45,728 nucleotides of DNA from the IMG/VR virus record IMGVR_UViG_3300021142_000055, positions 1 to 45,728 of that record; one strand, given 5' to 3'. Below are positions 1 to 45,728 of this stretch, one piece after another. Source of the stretch: a virus. The translations under genes were made by a program, and so were the position numbers. Below the pieces are notes generated by a model that saw only the letters and a program-made list of their open reading frames with translations, searched no databases and was not told the DNA's origin. Within the stretch, counting starts at the first letter, position 1, and the number at the start of each line of letters is the position of its first letter.

Positions 1-510
1 ACAATTAAGTATGACCCACAAGATCCTAGCGGTTTAAAAGATATTCAAGTTCAAAGTAAATTAGCAGCAATTAAATTAGCATATCATTTGTTAACATTGC
101 CTAATAATAATTCAAATGATATTGATAGCAATTTATTATCTGTTTTAAAATTTGGTTTAAAACAAGCTGACCCAGCAGTTAACCCGCCATACTACAAAAT
201 AACAGGACAGTCTAGTGGTTCTGCTAAAGTGGAATTTGTACATGGAGGCGATACATTATCTTTACTTATAAAAGGTTTAAGCAATAAAGAATCTAAATTA
301 GCTATTGAAGATAAAAACACTAGAATGGAGATAAGATTATTTTATTATGTAGCAATTGGTGATATAGCACATGAAATAGAATTGTCTGCTAAAACTACAG
401 GTAACACACAAGCTGGTTTAGAATTTCAAGGAAAAACATCAATTGGCAATGAAGTTGAAGACCCAAGCGGTGTTGAAAGCAAAATTAATGCTCTTTTTAG
501 TAAGAGATAA
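1..510 (+). CDS. 3' end of an unrecognised gene, cut by the window start
   Basis: The reading frame is open from base 1 to the TAA at 508-510, giving 169 residues of the C-terminal part. A TTG at 88 could serve as a start, but coding-like sequence continues upstream of it without a stop, so I treat the gene as truncated by the window. The visible part is mixed alpha/beta in composition, with a stretch of alternating hydrophobic and charged residues (KVEFVHGGDTLSLLIKGL) and a C-terminus ending SKINALFSKR. It has no membrane segment and no motif I recognise. It is followed by a double-hairpin terminator, so it closes a transcription unit that lies mostly outside the window. Function unknown. 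Confidence 0.7.
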   Translation, partial: TIKYDPQDPSGLKDIQVQSKLAAIKLAYHLLTLPNNNSNDIDSNLLSVLKFGLKQADPAVNPPYYKITGQSSGSAKVEFVHGGDTLSLLIKGLSNKESKLAIEDKNTRMEIRLFYYVAIGDIAHEIELSAKTTGNTQAGLEFQGKTSIGNEVEDPSGVESKINALFSKR

Positions 511-535
511 AGAAATAACGGATTAGGACCGTTTG

Positions 536-593
536 CTTGTTACGACAAGTTTTTAACTGCAGGGATTCGCTATCGCCTGCAGTTTCCTTTTTT
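536..593 (+). terminator. Tandem hairpins with T-runs (intrinsic terminator)
   Basis: Two hairpins lie back to back after the gene ending at 510. The first is CTTGT (536-540), loop TACG (541-544), ACAAG (545-549), then five Ts (550-554). The second is AACTGCAGG (555-563), a 12-base loop, CCTGCAGTT (576-584), then TCC and six Ts (588-593). The second is a typical intrinsic terminator; the first adds a UNCG-type loop and its own T-run. The rest of the 511-636 gap is AT-rich leader for the next gene and holds no other gene that I can see. Confidence 0.75.
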
Positions 594-636
594 AAAACTA
601 TTTTAATTTTATGAATATAATATTAAAATCATATAT

Positions 637-858
637 ATGTTAAATGAAAATTTAGAAAATAAAACATACCCTGATTGGGATAATGTTATCTTACAACTTT
701 GTCAAGGTGATAAAGGAATTGCTAATATCAGAATGCAAAGACAAGATATTGAAGCAATGATGTCTTTGCATGGTACTGATAGAGAAGAAGTTATTGAAAT
801 GATGTTCCAAGCACTTGAAGAACAGGTAAACGGTGTTGAACCAGCTCAAGAAAATTAA
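637..858 (+). CDS. Small helical protein, unknown function (73 aa)
   Basis: A 73-residue protein, predominantly helical and acidic by composition, with the pattern RQDIEAMMSLHGTDREEVIEMM in its second half (a helix-rich, possibly dimerising segment). I do not recognise a family. It is the first gene after the terminator at 536-593 and opens a compact run of genes to 3132. Its TAA is at 856-858 and the next gene starts at 860, so the two are probably cotranslated. The start at 637 lies behind an A/T-only leader with no Shine-Dalgarno sequence, like most genes here. Confidence 0.6.
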   Translation: MLNENLENKTYPDWDNVILQLCQGDKGIANIRMQRQDIEAMMSLHGTDREEVIEMMFQALEEQVNGVEPAQEN

Positions 859-859
859 T

Positions 860-1186
860 ATGCCTTACATAAAAGTTTTTGCAGAATTATCAGGCAGAGG
901 ATCTTTTGATATTGAAGTTTCTAATTGGGTTCCTTTGTCTATAGAATACGGGTATGGTTATATAAGCACAGCTTTATTCTTTTTTTGGAAAATAAAAGGC
1001 ACTTCGCATACTTTTAGAATAAATTATAATGCTTTAATGACTGAAACAAATGGGGATTTGGAAAAACATGTTTCAGATTTTCTCAAAGAATTTCGACAAG
1101 AATATCTCGGATGGGCAAGAGATGGCTTTACCACTGAATGGATGCGAGAATATCACAGGGAATACAGAAATTTTATTGAACTCTAA
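860..1186 (+). CDS. Unknown small protein (108 aa)
   Basis: I place the start at the ATG at 860, one base after the preceding stop. A TTG at 833 is in frame but would overlap the upstream gene by 26 bases. The 108-residue product (MPYIKVFAELSG...) is rich in aromatic residues, with a YGYGY segment and FFFW in the middle, and ends in a charged helix containing several Arg, Glu and Tyr residues. It has no signal peptide, and no family is recognised. Its position in a tightly spaced operon with the neighbouring small genes supports it being real. Confidence 0.55.
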   Translation: MPYIKVFAELSGRGSFDIEVSNWVPLSIEYGYGYISTALFFFWKIKGTSHTFRINYNALMTETNGDLEKHVSDFLKEFRQEYLGWARDGFTTEWMREYHREYRNFIEL

Positions 1187-1214
1187 AGAAGAAATATATA
1201 CTAAAACTAATAAA

Positions 1215-1796
1215 ATGAGTGATATTAAAACTTTTCAATGGCTTAAAGGCGAAAGAGCAGGTGACTTTGTAAAATGGGATGGGACAATTACGCAAGATAA
1301 CGATATAAACTTTTTAGAGTTTATGGATGGTTCAAGAGGTAACGAACAATTATTAAATGACTTCTTTATTGAAGTGCCTGATGAAAATCATCCGTTTTAC
1401 GTAACTGAAAAAATGGAACAGCAATATGCGCAGGATTTACAAAATATGAATAGTCTTGATACAACAGCTCGTGCATATCCTATACAGCAAGATTCATTTC
1501 CACAACCTAGCAATTTTCAACCAGCAACACATTCTGACAACCCTATTGCTAAATTATTAAAAGACAGTAAGAAAACAAAATCATCTATACAAATTTCAAT
1601 AGTTGTTGATATTCCACCAGTTGATTTAATGAAAGTTCTTTCTGATTCATATGATGACGGAGAAAAAAAAGTACTTGATTATTTATCAGGTAGTTTAAAT
1701 TCTGAAGATATTAAAAAACAAATCGCACATCAGATTTGGGTTAATTCGTTTACAAAAAAGAAAACAAAAAGCACAAGAATAAATGAAACAATATAA
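1215..1796 (+). CDS. Unknown protein (193 aa), conserved-looking C-terminal domain
   Basis: The open frame runs further upstream (to 1050), but that part overlaps the preceding gene. The ATG at 1215 (MSDIKTFQWLKG...) sits behind an A-rich leader 29 bases after the previous stop, so I take it as the start. Residues 1-70 are acidic with several Phe and Trp. Residues 70-115 are Gln/Pro/Ser-rich and look like a linker. Residues 120-180 form a compact alpha/beta segment (SIQISIVVDIPPVDLMKVL). The C-terminus is Lys-rich. No family recognised. It overlaps the Nudix-like gene by 14 bases, suggesting translational coupling. Confidence 0.6.
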   Translation: MSDIKTFQWLKGERAGDFVKWDGTITQDNDINFLEFMDGSRGNEQLLNDFFIEVPDENHPFYVTEKMEQQYAQDLQNMNSLDTTARAYPIQQDSFPQPSNFQPATHSDNPIAKLLKDSKKTKSSIQISIVVDIPPVDLMKVLSDSYDDGEKKVLDYLSGSLNSEDIKKQIAHQIWVNSFTKKKTKSTRINETI

Positions 1797-2322
1797 AGTA
1801 TTATTTGAAGATAAGTGGTTTCAAGTTGTTGACATAGAAGGCGAAGTAGGCTTGAAAAACAAAGAAATGTCAGTTGCTATTATGCCATACCGTGTTAACG
1901 AAATGGGAATAATTACTGAAGTAGGATTACTTAAAGAACTAAATTATTTTAGAGAAGGTAATTATGCACAAACACTTATCACGGGTACAATTGAAAATGA
2001 AGACGATTCTTTATTATACACCGCAAAAAGAGAACTTCTTGAAGAAGGTGGGTTTGACCTTAAAGATGAAAATGACCGTTGGCTATTTTTAGGACCAGTG
2101 TATTTATACAAAAACAGTGATCAGATGGTCCCTGTCTTTGCTGTTGATGTTACAGGGTTTGAACAATCAAAACCAGAAGGCGATGGAAGCTTAAAAGAGT
2201 CAAAATCAAGCTTAGAAATGGTTGAAATTGGAAATGGTGTATCTTCAGAAGAAGCACTTGTTCTTTCAGCATTTTTAAGATTATTTAATTACATGTATGC
2301 TAAAACTTTAAATTATGTATAA
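1783..2322 (+). CDS. Nudix-like hydrolase (179 aa)
   Basis: Likely hydrolyses a nucleoside diphosphate linked to another moiety, the general Nudix reaction. The signature is at residues 68-91: Gly68, then RELLEEGGF with Arg83, Glu84, Glu87, Glu88 and Gly90. Relative to the canonical box (G-x5-E-x7-R-E-U-x-E-E-x-G-U), there is one extra residue between the Gly and REL, and the first Glu is replaced by Asp (Asp74 or Asp75). The helix that binds Mg is intact, so activity is plausible but the substrate is not predictable. The length is typical of ADP-ribose-pyrophosphatase-type Nudix proteins. Its start overlaps the upstream gene by 14 bases and its end overlaps the next gene by 8 bases, so all three appear translationally coupled. 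Confidence 0.7.
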   Translation: MKQYKVLFEDKWFQVVDIEGEVGLKNKEMSVAIMPYRVNEMGIITEVGLLKELNYFREGNYAQTLITGTIENEDDSLLYTAKRELLEEGGFDLKDENDRWLFLGPVYLYKNSDQMVPVFAVDVTGFEQSKPEGDGSLKESKSSLEMVEIGNGVSSEEALVLSAFLRLFNYMYAKTLNYV

Positions 2323-2662
2323 CAGAAAACAACGTAGAGAACTTGAAAAAAGAATAGGTCTTTTTAAAGAAATTAAAACTATGTCAGAATCAGCTAAAGC
2401 TGATTTAAAAACAAGAAAACAAGAAGCTGGTAAACAGATTTTTATAAAAAATGTAGAAGATTCTACAAACAGATTAATGGACGCTGAAGCTGAACGTTAT
2501 TCAAAAAAAATTGCTGAACTTGTTGAAAGCGGTTTAGAAAACTCTGAAGCTGAAAAAGTTATTGAAAAAAATATGTTAATTCAAGAACATAGAAACAATA
2601 AACTAGCTGAGCGTCGTGAAAGACAAAAAACTGCTTATTTAGCAAAAACAGCAAAAAAATAA
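2315..2662 (+). CDS. Basic helical/coiled-coil protein (115 aa), unknown
   Basis: A 115-residue protein made almost wholly of charged helix: many Lys, Arg and Glu, few aromatics, no Cys or Trp. Heptad-like spacing is visible through residues 40-100 (ERYSKKIAELVESGLENSEA). The N-terminus MYNRKQRREL and the Lys-rich C-terminus are basic, which would suit nucleic-acid or scaffold contacts, but no family is recognised. It overlaps the Nudix-like gene by 8 bases and is followed 5 bases later by the GTG-started gene. Confidence 0.6.
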   Translation: MYNRKQRRELEKRIGLFKEIKTMSESAKADLKTRKQEAGKQIFIKNVEDSTNRLMDAEAERYSKKIAELVESGLENSEAEKVIEKNMLIQEHRNNKLAERRERQKTAYLAKTAKK

Positions 2663-2667
2663 CACTT

Positions 2668-3132
2668 GTGAATTTGAACCTCTACATTACATTTGATGAT
2701 AAGTCAAAAATTAAAAAATGTTTCTTAAACTTAAGAAAGTATCTCATCATTGAAATAGATGATGTTATTGAAAGCTTAGGGTTTAATAAAAATAACTTAG
2801 ATAATTGTAAGTCCTTTATTATTAGCCAAGAAATATTAAAAAGAATTAAAGATGGTTGTAGCGGTAGAAAGCTTTTAGGCATTGTTTATAGCAATCCTGA
2901 ATTAGACGATGAAATTGTTAGGGATATTATACATTACACAGAAGAAATTAAAAACATTGAAAAAGTAGTGTTTTTAACCGATAAAGGTTTTCATGATGAA
3001 TACATTGAACTTTTTGAAGAAGTAACGTTTTACCCAACAATGAAAAAAGTTCATATTATTGATTGTAAGACAGTTCCTGTTGTCTGGCTCGATAAATTAA
3101 ATGAACTAGAAAATATCAATGATTTAATTTAA
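2668..3132 (+). CDS. Unknown alpha/beta protein (154 aa), GTG start
   Basis: A 154-residue protein starting at GTG 2668; no ATG exists near the beginning of the frame. Alternating beta strands and helices are suggested by LGIVYSN (about residues 71-77), KVVFLTDKG and KVHIIDC, a pattern compatible with a Rossmann-like or degenerate P-loop fold. No GxxxxGK motif is present, so I do not call a kinase or ATPase. It is the last gene of the 637-3132 run and ends at the bidirectional terminator. Function unknown. Confidence 0.6.
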   Translation: MNLNLYITFDDKSKIKKCFLNLRKYLIIEIDDVIESLGFNKNNLDNCKSFIISQEILKRIKDGCSGRKLLGIVYSNPELDDEIVRDIIHYTEEIKNIEKVVFLTDKGFHDEYIELFEEVTFYPTMKKVHIIDCKTVPVVWLDKLNELENINDLI

Positions 3133-3135
3133 ACT

Positions 3136-3165
3136 AAAAAAGACAGTCTTAAGACTGTCTTTTTT
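3136..3165. terminator. Perfect bidirectional terminator
   Basis: A 30-base perfect palindrome centred between 3150 and 3151: AAAAAAGACAGTCTT followed by its exact complement, with an A-run on one side and a T-run on the other. It lies between the plus-strand gene ending at 3132 and the minus-strand gene whose stop codon (3149-3151) is inside it. It can therefore terminate transcription in both directions and insulates the two convergent units. Confidence 0.9.
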
Positions 3166-3349
3166 CTTTTTCATGATTATCTAACTTATCATGAAGTTTT
3201 TCTACTTTATCAAGTAAAGATTGTATTGGCGCCTTTTTTCTTATAGCAAATGGCTTATTTAGTTTTGGTTTAAGAGTAAAAGGTTTTTTCTTTTGATTTT
3301 TACTTAAAACTATAAAGTCCTTAGAAAAATCTACCTTTTTATTTTTCAT
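3149..3349 (-). CDS. Small, highly basic protein (66 aa), unknown
   Basis: A 66-residue Lys-rich protein (MKNKKVDFSKDF...). The N-terminal half is strongly basic with a KKKPFTLKPKLNKPF-type segment, and residues 42-62 form a charged helix (LLDKVEKLHDKLDNHEKEK). It could bind nucleic acid, but no family is recognised. It lies 6 bases downstream of the 77-residue gene on the same strand, so the two form a minus-strand operon. Its last codons and stop run through the bidirectional terminator. Confidence 0.6.
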   Translation of the reverse strand: MKNKKVDFSKDFIVLSKNQKKKPFTLKPKLNKPFAIRKKAPIQSLLDKVEKLHDKLDNHEKEKRQS

Positions 3350-3355
3350 AATAAA

Positions 3356-3589
3356 TTATTTTGTAACTCCAGTATCGCCTGTTTGGAGATATCCTTTAAT
3401 TGCATGCATACTACTATTAGCAATTGCGATCTTATCTTGAACCCATGCTTCTAAGTCTTCTCCATCATTTATCATAGAAGCAATTTCTTGTGCATCTTTT
3501 ATAATTTCTTCTAATTTAGCTTTGTAAGAAGCGCCTTCAGCTTCTTCATTGACTTTAAAAAAGTCAGAGTAATTTTTAATATGTTTCAT
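3356..3589 (-). CDS. Small helical phage protein with leader-like N-terminus (77 aa)
   Basis: The product begins MKHIKNYSDFFKVNEEAE and continues as helices around residues 22-70 that contain the segment LEAWVQDKIAIA. I have the impression that short proteins with a similar E/P-x-W-V/A-Q-x-K-I helix are common in large tailed phages, but I cannot name the family or its function. The N-terminal leader matches those of the genes at 14024 and 15312 (M-K/R-x-I-K-x-F/Y-x-D-F/Y) and is followed by Glu-rich residues that could serve as a processing site. First gene of the minus-strand island, transcribed away from the tail module. Confidence 0.65.
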   Translation of the reverse strand: MKHIKNYSDFFKVNEEAEGASYKAKLEEIIKDAQEIASMINDGEDLEAWVQDKIAIANSSMHAIKGYLQTGDTGVTK

Positions 3590-3628
3590 AATATATTTTA
3601 ATATTTTTCTTTATATATTCATGTGTTA

Positions 3629-3636
3629 TATAAATA
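3629..3636 (+). promoter_or_regulatory. Candidate late-type promoter TATAAATA
   Basis: TATAAATA lies 30 bases before the ATG of the first hub-module gene, in the divergent gap between the minus-strand island and the tail genes (3590-3666). It is identical to the T4 late-promoter -10 octamer, but in sequence this AT-rich a match by chance is easy. No -35 element is evident. A similar TATAAAAT lies at 28695-28702. Confidence 0.35.
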
Positions 3637-3666
3637 ATTGATATATAGAAAAAATAGAAACTATAA

Positions 3667-5946
3667 ATGGGAACATCTGCACAAGCATCAAATCCGCCTT
3701 CTCCGCCATATTTAATAGAGATTGTAGGTTCTACGCCTGCTGGTTTAAATGTAAATTATCTTTCGCCAGCTCCGGAAGTATATAATAATGCACCTGATAC
3801 AAGAAGCACTAATATTAAAGGCATATCAATACCTACTGGTACTGTTGCTGAAATATCGCAAGCAATTGGTGGCATTAAACAAACCGGTGCAGTTTCTACC
3901 CCGTCAACAGTTAAGACACCTGCAATATTAACAAGAACTGAAGCTGATGTAAGATCTTCATATCCAACAGGTACAGTTTACCCTGATACAACTTCAATAG
4001 GTGGAATTGGAGGCGTATCAACTATAACAGGAGATGTTGCAGCTAGTGGAGTTGGGGGTTTAAACTATGGTGCAAATGAAGTTCCTCTTGATCCTAGATT
4101 AGTTTATCTTGTATCTGAAACTGATAATTCAGTAATATATTCGTTTACATCAAAAGAAGATATACAAGCACCTCTTATAGACGGGTTTATTGTAAAAGAC
4201 CCAGCTGATGGCAAAACATTAATAAGTGCTAACTCAAATAAGTTTAGTGTTGACGATGGCCGAAAATTAACCGAGTTTTACGGGGTTCCTTCTATTATGA
4301 ACTATAATGCTTACATTAACATACAAGCAGCTGGAGGTAAAGCAGGTAACCAATTTTTAATTGATAGAGAAAATCAACCACGTTTTTATGAATTTAGTGG
4401 AGGTGGGATTCAAAATACTGAAACTTCTCATAAAGGTGATTTAACAGTAAAAGGACTTGTTGAATGGTCAAACCAAGGAAATAATTATAAATTTCCTTAT
4501 AGATATCAAGATTTCGTTTACTTAAAATGGTGGAAAAAAATACCACTTAATTATATGATAACTCTTAGGAGATACCCAGCGCCTTGTTTAGATTCAGTAG
4601 GTTCTGCTGAAGACGCAAGAGGGGAAATATCAAAAGATAAAACATTGCCTGTTGCTACAGCTGTAACATTTTTAGGAGAAGAAACAGGTAATAAAATATC
4701 AAGTATAATTGGTCCTATTGAAGCAGGTTTAAAATGGAAAGAAATTAAAGCAGATGTATGGGAAGTTAATTTTGATGGACAGAGAGCTAGAGCAGATTCA
4801 CCAGCGCCTGGATTAGCTAAATTGTTAGGATTAGTAACAAAAGGGGCAGTAGGAGCAAAGCCACAACTTGATAATGGTACTCCATTGGACCCTTATAATA
4901 ACGGTCCGTATGCAAATAAAGTTTTAGGTCCAGTAACAGTTATTGATAGCACAAGAGCAAGAGATCGTGGCGTTACATTTAAACATGATTTATCTTTAGT
5001 TTTTGAATATTCAGCAAGATCTATCGGTGGAATAAATACAAAAGCTGCTATGCTTGATATCATAGGTAACTTAATGATCTTAACTTATAATGAAGCACAA
5101 TTCTGGGGCGGTATGAACCGATACATGCCTATGGGGCAACAAGGAGATCTTGACCCTTTCCTTGGAGGTCCTGCTGGTAGATCAGCTTGGCTAAACGGTA
5201 ACCCAGAAGGTTTCTTTAAAGTTGTAGCGGATCAATTTGCTTCTGCTGCTCAAGTTATAGGTGATGCATTTAATAAGTTTTTTGATGATCCTGTTGGCGG
5301 ATTAAAAGAACTTGCTGGTAAAGGTGCATCAGCTTACATGAAGTTAAACACAGCTGGTGCTAAAGGACAAATGCAAGGAATACATACTCTTTTAACTGGA
5401 GCACCTGTTGGTGAATGGCATGTAACTGTAGGTAACCCAATGAACCCTATGATGATGATTGGTAATTTAATATGTACTGGCATAAAATTGGAATTTAGTG
5501 ATGAATTGGGTCCTGATGATTTCCCAGCTGAACTTAAAGCAACAATATCTCTTGAGCATGGCATGCCAAGAGATAGAGCAGGAATCGAATCAATGTTTAA
5601 CCGTGGACAAGGGCGATTATATTCTCTGCCTAAAGGTTATGAAGAATCATTATCATCTGTTAATATGACTGCTGTTGACGCCACAACAGGTAAAGATTAC
5701 GGCGCAAACCCTAATGAAGCAGCTAAATTAAAAGGTTCTAACGGAACAAATTCTTCATCAGGTCAAGGAGGCACGCCTTCAACATCTCCAAATAGTAACA
5801 CGGCAGCAAAAAGAACATCACCGCTTTCAGGTGATCCTGGTGTTATAGACGGAATTTACGGTTATTGGAAACAATCGTTTGTTCCTAGAATTAAAAGTAC
5901 AACCAGTGCTATATATAGCCACGGAGTTAAATTTACAAATAGCTAA
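3667..5946 (+). CDS. Large virion protein with tail-tube-like C-terminal domain (759 aa)
   Basis: First gene of the hub module. Residues 1-130 are Ser/Thr/Pro/Gly-rich and probably extended. A central folded part (about 150-420) contains many aromatic residues. The region around residues 585-660 (GEWHVTVGNPMNPMMMIGNLI, then ELGPDDFPAELKATISLEHGMPRD, read as separate segments) resembles the tube-type beta domain of tail-tube, tube-initiator and baseplate-hub proteins. The C-terminus, after residue 670, is again low-complexity. By position next to gp53-, gp27- and gp5-like genes I infer a role in the hub or tube initiation (T4 gp48/gp54 position), but the family is not certain. It is much longer than those T4 proteins (about 320-365 residues). 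Confidence 0.6.
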   Translation: MGTSAQASNPPSPPYLIEIVGSTPAGLNVNYLSPAPEVYNNAPDTRSTNIKGISIPTGTVAEISQAIGGIKQTGAVSTPSTVKTPAILTRTEADVRSSYPTGTVYPDTTSIGGIGGVSTITGDVAASGVGGLNYGANEVPLDPRLVYLVSETDNSVIYSFTSKEDIQAPLIDGFIVKDPADGKTLISANSNKFSVDDGRKLTEFYGVPSIMNYNAYINIQAAGGKAGNQFLIDRENQPRFYEFSGGGIQNTETSHKGDLTVKGLVEWSNQGNNYKFPYRYQDFVYLKWWKKIPLNYMITLRRYPAPCLDSVGSAEDARGEISKDKTLPVATAVTFLGEETGNKISSIIGPIEAGLKWKEIKADVWEVNFDGQRARADSPAPGLAKLLGLVTKGAVGAKPQLDNGTPLDPYNNGPYANKVLGPVTVIDSTRARDRGVTFKHDLSLVFEYSARSIGGINTKAAMLDIIGNLMILTYNEAQFWGGMNRYMPMGQQGDLDPFLGGPAGRSAWLNGNPEGFFKVVADQFASAAQVIGDAFNKFFDDPVGGLKELAGKGASAYMKLNTAGAKGQMQGIHTLLTGAPVGEWHVTVGNPMNPMMMIGNLICTGIKLEFSDELGPDDFPAELKATISLEHGMPRDRAGIESMFNRGQGRLYSLPKGYEESLSSVNMTAVDATTGKDYGANPNEAAKLKGSNGTNSSSGQGGTPSTSPNSNTAAKRTSPLSGDPGVIDGIYGYWKQSFVPRIKSTTSAIYSHGVKFTNS

Positions 5947-5948
5947 TT

Positions 5949-6563
5949 ATGATAACTTTTACATTAACCCAAGATACTAAAAGTATAATAACAAATCCAA
6001 ATGATAATGTTCAATATGTTGATTTAATTGCTAAGGATATTGTTTATGCTGATAACGGTACTCCTCCACAAGGTGTATCATACTTTTTAGTAAATGAAGA
6101 TACAGCGATGCGATGCGACTTAATATCTAAAAGTATGTATGGTAATTATGATCACGTTGAAAAAATTTTAAAATTTAATGGCATAAGTAACCCTTTTTCA
6201 ATTGATAATGGTGACATTCTTATTCAGTGGGATGTATTTAGTTTAGAGAGAAATATGCGTAGCGTTAATAATGATGAACAAAACAAACTTGATGTACGTA
6301 CTCAATATTTAACACCTGAGAAAAAATCAAAAGTTGATCCTACATTAAAAGAATTTAATAAGAGATTAGCTGCAAAGAAAACTCCTGATACTGCACTGCC
6401 ACCTAATTATGCTAATTTCGGTGATAAAGAAATTGAATTAAGAAATGGAGTTCTTGTAATGGGACCGAATGTAAGTAAAGGAAGCAACCTAAATAGTGGT
6501 AATGATCCATTGTCAAAAACACAATTTATCAATAACTTAGTTAAAAACAGAACAAACGGTTAA
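5949..6563 (+). CDS. Baseplate wedge protein, gp53/LysM-like (204 aa)
   Basis: Residues 53-95 carry the pattern of the LysM-like fold of T4 gp53: CDLISKSMYGNYDHVEKIL, then a turn with FNGISNPFSI and NGDILIQW. In T4, gp53 joins wedge sectors around the hub. The length (204) is close to T4 gp53 (196). Residues 100-150 are charged and Lys-rich, and the end is Asn-rich. It starts 3 bases after the preceding gene and ends 3 bases before the hub gene, consistent with an assembly operon. A LysM-like domain in this location is structural rather than peptidoglycan-binding. Confidence 0.75.
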   Translation: MITFTLTQDTKSIITNPNDNVQYVDLIAKDIVYADNGTPPQGVSYFLVNEDTAMRCDLISKSMYGNYDHVEKILKFNGISNPFSIDNGDILIQWDVFSLERNMRSVNNDEQNKLDVRTQYLTPEKKSKVDPTLKEFNKRLAAKKTPDTALPPNYANFGDKEIELRNGVLVMGPNVSKGSNLNSGNDPLSKTQFINNLVKNRTNG

Positions 6564-6565
6564 AT

Positions 6566-8074
6566 ATGGCAGAAGATAATATTGTTATTAGATCACTTTT
6601 TAGCCCATCAATACAACTTGATGATATTGCTTTAGATGACCTTTTTACAGGAACGTCTCCTGATTTGGAAAATCTAAAAGGATCTCCTACAGGTAGGCAA
6701 TATCAAAATACATTAGGCACAGATTACCCATTTATTATTATTAACAATTACACATTTGCAGTTCATGAAATAATAAATTTTGAAATTGATGCTACAGGGT
6801 TTTTGCCTGAACTTAAACTTACAATAGCTTTAACAAGTACAAATGTTTTTAAAACAGTAGGTTTTCCAAAAGATGGTGATATTGCTTCAGTATTTATAAG
6901 AGCTAAAAATGATGCTTTTAAACCTGTAAGAAATGATTACTTAATTACATTTGTTGATAGTGGTCCTGGTGGTGCAGAAGGTAGAGGATCAACAATTGAA
7001 ATAAGAGGTGTCCTTTTTATACCACATTTAGAAGATGAAGTTATAAAAAATTATGAAGGAACTAGTTTTGAAGTTTTACAACAAGTTGCTAAAAATTTAA
7101 AGTTAGGCTTTGCAACAAATGAGGAAAGTACAAGTGATAGCCAAGTTTGGATATGCCCTAATGATACTTTAAAAAATTTCATAATGAATATCACTGAGCA
7201 TTCATGGAAAGATGAAAAAAGCTTTTATAAATGTTACATTGATATTTATTATCATTTAAATTTTATAAATGTCAATAACCAAATAGCAGGAGAAGGTAAA
7301 CTTAGTGCAGGTATTTTAGATATCGTATTTATGACCGATGATAAATCAGATACAAACTTAGAAAAAGGATCACAACAAATGTCTAAGAAATTCTTTTCTG
7401 ACATGGATTCTTTTAGTGGAACAAACTCTTTTATACAAACTTACACAATACAAAATAATAGTTCAGCAATATCAAAAAGGTGGGGATATAAAACATATGC
7501 ACAATTTTATAGTCAAGCAACTAAAGGTACTTGGAGTATTTATGTTGATCCTATTATTACAGAAGGATCACATGAAGACAAAATGTTACTTAAAGGTAGG
7601 CCTTATCCTAAGGCCGCTGATGGGACAGCTTCTGAAAAATATTGGGAAACACAGAATAAATACATTTGGCTAGGAATTCAATATAAAGATTCACATGATA
7701 TGTATCTATATTCTCAGCTATGGAATAAAAGAAACTTAGAAGAACTTGATAAGCTATATTTAGAAATTGAGATAACAAGATGGAATCCTAACGTTTACAG
7801 AGGAGAAAAAGTTCCAATCCTATTACATTCTTTTGGTGATACATTTGATAGAACAGCTAATGCAACTCCTGGGGAAGCAAATTTACCAGCTAATGAAACA
7901 GCGCCAATTGCTCAACAGCTATATAGCGGTTATTACATGATTGATGGTTTAAAAATTAAATACACAATTGCAATGCCAACAAGAACATCTGAAGGTAGCG
8001 GCGAAGTTACACCAGGCATTACGCAAATTCTATTATTGAGAAGAAGAGAATGGCCGGTTCCTGCTACAGGATAA
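6566..8074 (+). CDS. Baseplate hub protein, gp27/gpD-like (502 aa)
   Basis: Forms the trimeric hub ring onto which the spike docks. The segment around residues 165-188 (NYEGTSFEVLQQVAKNLKLG) is characteristic of gp27/late-control-D hub proteins, as is the C-terminal SGYYMIDGLKIKYTIA pattern at about residues 452-470. The first 150 residues are beta-rich with the YPFIIINNYTF opening typical of the first hub barrel. It is longer than T4 gp27 (391 aa), with an extra insertion around residues 215-330. It lies directly upstream of a tube-like protein and the spike gene, the expected grouping. Confidence 0.8.
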   Translation: MAEDNIVIRSLFSPSIQLDDIALDDLFTGTSPDLENLKGSPTGRQYQNTLGTDYPFIIINNYTFAVHEIINFEIDATGFLPELKLTIALTSTNVFKTVGFPKDGDIASVFIRAKNDAFKPVRNDYLITFVDSGPGGAEGRGSTIEIRGVLFIPHLEDEVIKNYEGTSFEVLQQVAKNLKLGFATNEESTSDSQVWICPNDTLKNFIMNITEHSWKDEKSFYKCYIDIYYHLNFINVNNQIAGEGKLSAGILDIVFMTDDKSDTNLEKGSQQMSKKFFSDMDSFSGTNSFIQTYTIQNNSSAISKRWGYKTYAQFYSQATKGTWSIYVDPIITEGSHEDKMLLKGRPYPKAADGTASEKYWETQNKYIWLGIQYKDSHDMYLYSQLWNKRNLEELDKLYLEIEITRWNPNVYRGEKVPILLHSFGDTFDRTANATPGEANLPANETAPIAQQLYSGYYMIDGLKIKYTIAMPTRTSEGSGEVTPGITQILLLRRREWPVPATG

Positions 8075-8090
8075 CATTAATATATAAATT

Positions 8091-10070
8091 ATGCAATATA
8101 CAGATAAATTATCAAAAGGGTTTTTAACAGGTAAAGGTACCTTTATAACCAACCAATCGTCACCAGGACAAATTGGTGCAACAAGGTGGGATGTTGAAGA
8201 TCCTACATATCTTGGTTTTTATTGGCATATTATTCCTGAGACTGTAACTGACCCACTTAATTATGATTTGGATTATTTACCACAAGGATTATTTTTAGGA
8301 GCAAACAACAATAGTGTAGCAAATGCAAGTGTTGTTGGTGATCCAAATAATAAAAATTATGGTAAAGAACACCCAGATTCAGCCGTGAGCTATTTACAGA
8401 GAATTGGCGAATATTACAGAGCTGATATGATTAAGGAGTTTCGTTATGGTATGATAAAAATATTAGAAGAAAGCCCTTGGTCATTTGACAAAATCACAGG
8501 ATTAGGTGAGATGACTAAAATTAATCCTAAAGATAATTTTAGAGCAAAAGATAAAAAACTTATCTTTGAAGGTAATGACACAATGAACATGCGTCTTACT
8601 TATTTAATGGATTTATATCGCAAAGCTGCATTTGATGCAGAATATATGAGATGGATGTTGCCTGAAACTCAACGTTATTTCTCAATGAGAGTAGTTGTGG
8701 CTGAAATAAGAACGATGAACGATGGACATGGTGGCTTATTTGAGCCTGCCACATTTTTAGAATTTGTTTTTGATTATTGTGAATTTACAATTATTGAAGA
8801 CGGCCTTGATCATATACAAGATCTTAATAATTATCCTGGAGAATCTGCTAGAGTTAAAATAGGAATTAAAGTTGGGAGAATTAGAGAAAAAAACTCTTAT
8901 GGCTTATTAGGAGCAATATTGTTTGACACAATATATCCTTATTACAGAGATGCTAGTTTTTCTACATCAGCATTTACATCTATTACACAACCAGCAGGTA
9001 GAGGCGATAAAGTAACACAGGCTTTTTCAGCTATGCCTGCGTATAGATCGCCTGGAGGTAATGCAGACTTTACTTACGGAGATGATAAAAGAAGACAAAC
9101 AGAACAAGCTTTTCAGTCAGCAAATGGTGTAGTAAAAACAGGTGGTATGAATGGCATCTTAGGTGCCTTTTCAAATGCAGTATCTAGGGATGTTAAAAAT
9201 TTAGTTCAAACAGCTGTTAACGGAGCTGTTTTAGGCAATGTTTACGGCTTATCTATTGCTAATTTATCTGCTCAGATAAGTAGCATTGCACAGGATCCTT
9301 TGTCAGCAGCGCAAAGTACAATATCAAAGTACGGCACTTCATCATCTAGAGGTCCTTTAGAAAATGTTTTTGTAGATCAAGCAACGACAGCTGGATTACA
9401 AACTTTTGCTAGTCAGTTAGCATCAGCTCAAGCTGAATATTCATTAGCTATTAAAGCATCAAAAGCATCACAAGATATTTCAGGAAATCTGGGTAAAGAG
9501 TCTATAGGAAACGCAGCTAATATTATAGGAAATCCGGGTAAAGAGTCTTTAACATCAGCATTTATACCTAATTCTAATCCAGGTAAAGAGCAATTAGGAA
9601 ACGCTGCAAATCCTGAAGGTAACCCAGGTAAAGCTTTTAACAATCCTTTAGCTTCATCAGGATTAAATAATGCTTTAGATAAAATTTTATTAGGAGGTGC
9701 TACTTCATCATTAAGTGGCAATTTAGGCAAAGAATTATTATCGTCTGTGCCATCTTCAAGTATAGCTCCTGGAAATGTATCCTTAGATGGTGAAAAAACT
9801 AATATTCTTGGTAACCCTGGCAAAACAAACTTAATTGCGCCTAATGCAGAACAAGTTAATTTAGGTAAAGAGTATCTTGCTACTAATGGTGCTAATACTG
9901 AAGGACAACCTGGAAATGTTAAACTAACAGGTGAAAACTCAAATACAGATGGTAACCCAGGTTCTTTATCTCTAGATGGAGCTAATAGAACACAACAAAA
10001 ATTAGGTAAAGAACCATTAATTGCACCAAATATTGATAAAACTAATTTAGGAAATATTAACTTAAAATGA
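8091..10070 (+). CDS. Tube-like hub protein with NPGK-repeat C-terminus (659 aa)
   Basis: Residues 1-290 look like a tail-tube/tube-initiator domain: YLMDLYRKAAFDAEYMRWML, then ETQRYFSMRVVVAEIR and FDYCEFTI are typical of gp19/gp48/gp54-type proteins. Residues 300-460 are Ser/Ala/Gly-rich. From about residue 463 to the end there are imperfect repeats of 14-17 residues built on G-N-L/P-G-K-E-x-L, separated by Asn/Ala/Ser-rich spacers. I count about ten. The start is the ATG at 8091, 16 bases after the hub gene. The stop overlaps the spike start (ATGA at 10067-10070), so the two are translationally coupled, suggesting a matched ratio in the hub. The repeat tail is unusual for a tube protein. 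Confidence 0.65.
   Translation: MQYTDKLSKGFLTGKGTFITNQSSPGQIGATRWDVEDPTYLGFYWHIIPETVTDPLNYDLDYLPQGLFLGANNNSVANASVVGDPNNKNYGKEHPDSAVSYLQRIGEYYRADMIKEFRYGMIKILEESPWSFDKITGLGEMTKINPKDNFRAKDKKLIFEGNDTMNMRLTYLMDLYRKAAFDAEYMRWMLPETQRYFSMRVVVAEIRTMNDGHGGLFEPATFLEFVFDYCEFTIIEDGLDHIQDLNNYPGESARVKIGIKVGRIREKNSYGLLGAILFDTIYPYYRDASFSTSAFTSITQPAGRGDKVTQAFSAMPAYRSPGGNADFTYGDDKRRQTEQAFQSANGVVKTGGMNGILGAFSNAVSRDVKNLVQTAVNGAVLGNVYGLSIANLSAQISSIAQDPLSAAQSTISKYGTSSSRGPLENVFVDQATTAGLQTFASQLASAQAEYSLAIKASKASQDISGNLGKESIGNAANIIGNPGKESLTSAFIPNSNPGKEQLGNAANPEGNPGKAFNNPLASSGLNNALDKILLGGATSSLSGNLGKELLSSVPSSSIAPGNVSLDGEKTNILGNPGKTNLIAPNAEQVNLGKEYLATNGANTEGQPGNVKLTGENSNTDGNPGSLSLDGANRTQQKLGKEPLIAPNIDKTNLGNINLK
9478..10065 (+). 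repeat. Coding repeat array: about ten GN(L/P)GK units
   Basis: Within the 659-residue protein, units such as GNLGKESIGNAANIIGNPGK recur from 9478 to the end of the gene. Core residues Gly, Asn, Leu/Pro, Gly, Lys and often Glu-x-Leu are kept, while spacers vary from 9 to about 20 residues. At the DNA level GGTAAAGAG/A and AA(C/T)CC(A/T/G)GG(T/C)AAA words recur but are diverged, indicating old repeats under protein-level selection rather than recent duplication. Confidence 0.75.
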
Positions 10071-10780
10071 AAGGATTAAATTTAGACATATTAAAAGGAT
10101 CTTATTTAGTAGGAACGATAGTTGATAATAATGATCCTGACAAAGAAGGACGAGCAAGAGTTCGAGTATTTGGACTTTATGATGATATACCTGATGATAA
10201 ATTACCTTGGTTTCACCCAGTAGGAAAAACTATGTTTGCTGGAGGCGCTGACGGTTTTGCTAATATTTCTATTCCGAAAATTAACACAATTGTACAAGTA
10301 CATTTTTCTGAAGGTAATTTATACTCAGGAGAATACTCGTCAATACAAAATTTTAGTGAAGACGTTAAAAATGAAATATCTGACACATACTTAAATTCGC
10401 ATGTACTTGCTTATGATGCTGATGAACAATTAAAATTACTTTACACACCAGGTAAAGGACTAATAATTTATTTAAAAAGTTCGGAAATAAATATTGCAGC
10501 TGATTCAAGTATAACAATATTACACAAAGATTCAAAGAGTTTAATATCTTTAGTAGGTGATACGATAACAATTGCGTCCGATAATACTGTAAACATTACA
10601 TCTGAAAATTGTAATGTTGATTCTCCTAATATTACTTTAGGTAAAGGAGCAACTGAATCTTTAATATTAGGAGATACATTTAAGGAATTGTTTGATCTTC
10701 ATACTCATCCAGGTCCTAATACTCCACCAACATTGCCTTTACCTACAGGTGTTTTAAGTAAAAATACTAAAACTAAATAA
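10067..10780 (+). CDS. Baseplate central spike, gp5/gpV-like without lysozyme (237 aa)
   Basis: The membrane-piercing tip of the tail. Residues 10-95 form an OB-fold: GTIVDNNDPDKEGRARVRV is the usual first strand pair, followed by PWFHPVG and a VQVHF strand. Residues 125-200 are short repeated beta strands with alternating hydrophobics, as in the trimeric beta-helix needle. His212-Thr213-His214 near the C-terminus matches the His-x-His pattern that coordinates metal at the tip of P2 gpV-type spikes, here followed by 23 further residues. There is no lysozyme domain, unlike T4 gp5 (575 aa). The gene overlaps the tube-like gene by 4 bases. Confidence 0.85.
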   Translation: MKGLNLDILKGSYLVGTIVDNNDPDKEGRARVRVFGLYDDIPDDKLPWFHPVGKTMFAGGADGFANISIPKINTIVQVHFSEGNLYSGEYSSIQNFSEDVKNEISDTYLNSHVLAYDADEQLKLLYTPGKGLIIYLKSSEINIAADSSITILHKDSKSLISLVGDTITIASDNTVNITSENCNVDSPNITLGKGATESLILGDTFKELFDLHTHPGPNTPPTLPLPTGVLSKNTKTK

Positions 10781-10781
10781 T

Positions 10782-11372
10782 ATGTCATTAGAACGTCAAA
10801 AACAAATACTAGGCACAGCAGGTGATTTAGGTAAAGCTTTACCTTTTTTAGAAGCAATTGCTATTATTGAAAATATTGCTAAAGAATCGCCTGAAATAAA
10901 AAAACAATATGATATTATCAAAAAAGAGAGTAAAGAAAGACGTGAAAGAGGTGATGATGAGAAGCAAATAAAAGATGATGAGGATAAAAAAACCAAAGAG
11001 GTTCTTGATAACTTTAAAAAAGGGCTTAACGATTTTGTCGAACAACAGATTAATATCATAAAACATCAATATAGAGTTGTTAGCGATGGAATTAATCAAA
11101 TTCCTATAGATGTAAGAACAACAATTGCTAATATTATTGTGCCACCTGCTGTAACTGCGCCTCCTGGAGCAGCTAATCCACTTTATGCATTAAATGTAGC
11201 GTTAACTACAAAACATGCTCTGCAATCAACTTTATTAATTATTGTAGTAGCGTTCACAGCAGTAATAGAAGCTGCTAATGCGATTAAATATGCACTTCCT
11301 GATTTTGTCCTTGATACATATCAAGTAATAAAGGATACGTTTGTAATAATATCTGCTATTCCTGAACCTTAA
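10782..11372 (+). CDS. Hub-cluster protein with charged helix and hydrophobic segment (196 aa)
   Basis: Unrecognised protein, one base after the spike stop codon. Residues 34-80 are a long, strongly charged helix likely to form a coiled coil (KKESKERRERGDDEKQIK). Residues 110-135 are Pro/Ala-rich. Residues 147-167 are a hydrophobic stretch (ALQSTLLIIVVAFTAVIEAA) that could insert in a membrane or pack in a helical bundle. The architecture would suit a small internal tail or tip component that meets the membrane, but this is inference from composition and position only. Confidence 0.65.
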   Translation: MSLERQKQILGTAGDLGKALPFLEAIAIIENIAKESPEIKKQYDIIKKESKERRERGDDEKQIKDDEDKKTKEVLDNFKKGLNDFVEQQINIIKHQYRVVSDGINQIPIDVRTTIANIIVPPAVTAPPGAANPLYALNVALTTKHALQSTLLIIVVAFTAVIEAANAIKYALPDFVLDTYQVIKDTFVIISAIPEP

Positions 11373-11415
11373 CAGTTTTTTTAAAAAGATATATACCATA
11401 TCAAAAAATAAAAAT

Positions 11416-12618
11416 ATGAACATTCAAAAAACAACAACATTAGAAGAATCTTCTTGGGATGTAATTATGACCCAAGATAGAAAAACAGCAAACCCAGAAA
11501 TTTTAAAGAAATATGGCGTTAAAGTTTTTAACAATGAGCCATACGCTTTAGATTTTTATGAAAAAGTTTTCTTAGGCGCAGATCCTGAAAGCAAAGAACC
11601 TAAAATAGGAGAAACTAGGAAAATTATAAACATTACTGCTGTAAATGAGAGAGAAATATTAGTAACTTTAAGTGGTCTTATTGACGCAGTCATTGATGTG
11701 AGAAGTGAAAAGCATTTTTGTTCTTTATTAAACATATCACCAGCTGAACTAATTGAATGGCTAAAACTTGATGAAAATAAAGAAGCATTTGTTGCTAGCG
11801 GATATACTGTTGTTGTTGAAATGATTAAACCTTATGTTAAAACATCGTTATCAAAAGGACATTCATTAAAAACAAAAGCTGAGTTTTTCAATGAAATACG
11901 TAAACCATCAGCTGCTTATTACGGTAAAATAAAAGAAAAGAATGGCGGTGGATTTATTATAAATGTACAAGGTGTTGATGGATTCTTACCTGGATCATTG
12001 GCTGCTACAAACATTGTACGCGATTTTGATTCTATGATAGGAAAGGAAATTCCTGTTATGGTTGAAGACTATTTAAAAGAAAGTGATACATTTGTTTTTT
12101 CTTATAAAAAATATATTAACACTGTTCTTAACTCAAAAATTAGTGATCTTGATTTGGACCAAAAATACATAGGTACAATAACAGGTTCAGCTAAGTATGG
12201 ATTGTTTATTGAGTTTAACGATATATTCACAGGACTTATACATACAAGTAAAATGACTCCTGCTACATATTCAAAATTTAATAAAGGATCATTTAAAGCA
12301 GGTGATACAATTGAGTTTTGGATTAAAGAAATTACAGAAGATAAAAAATTAATCTTAACTGATGAAGATCCTTCAATTAGAAGAGGTCAACTTGAAGAAT
12401 TTAAAAATGAAAATTTAGGAAAAACTAAAGAAGCTGAAGTTGTATCAGTTCAGTCTTTTGGGGTTCTTTTTAAATTACAAAAAGATATCGTTGGTTTAAT
12501 TTCTCAAAAAGAAATTAAGTCAAAGAAAAAGAACTTTGCAGTTGGTGACAAAGCAATGGTCACAATTGACAGAGTTTATAATGATAAAATTTTCCTTTCG
12601 TTACCAAATGAAGATTAA
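11416..12618 (+). CDS. Ribosomal protein S1-like, multiple S1 domains (400 aa)
   Basis: The protein is built of S1/OB RNA-binding domains at about residues 163-234 (AYYGKIKEKNGGGFIINVQG, then VDGFLPGS), 246-318 (KYIGTITGSAKYGLFIEFN, then GLIHTSKM) and 334-398 (EAEVVSVQSFGVLFKL, then VGLISQKEI), with a degenerate one at 65-147. In bacteria S1 brings mRNA to the 30S subunit. Bacterial S1 usually has four to six domains and about 350-600 residues. Its presence among tail genes is unusual. A 43-base gap precedes it, containing an AT-rich GATATATACC element, so it may have its own promoter. The last 11 bases overlap the amidoligase-like gene. Possible roles are redirecting translation to phage mRNA or acting as an RNA chaperone. 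Confidence 0.85.
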   Translation: MNIQKTTTLEESSWDVIMTQDRKTANPEILKKYGVKVFNNEPYALDFYEKVFLGADPESKEPKIGETRKIINITAVNEREILVTLSGLIDAVIDVRSEKHFCSLLNISPAELIEWLKLDENKEAFVASGYTVVVEMIKPYVKTSLSKGHSLKTKAEFFNEIRKPSAAYYGKIKEKNGGGFIINVQGVDGFLPGSLAATNIVRDFDSMIGKEIPVMVEDYLKESDTFVFSYKKYINTVLNSKISDLDLDQKYIGTITGSAKYGLFIEFNDIFTGLIHTSKMTPATYSKFNKGSFKAGDTIEFWIKEITEDKKLILTDEDPSIRRGQLEEFKNENLGKTKEAEVVSVQSFGVLFKLQKDIVGLISQKEIKSKKKNFAVGDKAMVTIDRVYNDKIFLSLPNED

Positions 12619-14020
12619 AAAGAATTACTCAAAAACTGAAGTTTTAGACGGTGTAAGAATCGGTTTTGAATTTGAAATGTATTCATCGCTTGATGTTTTT
12701 GAAACAGCAAAACAATTGGCTAAATATACTAAGAAAAGAGTTGTAGTTCCACTATCTCTTAGTGATATTAATAACCCAAAACCTTTATATCATTCACCAG
12801 TTGCACCAACAGCTGATATTTTTAAACTTGAACCTGATTATTCAGGAGGTAAAAATATGTGTGAGCTTGTAACTGGTCCTATGAAATATAGCGATGCCAG
12901 AAACATCTTAATTAAAGTTTTTGAGTGGATTCAATCAAATGGTTATACAAATGAAAGATGTTCTATTCACGTAAACATGAGTATTGATGGTGATGTTATA
13001 CCTACTCTTTCAACAATAGAAAATATTAACATACCTAAATTTATACTTTCTTTTGACGAAGGAAAAATCTTTGATAAATTCCCATCAAGAAAAGATAGTG
13101 TTTATGCTAGAAGTATAAAACAAATTAGGCCAAACCGAGTACTTTTTTATTCTCCTACTTTAGAAGATTTTAGTAGATCTACTTTAACACTTCCTTCTGA
13201 TGAAAAATATTACGGAGTTAATTTTTTGAAAGCTGAAAAAGGTTATCTTGAATACAGATACTTAGGCGGAAAAGATTATGAAAAGAAAAGTAAAACAATT
13301 CTTGATATCATTGAGTATATAGCTATTCATTTATATGATACTTTAAACTTTACAGGATTTACTGAAAAGGAAAGATCTGACTTTAAAAAGATGACAGATA
13401 TTGATAAGAAAATATATGAAGGATTTGCTAGATATGCAGATTTTAAAAAGAAGTTTCCTGATATTAAAGTATCTATTGATATGGTTGATGATCCACAAGT
13501 ACTTGAAGGAGTTTGGGTAAATTTACGAGATAAACTTTTTGATTTAATTATAACAGGTAAAATGTCAAAAGGAGAATTTAATTATGATACTGAATTAGGA
13601 AGATATCAATTAAAAAAGACAAAAGTTGTTAATTGTAAACTTTCTGATTTTGAATTTATTGAATGTGATATTGAAGGTATCATAACAAGATCTTGGTTTT
13701 ATGAATGTAACTTGAAAAATAGTCGTATTACTGAAAGTGAGTTTTTAAAATCAAACACAATAGATTTTTCAAAAATTGCTGAATGCGAATTACATGTAGG
13801 TAATATCTGTAATGACTGTTATATTGAAAATAAAAAACTTGCAATTAACTGTGAAGTTAATCGTGGGGTTATTCGTAATGGTGAAATTGGTAAATTAGCA
13901 AAATTATCAAAAGATACATTAGTTGTTGAAGGCCAGCCTGCTGAAGCTGGTAATGCTGGAAGCAGTTCTTTTAGTGATCCTAATCAAGACAAAAACAACA
14001 AGAAAAGAAAAAAAGAATAG
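12608..14020 (+). CDS. Amidoligase-like enzyme fused to pentapeptide-like beta-helix (470 aa)
   Basis: I choose the ATG at 12608 (MKIKKNYSKTEV); upstream in-frame codons lie inside the S1-like gene. Residues 14-225 have the glutamine-synthetase-like amidoligase pattern (COOH-NH2 ligase superfamily): GFEFEM at 19-24, ELVTGPM at 86-92, SIHVNMS at 119-125 and LEYRYLGGKD at 214-223. Such enzymes use ATP to form amide bonds. Residues 336-440 show repeated short units with hydrophobic or Cys positions every five residues (CKLSDFEFIECDIEG; WFYECNLKNSRI), suggesting a pentapeptide-type right-handed beta-helix. The tail 455-470 is Lys-rich. It is followed by a very acidic small protein and, 1.3 kb on, an amidotransferase-like gene, the usual kind of partner. 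The substrate is unknown. Confidence 0.7.
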   Translation: MKIKKNYSKTEVLDGVRIGFEFEMYSSLDVFETAKQLAKYTKKRVVVPLSLSDINNPKPLYHSPVAPTADIFKLEPDYSGGKNMCELVTGPMKYSDARNILIKVFEWIQSNGYTNERCSIHVNMSIDGDVIPTLSTIENINIPKFILSFDEGKIFDKFPSRKDSVYARSIKQIRPNRVLFYSPTLEDFSRSTLTLPSDEKYYGVNFLKAEKGYLEYRYLGGKDYEKKSKTILDIIEYIAIHLYDTLNFTGFTEKERSDFKKMTDIDKKIYEGFARYADFKKKFPDIKVSIDMVDDPQVLEGVWVNLRDKLFDLIITGKMSKGEFNYDTELGRYQLKKTKVVNCKLSDFEFIECDIEGIITRSWFYECNLKNSRITESEFLKSNTIDFSKIAECELHVGNICNDCYIENKKLAINCEVNRGVIRNGEIGKLAKLSKDTLVVEGQPAEAGNAGSSSFSDPNQDKNNKKRKKE

Positions 14021-14023
14021 GCT

Positions 14024-14395
14024 ATGAGATACATTAAAAAGTTTGAGGATTATGTTGCTTCTTTTAAAAGCAACAAGATTAATCATAACGATGAAGATAC
14101 AAAAGATGATAAAATTGCTGAAGTATCAACAAATGATAAAGGTTTTGTAATTGAATGCGATGGTGATACAATTGCTATTGAAAGTGGGTTAGATGAAGGT
14201 AATGAAGAAGTTCCTGCTGAAGAAATCACTAAAGCACTAGAAAAACTTAATGTTAAAAAAGTTTCTTTTGAAAATGAAGATGGTGAGAAAGAAACTCATG
14301 AAGTAAATGAATTTCTTAAGCACTTAAACCCACTTAGATGGAAATTATCAAAACGTCATAGATCTATATATGGTCATGTTAAAAGTGATGAATAA
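14024..14395 (+). CDS. Very acidic small protein with leader-like N-terminus (123 aa)
   Basis: A 123-residue protein beginning MRYIKKFEDYVASF, the same leader seen at 15312 and in the minus-strand gene at 3356-3589. About a quarter of residues are Asp or Glu, concentrated between 20 and 95. The C-terminal 25 residues switch to basic (RWKLSKRHRSIYGHVK). No family recognised. It begins 3 bases after the amidoligase-like gene. It could be a packaged internal protein, a DNA mimic or the substrate of the neighbouring amidoligase. None of these is shown by the sequence. Confidence 0.65.
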   Translation: MRYIKKFEDYVASFKSNKINHNDEDTKDDKIAEVSTNDKGFVIECDGDTIAIESGLDEGNEEVPAEEITKALEKLNVKKVSFENEDGEKETHEVNEFLKHLNPLRWKLSKRHRSIYGHVKSDE

Positions 14396-14429
14396 TCATT
14401 TTGAAAACTTTTAAAATAATTTAAGCAAA

Positions 14430-15215
14430 ATGACTAGAGATGAATTAATAGAATTAATAAATTCTGAGATAACAGGAAGCGGGTCATTACCATATTCAGT
14501 ACCTCCTCGTGAGTCTGAACGTATTATTAATCAAGCTCTTAATTGGTTTTATATTAATTATGGGCCTGCTGTTGAAACACAATATTATGTAATTGAAAAA
14601 TCTTGGTTTACCGACCCTGAGTTTAAAAAAACACGAAGTATTCTATTACCTGATTGTGTTATGTCTGTTACTGAATGTAAAGAAATAAGCGGAGCAGGTA
14701 GGTTAGGTTCAATTGACCGCGATTTTTCTGATAACAGACTTCTTGCTGCTGAAATTTATCTTGCGCCTTTTGCTTCAGATGATTTAGTTTTGAGAACTGC
14801 TCAATATTCTTATTGGGATTTAACTGCAGCATTCATTCTTGATAAAGTTAGATTTGATTTTAATAGAAATACACACAGACTAAAAATAACAGGTCGTGAT
14901 CCTAAAAAGGATGTTTTTATTGATACTCTTGTTAAAATTGAAGAAACAAAATTATATGATGATTGGTTTTTTCAGAGATGGGTTACAGCTCAAACAAAAA
15001 TATCATTAGCAAATATTATAGGATTCTTTCAATTTAATCTTCCTGGAGGAATTGAAGTTAATGGAGATAACTTAAGAGAATCAGGTAAAGAAGAATTGGA
15101 ACAAATAAAACAGAGAATTGATGACGAAAATGCACCTGATTGGTTTTTCGTTTTCCACTCTTTTATAACGCCTATCATTTGTATAGGAAGTTTATTAAGT
15201 AATTTTACAATCTAG
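14430..15215 (+). CDS. Virion-type protein, possibly neck/tail completion (261 aa)
   Basis: Residues 1-45 (MTRDELIELINSEITGSGSL, then PRESERIINQALNWFYINYG) form amphipathic helices, and residues 60-215 are mixed alpha/beta. The opening resembles helical connector or neck proteins of large myoviruses, but I cannot assign it to T4 gp13, gp14 or gp15. After PDWFFVFH (residues 235-242) there is a short hydrophobic tail (SFITPIICIGSLLSNF) that looks like an extension. It ends with TAG at 15213-15215. The 96-base gap after it is A/T-rich and holds only a negligible 20-codon frame. Confidence 0.55.
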   Translation: MTRDELIELINSEITGSGSLPYSVPPRESERIINQALNWFYINYGPAVETQYYVIEKSWFTDPEFKKTRSILLPDCVMSVTECKEISGAGRLGSIDRDFSDNRLLAAEIYLAPFASDDLVLRTAQYSYWDLTAAFILDKVRFDFNRNTHRLKITGRDPKKDVFIDTLVKIEETKLYDDWFFQRWVTAQTKISLANIIGFFQFNLPGGIEVNGDNLRESGKEELEQIKQRIDDENAPDWFFVFHSFITPIICIGSLLSNFTI

Positions 15216-15311
15216 AGTATTTTCATAATGAATTTAAAAAAACAGCCAGTGCTAAATAAAAATATTTCATATGAGCTTATTGTTTATTAAAATATTTAAA
15301 AATAAAAAAGT

Positions 15312-16025
15312 ATGAAATATATTAAACTTTTTGAAGACTTTATAAGTAACAAACCAAAGCCTAAGATTGTAATGTATTATGATAAAGGAGTTAGTGTTGA
15401 CACTGCTAGCATTTGGTCCAACTTTTTTCGTGAATATTTTGCTATTGAGCCACATGAAATGAGATCTGACGAATTTGATTATAAAGATTTTAAAAACGCG
15501 GATCTTATTGTTATTCCAGGCGGTTCTAGTGAACTTGAAATTACAGCTATGACTGATAGCGGTAAAGAAGGTCTGAAAAAATTTGTTAATGATGGTGGAA
15601 AAGTTCTTGGCGTATGTGCTGGTGCTATTTTAATATCTGAATGTTATGATTGGTCTTTAGGAATTATTAAAGCACATCATAATAAAGATTTTCATGAGCA
15701 CATTCAAAATAAAACAGCATTTTTAAATTTTAAATTTGAAAATGCAGGCAAAGAAGTTTTTAGCACATTACTTGATGAAGTAAATCTTTATTATCATTGG
15801 GGTCCTGTGTTTGTTAGTGCAGATTCATCTTGTGAAGTTTTATTAAGGTTTAATAGTGAAGTGCCACGAGAATCTAAAGAATCTGAATCATCAATTGATA
15901 AAATAGCATCTATTTATTCAGCATACGGAAAAGGACATGCATTAGCAATAAGTCCACATATAGAAAAAAGTGAAAAAGTTAAATATCTATTAGCTAATGC
16001 TATAAATTACTTATTAAATAAATAA
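15312..16025 (+). CDS. Class I glutamine-amidotransferase-like protein, BPL_N type (237 aa)
   Basis: Residues 17-235 match the amidotransferase-like fold of the biotin-protein-ligase N-terminal (BPL_N) family: PGGSSELE at 69-76, the nucleophile elbow GVCAGA with Cys102, YYHWGPVF at 160-167, and ISPHIE at 213-218 giving His216 and Glu218 to complete a triad. It could release ammonia from glutamine or act as a hydrolase on a peptide-like substrate. Residues 1-15 (MKYIKLFEDFISNKP) are extra to the domain and match the leader of two other proteins here. Its stop overlaps the gp25-like start (TAATG at 16023-16027). With the amidoligase-like gene at 12608 it forms a candidate modification pair. Confidence 0.75.
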   Translation: MKYIKLFEDFISNKPKPKIVMYYDKGVSVDTASIWSNFFREYFAIEPHEMRSDEFDYKDFKNADLIVIPGGSSELEITAMTDSGKEGLKKFVNDGGKVLGVCAGAILISECYDWSLGIIKAHHNKDFHEHIQNKTAFLNFKFENAGKEVFSTLLDEVNLYYHWGPVFVSADSSCEVLLRFNSEVPRESKESESSIDKIASIYSAYGKGHALAISPHIEKSEKVKYLLANAINYLLNK

Positions 16026-16387
16026 TGTTAAAAGAAATTTATTGTAGAAATGAAAATGATCCTTTTTATGTTAATAGGATTTTGGAAACAAAAGATCCAA
16101 TAGAAGCTCTATTAACAAAATTAAGGATGATCCTGTTTACTAAAAGAGGCGAAATTTTAGGTGAACCGGATTTAGGCTTAGATCTTGATTCTATGCTATT
16201 TCAACTTAATTATAATGGTTTCCAAATACAAAGAGATTTTTATGCACAGATAGGTAAGTATTGCCCTGAAGCTAAAAATTATAAAATAGTAATTGAAGTG
16301 AATTTTGTCCCTGGAACTGTTAGAGATATATGTTACATAGATATATACATAGACGGTACAAAATATCTTGGTGTCGTCGGAAAATAA
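16025..16387 (+). CDS. Baseplate wedge protein, gp25-like (120 aa)
   Basis: gp25 is the core wedge subunit that triggers sheath assembly in contractile systems. The diagnostic segment is at residues 41-59, RGEILGEPDLGLDLDSMLF, matching the conserved G-E-x-x-G-x-P-x-x-G pattern. The length is typical (T4 gp25 has 132 residues). The start overlaps the previous stop by one base, and it is followed 10 bases later by the gp6-like gene, the order seen in many contractile phages. Confidence 0.9.
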   Translation: MLKEIYCRNENDPFYVNRILETKDPIEALLTKLRMILFTKRGEILGEPDLGLDLDSMLFQLNYNGFQIQRDFYAQIGKYCPEAKNYKIVIEVNFVPGTVRDICYIDIYIDGTKYLGVVGK

Positions 16388-16397
16388 GACATCATAT

Positions 16398-18101
16398 ATG
16401 GGATTAGACATTTTTAATTATAGCAGAATACGTTTTGACCAACTTTATCAAGACTCTAAAGATTACCTAACAAATAAATTTTTACAAGTAGGTGAAGTAT
16501 TCTCACCAGCAAGTGCATACGGACAACTTTTAGGTGTTATAATTGATTTAGGTAAATTAATTTTTTATTACGTAGAAGATAGTATAACAGAGCTAAACAT
16601 TTATACTGCAACTCGTGATACTTCTGTTCGTAGTTTAGCAAGAATAGCTGGTCATAACCCAACAAGAGCAATTGCTGCAAGCGGTACTGTTTATCTTACA
16701 TATAATGGTAACCCTATTGATATGTACGGTAATACTGCAATCATACCAAATTACACTCGTCTTTCAGACAATTCAACTGGTTTAACATACACACTATCTT
16801 TTGATAGCGAAGATTTGCGTATGCAATTAAGTGGAAGTACAACTGTTGAAGCTAAAGTTGTTCAAGGAGTTATTGAATCTCAGACAGTAACAGGAACAGG
16901 CGAAGTTTTACAATCATATAATATAAATCCAAAAAGAGGATCACAAATTGACAATTTCTTTATTAATGTTTATGTTAATGGAGAAGTTTGGAAAGTTTAT
17001 GATTCAATATACGATATGCCTTACCAAGTAAATGGTGTTGTTGTTAAAACAGGGATTAATGCAGGTATTGACTTGTACTTTGGAAATGGCTTTTTTGGTG
17101 CTATACCTCCTGTAGGATCTTCTATAAGAGTTGAATATTTATCAACAAGCGGTAACGCAGGTAATATATTAGAAGGAGAAGTAGCACAGTTTCAATTTAT
17201 AGATGATATTTATGATTTAGCAGGTAACACTATTTCTGCTAATGATGCAATAGGTATATCTATAGCAAATCCTATTATATTTGGTTCAGATTCAGAACCT
17301 ATTTTTTTAACTAAAATATTAGCTCCAAAAACTTCACGTTCTTATGTTTTAGCAAATACTGATTCATATGTTTATTTCTTAGAAAAATTTAATATATTTA
17401 GTGTCATAGATGCTTTTAGTACTTTTAATGATAATGATATTTCAGATGATAATGTAGTTTATCTTTTTTTAATACCTGACGTAAATAAAAGAAAGCCTTC
17501 TAATGATGATTATTTTACAGTGCCTATTAATCTTTTTACATTAACAGATGCTGAAAAAAATAAAGTATATGACTTCATTGAACAAAGCGGACAAAAAATT
17601 GTAACTACAGTCATAAAAATTGTTGATCCTATTGTTAAAAAATATGTTGTTAACATAAACATAACAGCATATGCAGGATATAGCAAAGATAGCTTAACAC
17701 AACAAATAATATTAAAATGTAGTGATTACTTTTTAGCAAATCGTAGACGTGATCGTATACCAAAATCTGATCTTATTGGAATCATTGAAACTATTCCAGG
17801 AGTTGACTCTGTTAACTTATGGTTTGTTAGCGAAGAGAATGAAGCTTTTAAATCAAATACTGCAAATGTAAGTTCAGCTGATATAGGCATAGATTCTTTT
17901 GGCGATATAATAATTAACCGCGGAGAATATGCACTTATTAGAGGAGGGTGGTCTGATAGATCAGGGTATTTTTATAATGATACATCTATACAGTCTAAAC
18001 CAGGAAGTATAAATATTGCATACGGCGCTGATACATCTAATTCTTTTAATATGGAATTACATCGTATTAATTTAGATAACATAAAATCAACTACAAATTA
18101 A
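16398..18101 (+). CDS. Baseplate wedge protein, gp6/Baseplate_J-like (567 aa)
   Basis: The start is the ATG at 16398; an in-frame TTG at 16368 lies inside the gp25-like gene. The N-terminus (FDQLYQDSKDYLTNKF, about residues 11-26) and residues 49-85 (DLGKLIFYYVEDSITELNIY, then RSLARIAGHNPTRA) are characteristic of Baseplate_J/gp6 proteins. The C-terminal part has YVVNINITAYAGYSK, the beta-alpha domain, and RIPKSDLIGIIETIPGVDSV, another hallmark. gp6 forms the iris ring of the baseplate around gp25. T4 gp6 has 660 residues. The gene precedes an 88-residue protein and the giant wedge protein. Confidence 0.9.
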   Translation: MGLDIFNYSRIRFDQLYQDSKDYLTNKFLQVGEVFSPASAYGQLLGVIIDLGKLIFYYVEDSITELNIYTATRDTSVRSLARIAGHNPTRAIAASGTVYLTYNGNPIDMYGNTAIIPNYTRLSDNSTGLTYTLSFDSEDLRMQLSGSTTVEAKVVQGVIESQTVTGTGEVLQSYNINPKRGSQIDNFFINVYVNGEVWKVYDSIYDMPYQVNGVVVKTGINAGIDLYFGNGFFGAIPPVGSSIRVEYLSTSGNAGNILEGEVAQFQFIDDIYDLAGNTISANDAIGISIANPIIFGSDSEPIFLTKILAPKTSRSYVLANTDSYVYFLEKFNIFSVIDAFSTFNDNDISDDNVVYLFLIPDVNKRKPSNDDYFTVPINLFTLTDAEKNKVYDFIEQSGQKIVTTVIKIVDPIVKKYVVNINITAYAGYSKDSLTQQIILKCSDYFLANRRRDRIPKSDLIGIIETIPGVDSVNLWFVSEENEAFKSNTANVSSADIGIDSFGDIIINRGEYALIRGGWSDRSGYFYNDTSIQSKPGSINIAYGADTSNSFNMELHRINLDNIKSTTN

Positions 18102-18103
18102 TC

Positions 18104-18370
18104 ATGGTATATAGAAAAGGAAGATATTTAACCCGTGTAAGTTATTATGAAATAATGCTACACCAAAATGATGACTTGAAAAACACAGGTTTTGACTGGA
18201 GAAATAATTTAGTTAAAAATTCTGTTTCAGGATATCTTTTAAGCGATCCAAAAAGAGAATCAATAATTGAAAAGTTTCAAGATTTACTTGTGTATATTAT
18301 GGATTATGCAAGTAATATAAAGAAAGCTTTCAATTACACCGTATCTAAAAACTATAAGTACTTAAATTAA
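18104..18370 (+). CDS. Small wedge-operon protein (88 aa), unknown
   Basis: A basic, Tyr-rich 88-residue protein (MVYRKGRYLTRVSYYEIM...), mostly helical after residue 45. It sits between the gp6-like and giant wedge genes. It begins 2 bases after one stop and its own stop shares a base with the next ATG (TAATG at 18368-18372). This coupling supports expression as a baseplate component or assembly factor. No family recognised. Confidence 0.65.
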   Translation: MVYRKGRYLTRVSYYEIMLHQNDDLKNTGFDWRNNLVKNSVSGYLLSDPKRESIIEKFQDLLVYIMDYASNIKKAFNYTVSKNYKYLN

Positions 18371-21300
18371 TGTTACTATCAAATAGATTTAAACTTTTCA
18401 ACTCGAAAGGATATAACTTAAACCCAGACAATGTAAACCCTATTGGATTGTACATTAACGACCCAGGTAATGTAGGTTATGGGGCAGTTATAAATGCTTA
18501 CACAAATTCAAGTGGTGAAATTTGTTATGTTGAAATTTTAAACGGTGGAACAAGTTATGAAACAGGAACTTATTTATCATTCGTTGATGATTTTACAGGA
18601 GCTTCATGGGAAACAGATAGTACAAATTTAGCATTAAGCCCAGAAGGTGAAATTTTATCTTTTACAATAACACCTAACACAAATAATACAGGCTTTACTT
18701 ACCCAGCAACTTCCGGTTTCGTTAATCAGTTTTTGGACCCAGTATCAACTGGTCTTATATCAACTGATCACATATTTATTATTGAAAATGTTTTTGATGA
18801 AAATGGAAATCAAGCATATACATTTCCAAGAGTTGAAGAATACGGCCCTTTTAACATATCTTCATATGAAGGAAATGGGTCAACTGCATCAATAACAATA
18901 CAAAACGTTTCAACAACAGGTAATATTTTTGGAGGATACCCTGATAAGATTACAAGTATACCTCCTGCTGATATTGCTAACTTGAATGTTGGTATGTATT
19001 TGATAGGAACAGGTATTCCTGCTAATACTCAAATAACCGCAATTGATACATTATACAATAACATAACATTATCAAATAATGTTTCAGTTACAGGTGCTTT
19101 ATCGTTTACATGTTATAACCCACATAATTTAAGAGTAGGTAATAAAATTCGTATTTTTGATAATTCAAATGCAAACCCATTTGCTGGTGAACAAATTATA
19201 ACTGAAGTAACAATTACTCAAATATATTTTAATAGTTCTTTAGTAATACCATCTACATCAACTACCACTACACAATTTGGTGTTATACCTATTTTTACAG
19301 CTTATCTTGCCACAAATAGCGATCCTGAGTTTTTCTTATTTGATATTTCATATGATGTAGATTACCCTTCAATTACAAAAACAAATCAAGTTTATTTTGA
19401 ATTAACTAATGCTTCATTAGCAAGTCCTGCTGATTCTATACCGAGTGGAACAAACACAGTTTACCAAAGAACTGTTAATGAATACATTCATAAAGCATCA
19501 CTACAAATAAACATAGGTTTACAATCTGATGTTCAAGGTGTTTATAGTTCTCAATTAAATATTGAAGATATTACATACCCAACACCAAAAAGAATTTTTG
19601 TTGGATTGTATGAAGGTGAAACTATTCCAGAAGATGAAAGACTAGGCGCATTACTTGAAAACTTTGGTCGTGATGTTGATATGAATGAAGAATTAATAAT
19701 GCGTGATTCTGATGTCAATGAAGACAAAGTTGATTATCAAATTTTAAATGCAAAAAGAAAAGAGATGTTAATCGAAGGCGATAACATCTGGCCTTATGTA
19801 GGTTCATATAAAGGACTTGTTAATGTAGTTAATTGGTTTGGATATTATGATATACGTATTAAAGAATATTGGTTAAACGTAAGTGTTAACGATGAATATT
19901 ATGGTAAGTATAAACAAATACAAATTCCCTTTCAATTAGCTGAAAAAGGAATACACCCGGAATCTATTAGTTTAGTACCTAGTAATCATTATAAAAAAAC
20001 AAACTTATTTGGACTTTTTTATGATATCGTTAAAGACAGCGGTTCTTTTGATGAATACGGAATACCTATCACTGAAGATGCATTTGCATTTACTAATGAA
20101 GAAGTATTAATAAAATTATTTGCATTAAAAAATTATCTTAAAAATAAATTTTTACCTTTAAATTCAAGAATCATTGATATTACAGGGGAAGGAGTTTATT
20201 ATGAAAGATATGGCGTAAATAGTTGGAGTGACCGTAGTGTTTATTTAAACATTGAAACATCAAGAGATGTAGATTTTTTATCAAATTCTCCTGTTAATGT
20301 TACTGATGTTAGATACTTTGATGTTAATCATGGAATGACAAGTCCAGATGTAAATACAACAATTCAAGATTATAATAATCATTTTAAAGTAAATGGTGCT
20401 ACAATCAGCGCACCAGGTGGTCCTTATTATGGGATAATTCCTTTAGTTTCATTTGCAGGTAATTCCGTAAATCAAGCAAAAGGAATTGTTAGAATGAGAG
20501 GCTACATATCTTCTATAACTTTCACAACTTCTAAAGGGACTGGATATGAAATTAACGATGTCATAACACTTGGTGGTGGTTCATACACTGATCCTATTCG
20601 TATAGTAGTAACAGCTGTTGACGGAGTAGGAGCTGTTATAAGTGGGGATATTATAACAGGGCCTAACCAAGGTAGCTTATACACATCTATTCCTAATATG
20701 TTTTATCAAGCTGCAGTTGTAAGACCAAGCGGTTCTCATTATGTTGTACCAGCAGCTTATGGGTTTGAGTGTTTACCAACTGATATACCTTTTGAAGGAG
20801 AAGACATTTATTTATATGATACTTTTGATAAAGGTTTCTTATACTCAACATTACCATCTGCAACTTTTTCACCAAACATAGGTGGCATTACAGCTGCTTT
20901 AGATTTAACAATAGTTTCTTCACCGCCTGTAGGTTTTTATACTGATACTGAAACTTTAAATCCTTGGGCTGATGCACCAAATATAGCTGTAGGCGCTCCT
21001 CTTAATTTAGAAACTAATTTTGATATTTATTGGGATGAGTTAACATACACATGGAATGATTTACACGGTTCTTCCGATGCTTCTTTTAAGCCATGGGTTA
21101 ATAATGGTTTGGTTGCTGTTGAAATTTTAAATCAAGGAAGTGAATACACTGTCTCGCCTGATGTTATTATTTCAGGAGGTAATGGTTATGGCGGAACTGC
21201 AACATCATCTATTGTAGATGGTAAAATTAAAATTGTAGAATACGAAATCTTAACAGTTGCTACTTCAGGTGGTATTGCTCAAAATGATGTTTTAACATTA

Positions 21301-24300
21301 AGCCCTGCTTTGCCTACAATAGGACCAGGATTTATTAGTCCTAATAAGATTATAAAATCAGGTTCAACAGTATCAGATGGTACAATCGTACAAAATGTTC
21401 TTCAACCTATTAACACAATTTCTCTATCAATGTACGATGGATCTCCAGCTCAAACAAATTTACAACCTGGAGATAAAATATACATACATCAAGGTATAGA
21501 AATTGTTACACCAGGTGTTTATCCAGAAGCTCCTAATATTTCATTAAGTGGAGGTAGAGGCGATAGTCTTACATGGGATAAATTAGGAAGATACAATATG
21601 TATGAAATGGAATGGAGATTATCTCTTTCTGAACCACAAGATCCTACCAAGATATTTAATTATTCGTCAGGAGTAAAATCAATTGATGAATTAGTTATTC
21701 ATACAGTTATATTACCTTATGAAGGAACATATACTGTTGAAATGGTTATTTATAATACAAATAATAACTTTTTAATTAAAAGAAAAAATGTTGTTGTGAC
21801 ATTGCCTGAAGCAGAGTTTTCATTTATTGCAAGATACATAGAAAATGGAGCTGAAACTTGGGACGCGTTTAAAACTAAACCTGTATCGCTTTATCAGTCC
21901 CAACCTGGTAAATTGTCACCTCCTGCTCAAGAAGGACCAACATATAATTGGGAAAATGCAACAGGTAGATGGGTTAACCCTGTCTTTAATACAACGACTT
22001 GGGATGAATCTTTAGTTAATTGGGAACGTTTAGATGTAGGAAATTCATCTCAAATTAATAACTATAATCTTCCTTTAATAAATCCTTTAGAAGTCATTAA
22101 AATATCCCCTCAAGATAATACTGAAGGACCTATTTTAGTTTATACCGATTTAAACACAAATCCTTCAACTACTTCCCCTACTATAACAGTTTTAGGACAA
22201 AGATTATTTCCAAAAATAGAAGCCGGTGATTGGATCTTTATTCGCAGAGATAGTAACATATTTCAACTTGAAGTTTTAAGTGCTGATTATACTGTTCCTA
22301 ATCAAACATCAATTGTTTTAAATCAAAATCCACCAAAGGCATTTGTTAACAGCCCAACAACTTGGGAAGTTTTACGTGAGATAGGTGGGACAGTTGTTTT
22401 AAATGGCAATAAAATGTATGATCCTGTTTATAATCCAACAGGCATTCGTATAAATGAATATGTTAGATTACTTGGAGAAGACAACATACCTAAAAAAGAA
22501 AGAGTGGGTATAAATGGAAAAGATACTTATTCAAGTGAACCAAATTACATTACTTTAAATGGATCTCTTTCTGATTATCAAAAAGGTGGTGAACTTAGCA
22601 AAATTTATAAAGTAAGAGATAATAATTTGCTAAATGGAAATCTTAATTGGAATCCTAATCCTGCTAATTCTGTTTGGGTAATACAACCAGGAACTACAGG
22701 CGATGACAATTATAATAATTCTAATGGCAAGCTATTTATAAAAAGTTCAGACTCATTATCAGGTGGATGCTTACCAGCAATACCATCTAATGAAATACGT
22801 CCAGGATTTACTAACATAACAATATACGTTGAATTAAATAGCAGTATTGTTTATAAGCAAAGATTAAGAACTACACATACGTTACTAGACACAAGTACTT
22901 CAGGTATTCCTTACTATTATTGGAATGCTATTGGTAGTGGATATAATGGTGTTCACAACATAGATATAGCAACAATTGACGGTGGAGGATTAGATGAATT
23001 AAATAATGCTCTATCAGATTGGTATGTAAATGGTGCAACGATATGGCTAGATTATGAATACGCAGAATTTCCTGTTAAAACTTTTGCAAGTGTAGATTCA
23101 GGAGGTGAAATTGAAGTTTACATGGATTTTAATATGTACCCACCTACACAAGATTTTTTAGCTGCTTCTTCATCAGAGTTTCCAGCTTCTTCATTAGCAG
23201 GAACTGGTTGGTATTATGATCATGGAATTGTAAGCGGTGATATTAGTTTGCTTGTAACAAACACTGGAATATGGAATGGAGGAATAGGAACTATATTAAC
23301 TCTTGATGATAATAATTCGGAATTACTTAAAACATCAACATCATACATTGCATATCAGTTAGATTTTAATTCTGAGGTTGCTGAAAGTTATTTAGGAACA
23401 CTAGCAAAAACATGGGCAAATTCAAAACAGCTAACTTGGCTTACCGCATCTTCTCAGTCATGGGACACACTTGATTATCAATGTAATTTAGGATGTAATT
23501 TTAGAATAAGTGAAGTAAATCCTTTAGGCGGGATTAAATTTAATAATGATGATACTTTTAATTTTTCTAGTCTTTCAGCTATAAGTGCTGAAAAATGGTC
23601 TCAGGCTATTTATGAATTAACAAATAATGATTATCCTTCATTATCAAGATTTGAGTATCAACTTGGCAGTGAATATGATATGTTCTTTTTATTAGGAGGA
23701 GTTGATACATACAATTATCCTAATAAAATATTAAGATATTCTTCAAATGGACCTATTCCTGTTATAGGAGATGTTGTATACGCAGAAAAAATTGGTCCAA
23801 TGCAAACTATAACAAATGTAGGTGTTGATATAACTCTTGCTAATGATATACCTAAAAAGGCAACTTTTATTGGAAGTGTTGAAGCTGGTTCTTATTTTAT
23901 GAAAAATATAACAGGACTATCTGAATCTTCTATATTTGTAGGTGATGTCATTACAGGAACAGGACTCCCTATAACACCAAATGCACCTGCTACTGTTTTA
24001 GAAATATATGCAATTGATGGATCAGTTAAATCAATTAAATTTTCAATAGCTTCAACTGTTACATCAACATGGGATTCATATCATTTAGAAATAGTAACAC
24101 CTGGCAGTAATGTAATAGGGTTTCAACATTTATTAGAAAATGGAAGTTTTTATATAGATGCATTTGGCAAATCTCCTAGTATAGATTTATTAGGTACTCT
24201 ACAAGGAACTGATACATATTTTTGGGATTTTGGTAATAATGTTAGCAGAACAGAATATCATACATATCCTATAAAAAATGTTTTACAAAATTTTGGATAC

Positions 24301-24825
24301 GGCATTGATAAAATAGGTGGCTTTTTAGGAGGCGTTAATGAATTTTTAATTAATGAAAGATCTTTACAAGTTTATGATTATGAAGGAGTTGTTCCTATAT
24401 CACCAAACCTAAATAAATCTGGATGGTACCCAGCAACAAATTTAGCACCAGCTTATTCATATAGTAGTAATACTGTTTTTGAAAACTATTTGGATGCAGA
24501 AACACAATCAAATCGCTTGCCTTATGAGTCTGCAATTGGAGGTTCTTGGAGATGGGAAGACACAATTATAGGTATAAACCCAACAAAGATACCTCAAGGC
24601 ACCGGTGTTTTATTAACACCCGATGCAAGTAAGATAGCAGGAAAAACTTATTTTACATGGAAAATATATGATTCAACAGGACTTATTGCTGAAGTAAACG
24701 ATCCTACTGTTTTATGGACTTTTGACTATGTAGATGAATTTACTATTGAATTAACTATTGAAGATACTAACGGAAATAAAAATACTTATATTAAAAATAA
24801 TTTCTTTAATGTAGTTGTTGAATAA
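18370..24825 (+). CDS. Giant baseplate wedge/peripheral protein (2151 aa), gp7 position
   Basis: A 2151-residue multidomain virion protein directly after the gp6-like gene, the place of gp7 in T4 (1032 aa). Visible modules: a Gly-rich strand repeat at about residues 35-67, 715-765 and 915-955; a GTGIPANTQI-type module at 193-237 and a related one at 1844-1895; a folded central region 390-650 with conserved Trp and Tyr; Ig/PKD-like beta domains at about 1080-1147 and at the C-terminus (about 2093-2151, TYFTWKIYD and EFTIELTIEDTNGN). Several T/S-W-D/A-x-x-x-x-x-W motifs occur between residues 885 and 1715. Surface binding or structural bracing is likely. The exact T4 equivalent is an inference from position. 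Confidence 0.75.
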   Translation: MLLSNRFKLFNSKGYNLNPDNVNPIGLYINDPGNVGYGAVINAYTNSSGEICYVEILNGGTSYETGTYLSFVDDFTGASWETDSTNLALSPEGEILSFTITPNTNNTGFTYPATSGFVNQFLDPVSTGLISTDHIFIIENVFDENGNQAYTFPRVEEYGPFNISSYEGNGSTASITIQNVSTTGNIFGGYPDKITSIPPADIANLNVGMYLIGTGIPANTQITAIDTLYNNITLSNNVSVTGALSFTCYNPHNLRVGNKIRIFDNSNANPFAGEQIITEVTITQIYFNSSLVIPSTSTTTTQFGVIPIFTAYLATNSDPEFFLFDISYDVDYPSITKTNQVYFELTNASLASPADSIPSGTNTVYQRTVNEYIHKASLQINIGLQSDVQGVYSSQLNIEDITYPTPKRIFVGLYEGETIPEDERLGALLENFGRDVDMNEELIMRDSDVNEDKVDYQILNAKRKEMLIEGDNIWPYVGSYKGLVNVVNWFGYYDIRIKEYWLNVSVNDEYYGKYKQIQIPFQLAEKGIHPESISLVPSNHYKKTNLFGLFYDIVKDSGSFDEYGIPITEDAFAFTNEEVLIKLFALKNYLKNKFLPLNSRIIDITGEGVYYERYGVNSWSDRSVYLNIETSRDVDFLSNSPVNVTDVRYFDVNHGMTSPDVNTTIQDYNNHFKVNGATISAPGGPYYGIIPLVSFAGNSVNQAKGIVRMRGYISSITFTTSKGTGYEINDVITLGGGSYTDPIRIVVTAVDGVGAVISGDIITGPNQGSLYTSIPNMFYQAAVVRPSGSHYVVPAAYGFECLPTDIPFEGEDIYLYDTFDKGFLYSTLPSATFSPNIGGITAALDLTIVSSPPVGFYTDTETLNPWADAPNIAVGAPLNLETNFDIYWDELTYTWNDLHGSSDASFKPWVNNGLVAVEILNQGSEYTVSPDVIISGGNGYGGTATSSIVDGKIKIVEYEILTVATSGGIAQNDVLTLSPALPTIGPGFISPNKIIKSGSTVSDGTIVQNVLQPINTISLSMYDGSPAQTNLQPGDKIYIHQGIEIVTPGVYPEAPNISLSGGRGDSLTWDKLGRYNMYEMEWRLSLSEPQDPTKIFNYSSGVKSIDELVIHTVILPYEGTYTVEMVIYNTNNNFLIKRKNVVVTLPEAEFSFIARYIENGAETWDAFKTKPVSLYQSQPGKLSPPAQEGPTYNWENATGRWVNPVFNTTTWDESLVNWERLDVGNSSQINNYNLPLINPLEVIKISPQDNTEGPILVYTDLNTNPSTTSPTITVLGQRLFPKIEAGDWIFIRRDSNIFQLEVLSADYTVPNQTSIVLNQNPPKAFVNSPTTWEVLREIGGTVVLNGNKMYDPVYNPTGIRINEYVRLLGEDNIPKKERVGINGKDTYSSEPNYITLNGSLSDYQKGGELSKIYKVRDNNLLNGNLNWNPNPANSVWVIQPGTTGDDNYNNSNGKLFIKSSDSLSGGCLPAIPSNEIRPGFTNITIYVELNSSIVYKQRLRTTHTLLDTSTSGIPYYYWNAIGSGYNGVHNIDIATIDGGGLDELNNALSDWYVNGATIWLDYEYAEFPVKTFASVDSGGEIEVYMDFNMYPPTQDFLAASSSEFPASSLAGTGWYYDHGIVSGDISLLVTNTGIWNGGIGTILTLDDNNSELLKTSTSYIAYQLDFNSEVAESYLGTLAKTWANSKQLTWLTASSQSWDTLDYQCNLGCNFRISEVNPLGGIKFNNDDTFNFSSLSAISAEKWSQAIYELTNNDYPSLSRFEYQLGSEYDMFFLLGGVDTYNYPNKILRYSSNGPIPVIGDVVYAEKIGPMQTITNVGVDITLANDIPKKATFIGSVEAGSYFMKNITGLSESSIFVGDVITGTGLPITPNAPATVLEIYAIDGSVKSIKFSIASTVTSTWDSYHLEIVTPGSNVIGFQHLLENGSFYIDAFGKSPSIDLLGTLQGTDTYFWDFGNNVSRTEYHTYPIKNVLQNFGYGIDKIGGFLGGVNEFLINERSLQVYDYEGVVPISPNLNKSGWYPATNLAPAYSYSSNTVFENYLDAETQSNRLPYESAIGGSWRWEDTIIGINPTKIPQGTGVLLTPDASKIAGKTYFTWKIYDSTGLIAEVNDPTVLWTFDYVDEFTIELTIEDTNGNKNTYIKNNFFNVVVE

Positions 24826-24880
24826 TGAACTATTGTTTTTTTAATCAAGTAAATAATGAGATAAATAATCTATATACAAA

Positions 24881-25459
24881 ATGGAAGAAAGATTACATAC
24901 AATAAATGAAGTTTCAATAAATGGGAAGCGATCTGAAAAACTTGCAATATTTGATTTAGATGACACACTCATTATTTCACAAGCAAAAATACAGGTCATA
25001 GATCCTAAATCGGGGAGGGTCATTAAGTCCCTTACACCGGAACAATTTAATCATTATGTACATAATCACAATCATGCATTATCGTTCACTGAATTTGAGG
25101 ATGCTGAAATTTTGAGAAGATCTACATTTATAACTGAGATTTTAGAAAAGTTATTAAATTTCTACAACAGCGGAGTACATGTCTCTATAGTAACAGCAAG
25201 ATCTAACACAAAACTGATTCGTGATTTTTTCTTAGAAAAAGGAATAGACATTCACCCAGATTTGGTGTTTGCCGTAAATGACCCAAAGTATCATTTCACA
25301 GGCAATGTTGCTGAGAGAAAAAAACAAGCAATACACGGGCTCATAGAACACGGTTATAAAGATTTAGTTTTCTTTGACGACAACGAAGACAATCTCCGAT
25401 TAGCTAAAGAAATTGAAAAGGAGAGAGACGTTAAAGTTAAAACTGTCAAAGTTGGATAA
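24881..25459 (+). CDS. HAD-family phosphatase (192 aa)
   Basis: Residues 22-30 (AIFDLDDTL) carry the HAD motif I, with nucleophile Asp25 and acid/base Asp27. SIVTAR, about residues 105-110, is motif II. Lys around residues 145-148 can serve motif III, and VFFDDNEDN, about residues 166-174, is motif IV. The size and the single domain with a short cap resemble phage polynucleotide-kinase-type 3' phosphatases or nucleotidases, but no kinase domain is attached. The substrate is undetermined. It begins a new unit 55 bases after the wedge gene, with ATAAATAATCTATATA in the leader. The PhoH gene follows. Confidence 0.8.
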   Translation: MEERLHTINEVSINGKRSEKLAIFDLDDTLIISQAKIQVIDPKSGRVIKSLTPEQFNHYVHNHNHALSFTEFEDAEILRRSTFITEILEKLLNFYNSGVHVSIVTARSNTKLIRDFFLEKGIDIHPDLVFAVNDPKYHFTGNVAERKKQAIHGLIEHGYKDLVFFDDNEDNLRLAKEIEKERDVKVKTVKVG

Positions 25460-25464
25460 AAGTA

Positions 25465-25483
25465 TGTAGGGTAAGAACCTACA
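25465..25483 (+). other. Small hairpin upstream of phoH-like gene
   Basis: TGTAGG (25465-25470), loop GTAAGAA, CCTACA (25478-25483), just after the HAD stop codon and 17 bases before the PhoH start. No T-run follows, so it is not an intrinsic terminator. It could be an RNA stability or processing element. The stem is only 6 bp, so chance is possible. Confidence 0.35.
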
Positions 25484-25500
25484 CTAAAATATGAAAAATT

Positions 25501-26262
25501 ATGGCAAGAACGAAAAACAAAGCCAAATCCGATGAATACTTTGATGAAGTATTCCCATTAGGATATACACCAACAGTTCAATCTAAATTTAATATTGAAA
25601 AAATTGGTGTTGATTTAAAATGCAAAAATCCAAATCAAAAAACTTTTATAAATTTAATTTGTGATAATAAAATCACAATCGCAGCTGGTCCTGCAGGAAC
25701 CGGTAAAACTTACTTAGCTTGTGCTCAAGCATTAAAACTGTTAAAGACTGATACCCGTTTTAAAAGAATAATTCTCGTAAAGAGTGTAACGGTTTTAGAA
25801 GGTGAAGAAGTAGGCTTCTTAAAAGGAGATCTTAAAGAAAAAATGTATCCTTTTACTGTTTCATTTCTTGATAACTTTCATAAACTTATTGGTGAAGGAT
25901 TAACGCAAATCATGCTTGATATGGGTATGATTCAAGTTTTACCGCTAGCATATATTCGTGGCCGTTCTATTGATAACGCAATCATTATTGTTGACGAAGC
26001 GCAAAACATCTCAAAAAAGAACATGCGATCTACATTAACTCGTATAGGCACAGACACAAAAATGATTATCACCGGAGATACGAAACAAATTGATATGAAG
26101 AATAAAGATATATCTTCACTTGAATTAGTTGTTCAACTATTTGCAGGCAAACCTAACATAGGAACAATGGAGTTTGAGAAAAAGGATATCGTGAGAGACC
26201 CTATAGTCCAACTTATTGAAGAAGTTTTTGATGAATGGGAAGATTCACAAAAGAAAAATTAA
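25501..26262 (+). CDS. phoH: PhoH-like ATPase (253 aa)
   Basis: A P-loop ATPase of the PhoH family, which is common in large phages and thought to act in RNA metabolism. Walker A is GPAGTGKT at 63-70, Walker B is IIIVDEAQN at 161-169, and the sensor motif TGDTKQID is at 191-198. The SVTVLEGEEVGFLKGDLKEK region, about residues 95-114, is the conserved PhoH helix pair. The length is typical for the family. Its stop codon overlaps the stop codon of the convergent minus-strand SET-domain gene, with no terminator between them. Confidence 0.9.
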   Translation: MARTKNKAKSDEYFDEVFPLGYTPTVQSKFNIEKIGVDLKCKNPNQKTFINLICDNKITIAAGPAGTGKTYLACAQALKLLKTDTRFKRIILVKSVTVLEGEEVGFLKGDLKEKMYPFTVSFLDNFHKLIGEGLTQIMLDMGMIQVLPLAYIRGRSIDNAIIIVDEAQNISKKNMRSTLTRIGTDTKMIITGDTKQIDMKNKDISSLELVVQLFAGKPNIGTMEFEKKDIVRDPIVQLIEEVFDEWEDSQKKN

Positions 26263-26711
26263 AAAGGATATTTTTTAATATACCCACTTTTAGCATTAAA
26301 CCAATGTTCGCCATAAGAAACAAATAACTGTTCACCGGCGGATATTGGTTTTATTGTTTGTATACCTATTAAATTTAATTGATAATAAGCAATAAACTGA
26401 CAATTATTATCATCTTTATGATTATACAACCCAGCCCATCCTAAAGGAAGTCCGCCATCATTTTGCCAGTTTACTGTGTATTGGTCAAGTTTTAAATCAT
26501 TATCCGACATACCTTCAGCTCGACAAGTCCAAATTGTCATCTCCATAACATTTTTAGGATAAACAATAATAGGAGCTATTTCAACAATAGTGTTTTCATT
26601 AATACTTTGAGTAGTAAATACACCCCAGCCATTAATCTCAGGCACAGGATGTATTTCTAATCTTGAGTCTATAAAAGGATTATAATTGAAGTCCTGATGG
26701 TTTTTTTGCAT
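26259..26711 (-). CDS. SET-domain protein (150 aa), putative lysine methyltransferase
   Basis: SET domains transfer methyl groups from S-adenosylmethionine to protein lysines. Motifs seen: GWGVFTTQSINENTIV at 28-43 (the G-x-G SAM-binding strand), LYNHKDDNNCQ at 95-105 (the N-H-x-x-x-x-N pseudoknot motif, Asn97 and His98), and EQLFVSYGEHWF at 127-138 with Tyr133. There are no flanking pre- or post-SET zinc clusters, as in short bacterial and viral SET proteins. It is the second gene of a minus-strand pair. Its start overlaps the end of the Zn-ribbon gene by 32 bases, and its stop overlaps that of phoH. Confidence 0.8.
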   Translation of the reverse strand: MQKNHQDFNYNPFIDSRLEIHPVPEINGWGVFTTQSINENTIVEIAPIIVYPKNVMEMTIWTCRAEGMSDNDLKLDQYTVNWQNDGGLPLGWAGLYNHKDDNNCQFIAYYQLNLIGIQTIKPISAGEQLFVSYGEHWFNAKSGYIKKYPF

Positions 26712-26961
26712 TACAAGAACTTTTTAAATGGTCAGGCAAATCAGGAATTTGTGAATGTATAAATTCAGGTATTTTACCACATTCTTTACAGACAACAACT
26801 TCCATAGGTAAATATTCTTCTTTACCACTTGGACTCAATAAAGCTGGTAGTCTTTTAAAAACTACTGCTGAGTCAAATATCTTTGCTTCACCGTTACAAC
26901 CTACCCAGTCTAACGTTCTAGGATCTACTTTCAATCCTAACTCATCTTTACCTAAATTCAT
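26680..26961 (-). CDS. Zn-ribbon-like small protein (93 aa)
   Basis: Cys22, Cys58-x-x-Cys61 and Cys83 (with His69 and His78 nearby) could bind one zinc ion. VFKRLPALLSPSGKEEYLP, about residues 34-52, followed by the CxxC is a layout I associate with small cysteine-bearing proteins in large phages, without known function. The start is the ATG complement at 26959-26961. It leads the minus-strand pair, which diverges from the exonuclease gene across a 174-base gap. The end overlaps the SET gene by 32 bases, so the two are coupled. Confidence 0.65.
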   Translation of the reverse strand: MNLGKDELGLKVDPRTLDWVGCNGEAKIFDSAVVFKRLPALLSPSGKEEYLPMEVVVCKECGKIPEFIHSQIPDLPDHLKSSCNAKKPSGLQL

Positions 26962-27078
26962 CTTTCTTTATCTTATGTTTCTACTATTATTTACTAATCT
27001 CAGTCTACCTTGATTAATCTACTTCTATCTATCTATCCTTCCACCCAACTAACCATATTGTTTTTATACACAGTTTGT

Positions 27079-27105
27079 AAATAGTTTTAATAAATGAAAC
27101 TATTT
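27079..27105. promoter_or_regulatory. 9-bp inverted repeat in divergent intergenic region
   Basis: AAATAGTTT (27079-27087) and AAACTATTT (27097-27105) are perfect inverted repeats 9 bases apart, lying between the divergent minus-strand pair and the exonuclease gene. The arms and spacing suit a dimeric repressor operator or an RNA hairpin. TATAAAAA follows at 27119-27126, 9 bases before the start codon. The rest of 26962-27135 is pyrimidine-rich on this strand (CTATCTATCTAT-like), giving a purine-rich leader to the minus-strand genes, and contains no gene. Confidence 0.45.
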
Positions 27106-27135
27106 TATGAAAAATGTATATAAAAATTAAAAATT

Positions 27136-27855
27136 ATGTTTAGTGAAAGTAAATTAAAAACATTGCTGTTTTTTGATATTGAAACAGCTGGTAAGTATCC
27201 TAATTATGAAGAGTTTGAAAAAGCAGATCCTGCAGGTGCTGAGATCTGGCATAAGAAAATGAATCGTCAAAAAATTGAAGACTACAAAACAGGATATGAA
27301 CAAAACGTTGCTCTCTATCCAGAGTTTGGACAAATTGTTACATTGTCTTATGGTTTGTGGAATCCTGATAAATACGGCGCTCAGAGATATAATATAGGTT
27401 CAATAACTCTTCCTGCATATGAAACAGAATATGATTCTTTAAAAAGAATTGCGATGTTATTTCATAATGCAACGGCAACCGGTTTAGTTCCTACAGGATG
27501 GAATATCAAAAACTTTGACGTTCCGTGGATTATTCGTAAATTACATAATGCAGGTTTACAAGTTCCATCTTGTTTAAGTACTTATGACAAAAAGCCTTGG
27601 GAAGTTGGTGTTATTGATTTGAAAGAAATGTGGAAAAGTAATTCAAGCCTTGATGTAACTTTTGAAGAAGCTGCTTATAGTATGGGAATCCCAACTCCTA
27701 AAGATGATATTGATGGAGGACAAGTACACGCAACATATCATAACGACGGCTTGGATAGAATTCAAACTTATTGTGAAAAAGATGTTAAGACAATGATTCA
27801 TCTTGTTAGTGCTCTATCAAATATATACTATCCTAGTTTACTAAAAACTACATAA
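27136..27855 (+). CDS. DnaQ/PolB-type 3'-5' exonuclease (239 aa)
   Basis: An RNase H-fold DEDDy exonuclease. Motif ExoI is FFDIETAG at 12-19 (Asp14, Glu16). ExoII is GWNIKNFDVPWI at 121-132 (Asp128). ExoIII is YCEKDV at 212-217 (Tyr212, Asp216). The spacing and the Asp-x-Glu-Thr-Ala-Gly start resemble stand-alone exonucleases related to the proofreading domain of family B polymerases. No polymerase domain is attached. It probably degrades single-stranded DNA 3' ends in repair or recycling. The glycosylase gene follows after one base, linking both to DNA repair. Confidence 0.85.
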   Translation: MFSESKLKTLLFFDIETAGKYPNYEEFEKADPAGAEIWHKKMNRQKIEDYKTGYEQNVALYPEFGQIVTLSYGLWNPDKYGAQRYNIGSITLPAYETEYDSLKRIAMLFHNATATGLVPTGWNIKNFDVPWIIRKLHNAGLQVPSCLSTYDKKPWEVGVIDLKEMWKSNSSLDVTFEEAAYSMGIPTPKDDIDGGQVHATYHNDGLDRIQTYCEKDVKTMIHLVSALSNIYYPSLLKTT

Positions 27856-27856
27856 G

Positions 27857-28684
27857 ATGCCTGAAGTTGCAGAAGTAAAAATTATGTCTGACTTCATTAA
27901 TAATGTAGTTGGTCTTGATACTTTTTATGAATATATTGGAAAGTCAGAAGTTTCAAAAGTTAAAACTGATCTTGATGTTTTTGAAGATGGGATTTTTTCA
28001 ATTACTGCTCAATCAAGAGGTAAAGAACTTATTCTTAATCTTGAACTTGTAGGAGGAGACGTTAGTAATGTTTTAATTAAAAGGCTATCTTGTTCAATGG
28101 GAATGAGCGGAAATTGGATTTACATTAAAAAAGATAGCGAAAAATTAGAACAAGCTTTAAAACATGGACATTTAAGATTTAAAAGTACTCGAGGAAATTA
28201 TTTAATTCTTTATGACCCACGAAGATTTGCTAAATGGAAATGGACAGATACTTGGACAAAAGGAAGAGGCAATTGTCCTTTAACTGAATATAATGATTTT
28301 AGTTTAATTTTAAGAACTAACATATATAAACATAAGGATTTTAATAAACCTATATCAGAAATTCTAATGAATCAAAAATGGTTTAATGGAATAGGTAATT
28401 ATCTTAGAGCTGAAATATTATATCGTTTAGACATTAATCCTTTTCAACCTGCTAATCAATTAACACATCAGGAAGTTGATCTGTTATGTACAATTACACA
28501 TCTCTGTGTTAGAGATGCTTATCAACTAGGTGGAGGACAATTAAAAGATTGGTATAATCCTAACGGTGTAAATGGAAACTCATTTAATGAATGGGTAATG
28601 TGCTATGGAAAAATGAGTTCTATTATTGATGGAACTGGTCGTAAATTTTGGTTTGATCCTAAATGGGAATCTTACCAAGTTTAA
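27857..28684 (+). CDS. Fpg/Nei-family DNA glycosylase without zinc finger (275 aa)
   Basis: Excises oxidised bases and cuts the resulting abasic site. The N-terminus MPEVAEV gives the catalytic Pro2 and Glu3, with Glu6. Lys56 in RGKEL is the conserved beta-strand lysine. LRFKSTRGNYLILYDPRRFAKW is the usual strand pair before the helix-two-turn-helix, here GIGNYLRAEILYRLDINPF. The C-terminus has only one Cys (in VMCYGKM) and lacks the four-Cys zinc finger; DGTGRKFWFDPKWE occupies the place of the finger hairpin and keeps the DNA-contacting Arg. This resembles the zincless finger of NEIL1-type enzymes. It is in an operon with the exonuclease. Confidence 0.85.
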   Translation: MPEVAEVKIMSDFINNVVGLDTFYEYIGKSEVSKVKTDLDVFEDGIFSITAQSRGKELILNLELVGGDVSNVLIKRLSCSMGMSGNWIYIKKDSEKLEQALKHGHLRFKSTRGNYLILYDPRRFAKWKWTDTWTKGRGNCPLTEYNDFSLILRTNIYKHKDFNKPISEILMNQKWFNGIGNYLRAEILYRLDINPFQPANQLTHQEVDLLCTITHLCVRDAYQLGGGQLKDWYNPNGVNGNSFNEWVMCYGKMSSIIDGTGRKFWFDPKWESYQV

Positions 28685-28694
28685 GAGTTAGATA

Positions 28695-28702
28695 TATAAA
28701 AT
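28695..28702 (+). promoter_or_regulatory. Candidate late-type promoter TATAAAAT
   Basis: TATAAAAT within GATATATAAAATATATC lies 27 bases before the first fibre-module gene. It resembles TATAAATA at 3629-3636, at nearly the same distance from its start codon (30 bases). Both precede the first gene of a structural block. With AT content this high the match is only suggestive. Confidence 0.33.
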
Positions 28703-28729
28703 ATATCATAAGAAAAAAATTTTTAATAC

Positions 28730-29533
28730 ATGGCAAATTTAACAATCACGGAGATTTTAGGCGGAGATAATATCGCAGGATCACGTGTTACAATCAACAA
28801 CAATTTTCAAGCTATTGCTTCAGCAATAAATTCAATACAACAATATTTGGATCCTTCGTATACTCCTGGAGGTTCTCTAAATGTTGGGAATGCTATTGTT
28901 AAGAAATATACAAACGCAACTACTACACAAATATTTACTTGTGAAGCTACAGGATTGTTTCAAGGAGGCTTGAATGTTTCACTAAATCTAGGTGTTACAC
29001 AAAGTGCTACAATTAATCAAAGTTTAACGGTAAGTAAAAATATTACTTTTGATGGCGCCGCAGTAGGAGGAGGGTCTTTTACTTCATTAGTTTCATCAGC
29101 ATTTGGTAATGAAATTATCAATAGTCAGTTATACAACAGTGTAACAGTTGCATCTGCGCTTGACCCACAAACATTATCAGGAACAGGCACAACAAGAAGT
29201 ATGGCTGTAGGTGCATTAGCAGGATATTCTGTTCTTAGACTTAACTTATCAACTTGGACAGGAAGTGGAACAACTAACTGTAACACAATTGTATTACCTC
29301 AAGGAGATAATGGACAAACTTTAACAGTTATCATTGACGGTCCAGCAGGAGCAGGTATGACATCTTTTACAATTAGTGCAACTAATTTAGCAACTACAGG
29401 TGATATTGTTTTTAATGGACCTCTTGATACAGCTGATGTTAGAAAATTAGCTATAACTTTATTCCAAGATCATAATGGTTGGAGAGTTTTAAATATTACA
29501 CAACCTGCTACAACATATTCAATTACATACTAA
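28730..29533 (+). CDS. Fibre-type virion protein (267 aa)
   Basis: First gene of the fibre block. Residues 1-35 (LTITEILGGDNIAGSRVTIN, then NNFQAIASAIN) form a leader that recurs, diverged, in the collagen-like protein at 42779 and is typical of phage fibre or decoration proteins that attach through a short helical N-terminus. The rest is Ser/Thr/Gly/Asn-rich beta repeats (SLNLGVTQSATINQSLTV) ending in a compact beta domain, about residues 160-267. It has no receptor-binding motif that I can name. Confidence 0.65.
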   Translation: MANLTITEILGGDNIAGSRVTINNNFQAIASAINSIQQYLDPSYTPGGSLNVGNAIVKKYTNATTTQIFTCEATGLFQGGLNVSLNLGVTQSATINQSLTVSKNITFDGAAVGGGSFTSLVSSAFGNEIINSQLYNSVTVASALDPQTLSGTGTTRSMAVGALAGYSVLRLNLSTWTGSGTTNCNTIVLPQGDNGQTLTVIIDGPAGAGMTSFTISATNLATTGDIVFNGPLDTADVRKLAITLFQDHNGWRVLNITQPATTYSITY

Positions 29534-29550
29534 AAAATAGAGACTTATAA

Positions 29551-31704
29551 ATGATAGCTCCATTAATAAACCCTATAAGATTACAAGGCGGTACATTTTA
29601 TACCTTTTCTTCAGCATCAGAAGATTTAGGTTTATCATTAAATAATGCTCATAAAAAGTTTAAGTTTTCTAAATTTGCTCTTTTAAATATTCCTGATATG
29701 GAAAAGAGCACTGCATTAGGAAATAACTATGTTGGATTGTCCAACACATCAGGTGCTTATTCAATAATAGACCAATCAAAAACATTAAATGATTATTTTG
29801 CCGAATCATTACAAAATTATTGCTTAAACTTAGAAGCAATGATAACATCTGATCCAGGTTATGATGCTACATTAGATCTTACAGTGTCTGAAAGGGTTTT
29901 TTATAAATGGCTTAAAGAATTAGGAGCAATAAGATTTCGTGAAGCTGTTACCGGTGAAATAAGTTCTCCTTCCTACGGAACACGTTGGGTTGAAGAAGAT
30001 GATTCTCCTACTTATAGCAAAGTTATAAAATATATAGGTGATATAAACATTTTAAATAGTGTTAGGAATAATTATAATGCATTTACTGAAATTTACATTT
30101 ACATTCCAACATCTCACGGTAATACACCAACCATTTTATTTAATTCTGTTGCTGATACAAATTATGCAGTAGGAGGAACATATACAAATGCACCAGTAAA
30201 TGGGTTAGCTGACCAATATATTTATGGAAGAGATGCTTCTACAGTTCAGCCTGCAGGATTAAGTACTCTTGCATATTTTGATAGCGAAACTTATACATAC
30301 ACAGTTGCTGACCCTTATGGAGCAACTGCTGACTATTATTATTACAGTCCTGTTACTAATGCTTGGATTCAAGAAGACAACCCAGGATTTTCTTGGTGGT
30401 ATAGCAATCCTATAGCAAATACATATTTCTTAGAACAAACATCATTTACAGATTCAACAAATGATAGGTATAAAATTGAAAGTGTTAATAAATATGTTGA
30501 GTACACAAGATCAAGATTAGATGGTATTTCATTAGAATTTGACACTGCTGTTTATGCAGGAATTAACAATTCCTCAACTGTAACAGATTTTGGAACATTT
30601 AATGAAACGCCAACAGCACAATCGTTTGATTTTAATGCTATACTTATTTATTATGATTTATATGATCCTCTAAATACTAGTGATTCAACAACCAATTTAT
30701 TTGGTGTATTATTTTTAGATAATGTTGATCCTATTGCTAGTGGGGGTGGTACAATCCCAAGATTAACTAAGTATAAACCTAATTCATTAACAGGTGATAA
30801 CGGAAATTCATATGCTTATCGTGTTAATTTAAAATTTGATATTAATACTCAGGATACTTCAATTGAAACAAGTATTAATGATTATAACCCATTTTCATTG
30901 CAGCTCTATATGGACGCTCTTAATGAAATGAATACTGCAGTTACAATTTTACTTAATAATAATCAAATTGTTACAGATTTAACTTCACAATTTGCAGAAT
31001 TAAAAAATTTAGTTTTAACAACTGATAATGCTCAACAAATACAAAATCAATTAGCTGCTTTAGAAAATAGTATATCAAATAATGCAGCTATTTATGCAAA
31101 CACTGATAATATACTTAACTTAATTCAGAAGAATTATCAAGAAATAACAAATATCTATAACAATAAGACAAGTGTTCAAATGTCTTATAATTTAGATTTA
31201 TTATCGCCAGGACAAGGTATTTTCTTAAATAAGAGTAAAGAAGGAAATATTCAAATTATAAACACAAATCAAAAATTTAATTTAGGTAATAACCCTCTTG
31301 TATCAATTTTATCAGACTTTACCGTTAATCCTAGCAGTTATTCTTATGTAACTTCATTAATTGATTTTACAAATTATTTAAAAATAACTGATGGTACACC
31401 TAGTGTTCCTTATATAGTTGACCGTGATGTTATTATTTATGTAGATGACACAAATAAAAGTTGGCAAAAAGGACAAGTAATTCGTTTTGCTTTTACTAAT
31501 GGCTTAAATCTGAATAATACAAATGGTAGGTTTAACTTCATTATTTATTCAGATGCAACAGATTCATTAAACACAGGGTTCCCTTATTCAGCTGAAATTG
31601 GTTTTATTACATATAATCAATTTGCATCTAAAGGAAATACTCCAATCATTGAACTTGTTTGTGTAGATCCTACTACTTATACTTTCTCTGCAGATATATT
31701 CTAA
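29551..31704 (+). CDS. Virion structural protein (717 aa)
   Basis: A large Asn/Thr/Tyr-rich protein. Residues 1-450 are mostly beta-rich. The first 40 residues (INPIRLQGGTFYTFSSASED) look like a conserved attachment segment. Residues 452-540 are a helical, coiled-coil-like stretch with Gln/Asn-rich heptads (LTSQFAELKNLVLTTDNAQQ). The last 180 residues return to beta structure. Its place between the short fibre protein and two larger proteins suggests a baseplate-periphery or fibre-connector role. No T4 homologue is recognised. Confidence 0.65.
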   Translation: MIAPLINPIRLQGGTFYTFSSASEDLGLSLNNAHKKFKFSKFALLNIPDMEKSTALGNNYVGLSNTSGAYSIIDQSKTLNDYFAESLQNYCLNLEAMITSDPGYDATLDLTVSERVFYKWLKELGAIRFREAVTGEISSPSYGTRWVEEDDSPTYSKVIKYIGDINILNSVRNNYNAFTEIYIYIPTSHGNTPTILFNSVADTNYAVGGTYTNAPVNGLADQYIYGRDASTVQPAGLSTLAYFDSETYTYTVADPYGATADYYYYSPVTNAWIQEDNPGFSWWYSNPIANTYFLEQTSFTDSTNDRYKIESVNKYVEYTRSRLDGISLEFDTAVYAGINNSSTVTDFGTFNETPTAQSFDFNAILIYYDLYDPLNTSDSTTNLFGVLFLDNVDPIASGGGTIPRLTKYKPNSLTGDNGNSYAYRVNLKFDINTQDTSIETSINDYNPFSLQLYMDALNEMNTAVTILLNNNQIVTDLTSQFAELKNLVLTTDNAQQIQNQLAALENSISNNAAIYANTDNILNLIQKNYQEITNIYNNKTSVQMSYNLDLLSPGQGIFLNKSKEGNIQIINTNQKFNLGNNPLVSILSDFTVNPSSYSYVTSLIDFTNYLKITDGTPSVPYIVDRDVIIYVDDTNKSWQKGQVIRFAFTNGLNLNNTNGRFNFIIYSDATDSLNTGFPYSAEIGFITYNQFASKGNTPIIELVCVDPTTYTFSADIF

Positions 31705-31717
31705 AAAAAATAAAAAA

Positions 31718-34700
31718 ATGGGTACAAATAATAATAACAATACAGATAACAGTTTTTCAACAGTTTTAGCAAATTTTATTCGTTTACAGAATAATGCTCT
31801 TGAGACATTGCAACAAGTACATACTGCAACGGTGTCAGCTGCTGATACAGTGCAGATTAATGTGTTAAACCCTGACGGCACAGCTTCAACATATTCAATA
31901 CCTTCTTTTGGATATATTAAAGGTAATATAGATAGAATAGATGAAACAATAGCAAAACTTACAGGTTTTGATGGAAGCGAAGCTTATATAAGAATGCCTG
32001 ATGGATCTTTTAAAAGAATTTATCAAGCTGCTCTTATAAAGAATCCTACTCCGGTTGGTAGTTTAACGGTACCTACTAAATTTATTACAGAAAATAATTA
32101 TTTCTTTGAGAGCATGTATACACCAGCTCTTAAAGTTAGTTTTGATGTAACTCCTTATATTGCACAACAAGAATCAAAAATATATGCACAAAGGTTAATT
32201 TTAAATCTTGATACATCAGATAAAACTAATTATTTTAATACTAGTCTTAGTGGACGAAACGATATAGATTATGTACAACTTCTTGTTGATTTACAAAAAC
32301 AAAATATTAATTATTTTGTGGATGAAGGAGTTGTTGAACTTCCTCTTTCAATTGTAAGATACAATGGCGACTTTTTAGTTGTAAATGTTGATGATAGAAC
32401 TATTACAAACCCTGACGGCAGCACAGGAAAAAAGAGATGGTACTTACTTGATAAATTAACATATACTGATAACTTATCATTATCAAAAGATACATTAACT
32501 TTAAAAGTAGGTGATGAAGTAGTAACAGGTGAAACTATTTATCAAATTGTAGAAATTGATACGTCAACAAAATACATAAGAGTTAATAGAATAAATGGTT
32601 ATGACCCAATTATTGTTGGACAAAATGTTAGTTTTTATTCAGAAACGTTTTCTCCTAAAATAGCAAATGTAGGTATAGGATTTAATGAATCTAATGTAAT
32701 TTTCTTTAGAACTGTTAATGATTCTGAAAATTTAATTTCAACAATATATTCTACAGGTATTGCTTTTTCAACTAATGATTTAAGTACTGATACTGCTTTT
32801 GGCTCAATGTCAATGACAGACTTTTATCAAAAGAATGTTCTTGATTTTGGTAACATATTATTATCACAAGCAAAAGAAAATAAAATATCTGCTATTGATG
32901 GTGTTACTCCTGCGGCTCCAGTTTTAAACTCAGCAAACTTTAATGTTGTATCTATTAATGATCATAAATTAGACCAATCACAAATAGATGCAATTAGAAA
33001 AAAACAAGCTGATAAAATAACTCTTGAGTCAGAGATAACAGAACTTGAAAAAGCAATTGACAACAAAAAAGAAGAACTTAACTCTACTAAGTTTAATTCA
33101 GATACTGAAAGAAGAGGTGTACAAAATGAATTAGATTCTCTAATCAACCAAAAAACTTCTAAATCTTCGTTATACTCTTCAATTGTTAAAGAACTTGCAG
33201 TTATTGCACAAAACCAACCAGCGGCTCTTGATACTCCTATTTACAGAATTAGAGGTTTCTTTAATATACCTGACCCACAGATAAGCAATAAAACAGGTGA
33301 ACAAGATGTTATACAATTCTACATTTATTATAGATACATCAGACCTGATGGAAGTCAAGTAAATGTTCAACAATTTGATTTTACTGATACTAATGGGCAA
33401 GTAAAAAGAGGAACATTTTCAAATTTAGTTTATTATAAAACTGATATTCGTAAAAAAGTTTATGATGTAGGATCAGGTAAATATGTATGGACATCTGAAG
33501 ATATAACAAACCCTGATGCTATTAATATAAATCAAGTTGATATACCTATAACTAAAGGAGAATCAGTTCAGTTTTATGTTGTTGCTGTTTCTGAAGCAGG
33601 CTGGCCTGATAACCCTTTATTATCTTTACCATCTAACGTACTTACTATAAACTTTCCAACTGACTTAACAAGTGAAGACGAAGCAACACTTGCTTTATTA
33701 CAAGCAAATCAAGAAGTTGTAAGAGTTCAATTAGAAGATGATTTAACAGCAAAAGGACTTGACCAACATTTAGAGTCATCTTTTAATGTTAATCAAAAAT
33801 ATTATGCACATGATGCTGATGTAATTAGTTCAAAATTCTACACACCTGAAGGAAACGTTATATCAGTTTATGAAAAACTAAAAGAATTAGAAACAAGAAT
33901 TCTTACATTAGAAAATAGATTATATAATGTTTCAGGAGTACTAAATGTTTATATAATTGACCCAGATAATAAAACAAAAACAGAAGTTACTAATGGTTCT
34001 GTTATTCAATTATTTGCAGGTTATTATCTTGATTACGTTTCGCTTTTACCAGCAAATGAAAGAAGAGGCGCTATAGTTAATAAAATTTATCAAATATCTC
34101 TTGAGAATGGGCAAGCAACTCCTTTACAATTAATTGCAAGATTCCCTGGAGGAATTGGTGCTGCTTTACCAACAACATTAGGTGCAAGCATTCCATCTTT
34201 CCCAGCCGGATCACCATACGATTCTGGTGTTTTATTTGCTACTACACCTGATAACGATTACAATAATTTTAGACAATACGACCAAACACCAATTGTTCAA
34301 CAGTCTATACATAATAATGATACAAATAATGGAAATAAGTATTCAACTGCGTTTTACCAAAGCGGTCAATCAAAAGGTCAATATGCTTATTCAAGATATA
34401 AAGATGTAGGTCTTGTTAATAATCTTTATATAAACCCTACTACAAGTAGATATTACATACCAAATACGCCTACTACTGATGCGTCAGGACAAACTTGGGT
34501 ATGGAATGGAACTTATGATGGAAGTGGCGTTCCTAATAACGGTTTAAATGGGCGTTTATCGGATTTTTGTATACATACAGATCACCCAGCATTAAATGAT
34601 GGTTTTTCTGCATCATTTAGTTCTTTACAATTTCCTACTATACAAATTGATACAACAACAGGTTATCCTATTGCACCTGAAGCAGTAAGTACATTTAGAC

Positions 34701-35296
34701 ATGCTGCTAATGTTGAATTACAATCAACGTCTGTAAATGGTTATCAACCGCAATTAGGATATTATCAAAGTTTTTTACAAAATGTATCTCCTTTTACATC
34801 AACATACACACCAGTTAGTTATGATGAACTTCCTGATAAGTTTGGTTTCTTAACAAATGATAAATACTTAATAGGCAACCAAACTTGTGGATCTTATTTA
34901 TTTTTAGCACCAACTACATTTAATCAACTTAATGTTAATGGAATTGATGCTAGATCAACAAAAGAAATTAATACAGGATCACAAAATGCTATTGTCATTC
35001 CTATAGTTTTTCAATTTAGAATGGAAGATTATTGGGGTCCATCTGGAGGCGCAGGCGCAGGAATTATTGGAGGATATAATAGTGGAACACCACCAACAAA
35101 TTTAACTTATGGCAGAAGAATAGGTATTGATATCTATCAGCAAGATACTACAGCATTTTCTTTTGATGTACAAGTAAGTGCAACTTACAAGAAAACTTCA
35201 TTAACACAAGTTATATCTACCGCGTCTCCTGCAGTTAACACACAAGCGCAAAATATAGTTTATGATAAATATACTATCAAATCACTTACCTCATAA
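31718..35296 (+). CDS. Virion structural protein with coiled coils and FnIII-like domain (1192 aa)
   Basis: Residues 1-70 are helical, followed by the DGSFKRIYQAALIKNPTPVG region that suggests a tight fold. Residues 414-497 form a long coiled coil (ADKITLESEITELEKAIDN). Residues 506-640 look like a fibronectin-III or similar beta-sandwich (PIYRIRGFFNIPDP; GESVQFYVVAVSEAGW). A shorter coiled coil lies at 713-747 (EKLKELETRILTLENRL), and the C-terminal 400 residues are beta-rich with Gly/Asn loops. The protein is presumably a trimeric fibre or baseplate arm. It starts 13 bases after the preceding gene and ends 3 bases before the next. Confidence 0.7.
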   Translation: MGTNNNNNTDNSFSTVLANFIRLQNNALETLQQVHTATVSAADTVQINVLNPDGTASTYSIPSFGYIKGNIDRIDETIAKLTGFDGSEAYIRMPDGSFKRIYQAALIKNPTPVGSLTVPTKFITENNYFFESMYTPALKVSFDVTPYIAQQESKIYAQRLILNLDTSDKTNYFNTSLSGRNDIDYVQLLVDLQKQNINYFVDEGVVELPLSIVRYNGDFLVVNVDDRTITNPDGSTGKKRWYLLDKLTYTDNLSLSKDTLTLKVGDEVVTGETIYQIVEIDTSTKYIRVNRINGYDPIIVGQNVSFYSETFSPKIANVGIGFNESNVIFFRTVNDSENLISTIYSTGIAFSTNDLSTDTAFGSMSMTDFYQKNVLDFGNILLSQAKENKISAIDGVTPAAPVLNSANFNVVSINDHKLDQSQIDAIRKKQADKITLESEITELEKAIDNKKEELNSTKFNSDTERRGVQNELDSLINQKTSKSSLYSSIVKELAVIAQNQPAALDTPIYRIRGFFNIPDPQISNKTGEQDVIQFYIYYRYIRPDGSQVNVQQFDFTDTNGQVKRGTFSNLVYYKTDIRKKVYDVGSGKYVWTSEDITNPDAININQVDIPITKGESVQFYVVAVSEAGWPDNPLLSLPSNVLTINFPTDLTSEDEATLALLQANQEVVRVQLEDDLTAKGLDQHLESSFNVNQKYYAHDADVISSKFYTPEGNVISVYEKLKELETRILTLENRLYNVSGVLNVYIIDPDNKTKTEVTNGSVIQLFAGYYLDYVSLLPANERRGAIVNKIYQISLENGQATPLQLIARFPGGIGAALPTTLGASIPSFPAGSPYDSGVLFATTPDNDYNNFRQYDQTPIVQQSIHNNDTNNGNKYSTAFYQSGQSKGQYAYSRYKDVGLVNNLYINPTTSRYYIPNTPTTDASGQTWVWNGTYDGSGVPNNGLNGRLSDFCIHTDHPALNDGFSASFSSLQFPTIQIDTTTGYPIAPEAVSTFRHAANVELQSTSVNGYQPQLGYYQSFLQNVSPFTSTYTPVSYDELPDKFGFLTNDKYLIGNQTCGSYLFLAPTTFNQLNVNGIDARSTKEINTGSQNAIVIPIVFQFRMEDYWGPSGGAGAGIIGGYNSGTPPTNLTYGRRIGIDIYQQDTTAFSFDVQVSATYKKTSLTQVISTASPAVNTQAQNIVYDKYTIKSLTS

Positions 35297-35299
35297 AAA

Positions 35300-38200
35300 A
35301 TGTTGAACACACCTAATTTTTACAACATAAATTTTGATAGAGAAGTAGTAGTTCAAGGAAGAAATACTACTTTTCTTTCTATTACAAGAAACGAAAACAT
35401 TTTAATGCCTAACCAAAAATTGGTTGTTGTTTTGTATCCTCAAACAGGTACTTGGGAACATCATGCTACTGTTAGTGTTACAGCGTTGGGTTTGCCAGGA
35501 GTTCCTGCAAAAACATGGGACTTTGAATTTAGTCCAGCTGGTGATGATCCTAATGGAGGAAGCTTATGGACAGACCCTAAGTTTGATAGAATGTCTAATG
35601 GCTTAGAGGTTTTAAACTGGTATGATGTTAGTTCAAGTTTAGTAAGTAATGTTTATCCTAGTTCAGGAGTGCCATTACAAGTAACTAATTATAAACCAGG
35701 ATATGGTTTTACTCTTGTGTCTGATGTAGAATTTATACCTAATTCAACATTTACAATTGAGTTAGGAAAATGGGTTTCATCTGATGGTGATAATTGGAAG
35801 ATAAATGGTGGTGATGCTAATTCACAATTAAGTGTATTAAATAATCAAGCATTTACATCTTACTGGGCACCTCTTGATACAACATACCCAAATCCATTTG
35901 ACGGAACAACCTTTTCTAATTACGGAGAAGACACAGGGTTTTTTAGTAGAAAGTCAGCTGTTTGGTTTTCTGTTTATTATGACGATAAAAATATAATTAA
36001 TAATGGTGTTTCTATTCGTGTTGATTATGATGGTATTTCTGATAGTCATTTAAAACTAAACTTTTTAATTATTGCATTAGATAATAATGATACAGTTACT
36101 GAAGATTTAATTAGAGATCCGTCTACTTCTGTTGCTTCAATAACAGGAATTCCTTATGGCTGGAAATCTGGAAGTCCTAGAGAACCACTTCGTGATTATC
36201 AAGAAGTGCATTTCTTTGGATATGTTGAAGATTATGTAAAATCAAAAAGAAATACACAATCTTTTTTATATGATATAGAAAATCCTGTGTACGAGGACAG
36301 ATCATCATATTCTCTTTTAAAAACAAATCCAAGAATTAGTGGTAACGTAAAACTTACATCAGATTCATCAGGTAATATTTGGCTAAATTCTTTTGATGCA
36401 AATGATGAACTTTCTAATTCAACATATAAGAAATATCAAATAAGTTCTAATTCCACATATCAAAAAGATTTATATAACTTCTTTAAAAATGGTACAACAC
36501 CTGCTAATATTGTTTTTGACACATATCAAGTTGATTCACAATACTTAAATATAAAAAGAACATTTGATTTACAATACGATAACTTCTATAACTATGGTGT
36601 TGAACAATTAAGAAGTAAATTTTACGATGAAAACTTTACGTTCTTAGCACCAATCTGGTTAAGAAAAGATGTTCCTGATTTTTTCATTATCTTTAGAATT
36701 GATGAACCTTTAAATATAGATTCATATTTATATACAGGCAACGGACAAAAATTTAATGACTTTTTTAAAGAATCAAGAATCATAAAAACTTTTGATATGC
36801 GAAGCACATCAAAATTAGGATCTTATTTAAGAAAAATAATTAATGATACTCGTTATCAAGAAAGACCTCTGCAAGTAAGTTGGGAAAAAGATATTGCTAC
36901 ATACTGGAATGGTATTTCATATCAAGATGGTTCTTTAACACAAAAAGGAGAATTCTTATATGATTACTATAATATAGATAGACCTATAAAAGAATTTGAG
37001 CAATACATTACAGACGGGTTTAAAAGAAATGGAATAATAAGTTCTAACCTTATAAATTTAGAATTTTTATTTGACGACGATGAAGCGGACTTGTATAGTA
37101 TAAATCGCTATTTTGGTATTTATGTTAAAGAAAATCAATTAGCACAATTCCAAATTGTGCCAGATGTTTTAGGAAATATTTATAATCAATCACCTGAGCC
37201 TATTCCAGGTGTTGACGGTGAGCCTTATAGTACAAGATCGTTTGTTCAAACTAATCCTGATGGTATTCAATTGCCTATTAATTATTATCATAATACATCT
37301 TTTACAAATAACACAACAAACATACCTGCATATCAAGGAGACGTAATTGGGAAAATTCCTTTACCTTCAATGGTAGATGATCCTTTAAGATTCTTTTATG
37401 TTAAAGATCGTAATGATACATTTAAAAGAATTAATAAAATCACAGAAGTTGATTATGGCGTTTTTGGAACAACAGATTATATAAGAGCTACACAAATACA
37501 ACTTTTTGATAATCAAGAAGACATTAGTTCTTATGCAGGTGTAACAAACATAACTACACAGGCAGATGCTGTTTTATTAGATTCAGGTAATGCACAATTG
37601 GTTATTGAATTTTTTGACCAAAATGGTACAGGTGTTTTAGATGAAGAAGAAGAAATCGTTTTAACAGCCGATAATTATAATAGCTATGATAATGATGATA
37701 CTTATTACATACAAGTAACTGAAAATGTTTTTAGCACTTACACTAAATTAAGTTATTTTAAAAATGATTATTTAAGTACATTAACATCTTCATTTACTCA
37801 ACCTGACACAAGTACTATTATCACGATTAATGTTACTGATAGTTCACAATTTATAATAGGTGAAAATATTTATATTATAAGTGGCGGTTATTATCAAGTT
37901 TATGATATTTTACCAGGAACACAAATTAACATTAAAAATTTAGGAATATCAGGTAATGCTGCTGTAGGAGCAACAATTTTTAACTCAGCTCTTATTGGTA
38001 AACAAATAGATGGTGAGGTTATTTATTATGATGATCCTTCAGTAAACTATGCAAATGTTGATAACGAATTAACTATTTACCTTACTCCTTACTTTGCTTA
38101 TTCATTAGGTGATGCTTGGACTGTTGACATTCAAAGACCTTCAGTTACAAAAAATGTTATTAATGGAGTTAATCAAATTGATGCTACAATTAGACAAGAA

Positions 38201-41200
38201 TTTAATCAACATAGATGGAGATTAATTGCTAATAGTACAGGATTACAAAAAGGTGATGCTTGGAATTACCCTGTACAAGATCCTAATGGCATTGATTATA
38301 TTAATCATTTTTCGCCAAAAGGAACGGCGAGTGAGGTTGCTCAAGCTTTTGCTTTATGCTTAAATAATTTTGAAAACATACCAGTTGTGGCTTTTGCTTC
38401 AGGACCTAAAGTTTATATGATAAGTAAACTTTTATATGAAGAAGGTAACACAATTAATTTTAAAAGAATATTAACACCTAATAGTTATTATGCTAATTTA
38501 GGTTTTTATGAAAAAGGTGTTTGTGATAGAGGTGAAAACTTATCACAATTAAATTACGCCCCACTTTCTACAATAAACTTAAATACTAAATTTGTTGAAT
38601 TTGTTGATAGACCTACAGATAGAGGTTTTTACTTAAAAATAATAAAAACAGCATCAGGCGCTATTGTGTCAGGTAATTTAGATTGTGATCCAACCTCATA
38701 TTCTACATTAACATCAACAGGTACTTTTTTCTGGGCTAATTTTGTTGGTAATACTTTTGAATACTCAGGACTACCTATATCAATTGACTTAACACAGATT
38801 AGTCTAAACACAACTATTGAAGTTGCATATCATTTAACATCAACAAATACAATAAATCAAAAATTTATAGGAGGAGTTCGTAGAAAAAGAAATCGCGCCA
38901 AAGTTTCTTTTTCCGATGGCACAAAATATTACGTTGACCGTAGAACTGTTAGATTATGTAATTTGCTTCAAGGATCATCATATATTACTCTAAATACTGA
39001 TAGCTTATATATTGGAGCAAGTGTTAAAGGAGTAGGTATCCCTGATGGCACTTTTATTATTGATGTTAATGCAACATCTATAAGATTAAATAATGCAGTT
39101 ACAGTAACAATGTCAAATGTTTCATTAAATATTGGTGAAATTACAGCATTAAATGATACAAAGATTAATAATCAATGGTTTCAATGCTTAAAAGGCCTAT
39201 ACAGTGAAATTAAAGGATGGAATGTTCAAGATAAGATATTATATAGTTTGCCATATTTAGAAGAGCCTGTATATGATAGAAATGAAAATATCTCTGGGTT
39301 TACCAATTTAGATAATAGCTTAATCATACAAATAGATAATAACACACAAGAATTTTATACATCAAGTGATAATAAAATAGTTGCATGGGATATCTTTAGA
39401 CCTAGTTTAGGAATATTCTCACTATATCCTATTAAAGAGTTTGATTTTGACTTTATATTATCTGATTATTCTTATACACCTACAATTGAAGCATTTCCAT
39501 ATTTCTTTAATCAAGTTTTAAATTCAGGCGATGAACTTGAATTAGACATAAATGAAAATTATAAGTTTACATTAAATTCTTCTACCGATAATTTTAACAT
39601 TGTTGTTTCTGTTTACAATCAAGAAAATGGACAATGGTATGAAATAGACACTTTATCATTTAATGGTTCAATGGTAGATTCATCTAAAGATATTGAAGTT
39701 TTATTTAATACATATTATCCTTTATATAAATATGTAGAATCTGAGTATCCTTACTTATCAGTAAATGGTACATATAATTATTATGTAAGTCCAACTTCAA
39801 ATTATCAATTTAGAGGAGCGGGTAAAAGAAACTTCCAAAGACAATATTTAAGAACAACTGATCCTAATACAAATGAAGAAATTGTTTTTTATCCTGATGG
39901 ATTTAAAATTAAATTTTTACCTAATTCTAATTCTTCAACATTAACAGTTGTAAATTACAATTATGACCAAGATTTAGATTTAAAACATTTTAATGGATTT
40001 GCTGGTTTACAAGACATATCTAGTTTAGATGCTGCAAATAAAATACAAGACTTAAAAAATTCAGGAGATTATATAGGTGCATTTACATATCAGTTACTGT
40101 ATTCTGAATATGATCGTTTAAGAGAAAACTTTAATAAAGATTGGGCAGTAAACTCTATTGTTGTTCCGTATATTAATAAATGGGTTCAAGAAGGTACTGA
40201 TGCTAGAGATAATTATTATCGTCTTAATAATTCGATGGCTTTTGGCATAAACAACATGTCTCCTAATGATCAGATTAATTTTGTAGAAACATCTGTTTTA
40301 ACTAATGAATTTCCTTATTTAGATTCTTTACCTAAAGATTATTATGCTGAATCCCTTGAAAGTTCAAGATCATACATGTTTGAAAAATTAGACACCGTAG
40401 TATTAAATGGTTTAACTTGGTACGATTTGCTTTCATCTTATGATAATAACGATTGGTTTACGAAATATTTTAGCGTAGGATATCCAACAGAAGAAACTTA
40501 TCAAGGAGTTAAAATAACTAAAGCAAGAGAAGAAAGATTTACATTTTTTAATTATGTAAATGGAGTAAATAAAGTAGAAACATTATTTAGAGGAATTAAA
40601 ATACAAGCAACAGTTTTAGATGATATTGGGCCTACGCCAGTTGAAATAAGTCAATCAACAGCTCTTGATGGATATAAATTTTCTGCTATTGCAAGATTTG
40701 TTAAACCAGGAATTAATTATGATGCTGAAACACCTGTTGAAATTGAAGTAATTAAAAATGATGCTCAGCAATCAATTGTTATGATTTTTACAGTTTATGT
40801 AAATGACTATCGCACACAATCTGGACATATGAATTATTTGCTTCAATATGCAATGCAAGATATCTTAAAGAATGAAAATCAATCACAATTGCCATTCTTA
40901 GCTAACACTCAAGTTTCATTAGGTATTGAACAGTTTCTTCCTTATGATGGCACTTTTAATATCTCTAGCCCTGAAGCAAATGAAGTATTTAGACCTAGAC
41001 AAGGATTTTTAGGAGGAGGATATTTAGAATTAGGTAATAAAAGATTAGGAGCTAATATTGATTTTTATAATTTAAGTCAAGATATCTTTACAGGACAATT
41101 AAATGTACCTTTTAAACAAATAAATTCTACGTATTCATTTAATTTACAAAACGAATTATCTATCACAAATAATAGATATACTTATCTTAGTGGTGACTTT

Positions 41201-42739
41201 TTAAGAAATGAAAGCGTATTAAATATATTTGCTAACAGTTTAACGCAAAATGGTTTTTACACAGGGTTTTCAGTTGGTTCTAAAAACCCATTAGGTTATG
41301 TTTCTATAAGATACTTTTTTGATAATCAAGCAGGCATTGAAAGCATAACGCCTTCATCGTTAGGATTTGCTACAACATTAAATAGTCAAAGAACACATGT
41401 TCAAAATTACACGCCTCTCTCTTCAGGACTTGAATTTAATCCAGGATCTACATCAACAACATCTTCAATAGATTCAAGTGATGAAAAAGAAACTTATGCA
41501 ATAGGAGGAGGAACAAGTGGTTTTGTTTCAATACAAAATTATTTAACAATGGGTAACATACAAAGTCTTGTTAATTCAGGAAGTCCTGCTATTCAATATT
41601 TTAAAGTTGTTAATAATGAAAAAATTCCTGCTAGCGATTTTTACATAAGATTTGTTTCACCCGACTCAATAATTAAAAAAGGAATATTACATTATGCCGA
41701 AGATACTGATAAACCACAAGAATACATTAACTCTTCATTAATAGGTTATAACTTAGTAAACACTAACACACAGGAATATATGTTAAGACATCGTGGATTT
41801 TATGAACCAAAGTCGAGAGACATTATATCTTTCTGGGTGAGAGAATCTGATGATTTTTCATATCATTATGAAAAAGATTTCTTGTTAAGTAATACACACA
41901 TTAATACAAGTTATTCTCTTTCAGGTTTATTAAGAAATTATGGAATTAACAAAGTAGCAACAGGTGGTGAAGTTTTAAAAATTTCTAGAGATTCTGCTTA
42001 TAAAAGTTTATACCCTCTTGTTAATGAAGTTGCTGTAACATCTATAACTTCATTTGCCTTAAATAGTTCTTGGGATGCTGATTTTTATAGAAACTATACA
42101 ACTATTAAAGATTATACATCAGTTAACGGTATTGCAGAAATGCAAGAAACAAAATCGTTTTTAGCGTCAAAAGCAATGAATGTTCCTAAATCATTTACAT
42201 TTGATACTTTTACAAATACTGAAGTTACATATTCTTTATTATCGCCAGCATCATCAATTGGTGTTAATAATCTTATAACAAATACAGCTTCAGCTAATCA
42301 ACAATTACCTAACTCCAATAAATCTGTCTTAACAATTAATATAGATTTAGGAGCAAGACTCCTAAGACAACTTTTAGAAGATATTAATAGCGGTAATTAC
42401 GTTAACGAATTTGATAAACTGCCTCTATATTCCCCTGGAGTACCTGCTTTAAATAATTTGTCTCAAGTTGAAATTGATGCTTTAAAAACTAATTACTTTA
42501 ATAAGAATATAATTAATCTCTATGAAATCTCAGAAATTAATCTATGGGTTTTAAACAAAGAAGGAATTCAATTAGTTTCGATAGAATTATCCGCTGCTGA
42601 TAAACAATCTGCAGGCTATAAAATTGATAAAGATTGTACTGTAACAAAAGTTACAGATTTTGTATATAAGATCACAAAAACTCTTGATACTAAAGTACCA
42701 TCAGGTTTTTCTGTATCTTCTACGGTGAATAGGATATGA
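35300..42739 (+). CDS. Giant virion structural protein (2479 aa)
   Basis: The largest gene in the window. Residues 1-330 are beta-rich. Residues 325-480 contain a compact Tyr/Phe-rich region (SSYSLLKTNPRISGNVKLTS; ISSNSTYQKDLYNFFKNGTT; FLAPIWLRKDVPDFFIIFRI). A small module at about 833-893 (VTDSSQFIIGENIYIISGG; NLGISGNAAVGATI) is of a kind common in phage tail proteins. A GVGIPDGTFI module at about 1224-1278 is shared with the 2151-residue protein. The region beyond 1600 is Asn/Tyr-rich and extended. It ends with TGA. Probably a major baseplate-periphery or fibre scaffold; the specific role is unknown. Confidence 0.7.
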   Translation: MLNTPNFYNINFDREVVVQGRNTTFLSITRNENILMPNQKLVVVLYPQTGTWEHHATVSVTALGLPGVPAKTWDFEFSPAGDDPNGGSLWTDPKFDRMSNGLEVLNWYDVSSSLVSNVYPSSGVPLQVTNYKPGYGFTLVSDVEFIPNSTFTIELGKWVSSDGDNWKINGGDANSQLSVLNNQAFTSYWAPLDTTYPNPFDGTTFSNYGEDTGFFSRKSAVWFSVYYDDKNIINNGVSIRVDYDGISDSHLKLNFLIIALDNNDTVTEDLIRDPSTSVASITGIPYGWKSGSPREPLRDYQEVHFFGYVEDYVKSKRNTQSFLYDIENPVYEDRSSYSLLKTNPRISGNVKLTSDSSGNIWLNSFDANDELSNSTYKKYQISSNSTYQKDLYNFFKNGTTPANIVFDTYQVDSQYLNIKRTFDLQYDNFYNYGVEQLRSKFYDENFTFLAPIWLRKDVPDFFIIFRIDEPLNIDSYLYTGNGQKFNDFFKESRIIKTFDMRSTSKLGSYLRKIINDTRYQERPLQVSWEKDIATYWNGISYQDGSLTQKGEFLYDYYNIDRPIKEFEQYITDGFKRNGIISSNLINLEFLFDDDEADLYSINRYFGIYVKENQLAQFQIVPDVLGNIYNQSPEPIPGVDGEPYSTRSFVQTNPDGIQLPINYYHNTSFTNNTTNIPAYQGDVIGKIPLPSMVDDPLRFFYVKDRNDTFKRINKITEVDYGVFGTTDYIRATQIQLFDNQEDISSYAGVTNITTQADAVLLDSGNAQLVIEFFDQNGTGVLDEEEEIVLTADNYNSYDNDDTYYIQVTENVFSTYTKLSYFKNDYLSTLTSSFTQPDTSTIITINVTDSSQFIIGENIYIISGGYYQVYDILPGTQINIKNLGISGNAAVGATIFNSALIGKQIDGEVIYYDDPSVNYANVDNELTIYLTPYFAYSLGDAWTVDIQRPSVTKNVINGVNQIDATIRQEFNQHRWRLIANSTGLQKGDAWNYPVQDPNGIDYINHFSPKGTASEVAQAFALCLNNFENIPVVAFASGPKVYMISKLLYEEGNTINFKRILTPNSYYANLGFYEKGVCDRGENLSQLNYAPLSTINLNTKFVEFVDRPTDRGFYLKIIKTASGAIVSGNLDCDPTSYSTLTSTGTFFWANFVGNTFEYSGLPISIDLTQISLNTTIEVAYHLTSTNTINQKFIGGVRRKRNRAKVSFSDGTKYYVDRRTVRLCNLLQGSSYITLNTDSLYIGASVKGVGIPDGTFIIDVNATSIRLNNAVTVTMSNVSLNIGEITALNDTKINNQWFQCLKGLYSEIKGWNVQDKILYSLPYLEEPVYDRNENISGFTNLDNSLIIQIDNNTQEFYTSSDNKIVAWDIFRPSLGIFSLYPIKEFDFDFILSDYSYTPTIEAFPYFFNQVLNSGDELELDINENYKFTLNSSTDNFNIVVSVYNQENGQWYEIDTLSFNGSMVDSSKDIEVLFNTYYPLYKYVESEYPYLSVNGTYNYYVSPTSNYQFRGAGKRNFQRQYLRTTDPNTNEEIVFYPDGFKIKFLPNSNSSTLTVVNYNYDQDLDLKHFNGFAGLQDISSLDAANKIQDLKNSGDYIGAFTYQLLYSEYDRLRENFNKDWAVNSIVVPYINKWVQEGTDARDNYYRLNNSMAFGINNMSPNDQINFVETSVLTNEFPYLDSLPKDYYAESLESSRSYMFEKLDTVVLNGLTWYDLLSSYDNNDWFTKYFSVGYPTEETYQGVKITKAREERFTFFNYVNGVNKVETLFRGIKIQATVLDDIGPTPVEISQSTALDGYKFSAIARFVKPGINYDAETPVEIEVIKNDAQQSIVMIFTVYVNDYRTQSGHMNYLLQYAMQDILKNENQSQLPFLANTQVSLGIEQFLPYDGTFNISSPEANEVFRPRQGFLGGGYLELGNKRLGANIDFYNLSQDIFTGQLNVPFKQINSTYSFNLQNELSITNNRYTYLSGDFLRNESVLNIFANSLTQNGFYTGFSVGSKNPLGYVSIRYFFDNQAGIESITPSSLGFATTLNSQRTHVQNYTPLSSGLEFNPGSTSTTSSIDSSDEKETYAIGGGTSGFVSIQNYLTMGNIQSLVNSGSPAIQYFKVVNNEKIPASDFYIRFVSPDSIIKKGILHYAEDTDKPQEYINSSLIGYNLVNTNTQEYMLRHRGFYEPKSRDIISFWVRESDDFSYHYEKDFLLSNTHINTSYSLSGLLRNYGINKVATGGEVLKISRDSAYKSLYPLVNEVAVTSITSFALNSSWDADFYRNYTTIKDYTSVNGIAEMQETKSFLASKAMNVPKSFTFDTFTNTEVTYSLLSPASSIGVNNLITNTASANQQLPNSNKSVLTINIDLGARLLRQLLEDINSGNYVNEFDKLPLYSPGVPALNNLSQVEIDALKTNYFNKNIINLYEISEINLWVLNKEGIQLVSIELSAADKQSAGYKIDKDCTVTKVTDFVYKITKTLDTKVPSGFSVSSTVNRI

Positions 42740-42778
42740 TCTTGAATATATACATTAAAGAATAAAAATACTATACGG

Positions 42779-45728
42779 ATGCTAACACTTAAGCAATTAC
42801 TTGAAAGTGATAGTTTAGCAACTATCATTGCTAAATTAAATCAAAATTTTCAAACATTATCAACGTCAAATGGCGGACCGCAAGGTATTCGAGGAGCTCA
42901 AGGTATACCTGGTTTACCTGGGAAAATGGGGCCTATTGGTTTTACAGGAGCTCAAGGCCCTACTGGAACAATCTTAGGAATAATCCCATTTGCAGCTACT
43001 CATGTTAGTTCTCTAACTATTGGGCCATCTGTTGATACACTACCTCCGTATGGAAAAGTAGGTCCTTGGCCTTTATCTTCATACGATTGGCTATTAAATT
43101 ATTATGGAGGTGGTTTAACAGGAATAGGAGGCACAGGAACAACACCTGATGCAGGGCAAATCTTTATAGATCATACAAATAATGGTTATTGGAAGTATTT
43201 AACTTCGCCTGATATTGATGGCGCAGGAGACTCTCCTTTATATGAAACAGGTAACCCATATAAAAATGCAGCTGATGCAGGATATAGCTATCCTAATCTT
43301 GGTGATGCTTCAATGCCGCCTGTACCAGGCGAACCAGGATTTTATGCAGGTGAAGGATGGTATTTTTATCCTGCTGCAGATACTAATTCTGTAGGCTCAG
43401 GACAAGTTTGGATTGAAGACTATACAACATATTTAAAGTCTACAGGAACAGGAAGTACTGGACCTTACCCACAAGGACCTTATACTAATAACACAACAAG
43501 TCCTTTAACGGTTGCTAATGCAAGACTTGTATCAAAATATGGTTCTGTTTGGATTACTTCAGGTAATGATGCAACAAATAACGTAGGTGATGGCTCATTA
43601 ACAACAAGCGAAATTGGAAAATGGGGATTAGGTCCAGGCGCAATTGATCCACAACCTGGTAGATATAATTCAGGTGTAGATCGTTTACTTTTTAAATTAA
43701 GTATTGATGGACTATCTTACCAAAGCAATATTACTGCAAGAGGTTACACCGGTCCTGCTACAATGAGTTCACCTACTCTTAGTGCAAATGAATTTCCAAA
43801 TTCATTAACATATCCTGTTGATGCAAATGGCAATCCGTTTCCAATTAACCCTTTAAATTATTGGACTAAACCACAATATGAAGTAACACTTGACCAATAT
43901 ACTCCTTTATTATTTTTATCTCATAGAAACGAAGGAGATACAGTTAATAACGGAACTTATGGTACTTTGGGTATTTATATGTTTACAGATACTGAAACTA
44001 AATATAACCCAGAAAACAGTCAACCAAATTCTCCATATTCATACGGTACGTTAAATGATAATAATGTATCTAAAACTTTACATTTATTTTCATCAAGATA
44101 TGCTCCAGATCCAATGGTTTCTTGGACACCAACTAATTCATTAGATAGTGCGGCTACATTAAACTTTGGAGAACTTATACTTGACTTTAGAAGAATTATT
44201 GCTTCAAACCAATATGTTTGTTCACTTCCTGTTGATATGAAACTGTCAAGTGATTACAGAACAGTTATTGGAGGATTACAATATTATGATGAAAGTAATA
44301 CAAGTAATACTAATAAGTATAATACATATCAGGGATACGTATCAGCTATAAACGGTAAAGCAATATCAGGAGCAACAGGAACATATACTTGGGAATATGG
44401 CTTAGGCGATGGTGTTCCTTATGGAACTACTGGAGGTACACATGATACAAGTTCTGGTACTGCTGGCATGTTGACAAGAAACACGTGGTACGGATCATCT
44501 GTATTAAGTAATTCACAATTCTTAACAACAAATCCTGGCGATAATAATTATGTTAGAGTTGCGGGTATGATGGAAAGAGGAAGAAGATTCCAATCTTCAT
44601 TTGCATCTGGAGGGGGTGTTGGTACGCTGGGTTCTTATTTCTTATCAGAATTAATTTTTTATACATCACAATTTAAAGTAATTGGGAAAACTCCTCAGGG
44701 TACAATTACTAATGCAGACATTAATCCTAATACCAATCAACATAATAGTTTGCCTTCACTCTATGTATCTCCTTTCAGAAACATAGGTATTGGTACTTTT
44801 GTTGGAGTAACAGGCGGCGTTGATGAAGGTCCGTTAGAACCTATTGCTAAATTCCACGTACACGCTAAAAAGTATTCTAGAGATTACGATCCTACATATG
44901 TTTACACAGAAGGAGGCACGGGAACTGGTCTTTATTCAACATTACCTACTAAAGTTTATAGCGTTGCAGCTTTTAGTGGACAAATTGATAATGTAAATAA
45001 TCAAGCTGTATCAGATATTCTTTTAGGAAATATAGTTCCAACTACTAAAGAAAACGTAATTCCTCAAAATAACATAGTTAATCAATTAACAGGATTAAAC
45101 AATTTTACTAATGCAATAAGAACAGAATCTTGGTTTACTCCAGGTGTTAACACAATGCATTTAGGTTCAGCGCCTTTCTTAAATGCTAATTCAATTGGTA
45201 AAAACGGCGCAAACTTTTTTCATAAAGAATTCCAAATTTCTCTGTCTCCGCTAAACCTTTTTGCACCAGTATCTTCAATAGGAACTAATGCTAATACAGG
45301 TGTTGGTATTCATAACTTATACCCAAGAACAAGATTACATATATTTGGTAAAAATATTTATAATGAAGTTGAATTTGGGCAAGAATTATGGACACCAGGC
45401 TATACTATTGCAGGAGGAACTGTTCCTAGCGGATTAAGCGGTTCATATCCTTTTTATGGAACAGCTGCAACAAATGCAAATTCAGCAAATCAATTAGCTA
45501 TTGACTATATAGGAAGTTCTTATAACTATCCTGTTGGTATTTATGAATATCAGTATTATGCTTTTGGAGCAACTGCAGGTATTACATCATTAGGAACTTA
45601 TTCTCCTAATGCTGCGGTTTACCCTAACAGAGATTCATTATCCCCAACTAGACATGCTGTTCCTTACGGAGGAATATTTAACGCAAATTATGCTTTTCCA
45701 AGTTCTAATACTAATGCAGTTTTTAATA
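42779..45728 (+). CDS. Collagen-like fibre protein, cut by the window end (at least 983 aa)
   Basis: Begins with the ATG at 42779, MLTLKQLLESDSLATIIAKL. I translated the frame through to base 45727 and found no stop. Residues 6-28 resemble the N-terminus of the protein at 28730 (helix ending in N-x-N-F-Q). Residues 34-64 are a collagen-like Gly-X-Y run (GPQGIRGAQGIPGLPGKMGP, then GFTGAQGPTG), of about ten triplets. The rest is Gly/Asn/Tyr-rich beta sequence, with a later GTFVGVTGG and AKFHVHAKK pattern of the type seen before intramolecular-chaperone fibre ends. Likely an adhesin or long-tail-fibre subunit. The C-terminus is outside the window. Confidence 0.75.
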   Translation, partial: MLTLKQLLESDSLATIIAKLNQNFQTLSTSNGGPQGIRGAQGIPGLPGKMGPIGFTGAQGPTGTILGIIPFAATHVSSLTIGPSVDTLPPYGKVGPWPLSSYDWLLNYYGGGLTGIGGTGTTPDAGQIFIDHTNNGYWKYLTSPDIDGAGDSPLYETGNPYKNAADAGYSYPNLGDASMPPVPGEPGFYAGEGWYFYPAADTNSVGSGQVWIEDYTTYLKSTGTGSTGPYPQGPYTNNTTSPLTVANARLVSKYGSVWITSGNDATNNVGDGSLTTSEIGKWGLGPGAIDPQPGRYNSGVDRLLFKLSIDGLSYQSNITARGYTGPATMSSPTLSANEFPNSLTYPVDANGNPFPINPLNYWTKPQYEVTLDQYTPLLFLSHRNEGDTVNNGTYGTLGIYMFTDTETKYNPENSQPNSPYSYGTLNDNNVSKTLHLFSSRYAPDPMVSWTPTNSLDSAATLNFGELILDFRRIIASNQYVCSLPVDMKLSSDYRTVIGGLQYYDESNTSNTNKYNTYQGYVSAINGKAISGATGTYTWEYGLGDGVPYGTTGGTHDTSSGTAGMLTRNTWYGSSVLSNSQFLTTNPGDNNYVRVAGMMERGRRFQSSFASGGGVGTLGSYFLSELIFYTSQFKVIGKTPQGTITNADINPNTNQHNSLPSLYVSPFRNIGIGTFVGVTGGVDEGPLEPIAKFHVHAKKYSRDYDPTYVYTEGGTGTGLYSTLPTKVYSVAAFSGQIDNVNNQAVSDILLGNIVPTTKENVIPQNNIVNQLTGLNNFTNAIRTESWFTPGVNTMHLGSAPFLNANSIGKNGANFFHKEFQISLSPLNLFAPVSSIGTNANTGVGIHNLYPRTRLHIFGKNIYNEVEFGQELWTPGYTIAGGTVPSGLSGSYPFYGTAATNANSANQLAIDYIGSSYNYPVGIYEYQYYAFGATAGITSLGTYSPNAAVYPNRDSLSPTRHAVPYGGIFNANYAFPSSNTNAVFN

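Follow-up and report, generated by a model that had tools for sequence, protein, structure and literature searches.

The DNA analysed here (the window), a virus record of 45,728 bases, is a fragment of an uncultured giant phage and carries baseplate, neck and tail genes. Three of its proteins start alike, as the first-pass annotation had pointed out: the open reading frames (ORFs) lie where it placed them, and a position-specific model of the shared leader finds these same three. P1 (77 aa, beginning MKHIKNYSDFFKVNEEAEGAS; 3356..3589, minus strand, from the ORF list) has no family match and carries the leader MKHIKNYSDFFKVNE (3545..3589, minus strand), with a predicted cut after Glu15. P2 (123 aa, beginning MRYIKKFEDYVASFK; 14024..14395, plus strand, from the ORF list) starts with MRYIKKFEDYV (14024..14056, plus strand). 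P3, a GATase/BPL_N-like protein by Pfam (beginning MKYIKLFEDFISNKPKPK; 15312..16025, plus strand), starts with MKYIKLFEDFI (15312..15344, plus strand), which lies outside the domain. The leader consensus is M-[KR]-x-I-K-x-[FY]-[ED]-x-[FY]; where a cut site is present, the leader runs to 13-15 residues.

Leader-bearing genes of the window

Beyond the leader, the three proteins are mutually unrelated (BLASTP, from residue 21 on), and none matches a T4 internal-protein family in PHROGs or Pfam. The earlier statement that they differ in fold is sustained for P3, which has a class-I GATase/BPL_N domain; for P1 and P2 no Pfam match exceeds the family cut-off, so that the contrast is limited to P3. 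An assignment of P1 to PHROG 14971 (virion structural protein) was rejected as too weak for use (E 0.005).

Back-translated patterns retrieved no close homologue of P1 from viral contigs. A homologue in record G002 is 56% identical, leader included. The boundary of the predicted cut (hyphens mark such boundaries here) reads VNE-EAEG in P1, and TNE-EAEG and MNE-ESEG in its homologues. Since NE-E is kept at the expected position in both homologue records (G001 and G002) although the leader diverges, P1 is the likeliest of the window's proteins to be cut. Removal of the leader by a prohead protease, proposed earlier for all three proteins, is therefore plausible in P1 only, P2 and P3 having no conserved cut site.

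P3 matches BPL_N (1.4e-18) and GATase_3, and its Cys102, His216 and Glu218 are conserved with a leader-bearing homologue (two sequences compared); family match and Cys-His-Glu residues together make it a predicted enzyme of the class-I GATase/BPL_N group. This homologue, from another phage record (G031/L321), matches at 42% over the full length and likewise has the leader and no cut site; no close homologue of P3 was found in viral contigs with back-translated patterns or in the phage collection. The first strand of P3 begins at residue 19 in a low-confidence structure model (two sequences, mean pLDDT 51).

Both P2 and P3 flank the head-tail adaptor gene (PHROG 211; 14430..15215, plus strand), whose product has 261 aa here and 243 aa in relatives. 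P3 lies in a cassette (approximately 15158..16016, plus strand) that is absent in the relative L003, where the flanks of the site are ~2 bp apart. The insertion is clean, spans ~860 bp between the adaptor gene and a gp25-like gene, and changes how the adaptor gene ends. The P2 slot holds several unrelated leader proteins in relatives, or is empty of them. The variable P2 slot, the clean P3 insertion and the leader-bearing P3 homologue together indicate that leader genes act as exchangeable cassettes, as the T4 ip genes do.

Upstream of the variable slot, a conserved single protein (12536-14020, plus strand) has weak amidoligase and pentapeptide-repeat matches, and a protein of the tail gene cluster (11416-12618, plus strand) contains three S1 RNA-binding stretches. 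Elsewhere, the window encodes a PhoH-like protein (25501-26262, plus strand; 7.6e-64), a SET-domain protein (26259-26711, minus strand; Pfam 1.7e-12), a predicted 3'-5' exonuclease (27136-27855, plus strand; 1.8e-9) and a formamidopyrimidine-DNA glycosylase (Fpg/Nei) homologue (27857-28684, plus strand), whose NEIL1-type DNA-binding match is weak.

Recurrence of the leader in huge phages

Relatives were sought with the baseplate wedge (gp6-like) protein of the window (16368..18101, plus strand). A tblastn search led to huge phages, namely LR756500 (462 kb, referred to as W01), Lak phages and others, and 17 IMG/VR loci have the protein at 65-82% identity to that of the window. These nearest relatives are fragments in which no head gene or protease was found; within the 45.7-kb window, too, no head gene was found. 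The prohead protease gene that the first-pass annotation had suggested looking for is missing from the window, and an S77 protease is present in related records. Of the records that have a head module, G017 is nearest to the window (46% identity in gp6; 480 kb read out of 482 kb), and it has the leaders together with the S77 protease and gp23.

A DNA pattern for the leader gave at least 104 matches in viral contigs; among the matches listed, 94 different ORFs were kept, each 40 aa or longer. Residues 2-10 of these 94 IMG/VR leader ORFs define the position-specific model, applied at a threshold of at least 8 bits. Its training pattern was inspired by the finding itself; neither the replication in other genomes nor what is seen at the unconditioned residues 11-14 rests on that pattern.

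The leader is confirmed as real and far above chance. In the window, the model gives three N-terminal matches and none at the other ~900 ATGs. When residues 2-10 of every ORF are shuffled, the expected number of matches is 0.014 for the window (three observed), 0.22 for G017 (58 observed) and 0.19 for W01 (26 observed); the possibility raised earlier, that the leader is no more frequent than expected, does not hold within the window. All 29 ATG matches in W01 lie at ORF N-termini (0 of 1,846 internal methionines), and five records have no internal-Met match of at least 8 bits, with all-ATG counts equal to N-terminal counts. G003 has 19 N-terminal matches to the position model. The reversed pattern has no match in 14 related records, and among 84,980 prokaryote genomes a stricter leader-plus-cut DNA pattern has a single match, which lies on a MAG contig of 4.5 kb. 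In an alignment of 97 leader proteins, the consensus is limited to the first 13 positions. No isolate with exactly this leader was found, nor, in open-licence papers, any report of it in huge phages.

The number of carriers is large. G017 has 66 leader ORFs (26 with a canonical cut, 15 with a later [LIVFM]xE and 25 with no cut), often adjacent (28 pairs less than 60 bp apart); its 65 leader proteins above 60 aa each make up a BLASTP family of their own (65 in all), with no similarity after residue 20. Over 18 records, 273 leader proteins form 224 such families. Domain scans of 97 leader proteins gave ATP-grasp ligases (including RimK), nucleotidyltransferases, GNAT acetyltransferases, PNK 3'-phosphatase, RNA ligase, CHAP, PAP2, LRR and VWA/metallopeptidase domains, these labels being family names by sequence match and the functions predicted. 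In record G008 (L228-L237), many of the 32 leader ORFs belong to one repeat-bearing family (MKYLKLFENFNQSEID...), and hardly any of the 32 has the cut motif; neither portal nor protease was found in that record.

Predicted cut motif, capsid N-termini and head genes

The search pattern constrains residues 1-10 only. Immediately behind it, at residues 11-13, [LIVFM]-x-E occurs in 50 of the 94 listed leaders, compared with 0-6 of 94 (about 2%) at other offsets up to residue 60; Glu is found at residue 13 in 54 of 94. In the T4 record, IpII and IpIII read MKTYQEFIAE-A, and alignment at the cut site places the leader F/Y7 and F/Y10 on T4 Y4 and F7. In the capsid-targeting sequence (CTS) of T4, residues 4 and 7 are the main determinants of targeting, and residues 8 and 10 those of processing (PMC9026906). 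The window leaders have Y7/F10, F7/Y10 and F7/F10, that is, aromatic residues at the targeting positions.

The same motif is found at the N-termini of major capsid proteins: MIKLINE-AEI in W01, MATLINE-AEI in G014, MNLLNE-AEI in G016, MKMINE-QEI in G017, MKLINE-QEI in G019 and HLINE-AEV in G026, and again in G013, G015, G020, G022 (LINE-SE) and G030. The capsid N-termini of G012, G023 and G028 differ from this LINE-type start. PF03420 (S77, the gp21-type protease) occurs in 13 and PF07068 (gp23) in 17 of 23 leader-bearing records, S77 among others in G017 and G019; W01 has both. The protease protein (G017, G019) has many [LI]AE-N sites in its scaffold part, often ~14 residues apart, which fit the same cleavage specificity or could reflect a coiled coil.

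In seven relatives (G013, G014, G015, G016, G020, G022 and G030), a small leader-bearing protein (with a close variant of the leader in G013 and G015) is encoded between portal and protease, with an acidic tail in most; G014 has a second leader protein between protease and capsid gene. Among the contextual evidence, the gap protein ties the leader most strongly to the prohead core. It is likened to the T4 prohead core protein gp67 by position, size and the acidic end where shown; unlike it, T4 gp67 does not bear the leader. A leader family of G016 (DYPQAAKKNAQKAIDWKEKYG; L295 5356-6033) occurs inside genes annotated elsewhere as prohead protease or major capsid protein, e.g., HGTV-1 gene 11. 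In the isolate Salicola phage SCTP-2 (L362 11261-13520), neighbouring genes start with MNDIRKYMSLLE-N and MSNMKNYLKLLE-N, perhaps its own version of the leader.

Cut motifs are not universal. A conserved one is lacking in P2 and P3, and 25 of 66 leaders in G017 and most of those in G008, G009, G011 and G025 have none, which counts against a CTS reading. So does the want of head genes and protease in the window and in its nearest relatives, and so do the CHAP-domain, endolysin-like and RNA ligase leader proteins, which are not evident head cargo. The absence of a protease from G008, G009, G011 and G025 is not informative, because portal and full capsid genes are missing as well. The idea that cut-less leaders mark protease-less genomes was dropped when a more sensitive profile found the protease in the cut-less G012. 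Canonical cuts are present in 70 of 148 leaders in six LINE-type records versus 2 of 15 in three others, a comparison given without a P-value because the records are related. A non-LINE capsid start goes with cut-less leaders as a trend only, to which G019 is the exception: it has a LINE capsid N-terminus, yet canonical cuts in just 1 of 16 leaders.

Probable capsid targeting and its alternatives

The leader is most probably a capsid-targeting sequence of the T4 type. The interpretation in the first-pass annotation is partly supported. Its core, the suggestion of such a device, finds good support in the relatives, through recurrence, the [LI]xE motif, LINE-type capsid N-termini, S77 proteases and the leader protein in the portal-protease gap. 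A short amphipathic leader would recruit unrelated proteins to the prohead core during head assembly; a gp21-type protease would then cut after [LI]-x-E in many of them, and the mature proteins would remain in the head and be delivered with the DNA. We infer each of these steps (core binding, cleavage, retention in the virion and injection) from the features described above. P1 would represent the cut class, and P2 and P3 the class without a cut site. As the latter two have no conserved cut site, they would at most be targeted and stay untrimmed. That they may be targeted without trimming is the weakest step of the mechanism; in T4, Asp at position 10 of the CTS stops processing and not targeting, so that untrimmed targeting is possible (PMC9026906).

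As in T4 IPI, IPII and IPIII, a short N-terminal leader is found on unrelated proteins, an aromatic pair three residues apart stands beside [IL]xE-A, and gp21/gp23-type head genes are present, here in relatives. The consensus differs in having 13 residues instead of the 10 of T4, plus an extra Ile4. The phages described here also differ in the number of carriers, tens in a genome where T4 has three, in their enzyme cargo and in their many cut-less leaders. T4 Alt, an ADP-ribosyltransferase carried in the head and injected, sets a precedent for such an enzyme; no sequence relation to the GATase-like P3 is claimed. Ejection proteins of SPN3US-type giant phages have N-terminal propeptides that a prohead protease cleaves and that are believed to direct cargo into the head; these are mostly longer than 100 residues, in contrast to the short shared leader (PMC5694885).

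Proteins docked on the prohead core by the leader might instead serve in assembly or as a scaffold, later leaving the core or undergoing degradation, and would then not be injected effectors. A leader protein does hold the gp67/68 core-protein slot, its tail being acidic wherever the end is visible, and the core proteins of T4 are processed to small fragments (PMC5694885). The many enzyme-like domains without an evident assembly role, and the variety of leader proteins, of which one genome has up to 66 kinds, make this explanation unlikely. It is even less probable that the leader directs proteins elsewhere, for instance to the membrane or to a replication compartment, and that LxE is there by coincidence or for another protease. 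The amphipathic leader segment and the records in which the motif is nearly absent would suit such an address; the motif nevertheless has a fixed position, recurs at capsid N-termini and comes with an adjacent protease gene.

Two further explanations have hardly any probability left. The leader always stands at the gene start, as a conserved 5' RNA or translation-start element would; its codon choice is broadly like that of gene bodies and its residues are conserved whereas its codons are not, so that selection acts on amino acids. The motif is also short and rich in AT-coded residues, as a chance resemblance in an AT-rich genome would be, which is refuted by the shuffle, internal-Met, reversed-pattern and prokaryote-genome controls alike.

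For the probable capsid-targeting leader, the surprising part is its scale and its enzyme cargo; the device itself would be a variant of the known T4 kind. In T4, each of three internal proteins inhibits one type IV restriction enzyme (PMC12373910), compared with up to 66 leader candidates in a single genome here. The balance tilts slightly towards a broader proposal, in which one interchangeable leader brings tens of unrelated proteins, including many enzymes, into every head of huge T4-superfamily phages, as modular injected effectors that are partly untrimmed. If this is true, a 13-residue rule would predict which giant-phage proteins of no assigned function ride in the head and are injected, the protein-carrying capacity of the phage head would become directly testable, and many "hypothetical proteins" would turn into candidate early effectors or counter-defence proteins.

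What the first reader, a model, noticed from the sequence alone, without database searches (positions are those of the whole stretch)
11416..12618. Phage-borne ribosomal-protein-S1-like protein in a genome without Shine-Dalgarno sites
Three clear S1/OB RNA-binding domains and one degenerate one make up nearly the whole 400-residue protein. S1 is the factor that brings mRNA to the 30S subunit when Shine-Dalgarno pairing is absent. None of the starts I inspected in this window has a usable Shine-Dalgarno sequence; they follow A/T runs, as in Bacteroidota. A phage S1 could bias host ribosomes to A/T-rich phage leaders, or displace host S1. The link between the S1-like protein and the leaders is inference.
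Basis: partly seen in the sequence, partly recalled or inferred. Interest (0 to 1): 0.85.

Follow-up and report, generated by a model that had tools for sequence, protein, structure and literature searches.

The report
Phage ribosomal-S1-like protein in baseplate operon
This giant-phage gene encodes a shortened, long-diverged relative of the bacterial ribosomal protein that feeds mRNA to the ribosome, and it is the first gene of a set of late tail-building genes, so it probably helps the phage steer host ribosomes towards its own messages, an idea already published for huge phages but never tested.

Summary
The ORF at 11416-12618 is a 400-aa protein with four OB folds. Its best matches are ribosomal protein bS1, not Tex, RNase R or PNPase. 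The predicted structure aligns in register with E. coli bS1 domains 1-4, and its second domain is specifically bS1 domain 2. The window's 26 gene starts show no Shine-Dalgarno (SD) signal above chance; T4 does.

The idea is not new: Al-Shayeb et al. 2020 reported S1-like proteins in huge phages lacking SD sites and proposed the same role. SD absence is also weak evidence, because Bacteroidota (the likely hosts) lack SD sites too.

What this work adds: (1) one S1 lineage spans 53 IMG/VR loci, Lak megaphages and five 462-735 kb phages, outside the sampled canonical bS1s. (2) Most main-clade members keep an N-terminal peptide resembling the uS2-anchoring helix of bS1; it is degenerate in the window's copy. 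(3) The gene sits in the tail module in nearly every lineage, and a strand-specific GATATATA box precedes 29 of 35 distinct S1 starts and most gp6 starts, but almost no neighbours. S1 therefore heads a probable late baseplate operon.

Best reading: a late-expressed bS1 mimic docking on the host 30S. Ribosome binding and mRNA preference are untested.

The parts
11416..12618 (+). S1-like protein, 400 aa, bS1-type architecture: N-terminal peptide, OB1 (degenerate), linker helix, OB2, OB3, OB4
11449..11475 (+). codons 12-20 (SSWDVIM region): degenerate form of the [DE][FI][DN]Wxx[LIF] peptide that occupies the place of the uS2-anchoring helix of bS1
   Evidence: low-confidence helix 14-19
11596..11850 (+). 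OB1 (residues about 61-145), sequence-degenerate, with helical insert at 99-127
11902..12111 (+). OB2 (residues about 163-232), bS1 domain-2 type, GGF...FLPGS signature; the most conserved part of the family
12142..12363 (+). OB3 (residues about 243-316) with the RNA-binding-face residues of S1 domains: Y/F261, F264, H276 (F and H invariant)
12412..12615 (+). OB4 (residues about 333-400), lysine-rich, less conserved
11388..11395 (+). GATATATA box 28 nt upstream of the S1 start: putative phage (late) promoter element
16340..16347 (+). second GATATATA box, 58 nt upstream of the gp6-like gene, inside the 3' end of the gp25-like gene
10067..10780 (+). baseplate hub (gp5-like OB domain), upstream neighbour conserved in the main clade
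   Evidence: (phrog_37871, 2e-20)
12581..14020 (+). conserved protein of unknown function directly downstream (a longer TTG ORF starts at 12536)
14430..15215 (+). protein related to PHROG 211 (annotated 'head-tail adaptor Ad2'), in the S1 transcription unit
   Evidence: (1.8e-12)
16025..16387 (+). gp25-like baseplate wedge subunit, end of the probable S1 operon
   Evidence: (phrog_43)
16398..18101 (+). gp6-like baseplate wedge subunit, first gene of the next unit with the same box
   Evidence: (phrog_219, 7e-27)

Best explanation
The gene encodes a shortened, phage-specific homologue of ribosomal protein bS1 (domains 1-4). It is made late in infection as the first product of a baseplate operon. 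It most likely docks on the host 30S subunit where bS1 sits: the N-terminal peptide and OB1 on uS2, OB2 beside the mRNA exit channel, with OB3-OB4 holding single-stranded mRNA. This would keep ribosomes loading the abundant, SD-less, A-rich phage late messages, in competition with or on top of host bS1. Shown here: bS1-type homology and architecture, family-wide conservation, position in the tail module, and a conserved upstream box. Inferred: the box is a late promoter, the protein binds uS2 and the 30S, and it favours phage mRNA.
For: Homology: all NCBIfam best hits are rpsA/bS1 models (TIGR00717 E=7.7e-23; RNase R and PNPase only 1e-7 to 1e-8). The PDB best sequence hits are bS1 of ribosomes. 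Foldseek's top hit is bS1 of the 30S mRNA-delivery complex 9gut (E=1.4e-19). VIA aligns 324 residues, model 21-400 to bS1 1-351, in register (Z 13.2). OB2 scores 37.5 bits to bS1 domain 2 against 9.2 or less for the other domains. OB2 and OB3 are the conserved domains (mean pairwise identity 0.67 and 0.61, against 0.32 for OB1). OB3 keeps the F and H of the RNA face in all 32 sequences. Anchor: [FIY][ND]Wxx[LFIYVA] in the first 40 aa of 18 of 32 family members and 0 of 488 other ORFs of the same loci; 75 of 80 Flavobacteriales bS1s have it in their first 90 aa. Lak has FNWTPYEDG and LR745206 has FDLLFEDD, like the E. coli helix whose Phe5, Phe9 and Glu10 contact uS2 (PMC10123108). Timing: S1 lies between baseplate genes in the loci that show context; GATATATA precedes 29 of 35 S1 and 27 of 30 gp6 starts but 0 of 35 gp25, 0 of 26 hub and 0 of 32 x12536 starts. 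Precedent: phage bS21 sits with structural genes and is expressed late (PMC9723584).
Against: No ribosome or RNA binding was or could be tested. In bS1 the anchor is OB1; here OB1 is the most divergent domain, and in the window's own protein the anchor peptide has lost the aromatic residue before the Trp (ESSWDVI). The L017-type clade and L060, L061 and L063 lack the peptide. Scores are far below the NCBIfam equivalog cut-offs (80.8 against 577 bits). Lack of SD sites is a host-phylum trait, so it does not point to the phage S1. If the box is a promoter, the S1 mRNA leader would be very short, leaving little upstream RNA for an S1 protein to hold on that message. In Lak phages the gene sits near replication genes, not tail genes.
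Confidence: 0.55

Rival explanations
1. A late RNA-binding regulator that acts off the ribosome: it binds phage late mRNA (or RNA/ssDNA intermediates) through OB2-OB3 as a chaperone, stabiliser or translational autoregulator of the baseplate operon, without replacing bS1.
For: The RNA-face residues of OB3 are invariant while the ribosome-anchoring OB1 and N-terminal peptide are variable or missing in some clades. S1 is the first gene of its operon. Al-Shayeb et al. themselves leave open 'on or off the ribosome'. In Lak the gene lies next to replication genes.
Against: The bS1-specific OB2 (the domain at the mRNA exit channel) is the most conserved domain and is not needed for a plain RNA binder; the uS2-like anchor peptide recurs in most of the main clade, Lak and LR745206.
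Confidence: 0.22
2. A tail or baseplate structural or injected protein: its OB folds serve virion assembly, or the protein rides in the virion and is delivered with the DNA to act at once on host ribosomes.
For: Persistent position among hub, wedge, tube or sheath genes in several huge-phage lineages with different neighbours. OB folds occur in baseplate hubs (Phage_base_V in the hub gene). Chen et al. raise virion packaging for phage bS21.
Against: All sequence and structure evidence points to RNA-binding bS1 domains; no match to a virion OB protein. Lak keeps the gene outside the tail module. Genes of non-structural proteins are common in late operons.
Confidence: 0.1
3. A captured, decaying host gene with little function: a recently acquired bS1 fragment drifting in the phage.
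For: OB1 is degenerate; the length is reduced from about 590 to 400 aa.
Against: OB2 and OB3 are strongly constrained across 32 diverse members (25 invariant residues). The gene is syntenic across family members as distant as 35-37% identity. The phage lineage branches outside the sampled canonical bS1s and no close relative was found in 84,980 cellular genomes.
Confidence: 0.03

Closest known systems
Phage-encoded 'possible rpS1' proteins of huge phages and Lak megaphages (Al-Shayeb et al. 2020, PMC7162821)
   Same: Multi-S1-domain protein in a phage without SD sites; the translation-initiation hypothesis was stated there. Lak and five LR74/LR75 huge-phage records carry homologues of this very family (27.6-32.9% identity).
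   Different: In what was read of that paper, no position in a baseplate operon, upstream box, uS2-anchor-like peptide or bS1 domain-2 assignment was reported; its supplements were not read.
Bacterial ribosomal protein bS1 (rpsA), Bacteroidota type
   Same: Order of N-terminal peptide, OB1, linker helix, OB2, OB3, OB4; bS1-specific OB2; RNA-face residues in OB3.
   Different: Four domains instead of six, helical insert in a degenerate OB1, no C-terminal domains, low identity and below the equivalog cut-offs; separate branch.
Phage-encoded bS21 of Bacteroidota phages (Chen et al. 2022, PMC9723584)
   Same: A phage copy of a 30S initiation-platform protein encoded among structural genes and expressed late; same proposed logic.
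   Different: Different protein; no bS21 was found in 14 records of this phage family.
PhiMa05 cyanophage bS1 (PMC13157829)
   Same: Phage-encoded bS1.
   Different: Reported with five other ribosomal proteins and as acquired from a Vampirovibrio-like host; not compared directly here.

Membership tests
Bacterial ribosomal protein bS1 (rpsA) | Tandem S1/OB domains with bS1 as best match | tested here: met
   bS1 ranks first in the NCBIfam, PDB-sequence and Foldseek PDB searches
Bacterial ribosomal protein bS1 (rpsA) | bS1-specific second domain (FLPGS signature) | tested here: met
   37.5 bits to bS1 D2, 9.2 or less to the other bS1 domains
Bacterial ribosomal protein bS1 (rpsA) | N-terminal uS2-anchoring aromatic helix | tested here: inconclusive
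   Present in 18 of 32 relatives, Lak and LR745206; degenerate in the window protein, low-confidence in the model
Bacterial ribosomal protein bS1 (rpsA) | Score above the NCBIfam equivalog cut-off | tested here: not met
   80.8 against 577 bits (TIGR00717); most Bacteroidota bS1s sampled pass (41 of 61), though 20 do not
Bacterial ribosomal protein bS1 (rpsA) | Association with the 30S subunit and mRNA recruitment | not testable with these tools
   needs biochemistry
Huge-phage S1-like proteins (Al-Shayeb et al. 2020) | Phage-encoded multi-S1-domain protein in a genome with few SD sites | tested here: met
   homologues in the Lak and LR74/75 records
Huge-phage S1-like proteins (Al-Shayeb et al. 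2020) | Same phylogenetic lineage as the Lak and LR homologues | tested here: met
   window family plus five LR sequences supported 97.2/97; all 25 phage sequences together 70.8/86 (moderate)
Single-S1 RNA enzymes (RNase R, PNPase) and Tex | Catalytic domain next to one C-terminal S1 domain | tested here: not met
   no catalytic domain found; four OB folds fill residues 61-400

The most novel reading that the evidence does not exclude
The phage S1 specialises host ribosomes for late mRNAs: a promoter-class-coupled system in which GATATATA-initiated, short, A-rich, SD-less leaders are preferentially recruited by ribosomes carrying the phage S1 instead of host bS1, with the protein possibly also carried in the virion.
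Probability: 0.12. Interest if true: 0.8.

Novelty: new member of a known kind. Interest (0 to 1): 0.5.

Why it matters
How bacteria and phages that do not use Shine-Dalgarno sites choose their start codons is an open question, and phage takeover of the Bacteroidota ribosome has been proposed for bS21 and S1 without an experiment that I found. This family gives a compact 400-aa protein with a conserved mRNA-channel domain, a candidate uS2 anchor that can be mutated, and a likely late-expression signal, so the proposal can be tested directly with purified Flavobacterium 30S subunits.

Tried and rejected
T4-type late box TATAAATA: 13 matches, 12.9 expected, not enriched. bS21 in 14 long records of the family: none; most are fragments, so absence is weak. 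Close cellular relatives of the phage family: none confirmed in 84,980 genomes. SD absence as evidence for S1 function: rejected as non-diagnostic, because Flavobacteriales loci are equally SD-less. PHROGs: no family matched P0001 at E 0.1. One tree used a wrong-frame Sinorhizobium ORF and was redone; in the redo the D5 and D6 domain models were spoiled by misalignment, so only the D2 assignment is relied on. Phage S1 grouping with a second Bacteroidota rpsA-like paralogue (100/100) may be long-branch attraction and is not claimed. 'Acinetobacter phage MD-2021a rpsA' hits lie in a cmk-rpsA-himD gene order, which I recognise from memory as bacterial chromosomal, so I set them aside. A literature search for an S1 protein in a jumbo-phage virion proteome found nothing relevant.

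Full report
1. What is there. The ORF at 11416-12618 is a complete 400-aa gene in a 45.7-kb IMG/VR virus fragment that carries myovirus tail genes: a gp5-like hub at 10067 (phrog_37871, 2e-20), a gp25-like wedge at 16025 and a gp6-like wedge at 16398. Pfam finds S1 domains (4e-16, three stretches). AlphaFold2 on an alignment of 32 relatives gives four OB barrels and a helix between OB1 and OB2 (mean pLDDT 79, pTM 0.49; residues 1-21 below 50). OB1 is barely recognisable by sequence and carries a helical insert at 99-127.

2. It is a bS1 homologue, not a Tex, RNase or PNPase piece. All top NCBIfam models are rpsA/bS1 (7.7e-23), with RNase R and PNPase far below. phmmer against the PDB lists ribosomal bS1 first. 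Foldseek and VIA put bS1 of the 30S mRNA-delivery complex (9gut) first, with 324 residues aligned, model 21-400 to bS1 1-351; the rmsd is large (15 A), as expected for flexibly linked domains, so the weight lies on domain order. With models of each bS1 domain made from Bacteroidota and other bS1s, OB2 is domain 2 specifically (37.5 bits; the others 9.2 or less). OB3 is a generic RNA-binding S1 domain, and its F264 and H276 are invariant in all 32 sequences. Mean pairwise identity is 0.67 in OB2, 0.61 in OB3, 0.53 in OB4 and 0.32 in OB1. In cellular Bacteroidota bS1 the values are about 0.65 for D2 and 0.49 for D1, so OB1 has loosened in the phages.

3. The family. Scans of IMG/VR gave 53 loci. 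tblastn against phage records gave Lak megaphages and huge-phage records of 462-735 kb at about 28-33% identity. A tree of OB2-OB3 groups the window family with five LR sequences (97.2/97) and all 25 phage sequences together with moderate support (70.8/86), outside the sampled canonical bS1s. A scan of 84,980 cellular genomes confirmed no close relative. The lineage is therefore probably an old phage one, not a recent host capture.

4. A candidate ribosome anchor. In E. coli, bS1 is held on uS2 by an N-terminal helix (Phe5, Phe9, Gln7, Glu10), with OB2 beside the mRNA exit channel (PMC10123108). Bacteroidota bS1 has FNWHN(F/Y)EEG in that place. Of 32 phage proteins 18 carry [FIY][ND]Wxx[LFIYVA] within the first 40 residues; 0 of 488 other ORFs of the same loci do. 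Lak has FNWTPYEDG and LR745206 has FDLLFEDD, the latter more like the E. coli form. The window protein has only a degenerate ESSWDVI, and the L017-type clade and L060, L061 and L063 lack the peptide. Docking on uS2 is therefore likely for the family as a whole and less certain for this member.

5. Late, tail-linked expression. In the main clade the order hub, S1, x12536, phrog_211-like, gp25, gp6 is kept wherever the contig shows it; in the 37%-identity clade S1 lies directly before gp25 and gp6. LR756500 keeps the hub-S1-x12536-phrog_211-like order. In LR745206 and LR756502 the gene follows homologues of the window's large genes at 31718 and 35300. In LR756504 and LR756501 it is near tail-tube-like and, in the former, tail-sheath genes. 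Lak is the exception: Thg1 and DnaB neighbours. While reading leaders I found GATATATA upstream of S1. In the family loci plus window it occurs 123 times on the coding strand and 3 times on the other (many loci are near-duplicates, 82 against 2 when redundancy is removed). It lies 20-57 nt upstream of 29 of 35 distinct S1 starts (31 with AATATATA, which the distance range includes) and upstream of 27 of 30 gp6 starts, but of 0 of 35 gp25, 0 of 26 hub and 0 of 32 x12536 starts. In the window it occurs four times, a number expected by chance (4.4), but each copy lies 27-58 nt before a gene. In a 238-kb relative, [GA]ATATATA is 62 to 6 on the coding strand and precedes tail sheath, tail fibre, gp6, S1 and head-protease genes, but also homing endonuclease and (AATATATA) ribonucleotide reductase genes. 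The simplest reading is a phage promoter, mainly of late genes, with S1 the first gene of a baseplate operon ending at gp25. This is inferred from sequence; no transcript data were used.

6. Shine-Dalgarno. The lack of SD is real (1 of 26 against 0.6 expected; T4 20 of 31 against 3.7) and leaders are A-rich. But Flavobacteriales loci are equally SD-less (16 of 357 against 17.9), and Bacteroidota ribosomes sequester the anti-SD (PMC9976891). The correlation of phage S1 with SD absence reported in 2020 could therefore reflect hosts. That the host is a Bacteroidota bacterium is itself an inference, from the leaders and the anchor peptide.

7. Mechanism. Most likely (0.55): a late-made, shortened bS1 that docks on the 30S and supports or biases initiation on phage late mRNAs. 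F. johnsoniae bS1 was reported to increase initiation about twofold on an SD-less mRNA in vitro (PMC9976891), so the activity is plausible. Rivals: an off-ribosome RNA regulator (0.22), a virion or injected protein (0.10), a decaying capture (0.03).

8. Novelty. Phage S1-like proteins and the translation-hijack idea are published (PMC7162821), and the same late-module logic is published for phage bS21 (PMC9723584). This is a new member of a known kind. The operon position, the conserved upstream box, the bS1 domain-2 assignment and the anchor-like peptide are additions that I did not find in the papers read, whose supplements were not available here.

Noticed in passing
window 3640, 11388, 16340, 28691; L002-L062; L189-L200: Strand-specific GATATATA box about 20-67 nt before selected gene starts in this jumbo-phage family (123 coding strand, 3 other strand in 53 loci plus the window); probable phage promoter with no obvious -35 element. 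T4-type TATAAATA is not enriched.
   Followed up: partly
L177-L180 (genomes G074, G038, G042, G058): Some Bacteroidota genomes carry a second rpsA-like protein of about 500-520 aa besides bS1; it groups with the phage S1 lineage in the OB2-OB3 tree, possibly by long-branch attraction.
   Followed up: partly
L023 and L024 (Lak-A2, Lak-B5), around 11890-12999: In Lak phages the shorter S1 homologue lies near Thg1-like tRNA-His guanylyltransferase and DnaB genes, not tail genes; an upstream 292-aa ORF looked sliding-clamp-like by eye but matched no family.
   Followed up: partly
window 10782-11372 and the same slot in L006, L032, L039: The slot between hub and S1 is highly variable: a 196-aa ORF in the window, 900-1,690-aa ORFs in relatives, absent in others.
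   Followed up: no
window 31718-35296 and 35300-42739; L022, L025: Two very large ORFs (1192 and 2479 aa) have homologues close upstream of the S1 gene in LR745206 and LR756502.
   Followed up: partly
L181 (CAKLQH020000011, 'Acinetobacter phage MD-2021a'): Record labelled phage carries cmk-rpsA-himD, which looks like a bacterial chromosomal contig rather than a phage-borne S1.
   Followed up: partly
L197, L199, L200 (238-kb relative): A relative of this phage carries 12 tRNA genes, while the window has none.
   Followed up: no
window about 42870-42980: Start of a further ORF running off the window end, with collagen-like Gly-X-Y repeats, probably a fibre protein.
   Followed up: no

What the first reader, a model, noticed from the sequence alone, without database searches (positions are those of the whole stretch)
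12608..16025. Candidate peptide/protein-modification system inside a tail operon: amidoligase-like plus amidotransferase-like genes
The protein at 12608 has the glutamine-synthetase-like amidoligase motifs (GFEFEM, ELVTGPM, SIHVNMS, LEYR). The protein at 15312 has the Cys102/His216/Glu218 triad of the BPL_N amidotransferase-like family. Such pairs are known from predicted operons that make or edit amide-linked peptides. Here they are interleaved with virion genes (S1-like, acidic protein, virion-type protein, gp25, gp6). A phage may add or remove amide-linked groups on a virion, cell-wall or host protein target. I know of no characterised example in a tail module.
Basis: partly seen in the sequence, partly recalled or inferred. 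Interest (0 to 1): 0.85.

Follow-up and report, generated by a model that had tools for sequence, protein, structure and literature searches.

The report
Core tail amidoligase, unpaired capsid-cargo amidotransferase
Both enzymes are real, but they are not a pair: one is an ancient peptide-bond-making enzyme kept beside the tail genes of hundreds of large phages, and the other is a one-off gene carrying an address label like the one T4 phage uses to load proteins into its head and inject them into the host.

Summary
The sequence observation holds. The 12608 protein has a glutamine-synthetase-like amidoligase fold (AF2 pLDDT 86; Foldseek hits to glutamine synthetases and phage amidoligases) plus a pentapeptide beta-helix. 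The 15312 protein is BPL_N (E=1.4e-18) with C102/H216/E218 intact.

The pairing fails. The amidoligase sits in a nearly invariant block, S1-like / amidoligase / Ad2 / gp25 / gp6, in about 93 of 98 loci, and occurs in huge phages up to 735 kb. BPL_N occurs in none of these loci, nor in 15 relatives searched whole, including a neighbour 87% identical in the amidoligase.

BPL_N has a 17-residue leader, MKYIKLFEDFISNKPKP, where its bacterial homologues have signal peptides. Related leaders (consensus MKxIKxFxxFINE|A) start dozens of unrelated proteins in these phages, including ADP-ribosyltransferases. They match the T4 capsid-targeting sequence at the mapped targeting and cleavage residues, and the phages encode gp21-like proteases. 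Best reading: BPL_N is a recently gained capsid cargo injected into the host; the amidoligase is a core tail-linked enzyme of unknown substrate. Novel parts: the syntenic tail amidoligase, and a T4-like cargo tag in huge phages. No biochemistry or virion mass spectrometry was possible.

The parts
11416..12618 (+). S1-like RNA-binding protein, upstream partner in the conserved block; its stop overlaps the amidoligase start by 11 nt
   Evidence: Pfam S1 E=4e-16; adjacent in 93 of 98 loci; found in 14 of 15 relatives searched whole
12608..13561 (+). Amidoligase (glutamine-synthetase-like) domain, about residues 1-318; invariant E21, E23, E86, R161, K200, N205, E215, R217
   Evidence: the domain boundary is my reading of the predicted secondary structure
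13571..13930 (+). C-terminal pentapeptide-repeat beta-helix of the same protein, about residues 322-441
   Evidence: Pentapeptide_4 in 14 of 17 members, best 5.6e-6; profile match to MfpA 9.1e-5; beta ladder in the model
13931..14017 (+). Disordered Lys-rich C-terminal tail, residues 442-470
   Evidence: pLDDT below 50 over 442-461; sequence
14024..14395 (+). Acidic protein with a CTS-like leader MRYIKKFEDYVAS; occupies a variable cargo slot between amidoligase and Ad2
   Evidence: 15 of 23 slots over 250 bp hold a tagged gene
14430..15215 (+). Ad2-type head-tail adaptor, core gene
   Evidence: phrog_211 E=1.8e-12; 95 of 98 loci
15312..15362 (+). 17-residue leader MKYIKLFEDFISNKPKP ahead of the BPL_N domain; T4-like targeting positions F7 and F10 present, cleavage Glu replaced by Asn13
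   Evidence: residue roles in T4 from PMC9026906
15363..16025 (+). BPL_N (class I amidotransferase-like) domain; Cys102 codon 15615-15617, His216 codon 15957-15959, Glu218 codon 15963-15965
   Evidence: Pfam BPL_N E=1.4e-18; alignment
16025..16387 (+). gp25-like baseplate wedge, core gene
   Evidence: phrog_43 E=7.7e-7; 93 of 98 loci
16368..18101 (+). gp6/Baseplate_J-like wedge, core gene
   Evidence: phrog_219 E=7.2e-27; 91 of 98 loci
3356..3589 (-). Small protein with a CTS-like leader MKHIKNYSDFFKVNE

Best explanation
Two unrelated components lie side by side. (1) The 12608 protein is an active-looking ATP-dependent amidoligase fused to a pentapeptide beta-helix, a core gene of the baseplate block. 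It most likely forms an amide or isopeptide bond on a tail or assembly protein during or after tail assembly, with the helix as docking surface; the substrate is unknown. (2) The 15312 protein is a recently gained cargo gene: a BPL_N thiol hydrolase or amidotransferase whose N-terminal leader acts like the T4 capsid-targeting sequence. It would be loaded into the prohead core, kept in the head, and ejected with the DNA to act on a host protein or metabolite, as T4 Alt does. Shown by sequence: the families, the conserved residues, the block, the absence of co-occurrence, the leader, its enrichment and its cleavage consensus. Inferred: packaging, ejection, chemistry and targets.
For: Amidoligase: more than 553 relatives in viral contigs. 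Block conserved in 98 loci: S1 93, Ad2 95, gp25 93, gp6 91. In four rearranged genomes of 634-735 kb it still lies within 15 kb of tail genes. Catalytic residues invariant down to 27% identity. BPL_N: 0 of 98 loci and 0 of 15 relatives. Leader: the tag occurs at 18, 11, 3, 11 and 7 ORF N-termini in five relatives against 1, 2, 0, 0 and 0 internal sites. The 46 tagged proteins form 37 unrelated body clusters. Of these, 31 have [ILVF]xE|[AGSND] in residues 9-22, with E at 13 in 21, against 66 of 831 untagged ORFs (Fisher 2.8e-21). gp21-type protease Peptidase_S77 is found in 9 of 10 relatives, 5 above cut-off. Tagged proteins include ARTs, GNAT, ATP-grasp and nucleotidyltransferase; all 5 ART-PolyVal genes of G009 are tagged. 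The Ad2-gp25 slot holds tagged genes in L017, L018 and L108. Bacterial BPL_N homologues carry export-type leaders and none of 57 has the tag.
Against: The BPL_N leader has Asn at the cleavage position, so processing is not predicted; in T4, Asp at that position blocks cleavage but still allows targeting (PMC9026906). The T4 comparison is a motif match, not demonstrated homology. I found no virion proteomics for this clade. BPL_N structure was not modelled. The substrate of the amidoligase is unknown, and synteny alone does not prove that it acts on the tail.
Confidence: 0.62

Rival explanations
1. One reading: amidoligase and BPL_N form one pathway that adds and removes (or supplies ammonia for) amide-linked groups on a virion, wall or host target.
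For: Both enzymes look catalytically intact and lie 1.3 kb apart in one transcription direction. Amidoligase plus glutamine amidotransferase clusters exist in other phages (PMC3890496, PMC10580990).
Against: BPL_N is missing from all 98 syntenic loci and 15 relatives that keep the amidoligase; the known partner is class II GATase_6, also absent; BPL_N carries a leader shared with unrelated proteins.
Confidence: 0.06
2. The amidoligase modifies the translation apparatus together with its S1-like neighbour (a RimK-like idea: amino acids ligated to a ribosomal or S1-like protein), not the tail.
For: S1-like is directly upstream with overlapping or near-overlapping reading frames in most loci, and occurs in 14 of 15 relatives.
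Against: Linkage to Ad2, gp25 and gp6 is equally tight. In the 634-735 kb phages S1-like lies far from the amidoligase while tail genes stay near.
Confidence: 0.15
3. The amidoligase fold is a structural, catalytically idle baseplate part.
For: Fused to a pentapeptide beta-helix and in a baseplate gene block. H121 is Gln in 3 of 35 sequences.
Against: Nine active-site-type residues are invariant across sequences down to about 20-27% identity, which a scaffold role does not require.
Confidence: 0.15
4. The MKxIKxFxxF leader is not a capsid-targeting sequence but another signal, for example for import into a replication compartment or for translation initiation.
For: Only motif evidence exists; some tagged proteins, including the window BPL_N, lack the cleavage Glu.
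Against: The motif reproduces the T4 positions mapped for targeting and cleavage, the Glu peaks at residue 13, gp21-type proteases are present, and cargo-type enzymes are marked.
Confidence: 0.2

Closest known systems
Amidoligase_2 (PF12224) and phage amidoligase clusters of LUZ24-like, HMO-2011-type and phiEco32 phages
   Same: Glutamine-synthetase-like fold and ExE / E / H / ExR motifs; Foldseek hits to such proteins, including phage tf
   Different: Those examined in the literature sit in early or replication modules with GATase_6, ATP-grasp, GGCT (PMC3890496; PMC3517423; PMC10580990). Here it is in the baseplate block, with no such partner, and fused to a pentapeptide helix
Amidoligase of Agrobacterium phage Atu_ph07 (AUZ94978.1) and tandem gp124/gp125 of Salicola phage SCTP-2
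   Same: Same superfamily; the Atu_ph07 gene lies near portal and prohead genes
   Different: No S1 / Ad2 / gp25 block seen at those genes; longer proteins
BPL_N (PF09825) proteins of Bacteroidota
   Same: Class I amidotransferase-like domain, C / H / E triad, YYxGPVF, YGKG
   Different: Bacterial homologues have export-type leaders; the phage protein has the CTS-like leader
T4 capsid-targeting sequence of internal proteins, and the packaged ADP-ribosyltransferase Alt
   Same: Short shared N-terminal leader on unrelated proteins, [FY]xxF[IL]xE|A pattern, gp21-type protease, ARTs among the cargo
   Different: 13 rather than 10 residues; in phages up to 735 kb; many more kinds of predicted cargo; no experimental proof

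Membership tests
Amidoligase_2 / glutamine-synthetase-like amidoligases | Profile match above the curated cut-off | tested here: inconclusive
   Window protein 18.0 bits against 22; 16 of 35 relatives match, best E 3.1e-5; linked through Atu_ph07, which passes
Amidoligase_2 / glutamine-synthetase-like amidoligases | Glutamine-synthetase-like fold | tested here: met
   AF2 pLDDT 86; Foldseek to glutamine synthetases E 8.8e-6 and to phage amidoligases E 9e-12; TM to PDB entries is low (about 0.25), so similarity is at fold-core level
Amidoligase_2 / glutamine-synthetase-like amidoligases | Conserved metal/ATP ligands | tested here: met
   E21, E23, E86, R217 invariant in 35; H121 in 32 of 35
Amidoligase_2 / glutamine-synthetase-like amidoligases | ATP-dependent amide-bond formation | not testable with these tools
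   Needs purified protein
Phage amidoligase plus amidotransferase cluster | Co-occurrence with a GATase | tested here: not met
   BPL_N 0 of 98 loci and 0 of 15 relatives; GATase_6 0 of 9; GATase_3 0 of 9 above cut-off
BPL_N (PF09825) | Profile match above cut-off | tested here: met
   67.3 bits against 24.2
BPL_N (PF09825) | Cys / His / Glu triad | tested here: met
   C102, H216, E218, conserved
BPL_N (PF09825) | Hydrolase or transferase activity | not testable with these tools
   No assay or solved close homologue (one search finds only DJ-1-type)
T4-type capsid-targeting sequence | Shared leader on otherwise unrelated proteins, at N-termini only | tested here: met
   46 proteins, 37 body clusters; N-terminal far above internal counts
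T4-type capsid-targeting sequence | Prohead-protease cleavage consensus after the leader | tested here: inconclusive
   31 of 46 tagged proteins have it against 7.9% of controls, but window 15312 has Asn13 and 14024 has no Glu
T4-type capsid-targeting sequence | gp21-type prohead protease encoded | tested here: met
   Peptidase_S77 in 9 of 10 relatives, 5 above cut-off; the window fragment itself was not shown to hold head genes
T4-type capsid-targeting sequence | Protein found in the head and ejected | not testable with these tools
   Needs virion mass spectrometry

The most novel reading that the evidence does not exclude
A large clade of phages, including the largest known (up to 735 kb), carries an obligate tail-module amidoligase that covalently modifies its own tail or an infection target, and uses a T4-like leader to load dozens of different host-modifying enzymes (ADP-ribosyltransferases, acetyltransferases, ligases, BPL_N) into the head for injection, so that the injected proteome can be read from sequence.
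Probability: 0.35. Interest if true: 0.82.

Novelty: new variant of a known kind. Interest (0 to 1): 0.62.

Why it matters
A core enzyme with an intact active site inside a baseplate block implies covalent chemistry in tail assembly or infection that has not been described for these phages in the literature I could search. The shared leader gives a sequence rule for predicting which proteins huge phages inject first, a long-standing gap because almost none of them is cultured. Both ideas can be tested directly by virion mass spectrometry and by reporter packaging in T4.

Tried and rejected
Paired system: rejected on co-occurrence. BPL_N relatives in phages: none convincing in viral contigs with two queries, or in INPHARED (the weak hits are short and in unannotated records). 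First genome scan with BPL_N alone found nothing; the two-sequence profile found Bacteroidota homologues, but that set is biased by the Parabacteroides seed, so I draw no host conclusion. SCTP-2 amidoligases as tagged cargo: gp125/gp124 start with MKFNQIKTNQINEG / MKFEHIKNNRTIQEG, but the pattern is not N-terminally enriched in that genome (6 against 6; 0 against 5 with the T4-derived pattern), so it is not claimed. Foreign origin by composition: GC of the BPL_N gene equals its surroundings. The first structure job with 12 sequences gave pLDDT 69.6 and was replaced.
Full report
What is there. The window is a linear IMG/VR virus fragment with a tail gene cluster. The 12608 protein alone misses the Pfam Amidoligase_2 cut-off (18.0 bits against 22). 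Relatives and structure settle the question: 16 of 35 family members match (best 3.1e-5), a family profile hits the Atu_ph07 amidoligase at 3.1e-23, and that protein passes the Pfam cut-off. A model built from 39 natural homologues (pLDDT 86, pTM 0.79) matches glutamine synthetases (8.8e-6) and many viral amidoligases (9e-12). TM-scores to PDB entries are low, so the likeness is in the fold core. The C-terminal half is a pentapeptide beta-helix. The 15312 protein is BPL_N with its Cys-His-Glu triad.

The amidoligase is core. The single-sequence search gave 16 loci, the profile more than 553. Over 98 loci, the order S1-like, amidoligase, Ad2, gp25, gp6 is nearly invariant: 93, 98, 95, 93 and 91 occurrences, the losses being contig ends and the rearranged largest genomes. 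The same gene is in uncultured phages of 462, 634, 636, 642 and 735 kb; the four largest lengths match the genomes of Al-Shayeb et al. (PMC7162821). In those four, order and strand are changed but tail genes remain within the 15 kb flank. E21, E23, E86, R161, K200, N205, E215 and R217 do not vary in 35 sequences. This is the conservation expected of an enzyme needed in every infection, not of an accessory gene.

BPL_N is not its partner. It is missing from all 98 loci and from 15 relatives searched whole with the Pfam model, including L003, 87% identical in the amidoligase, where only 10 bp separate Ad2 and gp25. Of 92 loci with this slot, 88 have a gap under 250 bp. A gain in the window lineage is the simplest account. 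Class II GATase_6, the partner in known phage clusters (PMC3890496, PMC10580990), is also absent in 9 relatives.

The leader. BPL_N begins MKYIKLFEDFISNKPKP, and the domain starts only after it. A pattern drawn from this start lies at ORF N-termini 18, 11, 3, 11 and 7 times in five relatives, but internally only 1, 2, 0, 0 and 0 times. The 46 tagged proteins collected from four of the relatives and the window fall into 37 unrelated body clusters. In 31 of 46, [ILVF]xE|[AGSND] follows in residues 9-22, with Glu at residue 13 in 21, against 7.9% of 831 untagged ORFs (Fisher 2.8e-21). In T4, targeting depends on residues 4 and 7 of the IPIII leader and processing on residues 8 and 10 (PMC9026906). 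With the T4 leader as I remember it (MKTYQEFIAE, own knowledge), Y4, F7, I8 and E10 align with F/Y7, F10, I/L11 and E13 here. A pattern built from the T4 positions is N-terminally enriched in six relatives and includes T4-length forms such as MKNYSEFITE|G; SCTP-2, run as a comparison, gave 0 N-terminal and 5 internal. A T4 gp21-type protease is found in 9 of 10 relatives. Tagged proteins include ADP-ribosyltransferases, as T4 Alt is, an acetyltransferase, an ATP-grasp ligase and a nucleotidyltransferase; all five ART-PolyVal genes in one 374 kb relative are tagged. The slots either side of Ad2 are cargo hotspots: 15 of 23 occupied amidoligase-Ad2 slots hold a tagged gene, and the Ad2-gp25 slot where BPL_N sits holds tagged genes in L017 and a run of them in L018, and an ART-like tagged gene (by eye; no Pfam hit) in L108. 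Bacterial BPL_N homologues instead begin with export-type leaders, and none of 57 carries the tag.

Mechanism. Step 1 (inferred): the leader places BPL_N in the prohead core. Step 2 (inferred): with Asn at residue 13 it probably stays uncut; T4 tolerates a non-cleavable residue there for targeting. Step 3 (inferred): it is ejected with the DNA and its Cys102 thiol attacks a host amide or related substrate. For the amidoligase: ATP-dependent activation of a carboxylate and ligation to an amine on a tail or assembly protein, docked by the pentapeptide helix; only the active-site conservation, the fusion and the gene block are shown.

Limits. The window was not shown to include head genes, so the protease was shown only in relatives. 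The T4 likeness is a motif argument. Only parts of some genomes were scanned for the tag (400 of 462 kb for LR756500; 240 of 636 kb for LR756504; 160 of 735 kb for LR756501). The literature library holds open-access papers only; within it, two papers join jumbo phages with capsid targeting sequences and both concern SPN3US, and no paper found describes a tail-block amidoligase.

Noticed in passing
L017:10238, L018:18062-19264, L145:8241-9437: DUF7487 / TnsA-like endonuclease genes sit in the same Ad2-gp25 slot where the window has BPL_N (Pfam-confirmed in L018 and L145; L017 by sequence resemblance); possible homing elements that keep this slot open.
   Followed up: partly
L023:13930-17690 (SCTP-2 gp125, gp124): Two tandem amidoligase-like paralogues annotated as hypothetical proteins.
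   Followed up: partly
LR756501 380816-381376(+): A second, weaker amidoligase-like stretch in the 735 kb phage (E 1.5e-6).
   Followed up: no
G009 (374 kb): 5 ART-PolyVal genes: All five ADP-ribosyltransferase genes carry the CTS-like leader.
   Followed up: yes
window 11416-12618: S1-like protein is a conserved neighbour in a tail block, so S1-domain proteins of huge phages may not be purely translational.
   Followed up: partly
window 14430-15215: Ad2 is 261 aa here against 243 in most close relatives, with a divergent hydrophobic C-terminus next to the BPL_N insertion.
   Followed up: no
window 25501-26262, 26259-26711(-), 27857-28684: By eye: PhoH-like ATPase, SET-like and Fpg/Nei-like proteins inside the tail region; not searched.
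   Followed up: no
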